Shown here piece after piece: positions 1 to 64,000 of a DNA stretch of 64,000 nt. Position 1 is the stretch's first letter. Each line of letters starts with the position of its first letter. A model generated the notes under the pieces. It was not told the DNA's origin. It saw only the letters and a program-made list of their open reading frames with translations, and made no database searches. The stretch lies in assembly GCA_026545225.1 (NCBI GenBank), contig CM048849.1:42060336-42124335 (forward strand), given 5' to 3'. A program made the position numbers and the translations under genes. The DNA comes from Cornus controversa (lineage: Eukaryota; Streptophyta; Magnoliopsida; Cornales; Cornaceae).

Positions 1-1836
1 TCATGTGGGGTTTTTTTTTATAATTTCATATAATAATGTTTATAACAATTGGTGGTGGCTCATGTTGTTACGGTGGCTGATATCAATGTCACCTATTTCA
101 GAAATCAAACGGGAGAGAATTTTAGTCCTATTTTCAGAACTACATGACTCCATTCTGATTCCACTGTCTGGCACAAGCATTTCAAATGCTGCCTGTTTTT
201 TTTTTTTTTTTTTTGGAAAATTAGAGGTTTTTCTTGGTTTGGTACCAATCCGTGCAGTTTCTATTAATCGAGAATATTGAGAGAGAGAGAGCATATAAAT
301 ATTTTTTTAATTTACTTTGACTCGTAGTAGATTAAGGCAATCATGTACTATTGTTGTGTTGTGCTCACTTTACGTTATTGTGTTTATTCTTTTCTCGTCT
401 CATTTCTCTTTCCCACTAAAACCTTACATTGAAGCATCTATTGCAAAATGTTGAAACCATAGCAATCTTATGTAAGATTAGAAAAGAATTTAGCTAACCC
501 GAATCCCTTTCGTTTGTTTATAAATTCAGACTCGTAACGAGTTTAAAAAGTTGAGTTCACACAATTTGAAAAGTTCAACTTTGCTCATCTCGTTTAATCA
601 AACGAATTGAGTTTAATCTCATGCTCATGCTCAAGAGGCTAAGAGTTTGGATTAGCATGAATAACTCTTGTATTTGAATTTGAGAAAGACAGGTAAGCCA
701 CCTACAATGAATAAGTATATATATATATAGCTGCAATCTGTGAGAATGATCCCCCACCAAACACAATATTTTCATTTTGTAGCCTTTATATTTCATTTCT
801 TTTTTAATACAATCCCGTTCCATGGAACTTAATACATAATATAGTCTCGTAACATAAGCCTTCAAGAATCACATGAGAGACTATCAGCATGCGTATGCAA
901 TTTTATAAAAACCAACTTACATGAGTTTATGTTTATGAACAAGTCAACTTTACACAAGTTATATTCATAAGTCGGGTTTAATGTTGTTCGAGATGGACTT
1001 GTTTAATAAATGAACTTAAAAATCGAGTTGGTTTGACTCGCTTATTAAACAAGCTTAAATTCGATTCATTTTCTTAAGAAACTAGTTCGAGCCAAGCCTA
1101 AAATGTTTATGAACAAATCAGTTCATTTTTAACATTAATCTCATGTACTAAATATATATGGGAATTTCATAAAACTAGTCTTCTATTATGAAAAATGATA
1201 GTTCTCATGAACTATATTTTTTTCCAATGATGCACATAAAAAAAAAAAAAATTAATGGCTTACTAGTTTTATCTTATCACATTGATCATATGAATTGAAA
1301 AAGGCATAATGGCTTAGGCTTCCATCAATTGTTACTTAATTTTAAATATTTGACAATTTGATCTATACACTTGAATTTCAATACTTTCAAAGGCTTAATG
1401 GCTTAGGCTTTGTTAATTAATTTTGAAATATTTGACAATTTCATCTATACACTTGAATTTCAATACTAATATTGAATTGCTCAAATTGAAGTCCATTGAC
1501 GAAGAATTCACCTTATAACATCAAATAAAACTTAATGGACTCTAGGTGTTGGGCCTTTTAGAACACCTTATATTCTTCGTTTCATATACATCAAACAATT
1601 ATTAAAAAATTACTTTAGAATGACTCAAAAAAATTCAAATTGATACCTTCGAAATAAAAATCTTACCATTAAACTATCATTTTCGAGTAAATCAACCCTA
1701 CTCTATAAAATATTCAAAATCATAAATTTATCAGAAAAAAGGGAAAGAAAATTCACCATCTCTAGCAATATTCATTCTATTATTATCCACAATAATAACT
1801 TGGAATTTTCCACAAAATTTTATAATAATAAAGTAA
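1..1836. other. intergenic, no gene seen
   Basis: AT-rich sequence with no convincing exon. It contains a T-run near 198-214, an imperfect tandem duplication at 1301-1470, and a stretch at about 550-1130 with repeated words such as TTTAATAAA and CTCGTTTAAT. Similar words recur near 60430-60560 and 61250-61410, which suggests a dispersed repeat, but I could not define its ends. Confidence 0.5.
1301..1470. repeat. imperfect tandem duplication, ~88-bp unit
   Basis: Two adjacent units begin at about 1301 and 1389 with AAGGC(A/T)TAATGGCTTAGGCT and both end with ATACACTTGAATTTCAATAC. The second unit has small deletions. There is no sign of coding. Confidence 0.7.
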
Positions 1837-2330
1837 GGGTCAGTTTGGTAGGAAAGAAACAGAAGGAAAAGAAAAGAAAGGATTTGGAGGGTTATGGTTT
1901 TGTGTGTTTGGTATGAAATTTTTAAAGGAAAGGAAAGGAAATGGAAGGATTTGGAAGAATAAATTAAGGGTGAATAGTAGCTTTTGTTATCCTTCCAAAA
2001 ATGGGAAGAAATGGAAGGAAAGGGAAGGAAATGTTACCTTTTTTAATGAAACTTTGTTAATACCAACTTTGCCCTTATTTTGATAAAAGTTAAAATTTGT
2101 TCTTTTAAATATAAAAGGGTATAATGGTAAATTTTTTAAATTGCTTCCTTTCATTTCTTTCTCCAAACATATTAACTATCATTTCCTTTCTTTTCCTTTA
2201 CTAATCAACCAAACACGATAAAAATTTAACACTATCCTTCTCTTTCATTTCATTTCATTTCTTTTCTCTCATTAATAATATTATCCTTTTTTTTCTTTTT
2301 CTTTACTTTTCCACCCTACCAAACATAGCG
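1837..2330. mobile_element. Tourist-like MITE (PIF/Harbinger type)
   Basis: The ends form an inverted repeat: GGGTCAGTTTGGTAGG on the left, and CCTACCAAACATAGCG on the right, whose complement begins CGCTATGTTTGGTAGG. The element is flanked by TAA at 1834-1836 and at 2331-2333, the 3-bp target site typical of Tourist/PIF-Harbinger elements. The interior is purine-rich (GGAAAGGAAAT words) on the left and pyrimidine-rich on the right, so it could fold back. About 494 bp, no coding capacity. It ends about 330 bp upstream of the TLDc start codon, so it may lie in that gene's promoter. Confidence 0.75.
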
Positions 2331-2439
2331 TAAACGATTTTACCAACTCTCTGAGTGTTTTAGTGAAGTTTTTAACCTTGTAAATAGGGTAAAAAAGTTA
2401 CCAATCAAATAATTAGAAAAGAGGATATACCTGTCGGTT

Positions 2440-2659
2440 GTCCGAAAAGTACCTAACTTTCCGGTTAGTTGCTGGGCTGCGATTGCCACTCGTCTCTCCT
2501 TCCCTATTCCCTAACGCTCCTTCCTTTCTCCTCGTCAAATCCATCTCTCTCTAAAAACTCTCTTTTTCTCCCTCTAAAACTCTCGAGATCTAAGACAGAA
2601 TTAGGGTTTCTGCTTTATCGCAATTCTGATCCCCCTTTTTGCCGTCATTAACGACGACA
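2440..2659 (+). promoter_or_regulatory. CT-rich 5' leader of the TLDc gene with telo-box
   Basis: Just before the start codon lies a pyrimidine-rich stretch (2490-2590, TCTCTCTC and CTTTCTCC words) typical of a plant 5' leader. It is followed by a telo-box, TAGGGTTT, at 2602-2609. Telo-boxes are common near the starts of plant housekeeping genes. No clear TATA box was found and the transcription start is not defined. Confidence 0.5.
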
Positions 2660-5600
2660 ATGTTGTCGTGGAAAGACAAGGTTACAGAGAAGTTCTCTAA
2701 TCTCTTCTCCGATTCGCCCTCTTCCACATCTCCAACACTAGATCAACCTCAGGTACTCCCTTACTTCTTCTTCTTCTTCTCATATGATAACATACATCTA
2801 CACAAACTTTTACACACGCACATATACATATAGTTGTGATCTATTCTGGTTCGTATTGGCTTAAATTGATGTTCCCACACGATTAATGTGGTTTTTGCTT
2901 TTGATCTCTCTCTAGAAAGATCGAGATCCGGTTTTCTTTAGATAATGCAGTTGTACGGATGCAAAATTCGAATGCCAAAAAAGAAATTAATTATGAAGCA
3001 GTGAACTTTAACTGATAAATTATACTAAGGGAAATTTCACTTGTTTGATTACGGTGTTTCACCAGAAGAACAAGAAAAAAAAAAGAGGAAAAAGCTTTGG
3101 TTTGTTTTGTTTGTGTTTATTTTTAGCTTCTTTGTGCGATATGGTATTTTTTTGCTCTCAAAAAGAATTCTGTTGTCTTCCATATTGTGGTCCTTCTCCC
3201 AACCTTGACGATATAGCTGGTGCTACCAATTTGCCCACTAATTTAATTGTTGGTGATGTAAACTTTTGCTACTCATGATATTAAAAGATATCAGTATTCA
3301 TCTATGGATTTTTTAGCTAATTATTTTAGCTAATGTTTTGAATTACATCTCTGTAATTTAGAATTTAGATATTAACTCCCAAATAAAAGTTGGCTATTCA
3401 CTTTCTGCATCAATACTCCAATTTTATGGTCATCTTGTTCATTTAAGTCTTAGGTGGAGGAATAACTAAACTCTAATTTGATACCCCCTCTCCCCTTCTT
3501 TTCTTAGGTAATTATTGTGTTCAGTTAATTTTTGCTTGCTTAGGTGATGTGTTGGAAGTCAAGAAACCTATGTTAGTTTGACAATCGGATGCTGAATTGT
3601 GTCCTTTCATTATCATTTTGGTTGCAGTTGAATCTTACAGATTTAAATTTGTAACATTATATTTTAAATGTGTAGGTCAGGCCATATTCTAAGGATGGGA
3701 AATCTTTGTCTTCGATACTTTCCTTTATTCTCCCCTCAGCTGGATTGTATGGGTTCAAATCAAACAAGCATCAGCATGATATTAAACCAATTCAATCACT
3801 TCCTGTTAGATGGAATAGTAGAAGTTTATCACCCCTGCATATCTATGAGAAATGTGAAAACCAAGATTCTCCGAATTCCCATGAGGAAGATGGAGAGCAT
3901 GGGTCTGGAAGGAGCACGGACAGTAAGAACAAGGGAGCATTTGGTTCCCATGATGAATATGGAGATGCTGGCTCCGGGGCAAGTACAAATGGCTCTGACA
4001 TGTTTGAAGATGCAACCGACCGACATTGTATGGAGAAGTCAATGCCATATCTCACAGAAGAATCATCCTTCATTAATTATGATTTGTATGAGTTTTTGCA
4101 GTCTTCCCTTCCAAATATAGTGAAAGGGTGTCAATGGGTCTTGTTGTATAGGTAAGATTTTAGTGGAATTCATTGCTTATAATGGAAGTCGTCTTTCTTT
4201 CTTGTGACTGGATTTTGATATATTTTTAATTCTTTCAAATGAAGGGCAGTACGATCAAACATGGTATATCACTTCGTACACTTATTCGTAGAAGTGCTGA
4301 TCTCTCCGGTGTCTGTTTGCTGGTAATTTCACATCTATTTTTTTTAACTGTTTGCTGGTAATTTCAAATCTATTTTTTTTAATTAAAGCTCCTATATGTT
4401 GGGAACTTTTTGAGTTTCTCAATAGAAAATTACGATTTTCTGAACTCTTAGGATTATTTCATCAAAATTTTAAGTGGGGAATAATGTGAATCATACTGTT
4501 CACTTAGATTGCTGGAGATATGCAAGGTGCTGTGTTCGGTGGGCTGCTAGAGTGCCCTCTGAAACCTACCACAAAGAGAAAGTATCAAGTAAGAATGCAA
4601 TTATCTTTCTGAAGTTGTTATAAAATAAAAAAAACATACATACATTTTTGTTTTAGTTTTCCTTTTTGTCCTATCTTTGCTTTTAGCATCCAAAGTATGC
4701 TGACATTGAACTTTCTTGCCTAATATGTGTTGCAGGGGACAAACCAAACATTTGTTTTCACTACCATATATGGTGAACCAAGAATGTTTAGACCAACTGG
4801 TAAGCATTTCATTTACATATCTGAGCTGCAGCTCCACAATAATTGCCAAATAAACTATATTCTTTGTTCCAAATATTGTACATGGGTATACTGTAGCGGG
4901 ACCAGAACTGGGTAATGTCCCTTTATTGTATATGGGGAATTATATACCAAAGAGGTTGATGTAACATTCTCTGCTACTTTTACATGAAAATGTTTCTGGT
5001 TTTGCTTGAAACTTTAGCCATTTACTAATAAAAAAAAAACTTTATGGCCTATTTACAACAACTACTGAACCTTTGATTACGATCAAAGAAATACTAAAGT
5101 TGAACTCCTAGGTTTTTCTATGGTAAGGAAAGAAAGATAATTTGACACGACAACAGACTTTTGAACTTTAATGACCTATGTTGAGGAGAGTTCTGATAAT
5201 TTGGTATAAGGGCATTTAGGGAGTTTGGGGTTCCTAAAGGTTAGAATAAAAAGAGGTGAATGGGTCATACGGGGTTGAACTATGGAAATGTATTAGAATT
5301 TAGAAGTGGTTGGGATGAGTTCTTAAATGGGAGATGGGGCAGAATGAGAACTTTTGGCATGAAAATGGTGTGGGATGCAAGTTTGAAAGGATCATTTCCA
5401 GATTTGTATGGAATTGCTTTGGGTAAAGATGCTTCTGTGTTGGATTATGTTATATATGATGGGAGATGGAGGCTTCTGGATGTCAAAAAACGTGAGGCAG
5501 TTAATGACTGGGAGTCTGTAGCAGCGGTGGATTGTTTGGGAGGAGTAGAGGATGCAATTTGATGAGATAGCACCAAATGTATGTTGCATTCATTTTGCAG

Positions 5601-8600
5601 AAGACGTCATATGGTGAGATACTCAAGATTAATAATTTTTTAATTTTGACATTGATAAAATCAAACTCCTCATCTACCTCTCCATATTAAATGCCATGTC
5701 AATAATTCTATCATGCTATAGGTTTTTATCGCAATTAATAATTTGATTAGAAGTCCATTAATTGATGTTGCATGTGCAAGGAAGATGAGGAGTTAGTGTA
5801 TAATCTTTTGATTCATTGAGTAGCAAGGGGGTTGTGGGATTTAGTGTTGGCTCGTTTGGAATATTTTGAGAAAGGTTTTTGAAATCGAGATACAATGTTG
5901 GATTGATTGGGAGGTCCTTAGGATCAGATTGAGAATCGCAAGTTTCTACAAAACAAGATATATAAAAATATCTAATATGAAGTAAGAACTATTAAAAGAT
6001 ATACTACGAACAAACATAAAACTCATGAAAAAATATGAATTAAGACTTCCAAAACTTTTCTAATAATTTGGAGTACATTAATCCTCGCACAAAATTAAAT
6101 ATTTATTAGGATAAAGAATTTAATTTACATAACATTAACTATTATGGCACCATCCAACATCAGATATAAAACATAAGATTAAAATATCATGAACCATCAT
6201 TTCTCCATATGATATACATTGCAGGAAAGTCTTCAACTCACATATGAAAATGAAAATTTTATTTTAAAACACTCAAACTACTTGTCCATGAAGGATTTTG
6301 TAAGAGAGACTATTGGGAAGATGAAAGAGGTGAATATTAAGATTTCCTTACATAAATGACTTGTTAGTTTGGAGTAAACTTCTTGAGTTTTTCGAGAGGA
6401 GATCAAGACTGAAGTCAATGACTTATGTAGTGTTTTTTAAGAAAAAAATTGCCCTCTCATTTGTTACATACCATAGTAAAATAACCATTCAAAAGAAAAA
6501 AGAAAAAGAAAATGAAAGAAAGAAGATAACGCGGTACTCATTCTTGTCAATACAAGTATCAAATTGCCTAAATCAGTTAGTAACATAGTTGATTAGTTTG
6601 AGAAGACTAGAAGAATTGTTATAAAGTTAAAATAAGAAAATAATTTTGACATGAAAATTATGGCATTTAAATGGGTCTTAATTTTTCATTTTATAATATT
6701 ATTTGGGTCTCAGGACCTATTTTACCAAAAACAAACAAAATAACATTTTATGATTTTATAGTAGGATTGGTAGAGTCGGTTACCTCCATTTTCACGATTC
6801 TTTAGTAATTCAATAGGGATTCTATCTTTCTAGGATTTTTGTGGGATTAGGATATATTCAATTCTTTTTGGGTCGTAAGAACGTAGGATTTTAAGATGAT
6901 TATAACAACCATGATTGTGGGATTTTACCAAATAAATGGCAACACTTTTTTGTAGTTGCAGAGTGGGAACAATTAACCGAAGGAAACAAGAAGCTTGGAT
7001 TGTGGCCCTTTTTCACTTAATGTTGTGTTTGGCGCGAGAGAAATGTGTGATTATATAAGGTGTTGAGAAGTTGAATCATCATGTGTCTTATTTTTAGTTT
7101 ATTATATTGTTGGATGAGGGGCGGGTCTTGGCGCAATGGTAAGGTTGCTCCATTGTTACCAGGGGGTCACAGGTTCGAAACGGAAAACAACCTCTTTGCA
7201 TGTAGAGGTAAGGCCACGTATATGTGACCCTTCCCAAATCCTATAGTGGCTGGTCTCGTTCACTGGGTTAGCCCTTTTCTATATAGTTGGATGACAAGGA
7301 AGATGATCCTTTTCAACAGTCTTTTGCGGATTGTAGAGAATAATAGGATTTTCCTTTGTTCTTTATATGTTCCACTATATGCCCTGTGCACTTCGTTTAT
7401 GCTCAATTTTAACTGCTGAAATCTTTTACTTATAAAAGAATTTCTTCTTTTATCTCTCTTTTGACCTTATAACATGTATAATAGCATAGGGAAAGAGTTT
7501 GCTATTCCTTGCTATTTTTCTTTACCTAGTTGTTATCCTCTTGTTTTCCAAATTATGTGTAAATTTTTCGTACTCTTTCTTATGGTATACCTTCACTAGG
7601 AAAAAGTTCTTTTATTTAGGTTTTCAAGAATTCAAAAGACTTAAGTTTCTCTCTCTATATATATATTTGATAAGCGACTTAGTTTCTATTTTAACTCATA
7701 AAGATAGATGATTTTGGTTAAAGAACTTTTATTTTTTTTTGGCAACAGTTCTGGATTTCAAATGCAATATGGTTTTGATTGCTGAAAAATTTAGCTTTAT
7801 TTTAGGAGGTGTGACTCGCAGATGGCAAGGTTCTGGTAGTTTTTGGATAAGGCTAGAAATAGTGATCCATTAAGCCCGAATGCCGAAACTATCCTTCCTA
7901 AATGATCTTAGATCCTCTTATTTCTAAAATATAATGATAGTAAACCATCCCTGTTATAGAGGACGTAAAAATGTGCATCGCTTTTCTTTCCTTTCTATAT
8001 TCGTCTTTATTTTTGTATTTGAATGTTACTCTTTCACCTATCAATAAATACCCTCTGGACAGTGGTTATCATGTGGCACACCTATATTTCTGGAAAATTT
8101 TCACTAACAATTTTTTCAACTCGTTTTCTTCTTTGTGTGTCAAATGTGCTGGAGAAAAACATATCTACAATTTAAGCAAATATTTTTTCACTTAACTCTA
8201 AAAGAGAACTTGTGGTTTTTTCACGCATGATGCGCACATACACTTGTGCTTGTAGACATGCTCATGACACATATGCATGTTTCATTATAGGCTAATGTTG
8301 TGCCTGTTTTATTTGAGTAGGTGCCAACCGATATTTTTACTTGTGTTTAAATGACGTACTAGCACTTGGCGGTGGGGGCAACTTTGCTTTATATATGGAT
8401 GGGGATCTGTAAGTTTCTTTCTCCATTATTTCATTTTGGAGTTGCTCCAATTGTCTGTTTATAGCAAAGAAACATCGGTGTTATCTTCCATCCTGATATT
8501 TGAGTTTTCTATTAAAAGGTTAACTGGAACCAGTGGACCTTGTGAAACATTTGGGAACTTATGCTTGGCTCATAGTCAAGAGTTCGAATTGAAAAATGTT

Positions 8601-10564
8601 GAGGTAATCCTCAGTTTTCTTAATCCTTGTTCGTGTTTTAAAATATTCTTTCATTTTTTGTATCATTCCCTTTGCATTTTCTATTGATATGAAATTTACC
8701 TTAATGGTCTTCGATCTACTAGCAATAACCTAGAATTGAGAAGTTGAGGAATTCATGACAAAAAGGCCCAAGAAAGATTGAGTGAAAGGCCAAATGAGTT
8801 GGCTGCCAAAAGTCGTGAATTTCATTTTGGAATGCTTTCATTTGTGCTGCAAATTCCATGTTTGACGATTTCTTCCAAAAGAAAAGTGCAAGTACTAATA
8901 GAACTTATTCAACAATACATTTTTGTTTGAGAGTTTTCACCAGTGAGAATATTCAGTTTTTCTCTTTTTCCTGAAGAAGGAAACTACACCAAGACAAAAT
9001 TAAATAATTTTAAATTTTCCTTAATTGTTACTCGTATGTTCAGTTAGCATAATAGTCTTGGCAGTAAGTTAGGGAAGAATGAGAAGAAGCAGCCTGCAAT
9101 ATATGGGAAAGGCCATTACCCAGTGTTGGTCCTGCCTTCACTTTTGCACAAATTGGAGACAGACCAATCCTTCGACATATTTTGCACAAAGTGGCTTCTC
9201 TCAGACTCATAACCACATCTTTATGCTTGTCGGCCTAAGGTTTTTACCATTGTACCAAGCAATGACCTCTAAGCCTGAACAATATGCATATATATATATT
9301 TGTGTGTGTATATCAGCCCTCATTTATCTTGTTTCATTGTGATGGATAGAGAATATACTTTATTTTTGAAATGTGATAAGATTTTTTTTGACCACTGTAG
9401 TTTTTTAGGAAACAAATAAAAAGAATTGTAAACTTTGTTTCAATCTGCATAAGAGGATTTCTGGTTTCGACAGTCATACTGATATTTGATGCTTATCTCA
9501 TAGGATTCTTTTTCCCCAATGAAATAATGAACAGAAAATGGATCAAAATGTGGCATATGATGAAGAACCATAGGATTATATAGTTCAGATTGAGTTTTCC
9601 TGACATTGGTTTCAATGTGTAGAAATTCCAGTAACATGTGACATTCAGAACTAATGTTGGTTTTGATATTTGGGAAAATAGTAAAGAACTGCTACATGGT
9701 AAAGTTATGCAAAGAAAAAGAGTTATGAGTCCAAAAATCCTGCTGATATTAGGCTTCTGATAGAATATTGAGTTAGGGAATTATGAATGGAAGTTAGATT
9801 AAATGTACAATTACTACGGTATATGATTGAGAATCATACTATAATATGATCTGAATTGGGAGTTTTGTGACAATGGTCCAATGCATGGTAAATCTGGTAA
9901 GATTGTCATATCTTATCTGTACTTGTGTTAAAAACAAGAAACTATGAAGATTGTCATATCTTATCTGTACTTGTGTTAAAAACAAGAAACTATGAAGTTA
10001 AATAGAATGGACTATCATGAAGAAGTATTATCTAAAAGCTCTTTAAGTATTTTTTTTTTTGATAATTAAAATTTTCATTAAAAGCGCTCAAAGGGGAGCA
10101 CACCCAAGAACAAAGAAAAGGAAATACAGGCTAGCTAGAGCCTTAAACTATCAACAAAATCCTCCCTATCCCCCATCGATTTACAATTGCACCCTTTAAT
10201 CCAAAAGAATAAAGAACTTAGAATGAAGTATTTGAGAGACCAAATAGGTGTTTCCTCTCCATCAAAGGACCTCCTATTTCTCTCTCACCACAACCCCCCA
10301 CCAAATACAAAGGGGAGTGGCCCTCCACGTGTCTCTGGCTCAGCTCTCCACTTTGCACCCTCTCCAAGCCTCAATCGTATCAAGTGTAGATCCAGGAGAC
10401 ACCCACACCATACCAAACAGTGCCAAAAACATAGTCCAAATGTCTCTCGCTACTGGACAGTGCAAAAGAAGGCAATTCACTGTCTCCTCATCCTTTTTGC
10501 ACATGCAACACCAATTAATCACGACTAATGACTTATTTCCGCAATCTGAAATGGGTTTATTGTG

Positions 10565-10625
<61 letters not shown>

Positions 10626-11375
10626 CTTGTCCTTCACTTGTTATTGCTTTATATCTTTTAAGCTGATTGAGATATTATCTGCTCAGATTAAGGAGTAATT
10701 TGTAATTTGACAAACCTCAGCTGAAATCCTAGAAGTACACCTATGGTTTTGCTAGTTTAATATTTGAAAGTTTTATTTTTTGATTGAAATTATGTGACTT
10801 AAATTTATTATGTTGATACCTAGTGATTGAACTCTACTCTTGCATTTAACATTCCCCTACTTACCATGATCTTTGCCTTTCCCTAAGGTGAGATGAACTA
10901 AATGGTAAAGTCTTGGGCACCATTTTGGCATCTCTGTGTCTGTTGGCTGCCAGATTTTTGGAAGGCAATTACTATTAAGATTCAAACGTGATTTCGAAAG
11001 CCAGAACTGTATGGTGAGAAACATAAGAAATGAAAGAAAAATGAGAAATCTGGAGAACTAGGTTCCTGAAACAAATGTGAAATAAAAATAATGAAGAACT
11101 ACCATCCCAAAAATAATAATAATTAAGAACTCCAATTTGGTTTTCTTTCCCACATTTGAATGACCATGGCAACTAGGCAAATGGGATCCCTAAAATTCAT
11201 GGTTCATTTGTATGGCAAAATTCTATTTGCTAGTTGCAATAATCAAATTCTTTAAGTCACAAAGCTGAACTATAAATTTACTTTGTTGCCATTTATTCAC
11301 TTTTTTTTTTGAAATGATCTTTTCTTGTCCTTGCAGTTGTGGGGGTTCACACATTCATCACGATACCTTACCTGA
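2660..11375 (+). CDS. TLDc-domain protein (oxidation-resistance-like), 8 exons
   Basis: Coding exons: 2660-2752, 3676-4151, 4250-4322, 4508-4588, 4736-4799, 8321-8408, 8519-8603, 11337-11375. All introns are GT-AG, phases close exactly, and the product is 332 residues. The N-terminus (MLSWKDKV) and an acidic, Ser/Gly-rich middle (about residues 90-145) precede a TLDc domain over the C-terminal ~180 residues. Typical TLDc words are visible: a SLRTLIRRS segment, AGDMQGAVFGG, TFVFTTIYGE, RYFYLCLNDVLALGGGGNFA, TSGPCETFGN and, at the end, ELWGFTH. The closest family I recognise is the plant TLD-domain nucleolar-type protein (AT4G39870-like). TLDc proteins are linked to oxidative-stress resistance in animals and yeast and some bind the V-ATPase; the plant role is poorly known. 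Introns 5 (4800-8320) and 7 (8604-11336) are long and loaded with LINE and SINE debris. Other introns show nothing notable. Confidence 0.9.
5230..5950 (+). mobile_element. decayed LINE reverse-transcriptase 3' fragment
   Basis: Lies in intron 5 of the TLDc gene, same strand. Conceptual translation gives DASLKGSFPDLYGIALGKDA and, further on, AVNDWESVAAV (to about 5560), the segment found near the C-terminus of plant LINE polyproteins. About 200 bp downstream (5765-5870) another frame reads CCMCKEDEELVYNLLIH, then a stop, then VARGLWDL, which matches the zf-RVT zinc-binding tail (CxMC...HLLLHCPVAR). Frameshifts and stops show it is dead. Neither end was located. Confidence 0.75.
7118..7280 (+). 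mobile_element. tRNA-derived SINE (Au-SINE-like) with target duplication
   Basis: Contains an RNA polymerase III box A (TTGGCGCAATGGT, 7128-7140) and box B (GGTTCGAAACG, 7172-7182) about 31 bp apart. Downstream words (AACAACCTCTTTGCATG, TAAGGCCACGTATATGTGAC, CCCTTCCCAAATCC, ACTGGGTTAGCCCTTTT) follow the layout of the Au SINE family, ending in a short T run. Flanks ATATTGTTGGATGA (7104-7117) and ATATAGTTGGATGA (7281-7294) match at 13 of 14 bases and are read as the target-site duplication. The element is about 163 bp and sits in intron 5 of the TLDc gene. Confidence 0.85.
9901..9996. repeat. perfect 48-bp tandem duplication
   Basis: Positions 9901-9948 and 9949-9996 are identical as read, starting GATTGTCATATC and ending ACTATGAA. 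It lies in intron 7 of the TLDc gene. Perfect identity suggests a recent duplication. Confidence 0.95.
10050..10522 (-). mobile_element. 5'-truncated LINE tail, antisense in TLDc intron 7
   Basis: On the minus strand 10340-10522 reads INWCCMCKKDEETVNCLLLH, then CPVARDIWTMFLALFGMVW, the zf-RVT C-terminal zinc-binding domain of plant LINE proteins with its Cys/His ligands intact. Downstream on the minus strand lies the untranslated tail, with AGGCTCTAGCTAGCC and TGTGCTCCCC words, ending in a poly(A) seen as a T run at 10050-10061 on the plus strand. The 5' part is missing, as usual for LINE insertions. It is a different, better preserved copy than the fragment at 5.2-5.9 kb. Confidence 0.85.
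10567..10623. repeat. (TA)n microsatellite
   Basis: About 57 bp of pure AT dinucleotides in intron 7 of the TLDc gene, just outside the LINE tail. Confidence 0.95.
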
Positions 11376-13823
11376 GAAGATGCTGAGATGCTTCACTCAT
11401 ATGTTGTTAAAGTATTTATAGTTCCATTCTTTATTGTTTTCAATTTGCTTGTTTTAGCTCTCCTACCCTTTTTAATCTTATGAGGTTTCTGATTGTACAT
11501 GTAGTAAATTGATTTCAATTAAGATATCTCAATTAACAATGTTGATTATTTTGACCTACATCTGATATTTTAGCTGTTTAATCTGCTGCTTCTAGTGATA
11601 GTATGTGCATTCGTGTCCGTGTTCACTCAGCTGCTAGTAAAGTAAAAGTCCCAAGTTGCAAGCAGCAGAGTTGGAACGAAGCTGCAATCGATTCGACTAG
11701 TCTTGTTTGCAGGCTAATGTCTTTAGATTCCAGGTTCATGATAAAGGATGTCTCTACAGTTTCATTTCTTGGGTTGCTGATTATGGGTTTATACTCTCTC
11801 TCTCTCTCTCTCTCTTGTCGTTATCGTCGTTGTCATCATTCTTGCCTCTGTCCCAAATGAACGGGAGTTGTGTTTTTTCATTCTATTCTATTATACACAA
11901 TGTCTCCTCTAAATGCATCTCAAATTGAACTCAAGTAGCTCCATGTTTTTTATAATGTATGCTAGATTGCTTGTTAGTTCATCGAGGAATGGGCTTGATG
12001 AGTTTAGAACTATGAACAAGTCTGATTCGTTTATTCTGTGATCCAATTCCAAACGAGCTTCTAACCGGGCTGAGCCAATCTCAAGTAGCTTGATTTAAAG
12101 GGACAACCACAATTGTGGTTCAACTATAATGGATGAGTATTCAAGTTACCAAAAAAGTTGCAGCTTTAGAATAGCCCCCCCTTGTTTGAACAGTGAAGAG
12201 TTTGGCTTTGGATACAGAGGAGCTTGCTGATCAGTTGGGACTAGGATCCAAATTCTAGGTCATAGGCTTCTCTCTCTCTCTCCAATCTGTCTCTTCTCTA
12301 TTTTCCTAAAATTGCTCTAGTTAAGTCCAAGAGATGTCATTCATGCTTGCCCTTTTTATGATTTGGGATTTGATGGTTGTATTATTTTGAATTGGATCGA
12401 GTTTTTGGAGATTGACTACTATATATATATATAGATAGAGTTGGAAGCGGTTTTCGATTAAATCGTTTGGGAATACAGTGTTTGAATGAGGGCAAATTTT
12501 CCGTGATGAGGGGAGAGAGAGAAAGACAGGGAGAGAGATAAGGGTATTTTTGTAAATGAAAATAACATCTTTGATGCAATTATATGGATGATAATGTCTT
12601 TTTTGGCTGGATTTATGGGTATTTTGGTCACTACAACCAAATTTCTTTTTTGGAGAGCACGGTGCGAAAAATTAAAAAAGTCATAAATATTGGTTTTGTG
12701 TAATTACACCAAACTTTAGAGAAGATCGGTGTAATTACTTATTATACAATTTGAAACAAGTCGTGTCTCAATTCAAGCTAACATGATAGAATTATGATAT
12801 GATTAATTCAACAGACCAAATCTGATTAAAAGGGTTGAAGGCCCAAATTAATTTAACGAGTTTAATTGAATTAACACAACAATGACTTGAAAATATCAAT
12901 TCAAACCCACTAATTCTCAAAATTTGCCACCCTATCTCTCATCTTTTTGTCTCAAATATCAAACAGAGTACATTTGATAAATTAGTTAAATCAATTTATT
13001 ATTACATTGTAGAAAAAGTAGACATGAGATGATAGGAAATACTAGTTACTGTTCATGATCTATGTAGTTACTTGGGCCATAGCCCTTTAAAGGATCAGGG
13101 TTTAGATAAAGTAGGTCAAGGATGTGAAATTCTTTTAAAACTTTGTATATAATTGAATATTTTAAAACTACAAGGAAAGTTATTTGTTTATTATACTTTA
13201 AATGGTTGTTATTGTCTCACAAACATCAAGGTTTTGGCCAAAGGTTCCATCCTTGATTAATCTCTCTTATCATACCAATAGGCGAAGAATCTAGCTCGCT
13301 CTGTGTAGGTGACAAAACAGTCAAACAATTTTGGCTAGAAATCCTTCTACCACACTAAGAGCCGAAGAATCGAGGAGTGTAGGTGATAAAAACGAGACAT
13401 AGTGTCTTCGAAGACAAAGAATAGCAAGAAATGCCAGAACATGTCAATGTCATCCATCAAACATAAAATTCTTGCATGTCTTTATCACATTGAACAAAAG
13501 AATAATGCCAGCTAAACATTACATGAGACAAATATAACCAACAATTACATGATGTGTTTCTTCATTATTTTCCTTGGCCTTGATTAATTTAACTTGTATA
13601 TGTCATCTTATTTTTTAATTTTGAGAAGCATTTTCCTTTGTAAAATACTTAAGATGAGCATATTGGATGATGGGCTCAATGATCAATCCAACCAAAGTAA
13701 AAAATAATGGTTTAACTATGGTAGGCTGCAACTTTGGAAATACAGGTTTAATGACTAATATATATATATGTGTGTGTTATATATTTAATTCCTTTCATTC
13801 TTCCAAAAACTGAGGGATAGAGA
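11376..13823. other. intergenic between TLDc gene and WAK gene
   Basis: No exon structure supported. The first few hundred bases should hold the TLDc 3' UTR. A (CT)n run lies at 11794-11815 and AT or CT runs near 12270-12290 and 12420-12433. Near 12917-12930 the sequence TTTGCCACCCTA resembles the right end of the TAGGGGTG-type MITEs seen elsewhere here, but no matching left end was found. A TATA-like run (13760-13770) precedes the WAK start. Confidence 0.5.
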
Positions 13824-14868
13824 ATGGTGATGCAATTGGTGCTGCAAATCACACTATTGTTCTGGCTAACAGAAGCATCATCATCAGCATTAGCAGCATC
13901 ACTAGCAAAGCCTGGTTGTCAAGACAGGTGTGGAAATGTTATCATTCCATACCCATTTGGTATTGGAGCCAATTGTTTTGGTGATAAGTCTCTTGAGATA
14001 AGCTGCAACAAATCTTTCACCCCACCCAAACCTTTCTTGATCACTAGCACCAACCTTGAGGTGCTTGAAATCTCATTATCAGAAGGCACTGTTCGCGTCA
14101 ACAACCCGGTAATCACTAGTAATTGTGAAAACAGGACCAACAATCAGATTGTGTACTTGATGGAACCTTTTTACTTCTCAGACACCCACAACCGATTCAC
14201 GGCCATGGGCTGTGACAACGTCGCGTTAATCACCCAGCAAGAAAGGGTCATGGGGGGCTGCATGTCCATCTGCAATGTTACTTTAAGAGATAAAAGTTGC
14301 CATGGCATCAACTGCTGCCAAACCACAATCCCTCCATTACTCCACCTTTTCAATGCATCTCTAAGAAGCATAGATTCAAACAATAGTGATACAAAAGAGT
14401 GCAAACATGCCTTTATGGTGGACCAAGAATGGTTCACTAACCTGACAGACCCCTATGCCGTGCTGGAAATGGAGAATGTCCCTGCTGTGCTGAATTGGAC
14501 AACATATTGGGAGTGCCAATCATTCAGTAGTTTCTTTTATTCCCCTATGTCTAATAGCTCATTATGCGGCACTAATGCTTCCTGTTTCAATCAAAGCTCA
14601 ACTACTCATATATGCCATTGTGACCACGGCTATGAAGGAAATCCATATCTGCCTGATGGATGCCAGGGTAAAAGTTCTGCAGTTAATAAATTTGCACCGA
14701 GAATTTTTAGTTTATATATATGGGTAATGCTACTCAAACCAAATAGGTATGCATCCTATGGACACGGCCGGCCCGGGTACATGCCACCCAGGCGGCCGCT
14801 TTGGGCCCCATATTTCAAGGGGCCCCAAATTATATATGTGTGTGTGTGTGGGGGGGGGGGGACAAAAA

Positions 14869-14911
<43 letters not shown>

Positions 14912-17900
14912 TCAGAGACACATTTGTCTTTTAAAAAAAAGAGTAAGAGATATACGTAAAATAAATAGTGATAGGAAGAGAGAGAGATATATATGTGTCT
15001 GTGTGTGTGTTTGTGTGTGTGTAGTCATGAGTGGAAGACAAAATCAAAGAATGATGGGAGGAGAGAGAGAGAGAGTTGTATTAAAGAAAGAAACGTTGGT
15101 ATGGAAAAAAGAATGAAAAATTAAAAAGAAGCAAGAGAGAAATAAACTTAAATATACCATTTTGTTGATTATTGTAGACAGAAGGAAATGACACATGTTA
15201 TTTTTCTTCTTCTTGAGCAGATTCATGCACGCTATATATGTATTTTTTTAATCTATTTTTTTCTGTTTTAATTATTTAAGTGATTTCTGTTTTGTTTTTT
15301 TAAATCAATGTTTTTCTATTTTAATTAATATAAGTAATTTGTGTTGTGTTTATTTTATTATTTGTTTTTCTGTTTTATTTAAGATAAATGAACCTTATTG
15401 ATGTTCAATAATTTTTTATTTATATTTTTTGGAGCCCCAAATTCGAATCAAAGAGAGATTGATAGTTTGGAATTTGAAGATTGCTTGGATTTATCTACTT
15501 ATAAGATTAATTATTTTTCCTATGTCTACTTGAAAATTTGAATCTAGGTATAAAAAAAAATTTGATTCATTCTCAAAAAAAAGTTCTTCCTAAGTTTTTT
15601 TAAAAACAATAAACAAACAAAATGTGTCGATTTTGTCATTTTAATGAAACATGTGCACTATTATAATTTTTTTGCATTTGTGAAATTATATGTATAAAGG
15701 GCCTCTTATTTGAAAATTTGCTTTGGGCCCCTTTTTATTTTAGGATTCTCTGACCTACGGATGGAATTGTTTCTACCTAAGTATTCTGCCTAAGTATCAT
15801 TTTCATGTGTATATATAAATATACACATACACTAGTGTAGGCACTATTAATGTAGAAGGAACCAGGCCGTTAAATATATTGATTTTAGACGGTAGATAGA
15901 CAAAGACATTTTGGACCAAGCTTAAATCTAATATAGATATATATGCAATACCGGAACATATCTTCATTACTTGATTACCAACAAAAGCAAACACCTAAAG
16001 ACTTGTCTGTATAAACTTTTAACTTGCACTATCTACACAAGTAATAATCTATTGTCACTCTTCTGTATTTGGCACAATGTATGCATAGCATAGTCCTGTG
16101 CAGGTGTGTAGACAGGCATGTTAATAGCTTATTTTGTTTGATATTTCATGTCAGATATCAATGAATGTGCGATGATTGAAACCAATAACTGTCCGAGTCA
16201 TCAGACGACCTGTGAGAATACCCCAGGGAGTTACAGGTGCCATTATTGTCCACCTGGGTACGCATCTATTGGAACTGGTTCATCTAGTTGCTATAAAGTC
16301 GACTACAATGAAGATAACACAGGTGGGATCGTTATTATAGGTACGTCCTCCTTAACAAGCACAAATTTGGAGGTACTGATTATTGCTTGATTGATTCCTG
16401 TGAAAAAAGAACTAAATTTTGAGCTAAACTGAAAAACAAGAAGAAAAAAAGAACACTAGAGTTTTTAATCCATCTGTCAATATGATTTTTTAACACACAT
16501 AGAATTCAAATTTGCAAAACTTGAATCCCTTCTGACAGTAAAACTACTATAGGAAACATGGTAGCAGTAATTTATTAATAGCTTATTGTCTAGATCAAAT
16601 TTGTGGACTAATAGCCTCAGGAGGAGGACTTGTCTTTCTTATGGGAATAGATGGGATATGAACTAACCTAGGAAATATTAGCATATCCAAGTATTTTTTG
16701 CACTCAAGCTTAAAAATTTTAGGCCGAAAAGGTGATTCTTTCCTATTGAGTTCTGGCACAGGTCTCGGAATACAATTTTCACTTATTGGTGCATGGTGGA
16801 TGATGAAACTAGCGAGGAGAGGAAGGAAAATTAAGCTCAAGGAAAATTTCTTTAAACAAAATGGAGGTTTGCTACTACAGCAACAATTGTCTTCAGGTGA
16901 AGGTAACATTGAGAAAACCAAACTCTTCACTTCAAAGGAGTTGGAAAAAGCCACTCATCGATTTAATGAGAATCGAATACTAGGTCAAGGAGGCCAAGGT
17001 ACTGTTTACAAAGGCATGTTGACAGATGGTAGAATTGTAGCGGTTAAGAAGTCCAAAATAGTGGATGAAGGCAAACTTGAGCAATTTATTAACGAGGTGG
17101 TCATTTTATCACAAATTAACCATAGAAATGTAGTCAAGCTACATGGATGCTGTTTGGAGACACAAGTACCTCTGCTTGTTTATGAATTCATCCCTAATGG
17201 AACCCTTTTCCAGTATATCCATGACCAAAATGAAGAGTTCCCTCTTTCCTGGAACATTCGTGTTCGGATTGCTATAGAAGTTGCAGAAGCTCTTTCCTAT
17301 CTACACTCAGCAGCTTCCATACCCATTTATCATCGAGATATCAAGTCCACAAATATACTGTTGGATGATAAATACAGAGCAAAAGTGTGTGACTTTGGGA
17401 CTTCAAGATCAATTGCAGTTGATCAAACTCACTTGACCACAAAAGTACAGGGGACTTTTGGTTACTTGGATCCTCAATACTTCCAATCAAGTCAATTTAC
17501 AGAGAAGAGCGATGTTTATAGCTTTGGAGTAGTTCTTGTTGAGCTCTTAACAGGACAAAAACCGATCTTATCAACCAGACCTGAAGAATGGGAAAGTTTA
17601 GCAACATATTTCATATTGACAATGAAGGAGAATTGTTTGTTTGATATTCTTGATGCTCGAGTTGTGAAAGAGGGTGGGAAAGAAGAGATCACACGAGTCG
17701 CTAATCTTGCAAAAAGATGCTTAAACTTGAATGGGAGAAAAAGGCCCACAATGAAAGAAGTTGCAATGGAGTTGGAAGCGATTAGAATGTCACATGGAGC
17801 ATCTACTATTCAACAAAACTCTGAAGAGGTTGAATTTGCTGTAGCTGAACTCACCGAGTCTTGGGATGCTGCTTCAAATTGGACAGGATCTTATCTAGGT

Positions 17901-17912
17901 AGTACTGTATAA
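13824..17912 (+). CDS. wall-associated receptor-like kinase (WAK/WAKL)
   Basis: Exons 13824-14667, 16155-16340 and 16762-17912; GT-AG introns, phases close, 726 residues. In order: signal peptide (hydrophobic residues ~4-25); cell-wall galacturonan-binding region starting [17 protein letters not shown]; an EGF-like Cys region (~247-281); a calcium-binding EGF module encoded exactly by exon 2 (DINEC...[17 protein letters not shown], ~282-320); a transmembrane helix (~338-359) ending before RRGRK; and a Ser/Thr kinase. Kinase motifs: glycine loop [11 protein letters not shown] (~418-428), lysine in VAVKK (~439), catalytic loop HRDIKSTN (~534-541, an RD kinase), DFG (~554-556) and [16 protein letters not shown]. 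Everything needed for activity is visible. WAKs sit in the plasma membrane, bind pectin or oligogalacturonides and signal in growth and defence. The three-exon pattern matches the family. Intron 1 (1.5 kb) contains transposon debris. Confidence 0.95.
14755..15760. mobile_element. hAT-like debris and low-complexity insert in WAK intron 1
   Basis: The left part has GGCCGGCCCGGG (about 14766), GGCGGCCGC and repeated TTTGGGCCCC / GGGGCCCCAAATT words. The right part again has AAGGGCCTC and TTTGGGCCCCTTTTT (to about 15740). GC-rich GGCCGGCCC ends followed by GGGGCCC words are, from memory, typical of plant hAT elements of the TTF-zinc-finger type. Between them are TG, G and AT runs and T-rich sequence. 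No transposase reading frame survives and no target duplication was identified. Confidence 0.45.
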
Positions 17913-19608
17913 TCACAGATGTCCAATAGCTATTGTCCAAGTAAACAAAATGGTTAAGGTTTTGTTTTTCCATATATTACATGTTCTTTTGTGAACAAGG
18001 ATATAATCAACAAAGATTTTCATACTCCCAGTGTTTAAGAAATCATGATCAGCAAGAAAATTTTATTGTCCTCTATATTATGGTCGACACAACACAGATG
18101 CACCAAATTCTAAGAGTTCAGTATCAACCACCCAAAGGAGATGGTCCAAAGACATGCTCCATTTGGTCATATCTAAGAAAAAAAAATATTATGATTATTA
18201 AGACATCAATGGGATCTTCGCCCTCAAATCAGACAAGAAAAGAAAGGAATCCCTTTGAGTTCTTACACTTTTATGTAACTATGGCTATTTTTCTGAAGCT
18301 GCTCCCTATCAACAAGAGATAGGTGATACAAAAGAATCAGCTCAAAATCAACATCTATTCCAAGAAAAACTCTCTTCCACAACATTTTGGTAGTGTATTA
18401 TGTCTCCATCAACTCCATGCTTCATCATCTACAACCCAATAAAGGAAAAATGACACACAGAAGTCACATGGAGGACATGTTTGGGCAACTCTTCCGTGGA
18501 CTTGCAAAAAGAGAGGTTGTTTACAGATTTGGGACTGATAGGAAGTGTAGAGCCTGATTACACTGAACACCTTGGCCAAATTTTCTAGAAGGGTATTTTG
18601 GTATTTTTACACTTATTATGTAGCCCTAAGAGGTGCCTATATATACACAGTTTAAACTCTCTGTAATTGTATCCGTTTTTCTCATCATAGTGAAATTCCT
18701 GCAACACTAAAGATGTAGTCCTAGATTTTGGGTGAGCGTTGTAAATTTGTGTGCTCGCAAAGTGCTAACATAATAGTTGAAGGTCTTTAATGGTTTCCAA
18801 GTTTGTGCAAATAAAAATATATAAGGGCACATAAAGATCCAAATGTTTTTCTTTTCTCTAAGTGTGAGTTGATCCAAATGTATATACATCGTGGACATGT
18901 TTCAACTCAATTTACAAAATATTCATCATAACAGCAGTTGTAAAATGTGAAATTTTGGAATGATTGAAGTAAATAAGAACCAAACTATGGAGAATGACAA
19001 GTTTAGCTCCATTATTCTCAACTGTGCTGAAGATTCACTCAGAATTGAACAAGTCAACATCCTAAAAACTGAATCTTAAAATTCTCATTTAATTTATGGG
19101 TAACGCTTATAGATTAAAATCTAAAGTAGATTACCAAAAGGAAATGATTGAAATTGAGTGGCTATCTATGCTACATGCACTCTTCAAAAGTAGCTAAAGT
19201 ACCCATGTCGGACACACAATACTCAGACAAGAGTATGTGATATGTGTTCGACATTTTCGGTTGGACACGCACCCAAAAAAAACACATCCAATGATTCAAT
19301 TTTATTATATTATTGCTTCAAATATATTCAATTTTATTATATTCTATTTGAAAACATGAAAAAGGGTGTACATGAAACTCATCAAATCGTGCCTGCCCTC
19401 ATCCTTAGAACATGTCCATTGAGTTCCATTATGTGTGAACTCTTCAATACATGCACATACATGCATATAATATATATAAGACAGATCACAAGAAATACAC
19501 ATATACATAGAAACCAAATTTCTTGAAGAAGCAAATTTTTTTTTTTAATCTAAAGAGATGAAATATATACCAAGAAACAGCCATAGACATAAATTGAATG
19601 GTTTCAAC
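17913..19608. other. intergenic downstream of WAK, possible old LTR fragment
   Basis: No gene supported. The stretch at about 18470-18720 resembles the U3-R-U5 part of a Copia-type LTR: a short-intron-like spacer, TATATATACACAG (~18639), then CTCTCTGTAATTG, then ATAGTGAAATTCCTGCAACA. A shorter, related-looking stretch (TATATATACAGTCTGAAATTG...ATTATAGTAGAAACC) occurs at about 48400-48450. No LTR boundaries or internal domain were found, so the call is tentative. Confidence 0.35.
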
Positions 19609-19646
19609 GATAAATTGATAAAATAAGCTAGATGATTCCTTACTGA

Positions 19647-19800
19647 CCTCAAATTCAGAAGAATGAGACAAAGTACAGTTTGATTCACTGGAACTGAATT
19701 GAACAGCTAGAGCTGAAACTAAAAGCAAAAGGACGAGGGAATTGCAGAGAACAGAATGAATGAACAACAAATGAAAAAGGAAATGGTTTCTCTCTCTCTC
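19647..19800 (-). pseudogene. signal-peptide-like exon remnant
   Basis: On the minus strand this reads a strongly hydrophobic stretch (LLFIHSVLCNSLVLLLLV, then SALAVQFSSSESNCTL) that looks like a secretory signal peptide. It ends at a plausible donor (GAG|GTCAGTAAGG). There is no in-frame ATG before the upstream stop; only TTG codons are available. The second copy of the tandem duplication lacks this segment by deletion between related TTTG words. No second exon was recognised. I read it as a broken first exon of an unidentified small secreted protein, or chance. Confidence 0.3.
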
Positions 19801-20040
19801 TCTCTCTTATGTGCTTGGTTGAGCAGGAAATAAGTTTGAGCATGGATGAGTAAGAAATAAGTCAAGTGGTTAGTACCACGTAAGTTGATGTAATATATGT
19901 GAGTAATACATGTGAATAATTTAGGGGCGCACAAGGTTGATGTAATACATGTGAATAATTCAGGGGTACACAAGATTCGTTTCACTCGTAATAATTGTAA
20001 TTTAGGCGCCACAAGATTGATGTAATACATGTGAATAATT

Positions 20041-20323
20041 CAGGGGTGCACAAGATTCGGTAGTGAGAATTGTAAAGCCGAATCAAATCGATGAGTGAAA
20101 ATAATTTGTTTCGATTCAATTTTACAATTCTAACCTTGAAACATAAAAAAAACCATAATATAACAGTAATATATAAATAATATATATAAATACATTATAT
20201 GTTTATATATATATAGTAAAACTGTTCGGTTCGATTTCAAAGAATTTCAAACCATAGCTGAATCGATTCTATAATTTTAGAACCGAAACCAAAATGAATA
20301 TTAATAAAGTTTGTGCACCCCTA
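20041..20323. mobile_element. hAT-like MITE, copy 1 of the shared insertion
   Basis: Starts AGGGGTGCACAAGATTCGG and ends TTTGTGCACCCCTA, so the ends are inverted repeats of AGGGGTGCACAA. Both sides show GTGA(A/G)TA-like flanks. The same insertion is present at the same place in the second duplication copy (25644-25993), so it predates the duplication. The interior has GGTTCGATTTC / GAATCGATT words and AT-rich runs; no coding. Confidence 0.7.
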
Positions 20324-20871
20324 GTGAGTATTAACAGAGTACCTTGACCTGATAACCATTGAAATTTACACTCTTACGGAAGAACTCGAGTTCTGTCCAC
20401 TTTATACTTTATATTGTATGATGTATTGTGTTGCATAACCAATTTATAATTGTTACGTAATCAACACAGGATCCCATGTCACAAGAGGTGACCTTAATTC
20501 CTTGCAAAAATCTTTCATTACGTGCTGATATTAAACAGAAATTTAAAATACTTGTTTTGCCTTTGTAATAAACGTAAGAACAATTTTACCCTCATTTGAG
20601 GTTCAAACTATACTAGGATATTTCAATAAAATCAAACCAATCATTCAGTATAATATTTTATAGGGTAAATTATGCTGACCTCTCATAAGTTAGCCTAGTA
20701 ACACAGAGCATCAAACTTGTGCATTTTGTTGCACCAACCTCCTTTGTAACGGATTTGCCCAACAGACATTAAATTTTGGAGTTATTTTACCCTTTTATCC
20801 TAATTATTTTACTGTTAAAAATTATAAAATATCTTAATAAATAAAATTACTCTTTTGTTCACGCCACCCCA

Positions 20872-21140
20872 ACCACAATCACCATCCGACACCTGGCGGC
20901 GCCACCACCACCCCAACCACAGTCATCACCGCCACAATCTCAACCCACACTGGCAACGTAAAATCCACCACCCAAACCAGCGGTACCACCACCACCCCAA
21001 CCACAGTCACCACCCCACACCTGGCGGCGCCACCACAACCACAGTCACCACCACCACAATCCCAACCCACACTGGCAACGTAAAACCCACCACCCCAACC
21101 ATAGTCACCACCACAATCCATAACCACGGTCACCACCACC
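20872..21140. repeat. GC-rich CCACC-type repeat, two ~129-bp units
   Basis: CACCTGGCGGCGCCACCAC occurs at about 20890 and 21019, and CAACCCACACTGGCAACGTA follows in both units. It lies in the left arm of the Mutator-like element. The open frames through it are low-complexity (His/Pro/Thr) and are not taken as a gene. Confidence 0.7.
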
Positions 21141-22321
21141 ACAATCCCAACCATAGTCATCACAAACGTCATCGCAATAGCCACTGCCGTTTACATTCGA
21201 CGCTACCACGATCGTACCTTCCGTATCGGTCGGAGCTCGCATTCACCACAAACGTCATTGCAACCCCAATCGATCTCATTCGACACTACCACTGCCAAAT
21301 CATCCTGTCACCGACGCCAGCCCCCAAAATCGAAGCCTAGAACCCCATTGTTTCACCACCGAACAGCTACTGCCGCTTTAGATTTTTCCTTTGGTGTGAA
21401 TCTCATGATCCCCGATTCCATACCATGTGTTTGTATGTGTATATATATATACGTTTGTGTGTGTATTGAAATACCCCCAGAAAATTTCGCGCATGAGGTG
21501 GCCAATCTCATACACAAAACCTGGAGATACATACAATTGGTAGCAACAAGCATAGAATACAAAAGACAGACTAAAATAAATTCTAAAAGCTGAACAGAAA
21601 ATTCCACTAAATTGAAATAACCGATAAATAAATCGTTATATGCCTGGTAATACAATTTGGAAGTCCCGTAACGCAAGGACCCCTTAACCAGAATAAACAC
21701 AAGTTTAAGACTCTAATTTAAAACCAACAACCAAAACCTCCAAAAGAGTTCATAGTCTGACCCTTGAATAAGAGTATAGGTTTCTACCCTGTGACCGATG
21801 AGAAGAGATGTCTGCCACAACTAACCCTAAAACTCTATCCTTGCAGTGGAACCTGTTTAAAACCTGAAATATCAATAAAGTGGGTTAAACCCACGAGCAA
21901 GTTCTATCTATTACGTCCCAATCAGAGAACCAATATACATACCCTCAGCATAAGGGACACAAAAGAAAACAATAGATTTAACATACAAGCTATTCTTATT
22001 CCAGTTTCATGTTTTCAAAACAACAGTCATTAATTATAATATTCCACCCAAATCCTTATTATGCAAAAGTGATCACATTTCTGAAGTTCAGCAGAAATAA
22101 ACATAACATGAAATAATATCAAGTTTAAGCAATCCTAACATGCCATCATTTAATCTTTTGATACCTTAATAGGTATAGATATATACATACTAGTCATTTC
22201 CTATTTAGTTCATGTTTTCAAAAGTAAAATCATCTTATACATTGTTCCAACAAACCCTTATCATCCAACAATGAACACATTATTTAAGTTCAAAATAAAG
22301 AAAACATATGTATACATGTAT

Positions 22322-22600
22322 AGATACCTTATTAGATATGGGCGATCCTGACACGCCAAATGAATAGATACCTTATTAGGTATGGGCGATCCTGACACGC
22401 CAAATAAAATATATAGATACCTTATTAGGTATGGGCAATCCTGACATGCCAAATAAAATGCATAGATACCTTATTAGGTATGAGCGATCCTGACACGCCG
22501 GGCAATCCTTACATGCCAAATAAAATACATAGATACCTTATTAGGTATGGGCGATCCTGACACGCCGGGCAATCCTTACATGCCAAAATAAAATGCATAG
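22322..22600. repeat. tandem repeat (5 units) with internal palindrome
   Basis: Five units, each with ATAGATACCTTATTAGGTAT and then GG(G/A)C(G/A)ATCCTGACA(C/T)GCC. The first three have a period of about 48-50 bp. The last two are about 67-70 bp because they add GGGCAATCCTTACATGCC. TACCTTATTAGGTA inside each unit is a near-perfect inverted repeat. It lies inside the solo LTR. Confidence 0.85.
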
Positions 22601-22889
22601 ATACATTCCAATATGCAATATAAAATAACAAGGTGCATTATGATTTAAATTTGCACAACCGTTATTTCAAATCATCCAACATGAAATTATCATCATCAAG
22701 TATTTGATGGGCATTTATATCCTTAAAGAAAATTACATTCAAGTAAATCAAATAATTCAAACATCCATTAAAGAAGCAATTTCCCAACTCAACCTTCAAT
22801 GCACTCAAATATATGAGGGAGTCTAAACCTAACTTTTATCTAGGTTTCTGGGCATATTCTATTACTAAGAACCCTATTAAATCATGCTA

Positions 22890-23440
22890 GAATTTCCTAG
22901 AATTTTTGAGAATTTAAAAAAATATTTTTCTAGCAAAAAGAAAATAAACATAATTCGAGGCATACTTTCACAATCAACACAATCACAAGGGAGACTCATT
23001 TTGACATGAAATTTAAAACCCAAGTGCATTTTAATCCTATAAAGTTACCTAAATTTTTCTAGAATTTTCTGGAATTTTAAAATATTTTCTAAAAATAAAA
23101 GAATGTGAAAATCCAACTTTTAGACACTTTAAAAATAAATTGAACAACAAGGAAAGATTATTTTGAGTTGAAAATTTAAATCCAAGTGTATTTATTCTCC
23201 ATAGAATTACAGTAAAAATTTTGGAATTTTTGAAAATTTATAACTATTTTCTAAAATTAAAGAGGCTGAAAAATCTAGTTTTTAGACACTTTAAAAATTA
23301 ATTTAAAGACAATGGTAAATAATTTTGATATGAAATTTAAACCCCAAGCCCCTTAAGCTCCCAAGAAGTTGACATAAAATTTTGGGAATTTTTAGAATTA
23401 TAAAAGTATTTTTAAAAAATAATTTTTCCAGATTTTCAAG
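22890..23440. repeat. diverged ~160-bp tandem repeats inside the LTR
   Basis: Three to four degenerate units carry the words TTTTAGACACTTTAAAAAT (near 23117 and 23279), TTTGA(C/T)ATGAAATTTAAA, CCAAGTG, and GGAATTTT(T/A)GAA. Unit spacing is about 160 bp. Confidence 0.65.
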
Positions 23441-24909
23441 TTTTCCCAAAAATTTCAAAAATACAAAATAAATATCAAAACAATTCGGAATGGGCCCATA
23501 TTGGACCCAGAGGTGGGCCCCCGCGAGTGGGGCCCGAAAACAATTTTCCGACCACCGGCGCCAGCGGCACGCGCCCCCACGCGCCGGCGGACGCGTGGCC
23601 CCTTTTTTTTTCTTTTTTTTTTTTTCTTCCCCAGCTGAAGCTTCAGCGGCCAACAATGGAGGCCGAGCTTTCCGATCACTTCCGAGCACCGAATCGCGCA
23701 TATGAATATACCATTGAACTCGTATCGATCTAAGCTACGTATTAGTACCAAAATTATCCCCTCTCGTGGACTAAATCAAAAACGTCCAATTTCAAGTTTG
23801 GAAAATATAAAATTTTAAACTCAATTTCCCGTCAATTTACCCAACGGTTCATAACGAAACTTTCAAGGATTGTTCTAGGAAGTAAGATCTACCTTTTAAT
23901 CGGAACAAAATCCCTCAAAAATGATAAACACAGTAGACCCAAATTTCATGTTCGTATATATATACACCCGCCTATACAATCATATATACATGTATATACA
24001 TATGCAAAAATACCCTAAAATAGTACCAAAACTCCAAAATCCTAATGTTTAATTCACAGAATTATCTTAGCATGAAAAATCATTTAAATTTCATAATTAA
24101 ATGCATACAAATTTCTAACAACATGTCTATACAATTAGCATAATTAATTATCACAAAATTTATCAACAGAGAAAAAAAAATATACAATTATATACAAATT
24201 TTCAAAATAAACACAATCCTCAAACCTATATTATACATACGGATTCAAAGGGGAAGAGAAGAATCAAACTTGTCTCTTTGACGATTCAAACATTCGTTCA
24301 CCCGAACTCCTTCTCTCTTTCGTTTACTCTCCTGATTTTTGTGCGTAATGCAAACGGCAGAAACCCTAATTTCTATTATCTTTTGTCCTAATCATTTTTA
24401 TTCTATTATTATTATTTTTTTTTTTTTCTAAAAACTAAATAACTAAAAATAATAATAATAATAACCATAATAATATAACTATAACCATGGCCCAACAACT
24501 TAAGCATATCCTTAGCCCAACCATTCCAGCCCAGATTCCTCCCTAACCCAATCCAAAGCATTTAAAATATTTAAATCAAATAATACACAATCAATAAACA
24601 ATTCATATAAATTGATAAAAATAAAAATAGAGCAATTCACATGAAATGAAAGAATTTATAAAGACAACCAATTCACATAAAATAATAATTGTATAAAGAC
24701 CTAACAATTCACATGAAATGATAAAATGCATATAAAGGCATTCCACATGAATTGAAAAATAATAATAATAATAATATAAAGAAATTTAAATTCTTTAAAA
24801 TAATAGACGTCCAAATTTTTCAGAGTATTACATGTATACAAAGAAATTGATGGTGGTGGTGACTGTGGTTGTGGTGGTGCCGCTAGGTGTAGGGTTGGGA
24901 TGGTTAGGG

Positions 24910-25079
24910 TATTACATTATATATACACATATATATTTACATATATATTTATACATATATATGCAACCGTATATATGTACACACACACACACACATGTGT
25001 GTGTGTGTGTACATATATACGGTTGCATATATATGTATAAATATATATGTAAATATATATGTGTATATATAATGTAATA
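24910..25079. repeat. near-perfect 170-bp palindrome
   Basis: The outer 69 bases of each arm (24910-24978 and 25011-25079) are exact reverse complements as read. The core is (AC)n followed by (GT)n and is off by one dinucleotide. Landmarks are TATATGCAACCGTATATATG on the left and its complement CATATATACGGTTGCATATA on the right. It lies in the right arm of the Mutator-like element. An uninterrupted palindrome of this size can form a cruciform or hairpin. Confidence 0.95.
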
Positions 25080-25643
25080 ACAGTGGACATATATATATAT
25101 ATATATAAGTTGATGGGTATTTTAGTCCGTTCAACTAATTTTTTTGATAAAACTAACAAAATTTTCGATGGAGGGAGTCTTTGTCATAACGGAGCAAACC
25201 TCAGGGGAGCACAGTGTAGCGAAATTCATTAGTTTGATGTCGGGTGTAATTAAGTTAAACTTCAAGGAAGGTCAGTGCAATTTACCCTATTTTATAACAT
25301 AGGAGATGTCCATGTAATTTCCACACTTGACACAGACGTCAATGCAATTTACCCTAAAAATTGGAGGGAGGGGGGGGGGGGGGGGGGGTGGACCAATTTT
25401 CAAGAGAGAAATTAAAAAAAGTAATTATATACCATTCACTCGTTGTATGATAAATCCAACAATTCCATCGCAAATTGCAAAGAAATTGATAAAATAAGTT
25501 AGATAATTCCTTACCGACCTCAAATTCAGAAGACTAAGACAAAGTACAATTTGGTTGAGCAGGAAATAAGTTAAGCTTGGTTGAGTAATAAATAAGTCAA
25601 GTGATTAGTAGCACGTAAGTTGATGGAATACATGTGAATAATT

Positions 25644-25993
25644 TAGGGGTGCGCAAGATTCGGTTGAATCATGAGATTATAGAATCGAACCAAGTCGATC
25701 AAAACATTTTGGTTTGATAGGATTTCACGGTTCTAGCCTTAAAACATAGAAAAAATATAATATAAATAATATAATAGTAATATATAGTATAATATATTAA
25801 TATAAATAATATAATAGTAATATATAGTATAATATATTAATATAAATAATATATATAAATACATTATATATATATATAGTAAACAGTGAATTCGGTTTAA
25901 ATAGTTACAAACCATAACTAAGCCATTATTTAACGATTCTATCATTTTGGAACCAAAACTAAACTGAATATTAGTAGAGTTTGTGCACCCCTA
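25644..25993. mobile_element. hAT-like MITE, copy 2 of the shared insertion
   Basis: Begins TAGGGGTGCGCAAGATTCGG and ends GTTTGTGCACCCCTA, with GTGAATAAT before and GTGAATATT after. It is homologous to the MITE at 20041-20323 in the first duplication copy. The interior includes two copies of an AT-rich ~48-bp word (TATAAATAATATAATAGTAA). Confidence 0.7.
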
Positions 25994-26397
25994 GTGAATA
26001 TTAATAGAGTATCAAGTTTGTGCACCCCTAGTGAATATTAATAGAGTACCTTGCACTGATAATCATTGAAATTTACACTCTTATGGAAGAACCCGAATCT
26101 TGTCTCATGCCACATTAACAATTTTACATGACTTGCGCAATAACTTCACATCGCTTATGCAAGTTCTACTTTATATTACATGTTATATAACTAATATATT
26201 GTATTGCATAACCATCTGTAATTATTACATAATCAACACAAGATCCCGTGTCACAAGAGGTGATCCTAATTCTTTGAAAAAATCTTTTATCACAGTAAAA
26301 GACAAAATATGTTGATATTCAACAGAAACTTAAAATATTTGTTTTGCCTTTGTAATAAATGTAAGGACAATTTTACCCTCACTTAAGGTTCAAACTA

Positions 26398-26979
26398 GGG
26401 GTGCACAAATAACCGGAACCGTAAATGAATCAAACCGAACCGTTCACTACAGTTTCAATTTTAATTCCAAATTTTAGGAACCGTTCACTACGGTTCCGGT
26501 TCTTAGTCAATGAACCGGAACAGTTAAAAAAAATATATATATAATATATAATTAAATGAATAATAATAACTTCTAAGTTCTAGTGTTCTATATATATAAT
26601 ATAATATAAATAAATACTAATAGGTTCTAAATTCTAGTGTTCTATTTATATATAAAGTATAAAATATATAATATATAAATAAATACATTTAGCTTCTAAG
26701 TACTAATTTTCTATATATTCATATAATATAATATATATATATAAATAAATACTAATAGCTTCTAATCTATTGTTATAACTAGGGGTGCACAATTATGAGT
26801 GTGTATCTTGCCAATGTTTATAAATAAAAAAAAATTGACAAAGAACCATTAGAGAAGAGAACCGAACCGCAAAATACTGGAACCGAACCGAAGAGTTCTG
26901 GTTCCAAAATTAAGAAACTGTTGGAAACAATTTCAGTTCCACCAAGAACCGTAAGGAACTATACTTTGTGCACCCCTAA
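26398..26979. mobile_element. hAT-like MITE private to duplication copy 2
   Basis: Ends are (TA)GGGGTGCACAAATAACCGG and ACTTTGTGCACCCC(TA). TTCAAACTA is repeated at 26389-26397 and 26980-26988; if TA is counted in the repeat, the duplication is 8 bp with one mismatch (GTTCAAAC / ATTCAAAC), as for hAT elements. Copy 1 of the duplication has the uninterrupted site GGTTCAAACTATACTAGG near 20604. Subterminal GGAACCG / CGGTTCC words recur. About 580 bp, no coding. A second AGGGGTGCACAA word at about 26781 suggests a nested or rearranged end. Confidence 0.8.
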
Positions 26980-27515
26980 TTCAAACTATAGTAGGATATT
27001 TCAATAAAATCAAACCAATCATTCAGTATAATATTTTAAAACATAGGAGATGTCCATGTAATTTCCACACTTGACACAAACGTCAATGCAATTTACCCTA
27101 AAAATGGGGGGGGGAACAATTTTCAGGAGGAAAATTAAAAAAGTTGTTATATTCCATTCACTGGTTGCTGTATGGTAAATCCAACAATTCCATGGCAAAA
27201 TCAAATTGCAAAGGGATTCTCTTTCCCTGAAAACAAGGGAGAGAAATTGGACTAACATTGTTATGATACAAATGGACTTGGCACTGGGGTTAGTCTAATT
27301 CTACTGTCTCCACTTGCTCAGCTCTGCCCACCATAGGATGTGCATCAATTTCCTTGGCCTTACATTGCCTCCCTTCATTGCCTTTCCCTCGAAATCAGAT
27401 CATTGAATTAAAACAAATAATCGAATATAACTAATATGAGACTCCGCCATAAACTTTCACTTCTCCTGTGAAAAGAAAAAAAACAAAGCTAATAGTAGAT
27501 ATTGTATGCTTCACT

Positions 27516-27964
27516 CTAGGAATCTGATGGAGCACCATCCCCCGGCAGGCCAAATATGCGGAGGTTACGATCCATTGATCCGACTGCAATATAGTTCGCA
27601 TCTGGACCAAAATTTACACAGGTTGCTCTACCTGCACTCGCAACACAAAAATGAACTTTTAACTACACTACCATGTATTATTAGAGCAAAAGCAAAAGTG
27701 ATATATAGACGTATACACAATGTATTCTTATCCGGTATGTGTCCAACATACATGGTTGAAGGTCCAAAAAGAATGAAGTGCACATGTTAAGAACACTAAG
27801 TCACATAAAAGTACCATTCTTATCTATATAAATAAAAGAATTATAAAATATATGAGTATTTAACCATGTCCCTGTGGTTGTGTTTTGGAATCTGATGCAC
27901 ACATACACATATACCCAAGTATACAACATATGTTTAGACAAATGAGAAAGGAAACAATAGCTAC

Positions 27965-28006
<42 letters not shown>

Positions 28007-29520
28007 CTATACCAGATAAATCAGTAAAGGTTTTGATACAATTCCATTCGGACTTGACATTGGCAACTTGATAAACTCTACAAAAGCAAACATGACCATA
28101 TTAGTTTCTAAGCTTGAAAAACAAGGGTGGGTTGTTGGGGAGATCTTGAAATGGAAGGCTAAATATTATCTGCACTCTATTCTTCCCAAGCAACCCCACA
28201 CACACATGGAAAAAGAAAATTAAAAATTTAACATAATATTGCTCAAAGAATATATATATATACACATATATGTCAACACAAGGCACCTGTCTCTCTCTCT
28301 CTATATATATATATATTGTAGCTCCACTAAGTTTTCAAGCTTCAGTCAAAGTGGAGGAAATGTAGCTCATTATAATCACAGAAAAGAAATTGGAAGATGA
28401 TCTGGTGACTAGAGAAATATATATATATATAAACACAGGCTTGCTTAGGGAAAAAACACACACACACACACACACAGAGGCTTTGTTAATTAATTTTTAT
28501 TTTTTACCAGATAAAAGAAGAAAAATGGAAGTTTTGTACTGAATCCCAGCAGTATGAAGTTTATTTAGAAATACACCTTATGTCTGAACCAGCAACTGCG
28601 AGGTAACTTCCGCTATGGTCGAACTCCACTGCAAAAGAGACAGGAATTGTAAGCATAATTCTTGACAAGTTGCACCATAAGAAGAAAATTTGAAGAATAT
28701 TACATTATCTTCCTTTCCATCCTAAACCGTTATATGGTCAAAATACAAGATAATCATTAATCAAGCGGAAGAAAAAGGAAAACAATGAATCAACCGTATC
28801 AGAACCTTTGATCCATGAAGGAATATGAATAGAGAAGGTAAAGCCCTCCCCCTTCTCCTTCCCCAAAGAGGCCCCTTCTTCGCAAAAAGAGAAGACTTGC
28901 GGTTTCAAGTTTATTCAAATTACTCCACAGTATTTCTTGTCACTGCGGGTTTTCAATGTAGAGCCACACAATATTTACCAGGCATAGAGTTGTCCACATA
29001 CCAGATTGTGTTGGTATATTTTCATCATATGGCGCAAAGGTCCGGAAGTTCCTCAATTTGCGTAGATCCCACAGCTTAACACCATCATGAGCTGCAGTCT
29101 GACCAGTTGAGACATAAAAATCAGACATCACCATATTTAATCCTCTCTCAGTTTCTGCAATTATTTGTTAAAATAACATGTACCGCTAGGAAGTAACCAT
29201 TTTCTGAGAAAGATATGGCAGTTACTGCCCCGACATGTCCATCGAATCTTGCAACATTTGCCTGCAAACCAGTCGAGAAACTAAATGGAATGGGAAACAA
29301 AAACTTGGTGACACATCAAGGACCTGCAAAATATCGAATTATACCTGACTTTTTACATCCCAAATTTTGACAAGTGCTCCTGAGGTGCCTGTTCCCAGGA
29401 TGAGACCATCAGGATGAAAAGCAGCAGATGTATAACCATCAGATCCCGAAGCATCAGGAACCTACAGAAATCACACAAATGATCCAGCCCAGAAATAATG
29501 TAGGAAAACACACATGAGAC

Positions 29521-29567
<47 letters not shown>

Positions 29568-32500
29568 TTAAACCTGTGTGAGGCATAGACCAGAAGAAAT
29601 ATCATAGAAGCACCATGTACCATCAAGTGAAGCAGTCACAAAGTAGTTATCTGTCGCATGGATGGTGACGGCTTGCACCTGTTGATGTTAGAACTACATA
29701 ACAATCAGTAATTTAGAGAGCTAATATTCTAAGGAACAAAACATATGTCCAATAGGAAACCCGGGGAAAGAACAGTTGGATGAGTACAGAATCTCTGCTT
29801 GTTTTGGGGTGAGAACAATTCAAGATAAGAAATGTAGTCAAGCTTATCGATGAGGCCGTTCATCATCATTAAATATTCTAAGATTGCTATGATATATATA
29901 TATATATATTTGATCAGGTAAGTACTCAGAGACACATTGCCTACACCATATTAACCAAAAATTAATTGACTATAGCTGGTATATCCAAACTATATCCTGG
30001 ACCTAGCATTCCCAAATGAAAAGGAAACCATATTCCATGAGTTTTCTTTTCCCTTTTCTTTTTTGGTTGGTGTTACGTCCTTCTACATCATTTTTAACAC
30101 ATTCAAAGTCTTCAGCAACCATATATGCTGTTGTGCTGCAAGAACAACAATAATTCAGGTTATCTACATAATTTCCAGAAATATGCTGAACACCAAATAG
30201 AGCCTGGAATGCACTGTATGTCTCAATGCTTCAATTAGCAAAATCACTCCTAACTCCTGAGAACTTGAACTAGATAAGCTTCAACAAGAGCAAGAGAAAT
30301 GATAACTAGAAGCGGTTCACCCTTGGCCTTACAATAGAGTGGCTCTGAACCTTTAATTATCATAAGAGGATCTCTTCCATTTCTCCCAAAATTTATGAAT
30401 CACTATCAAAGCAAGAATTTAGTCTCCAGAATAGTTAGACTAGACCACCTCTAAAATGCAATACCAAAACTCAGTCTCGAGTCCAAACATTTATTCAGTT
30501 GAATTGCCACATCCATAATTAGCTAACCTAATACAAGCTCCCTTTGACAATACGAAGTTATGTTAAGAGTATAGAGGTGTTCTGTTTGTTTTAGACACAC
30601 ACAAAGCATTGACACTTCAAATACACTCACCTCATAGAAGTGTCCCTAATTTAAAGATAATTTTCATTATCTCAAACATGTGACCTACACATCTTAGACA
30701 TTACCCAACACAATGTAGCACAAGCACATCAAATAATGAGCCATGTCCGATAATCTTGGAAACACAATAAATGTAACATGAATAATGCAACCTTTATTTT
30801 CTTTCAAGATAATTTGACGTTTTACATATCCTCAACACAAGTCAAGCATGCAACTGACATTTTTTAGGATAGTACAAACGAAAATTTGTAATGACAAAAA
30901 AGGTCGAGAGAATAGCAGTTCATGATCTTTATTTACATTTATCTTCTACATTGCGCAGTTCTTCGTACAAAAATTTTTAAATTAATTGAGGTTCTATAAA
31001 TGAACTCTAAAATAGATCTATTTAGATCATTTGAATATAAATGCAAATTTATATTTATGTATAGTTGTGTTGCTTATGTTCAAATCCTACTTTTTTAGGA
31101 TTTGTCATGTTAATGTATGTGTCATATCAAATCTGTTTATGTGCTACTTAGCTTCTACCTCAATCAATGACCAAGAAAGCACCTTAAAGTTAACATGAAG
31201 TTGCCATTAAACCCACCCATCTAAATAATTATGAAATTGCTGCCTGCTCTGGGATTAAAGTACTTCACAAGTAGTACGTGAATTCTTCTTGAAAGTAATT
31301 CAAGTAACTCATTTAGCATCATCGCCGATTATCATCCACATAATTTTCGGCTTGATAATTAACCAACATTCTTGTTAAAACTAAAATGTGTCATTCAAAT
31401 CATTCTCCATGTTCATAGCATTCATATACAAAGTGACAATATGACCCTTCATCAATTTTTGCTAAATTATACGAGGGTAATGGTTAAAAAATATATAAAC
31501 CTCTCCTTCTCTCAAACAATGAAAGGTGTCACATGATCACATCCTCTTAGCCCCTTCCAATCAAACAAACGAAAGGGAGTATGACATCTGTTCCTTAAGG
31601 ATGCCTCATCCATTTATTCTATCCTCCCTTCTACTCACTTTTCCATCCTTCGTACCAAACAAAAAGCAATTTAGTCTTTGTGGTCAGATTCCCTGGTGTT
31701 TAGTCAGCATACAAGGGACCATTTCAAACACAGATGCAAGAGACTTTGGGGTGGTTTAACTCCAAGGGTGCCTAAGTGCAATTCCCTTGAGCCTCACCTT
31801 GTAGTGTCTCCACAATGCTTCAGACACAAGAAGGTTGAGGTGACTTGATCCTACAAGGAAAGTATGAATCTACAGTGATGACATGAATGCTTCATTTTCA
31901 GAAATAATTACCGAAACAAGAAAAAAAGAATGAGATTGCCCAGAAGGTACAAGAAAAAAGCCTATGATGGTCAAAGTAGTCACCAGTAATAAAACCATGA
32001 ACATATTAAATTGGAAAAAAATTACCCACCTCTGAAGTATGATCCTTCAAGATGTGCCTACAATCATAATTCCCATTTTCTGACCCTTGCCATACACGAA
32101 CAGTCTGCAGCAATGAAAATCAAAATAATATCAGGGATGTAAGCTATAAACTCTAGCAAAAGGGGGACTATATTGATTTCTAAGGGAAAATGCAGCAAGT
32201 TATACGGGTAGACACTAAAAGCCATAATCTTGTAAATAGGCTATATAAAGTTTTATTACAAGCTTTAAAATGAATTTCTTAGGGAAAAAGAATGAAAACA
32301 AGTTGAACAGATTTATGTCTGAGAACACAGATGATGATGATTATGGGAATCAGAACAAGATTAACTCTGAAAGTGAAATTTTTTGTTTCAAAAAAAAATC
32401 TATAAAAAAAATAAATTCATGTCCCCCAAAAAGATTTCCCCGCGTATTAGCAAGCCTATGAAACATCTATGGTAACTGTAACGAAACCTTATCAATAGGG

Positions 32501-35500
32501 GTACTGCAAAGAGTTGGATAGTAGACTTTCTCTCACATCCTACTTCCTTCCTAGATAATCACTAATCTTCTAGAAGCCAAGGGAATATTTGTTATGTATA
32601 CACAAAAACATCCATTTGTGTACAGGCACACACAAATAGATCGTAACAGTAAGCCTCTCGTATACATGTGTGCATGCATATCTATTACATAAAATTGAAT
32701 AAAGGGATCATGCAGACCATTTGGTTTGTCACTCAGAAAACAGTTCTCAAGAACTCAGCAAACAGAAAACTGTTTTCAGAAAACTATAAAAGACAGTTCT
32801 CTGAAAACAGTTTTTTAACTGAGTTTTCAGAAAACACTTATCAGAAATTGACAACCAAGCAGGCTTTTTGTAAAGTTTTCGGACTTTCAGTTCTCAGATA
32901 ACAGAAAACTATACTAAAAAAACTGAACCAAGCAGGCCCAAAATGTTTCGTTTTTCTAGGTACTGTAGTGAGGAATGCTTCAATCAAGCCAGAGCTAAGA
33001 AATTATTTAAATTTATTATTAATGCAACTTGAAATGAGTTCGTTATACAACAGAAGGACCAGAACCCTTGAACATATTACATTCTCTATGAAGAAACTAC
33101 CATGCACAGACAAGGATAAGGAGAGAAAAGCATATCATAAACCTTCAAGTTGCTGCAACATATAGTCTCTAACATATGGGTTGCGACAATAAACAAATAC
33201 CCTGGCTTTAACAAGGGCGCACAATATAAGCTAAATTTCCACATAACAACGCATGTAAATCTTTTAGTATTTTTTTCTTTTTCCTTTTTTTCAATTAACA
33301 AGCAATAGGAATCAACCCCTGCACCAAATATCTCCCTGTTAGACACCATCCTATCACTTCACCGTTATGCTTTGGCTTTGGCACCCTACTGTCCTATGTT
33401 TGTGTCTCATTTTCCTATTTGAGACCTAATCCACCCCTTTGCTCCTCCTTTCCTTCCTTTTTTTTTTTCCTTTTTTGGTGGCATGTGTTTGTGTTTGTTG
33501 AAGGGGAAGGGGAAGGGGATTTTGTAAAATTTTCAACTCAAATCCATCATAAAATGATGGATATTGTTTTATTGACCCTTATCTGCATTTCCTCGGTAGA
33601 ATTAGAATCAGTACCCTAATGTGAAGGTTGCATGTTCTGTACAAGATGAAGTAGAAAATCAGGATGAACTATGAAGGCTCTCAAGTTTCTGTACTAATAG
33701 TACATGACAACTAATTTAAGTTTCATGGACGCTTTCCAATAAAATGAAAAGAAAAAAAAAACAGACAAAAATAAATAGGAACACTGCAAAGAGAGAAATA
33801 AACATGATGCCACTGTGAAGTAAAAGAAAGATTCCAAATATGAAATTTGAGGCCAATGGAAGTGACAATGGCTTACCTTATCTGCTGAACCAGTGACGAC
33901 TAAATCACCCTGAGCCACAAATTTGACACTGGTAACCTGATAAAAACAGGTGATTAGCCAAGAGATTTAGTGCAGGAAGCAAACTCTAACAAGTAAACAA
34001 AATAAGTAGAGGACAAAACCTTCTTTGAATGACCACTGAGTGTCGATATGATCTCCCCTGAAGGTCGATCAAAGAGGACAGCATTTGAATCAATCCCACC
34101 AGTTGCAATAATATCCTGACAAACCCACGAAGAAAATACTTTAACCTAATTTGTGGAATTTGAAAGATTCCATTTATCTCAAAAATAAGAAATAAGAAAA
34201 GAACCCTCTGGCCCATGAAATATTTTTGGAACTACAAGAGAAGTACAACATGATCCAAATGCAAAATAAGAATTTCCACACTAATTTCGAGTTTTCGTTG
34301 CCTTCCAGACAATATGTGCTGTTTTCTATTTTACAGGTGCATGCATTCATATCAAACATAGGACCAGATAACTATGGAGCCTCCAAAGTAAACCAAGTCA
34401 GAAAAAGACAGGTTGATAGAATGATTTTTTACTTTCTGGCATTTGCTTGTTCAATGGACAAGATTTTTTTTTTTCAACCTAAAAAAGTAGAGGGACAACT
34501 ATTCAAGGCAAATGGTGCAAAATCATCTTTCTGTTATTAAGAATGGAAGACGGTTAGCTGATTACAGGATTTTACTGCCATTCACCTGGTCATGACACAT
34601 GATACAAGCTTAATGAAAATAAAAATGCCAAATGTTTATCTAAACAAGGGGCAGAATGGCATGAAAATCATGACACATGTGGTCTAAGATTTTGTAACAT
34701 CTATCATATATGTTGCTTCTGATCTGATATGAACGAGATCGAAATATTATTTGGGTGCAAAGTATGATCCATTGGGCTTAAAACAACAAAAGAGAAAAAG
34801 GCTCTGATTTGTTCTAACTTAGTTTATTAAGTCTAGGGGTATTTTAGGAAATCTGGATGTTTAGAATTAGGTCTGGTTCACAGGTCTAGTTGTAATGGGT
34901 TATATATGATTCGTTTTGGTCGTACACAATTTTTTAATCATGGTCTAAGGAATTATTGTAGAAGGTGAAGTTGTTTGGTGGACAAATAAATACTAATTAA
35001 GGAAAATTCATGGGGACAAAGTTACTAAAACTATATGTATCTGCCGAAATAGATCTTTTAATAGTCTTCTGGAGAAATAAAGTTTAGATTTAATTGTTCT
35101 CTTTAATTATTCTTGCCCTTGTTAGGGTTTGATTTTGAGACCTATAACTAGAGGAATTTGAGCCTTTTTGCTGTGAATTGTAGAATTTGCTCAAAACTGG
35201 ACTTTTGTGAGTTTTAGCCTTGACCCAAGTTTCAATTGGGCCCAGTAATACTTTTATAGCAATTGGAATTTCTTTACTCTGGCAACATCATGATCTATCA
35301 TTCACAAAGATCTAATTGTCTAGTTATTTTTCAACAAACTTGTGTTGTCCTCCTACTTTTAATAGTAAACTAACTAAAATTCATCTTTATTTGATAATAG
35401 AAGTCTCTTTAATTACTTGAAGCAATATAAGATTAGAGTTTTACTGATCAGGGCTAAATTAAGGGCTTAACTTTAAAGTGCTGAAGATGAGAAACAGAGA

Positions 35501-38500
35501 CTTTCTTCAAAATAGTGAACAGACAGAGATGATAATATGATGAAAAAAATGAAGATAAAAGCTCATAAAAAAGGATTCTGTTTGGAGCTTTGCAAAGCAA
35601 TCAGAGGACAGCACATAAAACTGGCACTACTTGGCAGTTATAGCATACAGATTCCCCTTTTTGGCATAACGTTACAAACTTTTTGAAGTACCAATGTTGG
35701 ACATAGGTGGCAACACGACAATGGACCTAGGGTTTCTAGTAACCTGCCCTGCCCTGGCCCATCCAGCCCCTATTAGATGGGTTTGGGGAGGAATTGAGAA
35801 GGAAAACATACACCTGTCCTGATTCAGGCTGGAATCGAGATTTATCCATCCTGCACTAGTTATACATGTATTTCACTAAAGGGCTCCATATAATTTTATT
35901 AAACATTCATCAATTGTCCTTCCCTCAACAATTTTGTTTAGAGTTTGCAAATACCAGTCTCTCTGCCTCTAAGTCCCCAGGCAGTATCAATCTCAGTCTC
36001 TCATACACAACAGAACAAAACATCCCCCAGGGCACAATAGAGAGCAGTTTCATTGCAACACCAGAGATGACCATTAGGTTGTGACATCTAAGCTTGTCCA
36101 CCATGAGATTTGTTTGATTGCATTCAGATTATGTAACTTTTGCTATTCATAATTTTTGACATGAGAGTTGTTTCAAATCAGAGTTAAATTATCTATATGG
36201 TCTTTGAATATACTAAACATTCTTCTGTAGATCGTGTCCACATGCATACACTACACCTTCATATACTCTTTTTATGAAATTCTTTCATTGTTTCATTTTA
36301 GATCTAAATGATTTATACTTCAGAGGGAAATATACTAAATATTCTGCTGCAGATCGTGTCTATATGTATACAATAAACATTCATATACTCTTTCTGTGAT
36401 ATTCTTTTTGGGTATTACGCAGGGGTTTCATCAGAAATCTGATTTATTTGCGTTGGGAACAAGTAGTTTTCTCTTTTGTCAATTTATGGTTTCATATCAA
36501 TACATTTTAACTTTCAGATTTATGGAAAACAAATGGGTGTATTTTCTTTCTTGTTTATTGATTTTTAATTTGAAATAAATTAGTTGACGTTATTTAGTAC
36601 AAATTCAGGTGACTTTTTTGTTCTTTGGGTTTTTATTGTTTTCAAAGTTAATTCATAGAAAACTATATTATCAAGTCAATATGTTGCCTTTTCCTTTTTG
36701 TTAAATAACTTTGTGGACTGGTGCTAAAATTGCTGATGAGATTGTTTCTTAGCATATCTTTCCGTCTGATAATACGAGTCCATTGTACTTAGAGCAATCA
36801 AAGCATGTTATTCTGCTGGAGCATTTTATAGCTGTATGGTTTTCCATTCACGCTGTAAAATTTCTACGAGGTTTATCTGGGACAGGGTGGGGCAGGGTGA
36901 CAAGAAGTTTGGAGTATTACCAATTGGAGTTATGTTGGGTCACATGTTGTAAACCTAGCAACAGGAGAGGGTTGGTGCACTTTTTGGTTGGGCAGGGTCA
37001 GAAAAAAGGGTGCACATTTCTATACCCACCTCATTTGCAAGAACACAACATGGGTACGGTCTAGAATAGGTGTCTATTTGCCAAGGATTGGACAAGTACC
37101 AATAATTGTGTGTCCAACAAAGGTAAGCATGAAATAGAAGATCCACGTAATGCATCAGTGATATGTTAACAACATGGTTATTCCAAAATTAATCAAAATA
37201 TTCATGTTGAACACACCACGTAGTTACATCGGCATATCATTTCTCACCTAGGGTGTAAAAGGAGACTTTAAATTTCAGCAGTTGAGTCAGACTACAGTAT
37301 GAGATAAACCAACACCGAAACCCACACATACACTCCTAAATGTGTACTTGAGATCATGTAACATAGGAAGTCATATGTGTTAATGGTTTAAATGTTCTTC
37401 CATAGAAATTAATGAAATTCCTACACCGCAGATCCACTAATATACCACTACTACTACTTATACCACAGTTCCACTAATGTACTACTACTACTACTACAGA
37501 TTAAAGTACAAGATAAAACCAACAACTAAACCCACACACACTCCTCCTAAATGCGTACTTGAGATCATGTAACATAGGAAGTCACGTGTGTTAATGATTT
37601 GAATGTTCTTCAATAGAAATTAATGAAATTCCTATACCGCAGGTCCACTAATATACTACTACTACCTATACCGCAGGTCCATTAATATACTACTATTACT
37701 GCTGCTACTACCACCACCTATACCACAGGTCCACTAATATACTACTAGGCAAAGTAGAACCTGCCTAAGCAGTAAGCATGGAAGCAATTTAACTAGTACT
37801 ACTATGCAGTTAATGACAGCAGATATAAGATGCATGAATAGAGTTTAAATTCTGGCACGAATGCCATACCTTGGCGTAGTTGATATCCACAGATAAAATG
37901 CCAGGTTTGCTGGTTTTGTGAAGTGGATAACTATTGAGTTGGGTATACCTCTCCAGCGCATCAAGGGGAGCCAATGTTGGAGGGATCTGGGGAAGGAAAA
38001 AGGCAAAAAGCCGAGAAAAAAAGGGTCAGAGACCAAATATGCTAAAATAATACCTGAACTACCAACTGTTTTCTCAAAAAGTGTAAATTCAAGACATAAT
38101 TAGTAAAGGAATATGGTAAAAAATTAATGAAACACGAATTTCTATATTAATTAATCAATGTAATAACACATAAAAATAAACAATACCTGCCGCTTTTTCC
38201 GCTGCTGAGAAAGTGCCGCATTACAGTCGGTTAGCTCTGCAATGATGTTAGCAGAAACTCCTGGACGGATTTTCTTGCCACCAGATCCCATCTCCTCATC
38301 ATCAGCAGCTACAATGGCAACAACCCATTATATAATTTAAACTTCGTTTAAATAAAATCAACCTACAAGCATACAAGCAAGAACCTCTTTTCCCATTGCT
38401 GAAAGCAGAAGCATTAACACTAGGCACTGTTGATGCTGACATGGGTATCTCTCTTTCTGCCTGTCCCAGTAAGGATGTTGCTTCATCCCTCTCTTTCTTT

Positions 38501-41500
38501 AGTCTTGCAATGACACGGCACGCAGCATCATGCTGGCAATGCATGGCAGGTAATTTTGACAACCAAATTTCATTCAGCTAAACAGAATATATAAATAAAA
38601 AGGGACTTCATATTCCAAGAAATAGGAAAAGGATAAAGAAAGAAGTAAGAAGAAAAAAGAGAAGCCTTGAACCTGCATGACTTGGAATAAAAAATTGAAA
38701 AAGAATATAACCCATCCAGAACTCATAATCCCCTTCATGTTTAACTCTCCCTCAGCACTAAATGGGCATACATAATGATGATTGATGGCCTTATGATGCT
38801 CAATGCACAAAGTACCCTCATGTTAAAATTGTCTCTAAAATAAATATTCTAATAAGAAAACAAACGCTTCTAAACTTAATGATATATTAGAAATAGGAAA
38901 ATGCCACTCAGACTAATAAACTTTGCTAATAAGCTGTGGGTTGATTTGTATAGTCAGATGCACTACAATCTAATTTAAGCCTTGAGGCATTGATGTAGGT
39001 CCTTAAACATCGTTCCATAATTTCTTTAAATTTATTGTTATGATAAAAATTGATTATTTACTAAAAACTGCTCAATCTGTCACATCAACCATTAAACACA
39101 CCGTTTACTAAAGCTTAAAAAATTCATGCTATCGTGAGAAAAATTAAACTGTGCAATACCAAGATTAGTAATATTATAATTACAGACCAAACGGCCCCTT
39201 GCCCAATGGTATAACATCCCCACCCTCAAAGAAGAGGGAGGGGTTCGAGCCTGGACGTGGGCAATGTGTGTGTGTCAGTACTTACTTACCTGACAAAAAT
39301 ATATATATATATAATTACAGCAACAAAAACAATAATGATTAAACTATTTACTAGATGTTGTACACTTCAGCAAAATGTTAAAGCTTCAAATATTAGTTAG
39401 TACTTAAGCTAGTCAATACTACCTGGTAGAGAGCATGACTTAGCTCTTGCCTCGCTGTATGTAGTTGTTGCTCCAATGCAAAATTGGATAGCATCAAACC
39501 ATCCCATTCCTAGTGTCATAGAAAATCAGATGCTAAAATAAGGGAATTTCTTGTTCAAAAATATAGAGGGAAAAATAGCACCAAAAACCAGAACAACCAG
39601 GGGATCATAAGAATGCGTTGAAAAAAAAGGCATATATCAAGTCCAAGATCCTAGCCAATAAAATTAATAGAAGACATGTATATATCAATTCAAGAACTCA
39701 AGACCTACCAGCTAAATTATGTAAATATCCTTGAATAAGAACTTCAGAAACTGAAATCCATCAGACAAAAAAAAAGGTCCGGGACAATGTTACTTGGAAT
39801 GTGGATGACTGAGCTTCATGGAACTTAAACGATATCAAGACATACCAGTAAAATATATAGATGTCCTTGAATAAAAACTTTAGAAACTGAAGTCCCTCAA
39901 TAGTCTGGGACAATTTTATTCAAAATCTGGACGACTGAGATTTATGGAACGAGAAAGGTTACACAGTATGCCGCTGACCCCAGAATTATCTCGGCCATTT
40001 GACAACCCAAAAAGAGATGATCATTACATACGGACCCCAAGTTAAGAGGTAGTTGATATTAGCTTAATATTTGAATATCAGTTCGAATGTAATAAGACAG
40101 TTTCAAATTATTTTATATGGGTCTCCCAAAAAAATTTGAAGTACCCCTATCTGATAAACAAGCTATTTGTATGTAATGCATCCAACATGTCTGGTTAAAC
40201 ATTGACTAAGCAAGCCTAGTAGGCTAGTAGATTAGTACTTCAAGTTTAAATAAATAGTTTTACATAACTCTTTTGTTGTGTTCCATTTGTCACAAGATTG
40301 TTCCAAAATGAGTTGAGTATCCATGCAAATTACAATCCGTTACATAAAAACAGTGCATTGTACTAAAAAGAAACTATATTAAGAGATCTGAATATTTAGT
40401 TGTGCCATGTTCATTGAGTTTGGATTTTGACTCTTAGAGACATGCCCATACCCTAATCGAGTACTCCAACTGACTAACATAGGTTTTAAAGGCCAAGATT
40501 GTTCTCTTCAATTCATCGAAGATGATATAAATATGTGTGTGTGTAATATTAACCTTAAAATCCACAAGTTTTTAGTTAGTTTCAGAACTAGGTTACCTAT
40601 AAGTGACAATGAAAGGGACAACAGTACATATTTTAATAATTGTCAGTTCCTTACTTTCCGAAATAATAATAATAATAATTGTCAGTTGCTGAAAGTGCAA
40701 AGTTGTTGCCCCTTTTCAATGAAAAAGATACACCCTTGGGCTTTTACTCAATAATATTAATACTGCCACGTAAATTGGAAAATAAGTTAGATATAAGAGA
40801 ACAAAAAATGGAACGCCATATTTAGAGTTCGAGAACAGAAGTGTGTACATGTTTAGGGTCACAATCCTTATCGTGGATTGCTTTGATACTGGCCAGTGTA
40901 GGTAATACTGGTTTGGAACTTTTGGTACAACAATGAGACAGCAAGGCGAACTTTCAAAAAATAATAATAATAAATAAATAAAACACTTTGAAAACTCATT
41001 TTTAAACCTTTTGTTTTATTAAGAAAAGGACCAAATGTTATTATATTAATTTCCAACTCATTGAGTTGAAGCATAAAAGATAATAAAAGAAACAACATTA
41101 TGCCAAAAGTAAAAAAACGAAATGGAAAAAATTATCAATACTAGATAAGAGAACAATGGTAACTTTACTTTTACCAGACTAGATAAGTTAAACGGTCTTA
41201 ACCATGATTACTGGCACACAAAAAAACAAAGACCTCCCACCAAACAATAAAATGGAATATGGTCATGATTAAACATGGGTTAGGAAAGGGCAACGACCTT
41301 CATGTATTAACTGTATTTATGATTTTCAAAAGGAATGGCAACAGAACCAAGGTTAAGGTTTATACTTTCACAAAATATATGCTACAAGGAAAGTTGCAGA
41401 AACACATACATTCTGGAATATCCCAAGCATCCCATGGATGCTTGCAGCTTGTACGGGTCTCGGCTTCACTATCTGCATAGAGTTCAATAAGACTAAGTTT

Positions 41501-42298
41501 CAGCATACTATACTTAAAAGCATTGAAAACACTGATAGCAACACTGCATAAAGCCTACCTTGCTGATTTTGATTGGAACAATATCATCGAAAGTTAAAGG
41601 CTCCCCAGTAATAGGGCATTTTCCATAATCCTATTTATCGAACAAAACAAAAATGCAGCCTTTTATTAAACATAGCATTTAAATCTGCACAAAACTAAAA
41701 TAATATTATTGAATACATATTAAAAGAGTAAGTGAGAAAAAAGAATCGCATATACAGGGATCAAAATTTGAAACACATGCATCATTGAACCCTATGTTTT
41801 TCATTTGAAACAGAGAAATTTAAAAAAAAAAAAAAAAACAGGTGGAATGTTCAACTCTTCCCAACATTGCTTAGTTCCTAAAATGTTTAATTCTTTAACG
41901 ATACCCTAAAGAACAAGCAAATAAGCCGAATTATTTTATAAAGCCGAGTAAAATGAATTTTTCCCCGAGGCCTCCAAAATGAGACCTACAAGATTCCGAA
42001 ACATTTTCTCTTCAATTTTCCTACGGTTTCTCACTGACCAAATATAGCAATATATGTGGGGAGAGAGAACATACCGATATATGTCTCTCGATTAGACGCT
42101 TCTCGAACAACAATCCTGAGTTCCTCGAAACGACCGGCTCTTCCGGCACTTCTCCGGAGACTGAAAGAACAGAATAAAACAAGAGAAACAGAGATCAAGC
42201 AGAAGATAGCATAGTGTAGCACAAGAGTGCGTATATATGCGTGTGTGAATGTATATTAGAGATGTATTATGAATGTGAGAGTTACTTGAACAGTTCAT
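27516..42298 (-). CDS. PRP19: pre-mRNA-processing factor 19 homologue (PRP19/MAC3), U-box E3 ligase
   Basis: Eighteen exons in transcription order: 42286-42298, 42075-42160, 41559-41630, 41410-41472, 39423-39509, 38385-38532, 38187-38308, 37870-37986, 34020-34115, 33877-33936, 32030-32104, 29574-29678, 29345-29461, 29184-29261, 29002-29098, 28577-28628, 28013-28077, 27516-27631. All GT-AG; 522 residues, the usual plant PRP19 length. The U-box (residues 1-~57) starts [13 protein letters not shown] and includes [12 protein letters not shown]. Then the coiled-coil tetramerisation region (~79-140, [31 protein letters not shown]), a basic link with LSQQRKKRQ, and a seven-bladed WD40 propeller (~215-522; [40 protein letters not shown]). 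PRP19 is a ubiquitin ligase and core of the NineTeen/MOS4-associated complex, needed for spliceosome activation and plant immunity. Introns of 3.8, 2.4 and 1.8 kb contain transposon debris. It appears intact and single. Confidence 0.97.
27967..28004. repeat. (GA)n microsatellite at a PRP19 splice donor
   Basis: A pure GA run on the plus strand, (TC)n on the transcribed strand, begins 8 bases beyond the donor of PRP19 exon 17. A similar run at 29535-29561 follows the donor of exon 12. Confidence 0.9.
32712..32940. mobile_element. MITE in PRP19 intron 10
   Basis: The ends are imperfect inverted repeats: ACCATTTGGTTTGTCACTCA on the left, and CTGAACCAAGCAGGCCC on the right, whose complement is GGGCCTGCTTGGTTCAG. 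The interior is full of complementary GAAAACAGTT / AACTGTTTTC words and should fold strongly. About 230 bp, no coding. The target duplication is not clear. Confidence 0.6.
34116..37869. other. large PRP19 intron 8 with repeats
   Basis: 3.75 kb with no exon of PRP19 or another gene recognised. It contains an imperfect tandem duplication of ~121 bp (from 36208 and from 36330, ATATACTAAA then GCAGATCGTGTC-like words). It also contains an imperfect duplication of ~200 bp (37300-37480 and 37505-37690, with TACTTGAGATCATGTAACAT in both and CTACTACTAC runs). CCTGCCCTGCCC (~35745) and its partner GGGTGGGGCAGGG (~36885) could be ends of an unrecognised element. Confidence 0.6.
39186..39309 (+). mobile_element. 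tRNA-derived SINE, family B, in PRP19 intron 5
   Basis: Box A-like TTGCCCAATGGT (39199-39210) and box B GGGTTCGAGCCT (39241-39252), followed by GACGTGGGCAATGTGTGTG and CAGTACTTACTTACC, ending in an AT-rich tail. An 11-bp perfect target duplication, TATAATTACAG, flanks it at 39175-39185 and 39310-39320. The element is 124 bp, the same length as the related copy at 55019-55142. It is antisense to PRP19. Confidence 0.8.
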
Positions 42299-42476
42299 TG
42301 CGCTGAGAGCTAGGGTTTGGTGAGCTCTGTCGTTCTTCGCCGCAGCTCAGAGAAAACGGCCGACGCAGAGAGAGAGATGAGAAGTAAAAGGCAATTATTA
42401 TTGGGATTAGGGATGCTAGAGCAAAAAACCGCCTAACTGATTGGAAGACCCAAACCCAATGCAGTAAACTCTTATA
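42299..42476 (-). promoter_or_regulatory. PRP19 leader/promoter with telo-box
   Basis: Only about 180 bp separate the PRP19 start codon from an old LTR fragment. The stretch contains TAGGGTTT (42311-42318; AAACCCTA on the PRP19 strand), a telo-box, and a CT-rich leader (TCTCTCTCTGCG on the minus strand). No TATA box was seen. The promoter may therefore extend into transposon-derived DNA. Confidence 0.5.
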
Positions 42477-42763
42477 TAATATATTTAATATTACGTTCCT
42501 ATCCAAATTCGTCTGGGATTTCTAATTCCATTAGGACTAGAATATTTTATCTTTCAAGTAAACTTAACCTCTAATATTATGTGTCTATAATAGACATTTA
42601 TGTATTCTTTATTAATATTATTTTCATATTCCTAGTTTAGCTAGGACCATGATTTTTTATCTTTTAGGTAAACTTGGTCTCTAAGATTATGTGCATATAA
42701 ATACGCATTTATACATTCTTCATCGATATCAATTCAATATATATATTTTTCATATTTCTAACA
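42477..42763. mobile_element. degenerate LTR fragment(s)
   Basis: Begins ATAATATATTTAATATTACG and ends CATATTTCTAACA, the start and end words of the LTRs at 42779 and 45976. Inside, CTAG(T)TTAGCTAGGAC, GTAAACTT(A/G)(A/G)(T/C)CTCTAA and ATATCAATTCAATATATAT match those LTRs. A partial internal duplication is present. It is older than the complete element next to it. Confidence 0.7.
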
Positions 42764-42888
42764 TTTTTTTTAAAAAAGCGTTAGATAATATATTTAATAT
42801 TATGTTACTTCTATCCTAATCCAAATAAGATTCCTAGTTCAGCTAGGATTAGGGTTTCTTATCTCATAAGTAAACTTGAGGCCTGTTT

Positions 42889-43718
42889 GGTAACCGTTTA
42901 TGTTTAGTGTTTATTGTTTATAAAAACAAATTTTCAGGATAAACATATTTGTTAATTTTTGTTTTGTTTATAAATTTTCAAAACGCTTTTAAAACAACAC
43001 TGTTCATAAGCCTTCAAATCCTAAACACCAAAATGATGTTTATTGTTTATGTTTATCAAAAAAAAAAAATTCTTTTTTTATCTAAAATGGTGATTATATT
43101 ATTTTAATTAAAATTTGAAACTAAAAGTGAGAAAATGAAAAGAAAAAAAATTATAAAAGGCTATTGTTTGATACAATGATAAAAATATTAGAATTATCAA
43201 ATGTGGACATAATTACTAATATACTTGATAATAAGAAATAGTTACTTAGGGGCACACATGCTAAAAAGAAGAAAAAAAAAACCTTATTTGAGAAAAATAA
43301 TAGTAAAAAAAAATCTCAATCATCTCTTTGTTAGAAAAACAAGAATGGTATTTTGTACTCATGTCATTCATTCATTTTCAATGTTGAAACAAAAATAGAA
43401 ATCAAAAAAATAAAAAAGAAAGTATTAGCATGAGAAGTTCAAGAGCAAGAGTATGCCCTCCAAATCCCTCTTCTCACTCCATACAAATTGAAAATTTTTT
43501 AACTTTTTCATAGTTATATATATTTTGGCTTTTTGGTAGGGGTGCACAAAGAACCGGTGGAACCATAAAGAACTTTAGCTGAACCGAATCGAATTGTTCA
43601 TTACGGTTTCGGTTCCGGCTCCAAATTTTAGGAACCGTTCACTACGATTCTGGTTCCAATCCTTGAAATCGGAATCGTTGAATATATATATATAGTTATA
43701 AAACTCCTATAATGATTT

Positions 43719-43765
<47 letters not shown>

Positions 43766-44345
43766 TGTTATAAAATCATTGTAATAGTTATAATAACCTT
43801 TTGTTATGTAAAACATTTTAAATAATGGAGTTACTATAACTATTATAAGGTTAAATACAACTCCTATAATAATCGAATTGAACCGAACTCATTTATTCCG
43901 GTTTCAAAATTAAGGAACCGTTTGGAACGGTTCTGATTCCAGTTTTTTCAATAACCGTAAGGAACTGAATCGTGTATATCCCCCTACTTGTTTGGACCTT
44001 CTGGGTTGTGGGTAATTCTAGTTTTACAGTATAATTTGCAGTGTGTCCCAATATTATTTATTTATTTTTTATGTATATTTCTTGCTCGATTATTGCTGTA
44101 TAGATTTGTTATAGCATGAACTTGACTTTTTATTCAGTTTATTGTGTTGATTTTTTTTATTAAAAAAAAAACAGTTTAAGGTTAACAAACATGTTTTTCT
44201 GTTTATGATTTTTAAAATAAGCTAAACGTTTTTCCGTTATCAAACAACACTCATGTTTATGGATAAACAAAATCGTAATATAAACACTGTTTATATAAAT
44301 ACTTAAACAATAAACACTAAACATAAACGGTTACCAAACGGGCCC
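42889..44345. mobile_element. Tourist-like MITE inside the left LTR
   Basis: The ends AGGCCTGTTTGGTAACCG and CGGTTACCAAACGGGCCC are inverted repeats, and the arms continue for roughly 40 bp (GTTTATGTTTAGTGTTTATT and its complement). TTG flanks both sides (42886-42888, 44346-44348; CTTG if one terminal base is reassigned). The right LTR supplies the empty site, GTAAACTTGGTCTTTAAG. About 1.46 kb, because it has itself been invaded at 43537. Confidence 0.8.
43537..43986. mobile_element. hAT-like MITE inside the Tourist-like MITE
   Basis: Starts TAGGGGTGCACAAAGAACCGG-like sequence and ends ATCCCCCTA, with GGAACCGTT / AACCGTAAGGAAC subterminal words shared with the MITE at 26398-26979. Flanks CTTTTTGG and CTTGTTTGG are a degraded match. 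An (AT)n run occupies 43720-43764. Confidence 0.65.
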
Positions 44346-44763
44346 TTGGTTTCTAAGATTATTTGCCTATAAATAGGCCTTTATGTATTCTTCATCAATA
44401 TCAATTCAATATATATATATATATATTTTCATATTTCTAACATGATATCAGAACCTATCAATTCTTGGTAGTCAATCGTAAAAAATAGCTTCCGTCAAAT
44501 TAACACCTAACTAACGTCGTTACACAATTAGGCGTGAGAGTTGTCAAATAATTCTTTCTCTCTTTTACCCTAATCAAAGGTGACTTGAAGCTCACTCTTC
44601 TCTAACAGAGAAAATCAGATTCGTGGCTCACTCTTCTCTAGCCGAGAGAATTAGATTTGTGGTGTTCGAATCGTGTTTGCGAAGATTTAAAAATCTGGTT
44701 CGGGTAGATCAAGAAAACAACAGTAGCAGCTGCAACAAGAGCTGAATATGCAACAACAATCTA

Positions 44764-44934
<171 letters not shown>

Positions 44935-45224
44935 CTAGAAGATAATAAATTCAAAGAGCTTCGATTTGATATATTGTATGTCTATAGTATGAGTAGAAAA
45001 GTGTGATCAAATCTGTATTTGAAGTTCCTGTCCTGATTACGAATTTCTACGCAGGAATTCATCTTTTCGACTTGGATTTGCGAAGAGATTCAGATTATTT
45101 TTCGTCCAAAGACGCTAACGAATTGGAGGCCACCTCCAAGACCCACGATCACCGCCACCCTCACATTACCGTCCGAGTCTCCACAACTCCCTCGCTCACT
45201 AAGTCCTCATCCAAAGAGTTTCGT

Positions 45225-45490
45225 TACCGCATCTCCGCACACCTTTAGTGGTAATTACATGCTTTTGTGATTGCGCTATTTTTCACAATTTCGTTACTGT
45301 GTCTCTGCACACCTTCAGTGGTAATCACACGCTTTTGTGATTGTGCTATTTTTTATAGTTCCGTTACCGCGTCTCTGCACGCTTTCAGTGGTGATCACAT
45401 GCTTTTGTGATTGTGTTGTATCTTCACAGTTCCGTTACAGCGTCTCAGCACGTATTCAGTGGTAATTACACGCTTTTGTGATTGACCATC
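45225..45490. repeat. four ~75-bp tandem repeats in retrotransposon interior
   Basis: Units contain CGTTAC(C/T)G(C/T)(A/G)TCTC(C/T)GCAC, then TTCAGTGGTAATCACA, then TGCTTTTGTGATTG. Four consecutive units are legible, the last incomplete. A second, shorter array (45600-45870) repeats CTTC(C/T)ATGCGCCTCCAAAAG with variants. Confidence 0.8.
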
Positions 45491-46181
45491 GTGCTTCCTT
45501 GCGCCCTTCAGCGTGATTGATCACAACACTTGCATATGCCTCCTGTGGTAATCATATGTATCCTTGATTGGCTACTATCGTCCTTTCATGTGCCTTCAGA
45601 ATTTGATTAATCTCTGCGCTTCTGTGTGTTACTATCGCATTTCCATGCGCTTTCAGAATATGATTAGCCTCTGCGCTTCCATGTGCCTCCAAAAGTATCA
45701 ATGCGCTTCTATACGCCTCCAAAAGTATCAACACACTTCTATGCGCCTCCAAACGCGCTTCCATGTGACTCCAGAAGTATCAACACGCTTCAATGCGCCT
45801 CCAAAAGTCATACTACACTTCCATGCGCCGTCATCGCTCTTCCATATGCCTCTAGTAGTAATCATATTATGTTTCTATGTGCCTTAACATGCTGGATCTT
45901 CACAGCTTTGCCATCGCTTTCATGTATCCAAATTCAAGTCAATTTCATATAACCCACTTTGAGTTTGAGGGGGGCTGTTAAATAATATATTTAATATTAT
46001 GTTACTTTCTATCTTAATCCGTCTAAGATTCCTAGTTCAGCTAGGACTAGAGTTTCTTATCTCTTAAGTAAACTTGGTCTTTAAGATTATATGCTTATAG
46101 ATAGGCCTTTATGTATTCGTCATCAATATCAATTCAATATATATATATATATATATATATATATTTCCCATATTTCTAACA

Positions 46182-47731
46182 TAAACAAATTAGAGCGGGT
46201 CGAATTTGGCTATGTTTTATGAGAAGAATTACAATATGCTGCAGTGCCACAATCTTAGTCGTACGTACCTAAAACACACTGAGTCTCATCGTATATATTA
46301 TGCACGCATGATTGAAATTCACCTCATGCACAGTACACCAGGTGCATTATAGTTTTATGTAGTTTCACGAACAAAGTTGTTGAGCGCGATCATGTTCAAA
46401 CTCATCGTGAATGCTATGCATTTGAAATACATGTCGCATGATATGGATTAAGCTGACCACGAATGAATGTAAAGAAATGATATTTACATTACATTGATTG
46501 TTTAGTTAGAATGCATTTTTTTCTTGCTCTTAAATTTGAGCCATTCTCCGACGTAGATTTTGGTACCATACAAAACGTAACAAATTTTACCAAATTATTT
46601 CTTTTTTTTTAACGATATTGATAACAAAAACAACAAAATAAAAATAGTTGACAAACAAGGCTCATTTGAGAACCCTTTCTGTTTTGCATTTCCATCTCAT
46701 ATAAATAAGAAACAATACTTTTGAAACATATTCGAAAATTATATTTATTGCACAATGTTTCAAAAGCAAAAAAAATATGATAATTACATTCTGAAAAAGT
46801 TCTCAAATATTCAAATATATTAATAAAAAAGATAAATATCACTAACACTTCCTTAGATTTTTTGATGTATTGACACGAAATTACAATTTTATGAATTTTC
46901 ATCACCAACACCCCCAGTGATTTGTGTCATATATCACATAGTATATCGTGTGAGATCACTTTTTGATGGTGAAATGACTATGTTGTCTTTTGATTTCTAA
47001 CCTAACCCATTTGAATACTAAATTTACCCATTTAACCATGTGTAATAGACTAAAATACCCCTTTGAATATACCTATATATATACACACACTATAATATAT
47101 GTAACCTATAAATAACTATTTATTTTCATAAATAATAATATTAACATAAAATAAAAAAATAATTAAATTTATCTTTCTTTTTTTCTATTCATCTGTATAT
47201 ATACACTATAATATATATATAACCTAATATATATAATTATTTATTTTCATAAATAATAATTAAATTTAGGGCATTGTGGTCATTTTCCTATACTGATATT
47301 TTTATATTAAAATCTATTTAAATAATCAAGACATTTCATATATTAAAAAAAAGTCTAACCGGGAGTGTTTGTGCCAAAAGTGTTTGTAACAAAAATTTAT
47401 AAATTGTAACTACGGGTCAATAGATCAAATTTGAATGTCAGTAATATTTATCCTAATAAAAATAAGTGTATTCTTTTTTACCTTTGATTTTTGAGTCGTA
47501 CAGTTGTTTTTTCAGACTTTTTCGTCCTCTGTTTTGCCATGTGTGAAGCTTACGTAAACTCATCCATCAAAATCAGCCAACAAACATTGTGACCTCTCTT
47601 CATGTGATGAACAAACTTTACCATTCTTAACCTAACACCTTGCAAATTGTTAGAATTTGCATTAATTATGTATTATTAATTAAAAAATAAGTTCACTTTT
47701 AACTAAATGGATTACCTTGTACTTTTATTAA

Positions 47732-47774
<43 letters not shown>

Positions 47775-50700
47775 GAAAAACTAGGGCACACTCATCAATA
47801 TTATTCTTTTCATGACTGCCTTTCTTAAACGCTTGTAATTCATTCACATGCAACGTCCATTAGCAACAAACATTCCTATGTAATTTGGAATAGAATAATT
47901 CATTTGGTACCCAAAATTGTAACCGAATTCTACTGGAGCCAAGTGTGGGTCTCACCAAAATTGAATCTGATTTGATATGTGGGAAGACTTTAATCAATCC
48001 GTAAAATATCAAACTGTATTGGATGAATTCTAGGAATCGGACTATTTAACCATGGCCCAATAGATTAATTTTCAGTTTATTAACTTTAGTTCATATATTT
48101 TAAAATAATAATGAAAAATAATCATTATAACCAATTTAAATTAAAAAATATTTGTATATGATATATTCTTAACAGATTGGATCGGATTTTTGAGACCTTA
48201 ATTTGAAATCCGATCCGATCCTTATGAATTCTTAATTTATGAATCTGCCACCGAACTATTGAGCTGAAATTTGATTCGATTTGCATGGATCAGATTTACG
48301 GATTGACGAATCAAATAAACACCCCTAATGATAAAAAGTGTGAAGCTTGATATAGAGTACATCTTGGACTAACTTTGCGAATGGTCCTAGGAGGTGATTA
48401 TATATACAGTCTGAAATTGTATACCGTTTTTTTCATTATAGTAGAAACCAACAATACCAAAAATGTTATAAATATGTGTTTATGCATTTTGCTTGCATGT
48501 CTGATATTCTTTTCTTTAATTTTCACACCACCAAACTCTAGTTGCTGATTGAATTCTTCAGCCCAAATATCATTACTCTTTGAAACATATGCATGTGTTA
48601 TGTGTTTATCGCGTAAGGTATTAGCTCAACCATGTAACGATACAATCGCGTCACAATTAGCAAAACCTTAATCTAAAATGCAGACAATATTATGATCATT
48701 AAGTAATTTCATCTGCGAATTCAGCATATATATATATATTAGCATGGACTAATATTCCACGCATGTCTCAAATCCAGAATCTTGGCATAACTATGTACTT
48801 ACTTAAGAGTCCCATCAGTGCTAGGAATATGTTACATTACAGTAGAACATATATAATCTTAGATTCCAAATATATCACTAGCTCTCTCAAGAATTTCATC
48901 AAACATGTATTGGACATCATGACTTGGTGCTATATAATCGAATTTTGCCAAAACAGGTTAAAAGGAATTAGCTCCCTCATAGTGGTATTGTTACCAATTT
49001 AGGTATTAAAGGGTTTAAGTGAGTGGACTTGGACCAGAATAGCATAAACATTGGCTCAAATCAGCAAGTGGATGGAGAGGCATCGACCCATCTTTTGTCA
49101 TACAAAAGCACGAGCCCATGTCAAGCCTAAATCCATGAAAGAGTGGGTGTCTCGTGCACACACAAAGTAGAGGGATTCTCATGCCTTGTCTCTCAAAGTG
49201 AAAGGAGTTTGAGGAATTATGTACTTGAAGATGAAGTTTGATGCAAAGCAACCTAGTTGATAGGCAAGTTTTAAGAGATGCTTTATGTAGTTAGTGTGTC
49301 TTTAAGACTCACTTTCAAACCCAAAACAAAGCCTCTTTTGAAATGAGATTTGTTCCACACTAGTCAACTATATTTGTGCTCTATGTGACAAAATGGAACC
49401 TAAGAGGATAGGCTATCAGCAAAGATTCTCGCTTCACTGAGGTAGGGAGTTTGAATCCCCTTGGACCGCCTCTAGCTGGCGTGTCTTTTATACTCACTTA
49501 AACCCTCGACCTTTTATTTGAAAGACGAGGAAATACTACTAAGTTACGACCTTCGATAATACAATTGAATAACTTTGAATTTACAAAGTTAAGAAAAACG
49601 AATTTTGATATTTTATTAATAAATAATGAATGACTAAATCGGCTCTGTATTACCTATCGAAATCGTCAAAACAATCCAAAATGACACTTGCTCTAAAAAT
49701 TACGAAAAAAGTAAATGCTAAGATAAGACGTAAAAACTAAAATAAGACAAATATATAAAATTAGCTCAATTTGAGTCCAAATCTACACTAACAGAAATTC
49801 TAAATTATGCACACATATATATATTATATATGCATATATATAGAATATTATTGTTTTAGGACAGTAGAGTTGGTTGAATATATACATGTGTTCATATATA
49901 CTACTGGTAGGACCATGTGTCTGTGGTTAGCTAGGGCACGAGAAAAGCTATTTGATCATTCACTCCAAGATTTGTATGTCAACAGTATGGGATACAAATG
50001 TATAGTCTATAGATCACTCCAATGAGCCAACCAAGTGGGCCAATGAAGCCTTCCTTTGTGCATTTACAGACCTAAAAACAGAAACTGTTTTGATTCTCTA
50101 GTGCTATGTCCCACTGTGATGTAGGCTTCAAAGACAATATTCTTAGACACATGCATGGTGAAAGAAGTGGACAAAGCCTAGACTTCCAATTCATCAAACA
50201 TGACAAACACATACATATATATTGAGTCAACTTCAGAGAAGCACTACTGTGGCCTAGTGATTCTAATACATTTATTTATTTATTTTGTCCACAATTATGG
50301 TATCGAAACTTTTCAGAGCACTCAATAATACACTACTTAGATATATGCAGTCTTATTTCACATGTATCGAATAATTATCGAAATAATTCGCTAGATGGCC
50401 ACAAAAGTATTCACTCACCTATTTTAGTTCACAAGCTTATGTGCCAAAATTACGACAAAACCATTTTAAACTTCTGAAATTAATGAGGAACAAATTTATA
50501 TATCATGAAAATATTGTAACTTTCAAAACAAAGAAAGATTCTATAAGCTAAAAGGTGATTTAATGCTATAAAAAGCTTGGATATTTCCGCTAAAAGAAAA
50601 TCTTTTTCTCTTTTTTCTTTTCTACCTTTTCTATTGACATGCACAAATTTCACTCCTTGAATTTCATGGGTTTTAATTGGTTCATTGTTTTATATAGAAA

Positions 50701-51560
50701 ATGTTTACGAATAAAGTAAATTCCAATTGCAATTAATTACTACATCAGCTCAGTGGAGAAAAAGAATAAAACAAAAAGAACTAAAATATTTCTATTAACG
50801 AGAACAAAACATAAACATAAACGAAAAAGTAAAAAAGAAAAGAAAAAAAAAATAGAAACCAAAACACACACTCAAAGCGCTTCCTTAATTTCAGGAGGCC
50901 GAGCCATATGTGAGATAACACTCTAATTTAACCTTGTGTTAAGACCTACGAGCCAAGGGATAGTCTCACCGAAACAATTCCGATGTATAAAATAATATGA
51001 TTTTTCATTTAAAATTATAAATTACATTCGATCTCAACCTTTCTCTATCTAGCAATTGAGAGTACTAACCTCGTTTTCTTATGTTAAGATTTGAACCTTG
51101 CACTCTCTCTAACTTAATGAAGGAGCAGCGTGTTAATTGATCATCGATGGTTAATTTTTATTGATTTATAATAAGTAGGAGGAATACTAATAGTTCCAAA
51201 TGACTATTTTTTTAAAAAAGAAATTAAATTTTAATATATTAAATCTTATCTGTGATGAATCATTGTATCACTAATCAGTTAAATTTAAGTACGAGACGTG
51301 AAAAAATTTCTTACTATGATTAGCAATGGTTATCGAGAAAAACATGCATGAACTTGCTAAATCGGTCTATTAGCTTCCACCATAAAATCCGGGGCTATAT
51401 CAGGAACTTCACTCTAAAAGGAAATACAGTTTCTAGTTTTTTTTTTTTTTAAAAAAAAAAAAACTATAAAATCAAAAAATCGGCGAGGAATTTGGCTGTG
51501 GCTTGGTCAACCCAATTTCTGCTTGGCCGTTATAGCTGTGCTGTGCCAAGTCAGCAACAT
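46182..51560. other. gene-free 5.4-kb interval
   Basis: AT-rich with no supported exon. Holds AT microsatellites (47734-47771 and smaller ones) and an imperfect ~140-bp duplication at about 47070-47270 (TATTTATTTTCATAAATAATAA in both halves, interrupted). Near 48320 is a MITE-like right end (AAATAAACACCCCTAAT). An LTR-like scrap lies at about 48400-48450. Two box-B-like words (AGTTTGAATCCCC near 49450; GGTTCAAATCTT on the minus strand near 51089) could mark further SINEs but lack supporting boundaries. Confidence 0.5.
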
Positions 51561-51700
51561 GCCACGTAGGATGCACGCTACGTGTCAACAGCAGGTGGGT
51601 TGCCACGTAGACAGAGAGTCAATGAATGGTCCAGCGACACCTTCGGGTTTGCCCAAGCTGACGGCGACGTACGGACATCCCATACTCCCTATATAACTAA
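51561..51700 (+). promoter_or_regulatory. CCT-gene core promoter with ACGT-element cluster
   Basis: Four ACGT cores lie within about 110 bp: GCCACGTAGG (51561), CTACGTGTCA (from 51578), GCCACGTAGA (51602) and GACGTACG (51666). These resemble binding sites for plant bZIP factors (ABRE/G-box-like). A TATA box, CTATATAAC, follows at 51689-51697 and a CT-rich leader begins about 50 bases later. Placement about 290-430 bp upstream of the start codon fits a promoter plus a long leader. Confidence 0.65.
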
Positions 51701-51803
51701 CTCTCTTCAAACCAATTTTACAGCTAACGTCCCCTCCTCTTTCAAAAATAGTCTTTCTCTTTTTCTCTCTCTCTATATCTATATGTATATCTAAACGTAA
51801 AAT

Positions 51804-51851
51804 ATGTATTCTCTCTTTCTCTCTCTAAAAGTCTTTCTTTGTTGTTCTTAA
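51804..51851 (+). CDS. upstream ORF 1 in the CCT-gene leader (15 codons)
   Basis: ATG at 51804 opens a 15-codon frame (MYSLFLSLKVFLCCS) ending TAA at 51849-51851, one base before the next upstream ATG. It is in the inferred leader, downstream of the TATA box. No evidence that the peptide is functional. Confidence 0.4.
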   Translation: MYSLFLSLKVFLCCS

Positions 51852-51917
51852 ATGGAGTTTTTTTCATCTCCATTGGTTTCAGTCATGGATTTGAAGCTAG
51901 GAAGCAAAGGGTGTTAA
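51852..51917 (+). CDS. upstream ORF 2 in the CCT-gene leader (21 codons)
   Basis: ATG at 51852 opens a 21-codon frame beginning MEFFSSPLVSV and ending LGSKGC, stop at 51915-51917. A two-codon ATG-ATG-TGA frame (51933-51941) and a third uORF starting at 51961 follow. Together they should reduce initiation at the main start. Confidence 0.45.
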   Translation: MEFFSSPLVSVMDLKLGSKGC

Positions 51918-51988
51918 TTAATCAAGAAACAAATGATGTGAGAGAGCTATATATAGCTAAATGTTTCATCGATTCATCGGAGCAAACA

Positions 51989-53047
51989 ATGTTGCAGGAC
52001 GTTATTCATCAGCCCGAACAACTTCCCATTGTAATATATATTTATATATATATATATATTTTTACAAATTCATGCATTGGCATATACATATACATACATA
52101 TATATATATTTGCATGCTGTTTTAATTTCTTAAGAATTTCCCAATAATTTTTAAGCTTTTATTCGGTTTTGGGTCTCGAATTTGTCAATGGGTGATTTTT
52201 TTTTTCCCTTCTCTTTTGGTTCATTAATTTCTTCATTGTTTGATGGTTTATGAGATGCTTTTTAAGCAATGACACATCATATATATGTTTGTTTTATCCT
52301 TTAATATATGTTTCTCTTTATATGAATTTTTTGATAGTAATGTTCTATTCTTCAATACTTTTTGTGCCTAATTTTCTTTTGCCTTAAATTTTGTTTCTTG
52401 ATTTGCTTGAGACAATATAGTAGAAGGTTGTGTATGGATTTGAATTTCCACATGATAAATAAGAAAAACAAAGAAACAAAACCCTAATTTTCATTGTGTG
52501 TTAAATGTTAATGCTTGATTACATTTACAAGGCACTTTCTTTTCATGGCTGGGGTTCAATTCCATGTAGACTATTACCTCGTGTAGTTGTCGTGACCTAA
52601 TCTTTGGTATAATATACTCGTGTATATGTGTGTGTGTCTATATATATATATATATATGATGCAATACTAGAGTTGGTCGCGGCTAGCTTATGATAAGTGT
52701 GATTGTCACCTTATGGTTATTTCCACTTTTCTTTTGATTTTTATGGAATATTATCTTTTAATCTTAGCTTTAAGTTTTTAAATAAAATTTGATTCTTTTG
52801 TTCATTTAGATTGATGAAACTTGAAAAGAACCAAATGGCAGCACTTCACATGCATAACATAATGGTTTCTTTTAGTGCTATGAATTTCTCAGTGTTTGTA
52901 CAAATTTGGATATTTCTGTATCTTTTCACAAAATTATAATGCCTCAACTTCCTACAGGTCACATGGAGCACTGATACACATCCTTTTCTACTTTGCACAA
53001 AATGCCCATCAGAAGATCATCCTCCTTAAGATATCAAATGTCTTCTT

Positions 53048-53083
<36 letters not shown>

Positions 53084-55901
53084 GATTTGATTCATCTTTA
53101 GGAGATATTGATACAAAATGATTTGATTTATCTTTAGGAGATATTGATATGTCAATCAGAAACATGGAGGTGATTAGTATATAAGAATTATATATATATA
53201 TATATTTGTGTATTCAAGTCCAATTTGACAAGAGTAGTACCATAGATTAGTGGAATATGAAGAAGCATGCTACATATTTGCAAAAAGTGCAAAAAGAAAA
53301 GGTCATGCATGATCTTTCTAGCTAGTTTCATTTTTATTTTTATTTTAGTATGTCATGGTTTGATGTTCATTGTAGTAACAAGTGTATATGCATGTTGATG
53401 ATCTAATTAATTTGTTAATTTTTGGTTCTGCAGGAAGACATTTCGAGCCCTCTTAGTGCTCAAATTTTCGACTTCTGTGACCCTGAATTATTCCCGGAGA
53501 CACTGCAAAACTCTGAAGTTACTTCAAGTTCTAATTGTTGCTATGAAGACAACTCTTCCTACACCACAAATCTCTCCTTTGCTCCATCAGATATAAAATT
53601 TATCAACACCATAGACAAAAATGGCACCATTAACACACCACCCAACATCAACACCACCACCACTGCCTCCACCACAACCACCACCACCACCTCCACCACC
53701 ACCCCTACTTCCACCACCAACAACAATAGCAACTTCTCTGTAATCTTTGACTCCCCGGAAGAGATTGACAATGACATCTCTGCTTCTATAGACTTCTCCC
53801 CTTCACCGCCTTTTTCTGTCCCTCCATTCATGACTGCACAACAAGATCAATTTGATCTCTCTTCTTTGCAGTCTCAAATTTCGGTTAATGGGCTCACACC
53901 ATACCCTTCTGACCCTGTTGTCCCTCTTATGGGGCCAACACTGCCTGCTGTTTATGAAGAGGAGTGCTTGTCTTCGATGCCTTATAATGTGCGCTTGAAC
54001 CCTTCATCGCCTTCTTGCTCTTTTCTTGATCACACGATTGGGCCTTACCTTCCCGGTAATCTGAATGCTGCCTTGTCTGCTGAAAATTCCGGGATTTTCA
54101 ATGGAAGTATGATTATGGGGACTGAACTCCAAACTCAAGAGTTGGAATATCAGGGAGACAATGGTGGGATTTTCTGTCTCGAACCTTTGCCACAGATAAT
54201 CAACTCTACCGAACTACAGGTGCTAGCTACGGTCCATTAAACATTATTTTCATGTGTGTGTGTGTGCATGTGTTCATAAAGTTTGTGGACTTCCAAATTG
54301 AATAGTTTTTTTTTTTTTTTTAAATTGAAACATAGATTAATTGGTTCAATTCCTGTCATGTTCTGTCCATTAAGTGGACTTGGTGAGCAAGTAGTGATTT
54401 ATATTATAGTAACTAAATTTTCAATTGTGTTTGGAAATGGAGGTTAGCAAAGGGAAAAAGGTAGAAAGACCGATGATGAGGTAAAATTTTAATTGTCAAG
54501 GAAAATGCTGTTTTTATTCATGACTGGAGTTTTTTTGGGGCTGCAAAATGTGTGTATATATATATATATATATATATTGGTGGGTTTTAATTTTTGTGTT
54601 TTATAATAAATAGAATACTAATGTAAACTTTTTTGAATTTGGTGATGACAATTCTTTGGGAAGGCACTTAGTAATGAGAGTCAACATCTTGTGAATGGGA
54701 GTGGGAATTCTACTCCTCTGGCATCAGAAATCTCAAGTTTGGAAGATTCTACATTCAAGGTTGGGAAACTCTCTGTTGAACAGAGGAAAGAGAAGATCCA
54801 TAGATACATGAAGAAAAGGAATGAGAGGAATTTCAGCAAGAAAATCAAGGTCCTCTCTCTCTCTCTCCACACACTCAATTGTATATACTGTGTATGCATG
54901 AATATATACATATAGATATTTATGTATGTAGAGTATGTATATGTGTGGAGAAATCTGCAGCAAAAGGCTTTGAACATGCATACTATATTTACACAATTAA
55001 TGTCCAATTTTCATTCCATTTTTTTTCTCCCGAAAGTAAAGCAAACGCACACACCCACAACATTACCCTAGAATGGCCTGAACTCTCAACCTCCCCTTTG
55101 GGGAGGAGAGATCATACAAACCGGACTAGTGGGCCGGTGGCTAATTTCCATTCCAATTTACTATTCCAAATGTACTATACATTAGCAGCTCCACTTCAAG
55201 CTAAATGTTCCAATAATTCACCAATTCATGTTGATACCTCCTATCACTACTATCCACACAAACACATATATAAATCCAATTAGCATAAGCATATATTTGA
55301 GCTCTACAGTTTATACATTGAATAACTTAGCTGAAATTGAAAGCCTATACACAGTATGCATGCCGGAAAACACTAGCAGACAGCAGACCTCGAGTTAGAG
55401 GAAGGTTTGCGAAGAACGATGAATTCGGAGAGACCCCAAGAACCACTTGTAGCAACCATGAAGAGGACACGGATGAAGATGTAAGATTAATCTCATATAT
55501 ATATATATATATAGTAATGATCTCTTGCTTACGGTGAGCAAGAATTTTTCTACACACTAAGCATAGTAACAGTTGGATATGATTTAAGTGTAAAAAAAGT
55601 AACTTTCAAAAATAATTGCGATCATATCCATACATAGTGTGAATGAATTTCTCACTCACTGGTGAGCAATAGATCATTTCTGTATATATATACATGAACT
55701 ATAGTCATTTACATATTAAAAAACAGCTTCCAAAAGACTGTTTTCAATAATTTCTATATTTACTTTCTCATTCCTTATTTAATTTTTTTCCTCCATCAGG
55801 TAGTTGTGAAAGAAGAAGATGACATCTCTTCAAATATCTTTGCTCATATCAATGGTGTGAATTCCTTCAAATGCAACTATCCTATCCAATCTTGGATTTA
55901 A
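51989..55901 (+). CDS. CCT-motif family protein, 5 exons
   Basis: Exons 51989-52030, 53434-54219, 54664-54849, 55355-55480 and 55800-55901; GT-AG, phases close, 413 residues. Exon 1 encodes only 14 residues (MLQDVIHQPEQLPI). A conserved N-terminal block follows (EDISSPLSAQIFDFCDPELF), then a low-complexity Thr/Asn tract (~85-113) from an ACC-rich run, and acidic and Ser/Pro-rich regions. The CCT motif (~317-358) reads RKEKIHRYMKKRNERNFSKK and YACRKTLADSRPRVRGRFAK, split by intron 3. An acidic tail ends YPIQSWI. CCT motifs (CONSTANS, CO-like, TOC1) mediate nuclear localisation and DNA or NF-Y interaction. There is no B-box or response-regulator domain, so this belongs to the CCT-only group (AT1G63820/AT5G41380-like). 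Target genes are unknown. Exon 1 and its start were chosen because the only upstream in-frame codons lack an ATG. Confidence 0.92.
53655..53730 (+). repeat. ACC-type trinucleotide run coding poly-Thr in CCT gene
   Basis: ACC/ACA/ACT codons with single TCC, GCC and CCT interruptions encode the Thr-rich tract of the CCT protein. The interruptions suggest it is older than a pure microsatellite, but length variation between individuals would be expected. Confidence 0.8.
55019..55142 (-). mobile_element. tRNA-derived SINE, family B, in CCT-gene intron 3
   Basis: On the minus strand it starts AGCCACCGGCCCACTAGT and contains a box B-like GGTTGAGAGTTCAGG, then TAGGGTAATGTTGTGGGTGTG, CGTTTGCTTTAC and a poly(A). 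The order matches the SINE at 39186-39309. A 13-bp target duplication with one mismatch, AATTTTCATTCCA (55006-55018) and AATTTCCATTCCA (55143-55155), flanks exactly 124 bp. It lies in intron 3 of the CCT gene in antisense orientation. Confidence 0.7.
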
Positions 55902-56370
55902 TCAGCTTTGCTCAGTGAAGCTTTTCTACAATTTTGCAGCACTATTCACTAATTCTGCCAGGATATATGGATCCTGGAATTAATAAAAGTTGAATAATTG
56001 GGTCATATGGTTTTCTTTTTAATAATCTGAGTTGTAGTTATATATATATATAGAGGAAGTAAATAATAATGTAACGTTTGTATATACCTTCATCTTTTAT
56101 GTGAAGCTTCAGAGATTATATGGAACTCTTGCATATTACTTGCTAGAGTACAAGTTGAACAAAGTCGAGTGCCTTTGTTAATTGTCAAGTTTATGAGATG
56201 TAGCTATGCAAAATATTCATTTACTTGGCAAATCATTTTGAGATGTAGGTAGTTTGGTTCACCCATCTGGCACATATGTCTCTGCAAACTTGGAGGGCAT
56301 AGTTTGGTGCATAGGATTAGGGTTTTCTCCGTAGTTATGACCGCTAGTAGTAGCTTGATAATAGATGACA

Positions 56371-56403
<33 letters not shown>

Positions 56404-56440
56404 TTTTCATCATCAGAATGGAGGTCGTTTTATGCTGCAG
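55902..56440. other. 3' flank of CCT gene
   Basis: Presumed 3' UTR and intergenic DNA. AATAAAAGTTGAAT at about 55981 could be a polyadenylation signal. A TATA repeat lies at 56372-56402. Nothing else is recognised. Confidence 0.4.
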
Positions 56441-56705
56441 TGTAATTTGCACATACAAGACAATTAAATCGAGGATGCAACTAAATCAGCTAAGTAACAC
56501 AATTAATCGAGAATACAACGTCATTAAATCGAAAACGCAACACCATTAAATCAAAGATACAACACTATTAAATTGAAAATGAAACATCAACACCCCAAAG
56601 TAATGTGTTGCGTCCTCAAAATAGCGGTGTTACATCTTTGTTTAATGGTGTTGCATCCTTGATTTAGCTACATTGCATTTTTGATTTAATTGTATTACAT
56701 ACAGA
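56440..56705. repeat. foldback sequence built of ~26-bp repeats
   Basis: The left half repeats CAATTAAATCGAGGATGCAAC-like units (variants at about 56460, 56500, 56522, 56544, 56567). The right half carries the inverse (GTGTTACATCTTTGTTTAAT near 56628, GGTGTTGCATCCTTGATTTA near 56647, then a further one). The centre is near 56596. It looks like a MITE or foldback element made of internal repeats; ends and target duplication are undefined. Confidence 0.65.
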
Positions 56706-56803
56706 AAAATATATATGATAGGGGATTTGGGCTCTTTTTGGTACCTTGATATGTCCAAGCCCGTTAATTCTTTTGGGCTATCCTAAAATGGCCTTGTTTT
56801 TTT

Positions 56804-57137
56804 AGCCCATTTATATTAAACCAAACAACTGTCTGGCCTGGCCCGATATGTATATGTATATGTATATATATTGTCCACGATGGTGAATCGGGTGTCTTAG
56901 AGTACTCCATAATTTATCATCGGATACATGCAGTCCCCTGTCCCACATGCACGGGGAGTCCTTATGTTTTAGCCCATTTGTATTAAACCAAACAACCGTC
57001 TAGCCTGGCCCGATATATATATATATATTGTCCGCAATGGTGATATCGGGTGTCTTAGAGTACTCCATAATTTATCACCGGGTACATGCAGTTCCCTATC
57101 CCACATGCACAAGGAGTCCTTATGTTTGAATATCAAT
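56804..57137. repeat. tandem duplication, 167-bp unit
   Basis: AGCCCATTT(A/G)TATTAAACC begins at 56804 and 56971. Both units continue with TCT(G/A)GCCTGGCCCGATAT, an AT run, TCGGGTGTCTTAGAGTACTC, CATAATTTATCA and TCCCACATGCAC, ending GGAGTCCTTATGTTT. Differences are few. Confidence 0.9.
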
Positions 57138-57769
57138 ATCACATAGGCCCATTGCCATTTTTTTTCCCACTTGACCTAAGCCCAAATAATAGTGTTTTCT
57201 TCTAAGATTAAACTTAAGATTGTAATATAGTTAAGAAAGCATAGAATGGTATCACCTCCATCGAACAAATTCAGAGTTATTTTTTTAATACATTAATTAT
57301 ATATTTATTTATCCTAACTATTATAAGACAAGAAAGGTAAAGTCCTAAAAGCAAATTTTATTTTTATTTTTTATAGTAAACAGGGCTTAATAAGAGGGAG
57401 AGAAAAAAAAAAATTATGGAAAGGAAATTCTTCTTGGTTGGTAACCATGGAAAGTATGGAGAAAAAACAAGGGAAAGTAAGAAAAATGTATTTAATTTTG
57501 CATGTCAATTTTCTTTTCTTTTTATTTATCCTTGATCATTTTTTAAGGATTATTAATTTTAATTATGCTTGAACATGAGAGAAAGTATAAGAAATTGCTC
57601 ATTCTTTTTTTTTTCCTTCCCTTTTTGTCTCTCTAAACCTCTTGCCCACACCCCCCCCCCCCCCCCCCTCTCTCTCTAAAATTGGAAATCAAACAAAATT
57701 CAGCCATCAAGAACTCTGCTAAAAATTTTCTTCTTTTCCCATCATTTTCGTGTCAGTTTTGAGTTGATA

Positions 57770-58290
57770 TATGCAAGGGCAGAGGAGGATTGTAAAGTGG
57801 GGAGGGCTAAAAGAAAGAAAAATTAAAAATGAACACAATAATTTTTATGACAAAAATATGTTATAAATATTCAAAAATAGATACAAAAAAAAAACGAGAA
57901 TGTTCTCTTATAGATAAATAAAATACATCATAGATAGATATAAAAACAAATATAATGTTTTCTTAAGTGAGTTATTGAAGAAGAACCATCTGTTCCTTAT
58001 GAGAGTCAAATTCATTAACTCTCGAATCTATATCAATATCTTCAGCAAGTTCTCTTTCATTGAGAATTATGCAATTTGCAAAAAATTCATCACCCATCTT
58101 GTTGCGAAGTTAGGTTTTCACACGCTTCATTACTAGAAAAAGTTTGTTCTATCGTTGTTGAATAAACAAGAAAGTCAATATGAGATGAATCAATCTATCA
58201 ATCAGATAATAGGTTTCTTTTGTTCAACTCTAGGAAGTTTTGAAGGAGACTGATGTCGCTGCTCATTAAAAGTTACCCCACTTTTTGATC
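57770..58290 (-). pseudogene. hAT transposase remnant (C-terminal dimerisation region)
   Basis: On the minus strand, 58010-58245 reads YLIDRLIHLILTFLFIQQR, a stop, NKLFLVMKRVKT, a stop, then LRNKMGDEFFANCIILNERE, then LAEDIDIDSRVNEFDS. This follows the hAT C-terminal dimerisation region of TTF-zinc-finger/ZMYM1-like plant transposases (family pattern: LIRLVLTLPVSTATTERAFS, then LRNKM-(E/D)-DEFL). Several stops make it dead. Near 57778 a GGCAGAGGAGGATT...GGGGAGGGCTAAAAG stretch may be the element's 3' end. Upstream transposase parts were not found. Confidence 0.65.
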
Positions 58291-58371
58291 TATCATTTTT
58301 TAGTTTATGGAACGAAAACAAAATTTTCATCTTGTAATGAAAGTGTTTCGATAGTCTAAAACAATAGAGGT

Positions 58372-58440
58372 AGGGTCGGCCCCGAAATTCTCAAAGGCCC
58401 TAAGCGAACTTTCTAGTAAACATAACACAAATTTTATTTT
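58372..58440. mobile_element. second hAT-type terminus
   Basis: AGGGTCGGCCCCGAAATTC, then TCAAAGGCCCTAAGCGAAC, resembles the AGGGTCGGCCCTGA...GGCCCTAGGCGA end of plant hAT elements, pointing right. The other end was not found. An AT/AC microsatellite region follows (58500-58585). Confidence 0.4.
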
Positions 58441-60019
58441 CCTTAAGATCTTTGTTCACACTTCACAAATTATAACAAAGACAAGTTTGCTGAGAAATAG
58501 TAAATATACACACACACACATATATATATACATACATATATATATATACATATACATATATATACATATACATATATATATATAATTTTTATAAGGAAAT
58601 TTCAATATAATAACAAATTAAAAATGTAAATAAAAAACAAACAATTTATTGGAGAATGCATAAACTGACCTCCATGTTAACATCTTCTCCAATTTGTTAA
58701 TAGTTTTCTGAATTGCTGAGTATTTAATTATTTTTACATATATGATATATATAAAAAGAGTTAAGAGCTATTAGGTGAAGAACTGAAAAAGAAGAAAAAG
58801 TAGGAGTTTTAAAGAGAACTTACGTATTTAATATCCTTTAAATATTTTCACCAAAGGTCTAGAAACACCATGAATAATTGAACGAATAATTTTTTAAAAG
58901 ATCAGGTAACCACATAACTCGCTGCAATTATACAATACTCTAATAATATATGTATATAAACGTTATGAGTTTAAATTTTAAAGTATATTATGTCATGCTT
59001 GGGTTTAAAATTAAATAGGTCAATTAAATATATTATTAAAGGCTCAAAATATAAATAATATAATAAAAATAGCGGGCTTAGGCTAGTGACTTGTGAACTA
59101 ATAAACACCGTAGTAAATTTTTTTTTGGATCTGGACTATAATCTAGGTTAGCCCATTAATAGTTCAGCCCTTGAATATATGTACTAACTTGAGTTATGAA
59201 ATGCAGCAGTGGTAGTATTACCATACTGACTTGAGTTATGGAAATTTAGGGTTTAAATTCGAGCACAAAAATGAACTTTGGTACAATAATAAAATTGCTC
59301 TATTATGATTTGAGGTTACAAGTTTCAAATGCGAAATAGTGTCTGCATAGTGCAAAGTGGGTAGACCCAACCAAGTAAAACAAAAAAAACCGACCTGAGT
59401 CCAAGGGATGGAAGTTTATTTTTTTTTGTCCTTGTGGATATTGTAAATGATTTTGAGGGTTAACAACTGACAGATTGTAACTTGTCAAAGCCCAAAAACC
59501 AGATTTGACCCAAGCATTTGAAAAATGAACCTTAGAATGGTAGGTAGAGTAGCATTCAAAATGTGGACTTATGATTAGCAAAACAACAAAAGAAGTATTG
59601 TTCATTTTTCCAAAGGGTTGTTGGTCAGACGACTCCTACCATAGCAAACATTTCAAAATTTTAAACTAAGTTTGACCATTTTAAGATTCTGACTTTTAAA
59701 TGTCAAAAATACCTGCACTGCACCTGTTTTTGAAAGTGAATTTTGTGAGCACGGTAAGTTTTATCACATCACAGTCAATTTCAAAAGAAGAATTATTATT
59801 TTTGAAATTTAAAGAGTAAATTTTGTGAGCAGGGTGATAGGTCTAACGTCCCAGTCAAATCCAAAAATAGAATCATTATATTTGAAATATATTAAATTTT
59901 AAGTACATGGAGCATGTAGTTGAGAATGAACCCCAACATGTTGAGCCCAAGGACATAATGTTACTCCTGATCCTTGTCGCGAGGAAACCAAGGGTGGTAA
60001 GTTGATGTGGGACAAAGTT
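58440..60019. other. intergenic, no gene seen
   Basis: AT-rich; contains the CACA/TATA run at 58507-58585 and a short imperfect duplication of ~80 bp at about 59738-59885 (GAATTTTGTGAGCA(C/G)GGT twice). No exon structure recognised. Confidence 0.45.
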
Positions 60020-60619
60020 AGGGGTGACAAAATTGGACACGACATGAGTTAAGCGGGTTTGAGTTTTAGGTAAACTGACACGTTTAATAAATGTGTCGAC
60101 ACACAAAAATTGAGTTAGGTTTGAGTTTAAGCAATATAACTCAAAACACGATTACGACATGAGTTACTCATATATTCTGATTTTATTCAAACTTATATAT
60201 GCATAGTTATATATATTACAATTGTTCGTAATCTATTTCTTTGTTTATGGACTGTTGTAGGCATAAAATGCAAGGATGAGATTGTTATGGTGTCTTTCCA
60301 GTTATGGAATCACCTTAATATGTTTTTGAGTTTATATATAGATACAAAATTTATAATATAATTTGATTTTAGGATTTATATATATATATGTACTTTAACT
60401 TTTATATGATCTTCAGATAAGTTAAACGGATTAAAAAAATTATTAAACAAGTCATGTTATTATAGGACATGTTTATTAAACGAGTTACACAGCTCGATAC
60501 GTGTAATACGTTTAATAAACGGGTTAGGTTAGTGTTGAGGGTCTTTAACACCATTAATAAATAGGTTTGATTAGGATTGAGCGACGAACACAACACGGAA
60601 TAAAGAATTGCCACTCCTA
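60020..60619. mobile_element. hAT-like MITE, 600 bp
   Basis: Ends (T)AGGGGTGACAAAATTGG and GAATTGCCACTCCTA are inverted repeats. The flanks GACAAAGTT (60011-60019) and GACAAAGCT (60620-60628) match at 8 of 9 bases. The interior has TTTAATAAA(T/C)G(T/G)G / CGTTTAATAAACG words. It fits hAT-type ends (TAGGG) and is related in its ends to the GGGGTGCACAA group. No coding. Confidence 0.75.
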
Positions 60620-60628
60620 GACAAAGCT

Positions 60629-62129
60629 GAGTTCTGTTTAACTTTGTAGTGTGTCTGGTATTTCAATGTATTTTTCTTGTTATTGTAGTATTAAAATATA
60701 GCTTCCTAAACGAAAAAATAATTAAATTAATCAAATTTTTAAGTCTATCTATTTCAGTTACTTAGTTTTTCTCTCACTTTTTCATATTGTTTGAGACTTC
60801 TTCTCGCTTGCTATTATTATCTTTTCTTCTTTTATTTAAAATTCTAACTACTTAGCATACAAAATTTTAAAAGGTCTGTCTAATTTTGACCTCAAGCCTC
60901 CAATTGTACCAAGGCAGTTGTGGTAGCTCAAAAACAAATAGAGTCCATGAATTGCCTTAGGGTTGCTAGCATATGGAAGGGTGGTTGTTGAAGCTATGAT
61001 TTAGTGTTTTCTATCTATTCCTTTAATTTGTTATAAGCAATTAATCCTATGGATGAGATGTAATCATAACTTGCGCTAATGAGCTATTTAGTTAATGAAC
61101 TTTATTTGTAGAATAGGTTTCTAAGGATTAAAGAACTAATTGGGCAAATGAAAAATATGTGAATTTGGGATAAACTTGCATATACGGGATAGATTTTTAG
61201 ATATAATAACTTGAATATAATGGATCTTTATGTAAACAATTAGTTCACAACTTAACGAGCCAAGCTTAACAACGTTTGAGTTTGGTTCATTTTACCAAAC
61301 AAGCTTGAAAGATAAGTTCGATCTCGACACGTTTACTTAATAAACGATTTCAAGTGAAACTTTTAATGAGTCCAATCCAAACTGTTCATGAACATGTTGA
61401 TTCAATTGCAATCCTATTTTTAGTGTTATCCACACCATTTCAAGTTGGAATACCTTTAATTCAAAATTGCAAATACCTTTTAGATCGAGTGTGCTAACAC
61501 CTTTTATTTGCAAGGTGCAACACTATTACTTTGAATGTGTTGCATTGTTAGAATAAGGGTATCACAAGCTCGAATTACAATATTATAAAAGTTAGTCAAA
61601 ATGTGTCTTAGAATGTCATTTGAGAATCACTGGCCATGCATTAAAAATATTTTTTTTTTAACAATGAATACACATCTACAAGGTTTTTTTTTTCTTCCAA
61701 AGTTCAAATGAACTTGAGCACACACTCATCATATTGTTTCTAATAAGACTCAAATTCGAAAGAGAGATCATAGCATTTGATCTAATGTCTCCATATTGAA
61801 AAGTATTGATTTTAAATATCGATATCAGGGATGCACAAAAATTCGTCCAAACTGAAACATTGGATCGGATTAGACGGAATTGGACAAAATAGTTTGATTT
61901 TTTATGGTTCGATTCGGTCACGATTTCAAAAACTTCAATTTATAATTTTTCGGTTCAGTTCGATTCGGTTCAGTTACGGTTCATGTTCATCGGAACCGAG
62001 CCGAACTGTTTAGTTATATATATATATATATATATATAATATTATGGCATATACTCTTGTGGATTCACAAGTAGCTGTAACAATTTTTTAAAGTATGATT
62101 TTAATTACCTTTTGATAGTAGGCCCTTAG
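60629..62129. other. intergenic with partial MITE
   Basis: No gene recognised. At 61829 AGGGATGCACAAAAATTCG and then GGTTC(A/G)GTT(C/A) words (61950-62010) followed by an AT run look like the left half of another hAT-like MITE; the right end is not visible. The stretch at 61250-61410 has AACAAGCTTGAAAG and TTAATAAACG words like those near 1000-1080. Confidence 0.45.
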
Positions 62130-62138
62130 TAATTTTTA

Positions 62139-62708
62139 GGGTTAAATTCATAAAACCCCCCTCTAATATCAAAAATTCTCATAAAACTCCCTGAATTTTC
62201 AAAAACCCCTATCTACTATCAATTTCTCTCATATAAGGACAAAATTAAACAGCTCCGTCAATTTGATAACGAAATTACCAAAATATCCTTCCTTTATTTA
62301 ATACAATAACTTCATAAAAAAAAGGTTATTTGTAAATGACGGATGTACCCTTTACGAAGGGACAATTTGAGAAAATTAAAAAGTAGAAGGGGGTTTCTTG
62401 ATTGGGTTAAAATCATAAAACCCCCCTTTACTATAAAAAAATTCTCATAAAACCCCCATCTACTATAAAAAAATCTCATAAAACCCCCCTTACTATGAGG
62501 GTATTTTAGTCCTTTTAATTTCAACAAATGCGTCAAGGGTAATTTAGTCATTTACACACCATTTAACAGATCACGTGAGATGCACGTGTGGCTTCTCCGT
62601 TAATTTCAACGAAAAACTAACGGGAGGGGGCAAATTGATTGATTTTTTAATATAGGGGGGTTTTATGAGAATTTTTGATAAAAAAAGAGGGTTTTATGAA
62701 TTTAACCC
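62139..62708. mobile_element. Mutator-like MITE, 570 bp, perfect 9-bp duplication
   Basis: Ends GGGTTAAATTCATAAAACCC and GGGTTTTATGAATTTAACCC are exact inverted repeats as read, and complementarity continues inward with ATAAAACCCCCC-type words. The 9-bp duplication TAATTTTTA flanks it at 62130-62138 and 62709-62717. Internal CATAAAACCCCC words recur at about 62414, 62447 and 62477, suggesting a duplicated subterminal region. Ends resemble those of the 4.6-kb element at 20663-25287 (GGGTAAATT). Confidence 0.85.
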
Positions 62709-62717
62709 TAATTTTTA

Positions 62718-63330
62718 TGGTAGTAAGTTGGTAACAATTTTTTAAAAGATTTAAATTATTATATTTTTTTTGTCTTTTTATACAATAAAAAAATAATGAT
62801 AGAATCGTAATTATATGATTTAATTCGATTTTATACTTAAAATAATTTAATTCAATTTTATAATTTAATAAAATAGATGTCTATTATTTGAGATATTTTA
62901 AAATTAAACCCAACCGAATGGTCTCGCAGCCGATGTGGCATTGATAAAGCTATGCATTAATACTCATACGTCCCATTCTATGACCTTTAGAAATAAAAAA
63001 TAAATACCCACAGTATGACATTCTCGTCCCAAAACGTGGGTCGCCGCTAACAAGACCAACACCTATGACAAGTTTATTGCGCCGCGCATTAAAAAACAGT
63101 ACAATACAAAATGCTCCGAACATACATACCCATACACCCCTTTTCACTATCTCTATATATATATATAAATACATATATATGCGCGCGCGAGCGCGCGCAC
63201 ACATATATATATATATAGGTGTCACGTGGGCAGGAGAAATCTTGGGTAACGAATCAAGGGGTCCACCATGTCCATTTCGATGTTGTTCCATGGTGGCCTT
63301 AGTGGAGATAGACCGGTATCTATCGTGCGC
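62718..63330. other. intergenic upstream of the final gene
   Basis: AT-rich, then more GC-rich after 63000. An (AT)n-(GC)n-(AT)n run at 63155-63216 includes GCGCGCGCGAGCGCGCGC, an alternating purine-pyrimidine tract. CACGTGGG at 63222-63229 is a G-box-like ACGT element. Confidence 0.5.
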
Positions 63331-63881
63331 ACCAGCTCACACGTTTCTCTCTCTCTCTCTTTCTCTAGACAACTTGTCTACAGACACGGTTAGGGTTTGA
63401 TTGGATACGGAAATTGCAAAAATTTAGAACGAAGTTGGGTCCTACCACCACTTTGTTGCTCAAATGAATACATAATTTTCAACAAACGTGGCTTACAATC
63501 TCATTTCATCTCATCAGCATTACACTACCCATTTTCAGTTGGTTCCTCTCTCTCTCTCTCTCTCTACACACATATTCTACTCTCTCAACAAATAGTTTTT
63601 ACAACAGTTTATCGATAGTGGTGGCGCTTATTCCTTCCATGTGCAAGTTGGTCGAGCCCTCTTTCTTTCTTTTCCTTTTCTCATTTTCTTCACTATTGAC
63701 TTTAGAAGTATCCATATTTCTCTCCATCTTGGTTGTTGTTTGATTGGGTTAAGCTCAAAATTAGCGGCGAAAAAGTGTAGCTTTATTGGGTATCTGCTGT
63801 TTCTCATCAAGAGTTGAAGTGAAGAGCTTGCTTTGAGTACTGGGTTGGTGTGTTTTGGTTCTTTGGATCCAATTTTGTGGT
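63330..63881 (+). promoter_or_regulatory. probable promoter and 5' leader exon of a gene beyond the window
   Basis: Contains a (CT)n run (63343-63365), a telo-box TAGGGTTT (63391-63398), further CT-rich leader sequence (63546-63566, 63655-63690), and a possible donor CCAATTTTGTG|GTGAGTAAA at about 63881/63882, followed by a TA microsatellite. No coding exon is visible before the window ends, so the first exon would be untranslated. The gene cannot be identified. Confidence 0.4.
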
Positions 63882-63891
63882 GAGTAAAAGT

Positions 63892-63893
<2 letters not shown>

Positions 63894-63941
<48 letters not shown>
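63894..63941. repeat. (TA)n microsatellite
   Basis: About 48 bp of pure AT dinucleotides immediately after the possible splice donor at 63882. Confidence 0.95.
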
Positions 63942-63944
<3 letters not shown>

Positions 63945-64000
63945 TTGCAACTTGAGTGTTTGTTTATGAATATTTAACTGTGTACTTTGTGGATTTTTTT

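Follow-up and report, generated by a model that had tools for sequence, protein, structure and literature searches.

A close precedent is the maize p1 locus (P1-rw1077 / P1-rr4B2), in which a 1269 bp tandem duplication involving fragments of Mutator-like elements (MULEs) has been described (Goettel and Messing, 2010; PMC3014980). The same account reports a deletion, NHEJ filler DNA and nested retrotransposons at p1, and the order of events was reconstructed there from sequence (PMC3014980). A locus in Cornus controversa resembles p1 as so described, in that a tandem duplication is combined with a MULE-like element, a deletion and a nested insert that is probably derived from a retrotransposon, and in that the order of events is read from sequence (PMC3014980). 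However, the maize account compares several alleles, and its duplicated stretch includes MULE fragments and enhancer sequence (PMC3014980). In Cornus, by contrast, a single haplotype holds both empty sites, and the MULE appears to have arrived after the duplication. The window analysed is a 64,000-nucleotide stretch of contig CM048849.1, and all positions below refer to it.

In studies of plant transposable elements, a paralogous sequence that lacks an insertion, termed a related empty site (RESite), supports the mobility of the element and gives its target-site duplication (TSD). Relative to the usual RESite comparisons, the two empty sites described here are reciprocal and adjacent. A small open-access literature search returned nothing that joins related empty sites, transposable elements and tandem duplication, and nothing on gene conversion in tandem duplicates in connection with the order of element insertions; a closer precedent may nevertheless exist.

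The DNA in question is intergenic, flanked by a WAK-like kinase gene (+ strand) and a PRP19-like gene (- strand) whose 3' ends both face it. A unit of about 1.2 kb (19609-20662 plus 25297-25482) is followed head to tail by a second copy at 25483-27213. In the global alignment, the left part of copy 1 (19609-20662, + strand) ends with the left TSD of an insertion (TATTTTATA, 20654-20662), its right part (25288-25482, + strand) begins with the right TSD (25288-25296), and copy 2 (+ strand) occupies 25483-27213, with the junction between the units at 25480-25483. The left flank of copy 1 runs on into homology with a related cluster (described below), which marks the left edge of this copy as ancestral and places the new junction at 25480-25483. 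The copies differ at 104 of 929 aligned bases, a divergence of about 11 percent, and are separated by 25 gap events in all, including one of 135 bp. Self-BLAST recovers a colinear series of direct matches (19612-20660 and 25288-25474 against 25483-27199; top E 9e-52), to which a 59-bp match between 20602-20660 and 26980-27038 also belongs. Thus, the tandem duplication is confirmed, and the original prediction had placed it almost exactly: the alignment runs end to end and breaks where expected, and the interval given for the copy 1 insertion (20663-25287) was exact, while the unit ends at about 27213 rather than 27211 and the MITE of copy 2 spans 26396-26978 rather than 26398-26979. The alignment additionally reveals three tandem expansions and several smaller indels that had not been listed.

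The insertion in copy 1 (20663-25287; GGGTAAATT...) is 4625 bp long, is flanked by a perfect 9-bp TSD (TATTTTATA twice), and ends in terminal inverted repeats (TIRs) whose first 9 bases are identical and whose similarity is imperfect further in. Copy 2 has a single copy of the target (TATTTTAAA), with no footprint and no second TSD, and the joined flanks of the insertion equal this uninterrupted site save for one difference in the 9-bp target. When pairs of points separated by 4625 bp were drawn at random from this low-complexity stretch, 171 of 20000 showed a perfect 9-bp match within +-10 bp; together with the coincidence of the TIRs and gap edges, this makes chance a very unlikely source of the TSD. 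Mosquito MULEs are described as having 8-9-bp TSDs, terminal inverted repeats and heterogeneous internal sequence (PMC5225508). Like non-autonomous Mutator-like elements, the copy 1 insertion has a TSD of 8-9 bp (8-11 bp being the range applied here) and TIRs; it differs from Mutator-like elements in that its TIRs are imperfect, and its class is assigned from the TSD and TIRs. One reading frame within it (20828-21340) was scanned and had no Pfam match. The right arm of the element contains a 170-bp near-perfect palindrome (24910-25079; 98.8 percent self-complementary).

Although the insertion, its TSD and the empty site in copy 2 stand as predicted, the sequence is not a single 4.6-kb Mutator-like element but a composite, in which a 3366-bp LTR-like insert (21467-24832; TGAAATACCC...GAGTATTACA) splits a MULE-like element that measures some 1.25 kb. 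This nested element has TG...CA ends and a perfect 5-bp TSD (TGTAT, at 21462-21466 and 24833-24837), and without it and one copy of its TSD the MULE-like element measures 1254 bp. TG...CA ends with a TSD of 4-6 bp are expected of a solo LTR, and self-BLAST showed internal direct repeats only in 21467-24832, with no second terminal repeat; the nested element is probably a solo LTR.

Copy 2 in turn carries a 583-bp hAT MITE (26396-26978) with 14-bp TIRs (TAGGGGTGCACAAA) that are identical at 14/14 positions and an 8-bp TSD (GTTCAAAC/ATTCAAAC) that matches at 7/8. Copy 1 has a single GTTCAAAC at this site, and the joined MITE flanks reproduce the 8-bp target with zero differences, which bears out a hAT-like MITE present in copy 2 and absent from copy 1. 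Relatives in the genome numbered 3049 first-look candidates, 40 of which were scored; the 39 besides the MITE itself match at 78-87 percent, and all are on other contigs. In all of seven loci taken among the best-ranked (L002-L008), the end pair that scored highest in a search around the two ends had TIRs matching at 10-12/14 positions and 8-bp TSDs with 6-8 matches. For another family locus (L011), automatic pairing returned no end pair, and the printed flanks show TIR-like ends. The element therefore has the 8-bp TSD, and the short TIRs common to a dispersed family, that define membership. Like hAT-type MITEs, it combines an 8-bp TSD, a short TIR (TAGGGGTGCACA) and many genome copies, with no difference among the features tested.

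As predicted, an older hAT-type MITE is common to both copies in sequence and alignment, at approximately 20042-20323 in copy 1 (AGGGGTGCACAAG...TTTGTGCACCCCTA; its own TSD is not clean) and approximately 25644-26030 in copy 2. A 39-bp tandem expansion found in copy 1 only (19903-20054, + strand) covers the flank and the 5' end of this MITE, and the MITE of copy 2 has a 40-bp internal expansion (25758-25875) and a 37-bp expansion at its 3' end (25978-26048).

A 135-bp segment of copy 1 (19680-19814, + strand) is absent from copy 2. A search with 19560-19900 matched only the duplication (both copies) and a related cluster at C5:44.21-44.31 Mb, about 2.2 Mb away. Since a counterpart of the segment is present at three of the five aligned cluster loci (L010, L011, and L013), the gap represents a deletion in copy 2, the polarity originally predicted. 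In a 75-bp 5' block, copy 1 differs from copy 2 at 8/75 positions, from four of the five cluster loci at 5-7 of 71-73 bases and from cluster locus L010 at 10/71, while copy 2 differs from all five at 10-12. This block by itself does not show that the duplication postdates separation from the cluster; a single extra base common to copies 1 and 2 favours this order. A signal-peptide-like frame, printed without a methionine, lies on the minus strand at 19638-19806, in the flank related to the cluster, and was considered as a possible first exon that the duplication would have copied as promoter DNA.

The best explanation, which we hold with considerable confidence, is that about 1.2 kb was duplicated locally in tandem and that independent insertions, a deletion and expansions followed. 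A unit of intergenic DNA that already held the old hAT-type MITE would have been duplicated in tandem, after which a non-autonomous MULE-like element would have inserted into copy 1 with its 9-bp TSD. An LTR retrotransposon would then have entered the MULE and later been reduced to a solo LTR. Copy 2 would have received the hAT MITE with its 8-bp TSD and lost 135 bp, and small tandem expansions would have arisen in both copies, within the old MITE or at its ends. This scheme draws on what is observed: the copies are colinear, TSDs mark the insertions and the nesting, the empty sites are reciprocal, and the deletion is polarised by the cluster loci. It also supposes that the nested element is a solo LTR, that transposases encoded elsewhere carried out cut-and-paste insertion, and that the empty sites are the original state and not the product of precise excision. 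The proposed succession from shared MITE to duplication to independent insertions is supported, except that the order of MULE relative to hAT insertion is not readable.

The unit does contain dispersed MITE sequence, and similarity confined to short dispersed repeats would undo the duplication. However, blocks outside the shared MITE (19609-19686, 19815-19890, 20333-20600, and 25364-25480) align in the same order at p 0.09-0.13, and the restricted matches of 19560-19900 likewise oppose this reading, whose probability is negligible; chance or dispersed-repeat similarity is ruled out by self-BLAST and the end-to-end alignment. Assemblies of heterozygous plants can contain two haplotypes wrongly joined head to tail, but alleles would seldom differ by about 11 percent and 25 gap events, and the duplication takes in neither of the flanking genes, which makes such an error very improbable here. 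Slightly less remote, though still improbable, is that the unit was duplicated with the MULE already in place and that copy 2 then lost the element by precise excision. Precise excision of MULEs leaving one TSD copy is documented, and about 90 percent of Muta1NA1 revertants in yeast are reported to be precise when TSDs are present (PMC5225508). Against this, copy 2 lacks a footprint or second TSD, and the reading needs an extra event. Because hAT excision usually leaves footprints, excision is less likely still as the origin of the clean hAT site in copy 1.

The block around the MULE site (copy 2 half, 26980-27105; copy 1, 20601-25363) is not what one duplication followed by clocklike divergence would predict: it has 3/127 mismatches vs. 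101/802 elsewhere and no gap before a poly-G run. A 130-column stretch as clean as this occurred in a fraction of 0.006 of 20000 permutations of mismatch positions, while Fisher values are optimistic because the limits of the block were set with the data in view. Transitions account for most of the deficit (1/127 vs. 66/802), transversions alone not being significant (2/127 vs. 35/802, p 0.10), a pattern that also fits lower cytosine methylation or constraint. These patterns suggest local gene conversion or constraint. It is conceivable, and we propose it tentatively, that a short conversion tract (copy 1, 20602-20662 plus 25297-25363; copy 2, 26980-27105) had set divergence back by the time the MULE inserted, with its left edge at the hAT insertion point; this would add to the duplication model rather than replace it. 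The full form of this reading, in which conversion between the two copies evened out the DNA on either side of the later MULE site and stopped at the hAT insertion, is rather doubtful. If true, the tract would supply two internal clocks (duplication and conversion) in one locus, bracketing both insertions.

The proposed dating of the duplication by divergence is unsafe, because the blocks differ several-fold and divergence is one-sided in the only block with an outgroup. K2P values between the copies range from 0.024 to 0.166 by block, which at a substitution rate of 6.5e-9 per site per year corresponds to about 2 to 13 million years, a spread too wide for one age.

The process is well known, with maize p1 as a close precedent in the account cited (PMC3014980), and the locus is a neat instance of ordinary plant genome evolution that changes no general idea. 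It serves as a worked example in which relative ages of transposable elements are readable within one haplotype and TSDs and element boundaries follow from reciprocal empty sites with no need of another genome, while the divergence between tandem copies is not for use as a uniform clock.

Two copies of a ~1.2-kb unit lie head to tail, copy 1 at 19609-20662 and 25297-25482 and copy 2 at 25483-27213. Self-BLAST returns a direct, colinear series of matches (19612-20660 and 25288-25474 against 25483-27199), and global alignment of the copies, inserts set aside, gives 104 mismatches in 929 aligned columns, 67 of them transitions. The tandem duplication of the original prediction is thus borne out end to end; the similarity is not confined to short dispersed repeats. 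The window lies at C5:42060336-42124335 of a 772-Mb genome and, judging from its genes, is plant DNA. Left of the duplication are plus-strand WAK-like reading frames (GUB_WAK_bind and WAK domains, 13821-15116; protein kinase domain, 16662-17912), and right of it is a minus-strand PRP19-like gene, whose Prp19-domain piece (38302-38577) matches pre-mRNA-processing factor 19 in PDB (E 0.00023); the duplication therefore sits between two convergent 3' ends. The stop codon at 27516-27518, which closes a minus-strand frame, is taken as the end of the PRP19-like gene.

Each copy holds, as predicted, the empty site of the other's insertion, with single-copy target sequence in both cases. In copy 1, TATTTTATA stands on either side of a MULE insertion (20663-25287) that begins GGGTAAATTA and ends CAATTTACCC, and the same place in copy 2 reads TATTTTAAA. 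In copy 2, a hAT MITE (26396-26978) running from TAGGGGTGCACAAA to TTTGTGCACCCCTA lies between GTTCAAAC and ATTCAAAC, an 8-bp TSD in which one base has since changed; a single GTTCAAAC is present in copy 1. Muta1 is reported to produce 8-9-bp TSDs and to be capable of precise excision in yeast (PMC5225508); such excision is the main caveat to taking an empty site as original.

The 4.6-kb Mutator-like element proposed for copy 1 stands as a MULE-like insertion and is composite. Within it, 21467-24832 starts with TG, ends with CA and has TGTAT at either side; self-BLAST found internal direct repeats only and no second terminal repeat in this segment, which we read as a putative solo LTR that inserted into a MULE some 1254 bp long. 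The MULE has a GC-rich inner part (20864-21380, 56 percent GC), partially copied in inverted orientation at 24846-24910, and its right arm contains an AT-rich, 170-bp palindrome (24910-25079), 98.8 percent self-complementary. Immediately right of the insertion, both unit copies carry an older, second MULE-like terminus; the reverse complement of 25297-25357 opens with TTAGGGTAAATTGCATTGAC.

The TIR/TSD geometry of the hAT MITE recurs in 7/7 relatives tested (L002-L008), using the best-scoring end pair for each; an eighth, L011, gave no end pair by automatic pairing. The family is large, since a first look gave at least 3049 candidates; 40 were scored, and the counts are lower bounds. Another relative, 70 percent similar, extends from 43537 onward, surrounded by direct repeats (73-91 percent similar) within 42469-42878, 44345-44443 and 45975-46182; the repeat cluster 42469-46182 probably consists of nested LTR-type elements.

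Searching the genome with 19560-19900 gave 10 hits: the query locus, two pieces of copy 2, and seven places at C5:44.21-44.31 Mb, all seven on the opposite strand. Together the seven match 17754-19783 (the WAK-like gene's 3' end with its flank) piecewise at 67-92 percent identity; L017 and L018 alone extend into the end of the kinase coding sequence (17754/17784-17912), whereas the remaining loci were truncated after 1.5 kb of flank, and from these two members we infer a WAK cluster. Given this relatedness, the WAK-like gene beside the duplication appears to be a dispersed member of a same-chromosome tandem cluster. Five cluster loci were aligned around the 135 bp (19680-19814 of copy 1) missing from copy 2: related sequence is present in L010, L011 and L013, and a different sequence occupies this place in L012 and L014. 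Because three loci hold related sequence, the difference is polarized as a deletion in copy 2, as originally proposed. The flank related to the cluster also includes a minus-strand frame (19638-19806) resembling a signal peptide, without methionine, followed by a GTAAGG donor-like site.

Over a 75-bp 5' block 8 sites distinguish the copies. Polarized by the majority base among the cluster loci, read by column, 6 changed in copy 2 and 0 in copy 1, 1 matches neither and 1 is without a cluster base. One base common to both copies is absent from 5/5 cluster loci. Copy 1 differs from the cluster loci at 5, 5, 6, 7 and 10 positions and copy 2 at 10-12; these distances alone are not enough to show that the duplication is younger than the split from the cluster.

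Divergence along the unit is uneven. In copy 1 coordinates, p is 0.100 (19609-19686), 0.087 (19815-19890), 0.088 (19891-20050, 34 columns only), 0.147 (shared MITE, 20051-20332), 0.131 (20333-20600), 0.024 (20601-25363) and 0.113 (25364-25480). Block 20601-25363 has 3/127 mismatches vs 101/802 outside, so that divergence, proposed as a date for the duplication, serves only loosely; in a permutation scan of mismatch positions, a fraction of 0.006 of 20000 shuffles reached the observed minimum. The reading we put first, tentatively and at somewhat less than even confidence, is a conversion tract older than the MULE insertion. Low methylation or constraint is a possible alternative explanation of the low divergence; transitions carry the deficit (1/127 vs 66/802), and transversions alone are not significantly different (2/127 vs 35/802).

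In the order of events that we reconstruct, the starting unit already carried two old elements, a hAT-type MITE and a MULE-like end, before it was duplicated, possibly with local conversion between the copies afterwards. A MULE then entered copy 1, followed by the LTR within it, and the hAT MITE entered copy 2, before or after the MULE, an order the locus does not record. Copy 2 lost 135 bp, and each copy independently gained small tandem expansions, which lie at opposite ends of the shared MITE (5' in copy 1, 19903-20054; 3' in copy 2, 25978-26048) and could be one-ended transposase-cut scars or products of simple slippage. This reconstruction, with the reciprocal empty sites, agrees with the predicted succession of shared MITE, duplication and independent insertions. 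At maize p1, the published account likewise reads the order of events from sequence comparison at a locus with a 1269-bp tandem duplication, MULE fragments, NHEJ filler and nested retrotransposons (PMC3014980). The Cornus controversa locus is a good example of already known processes.
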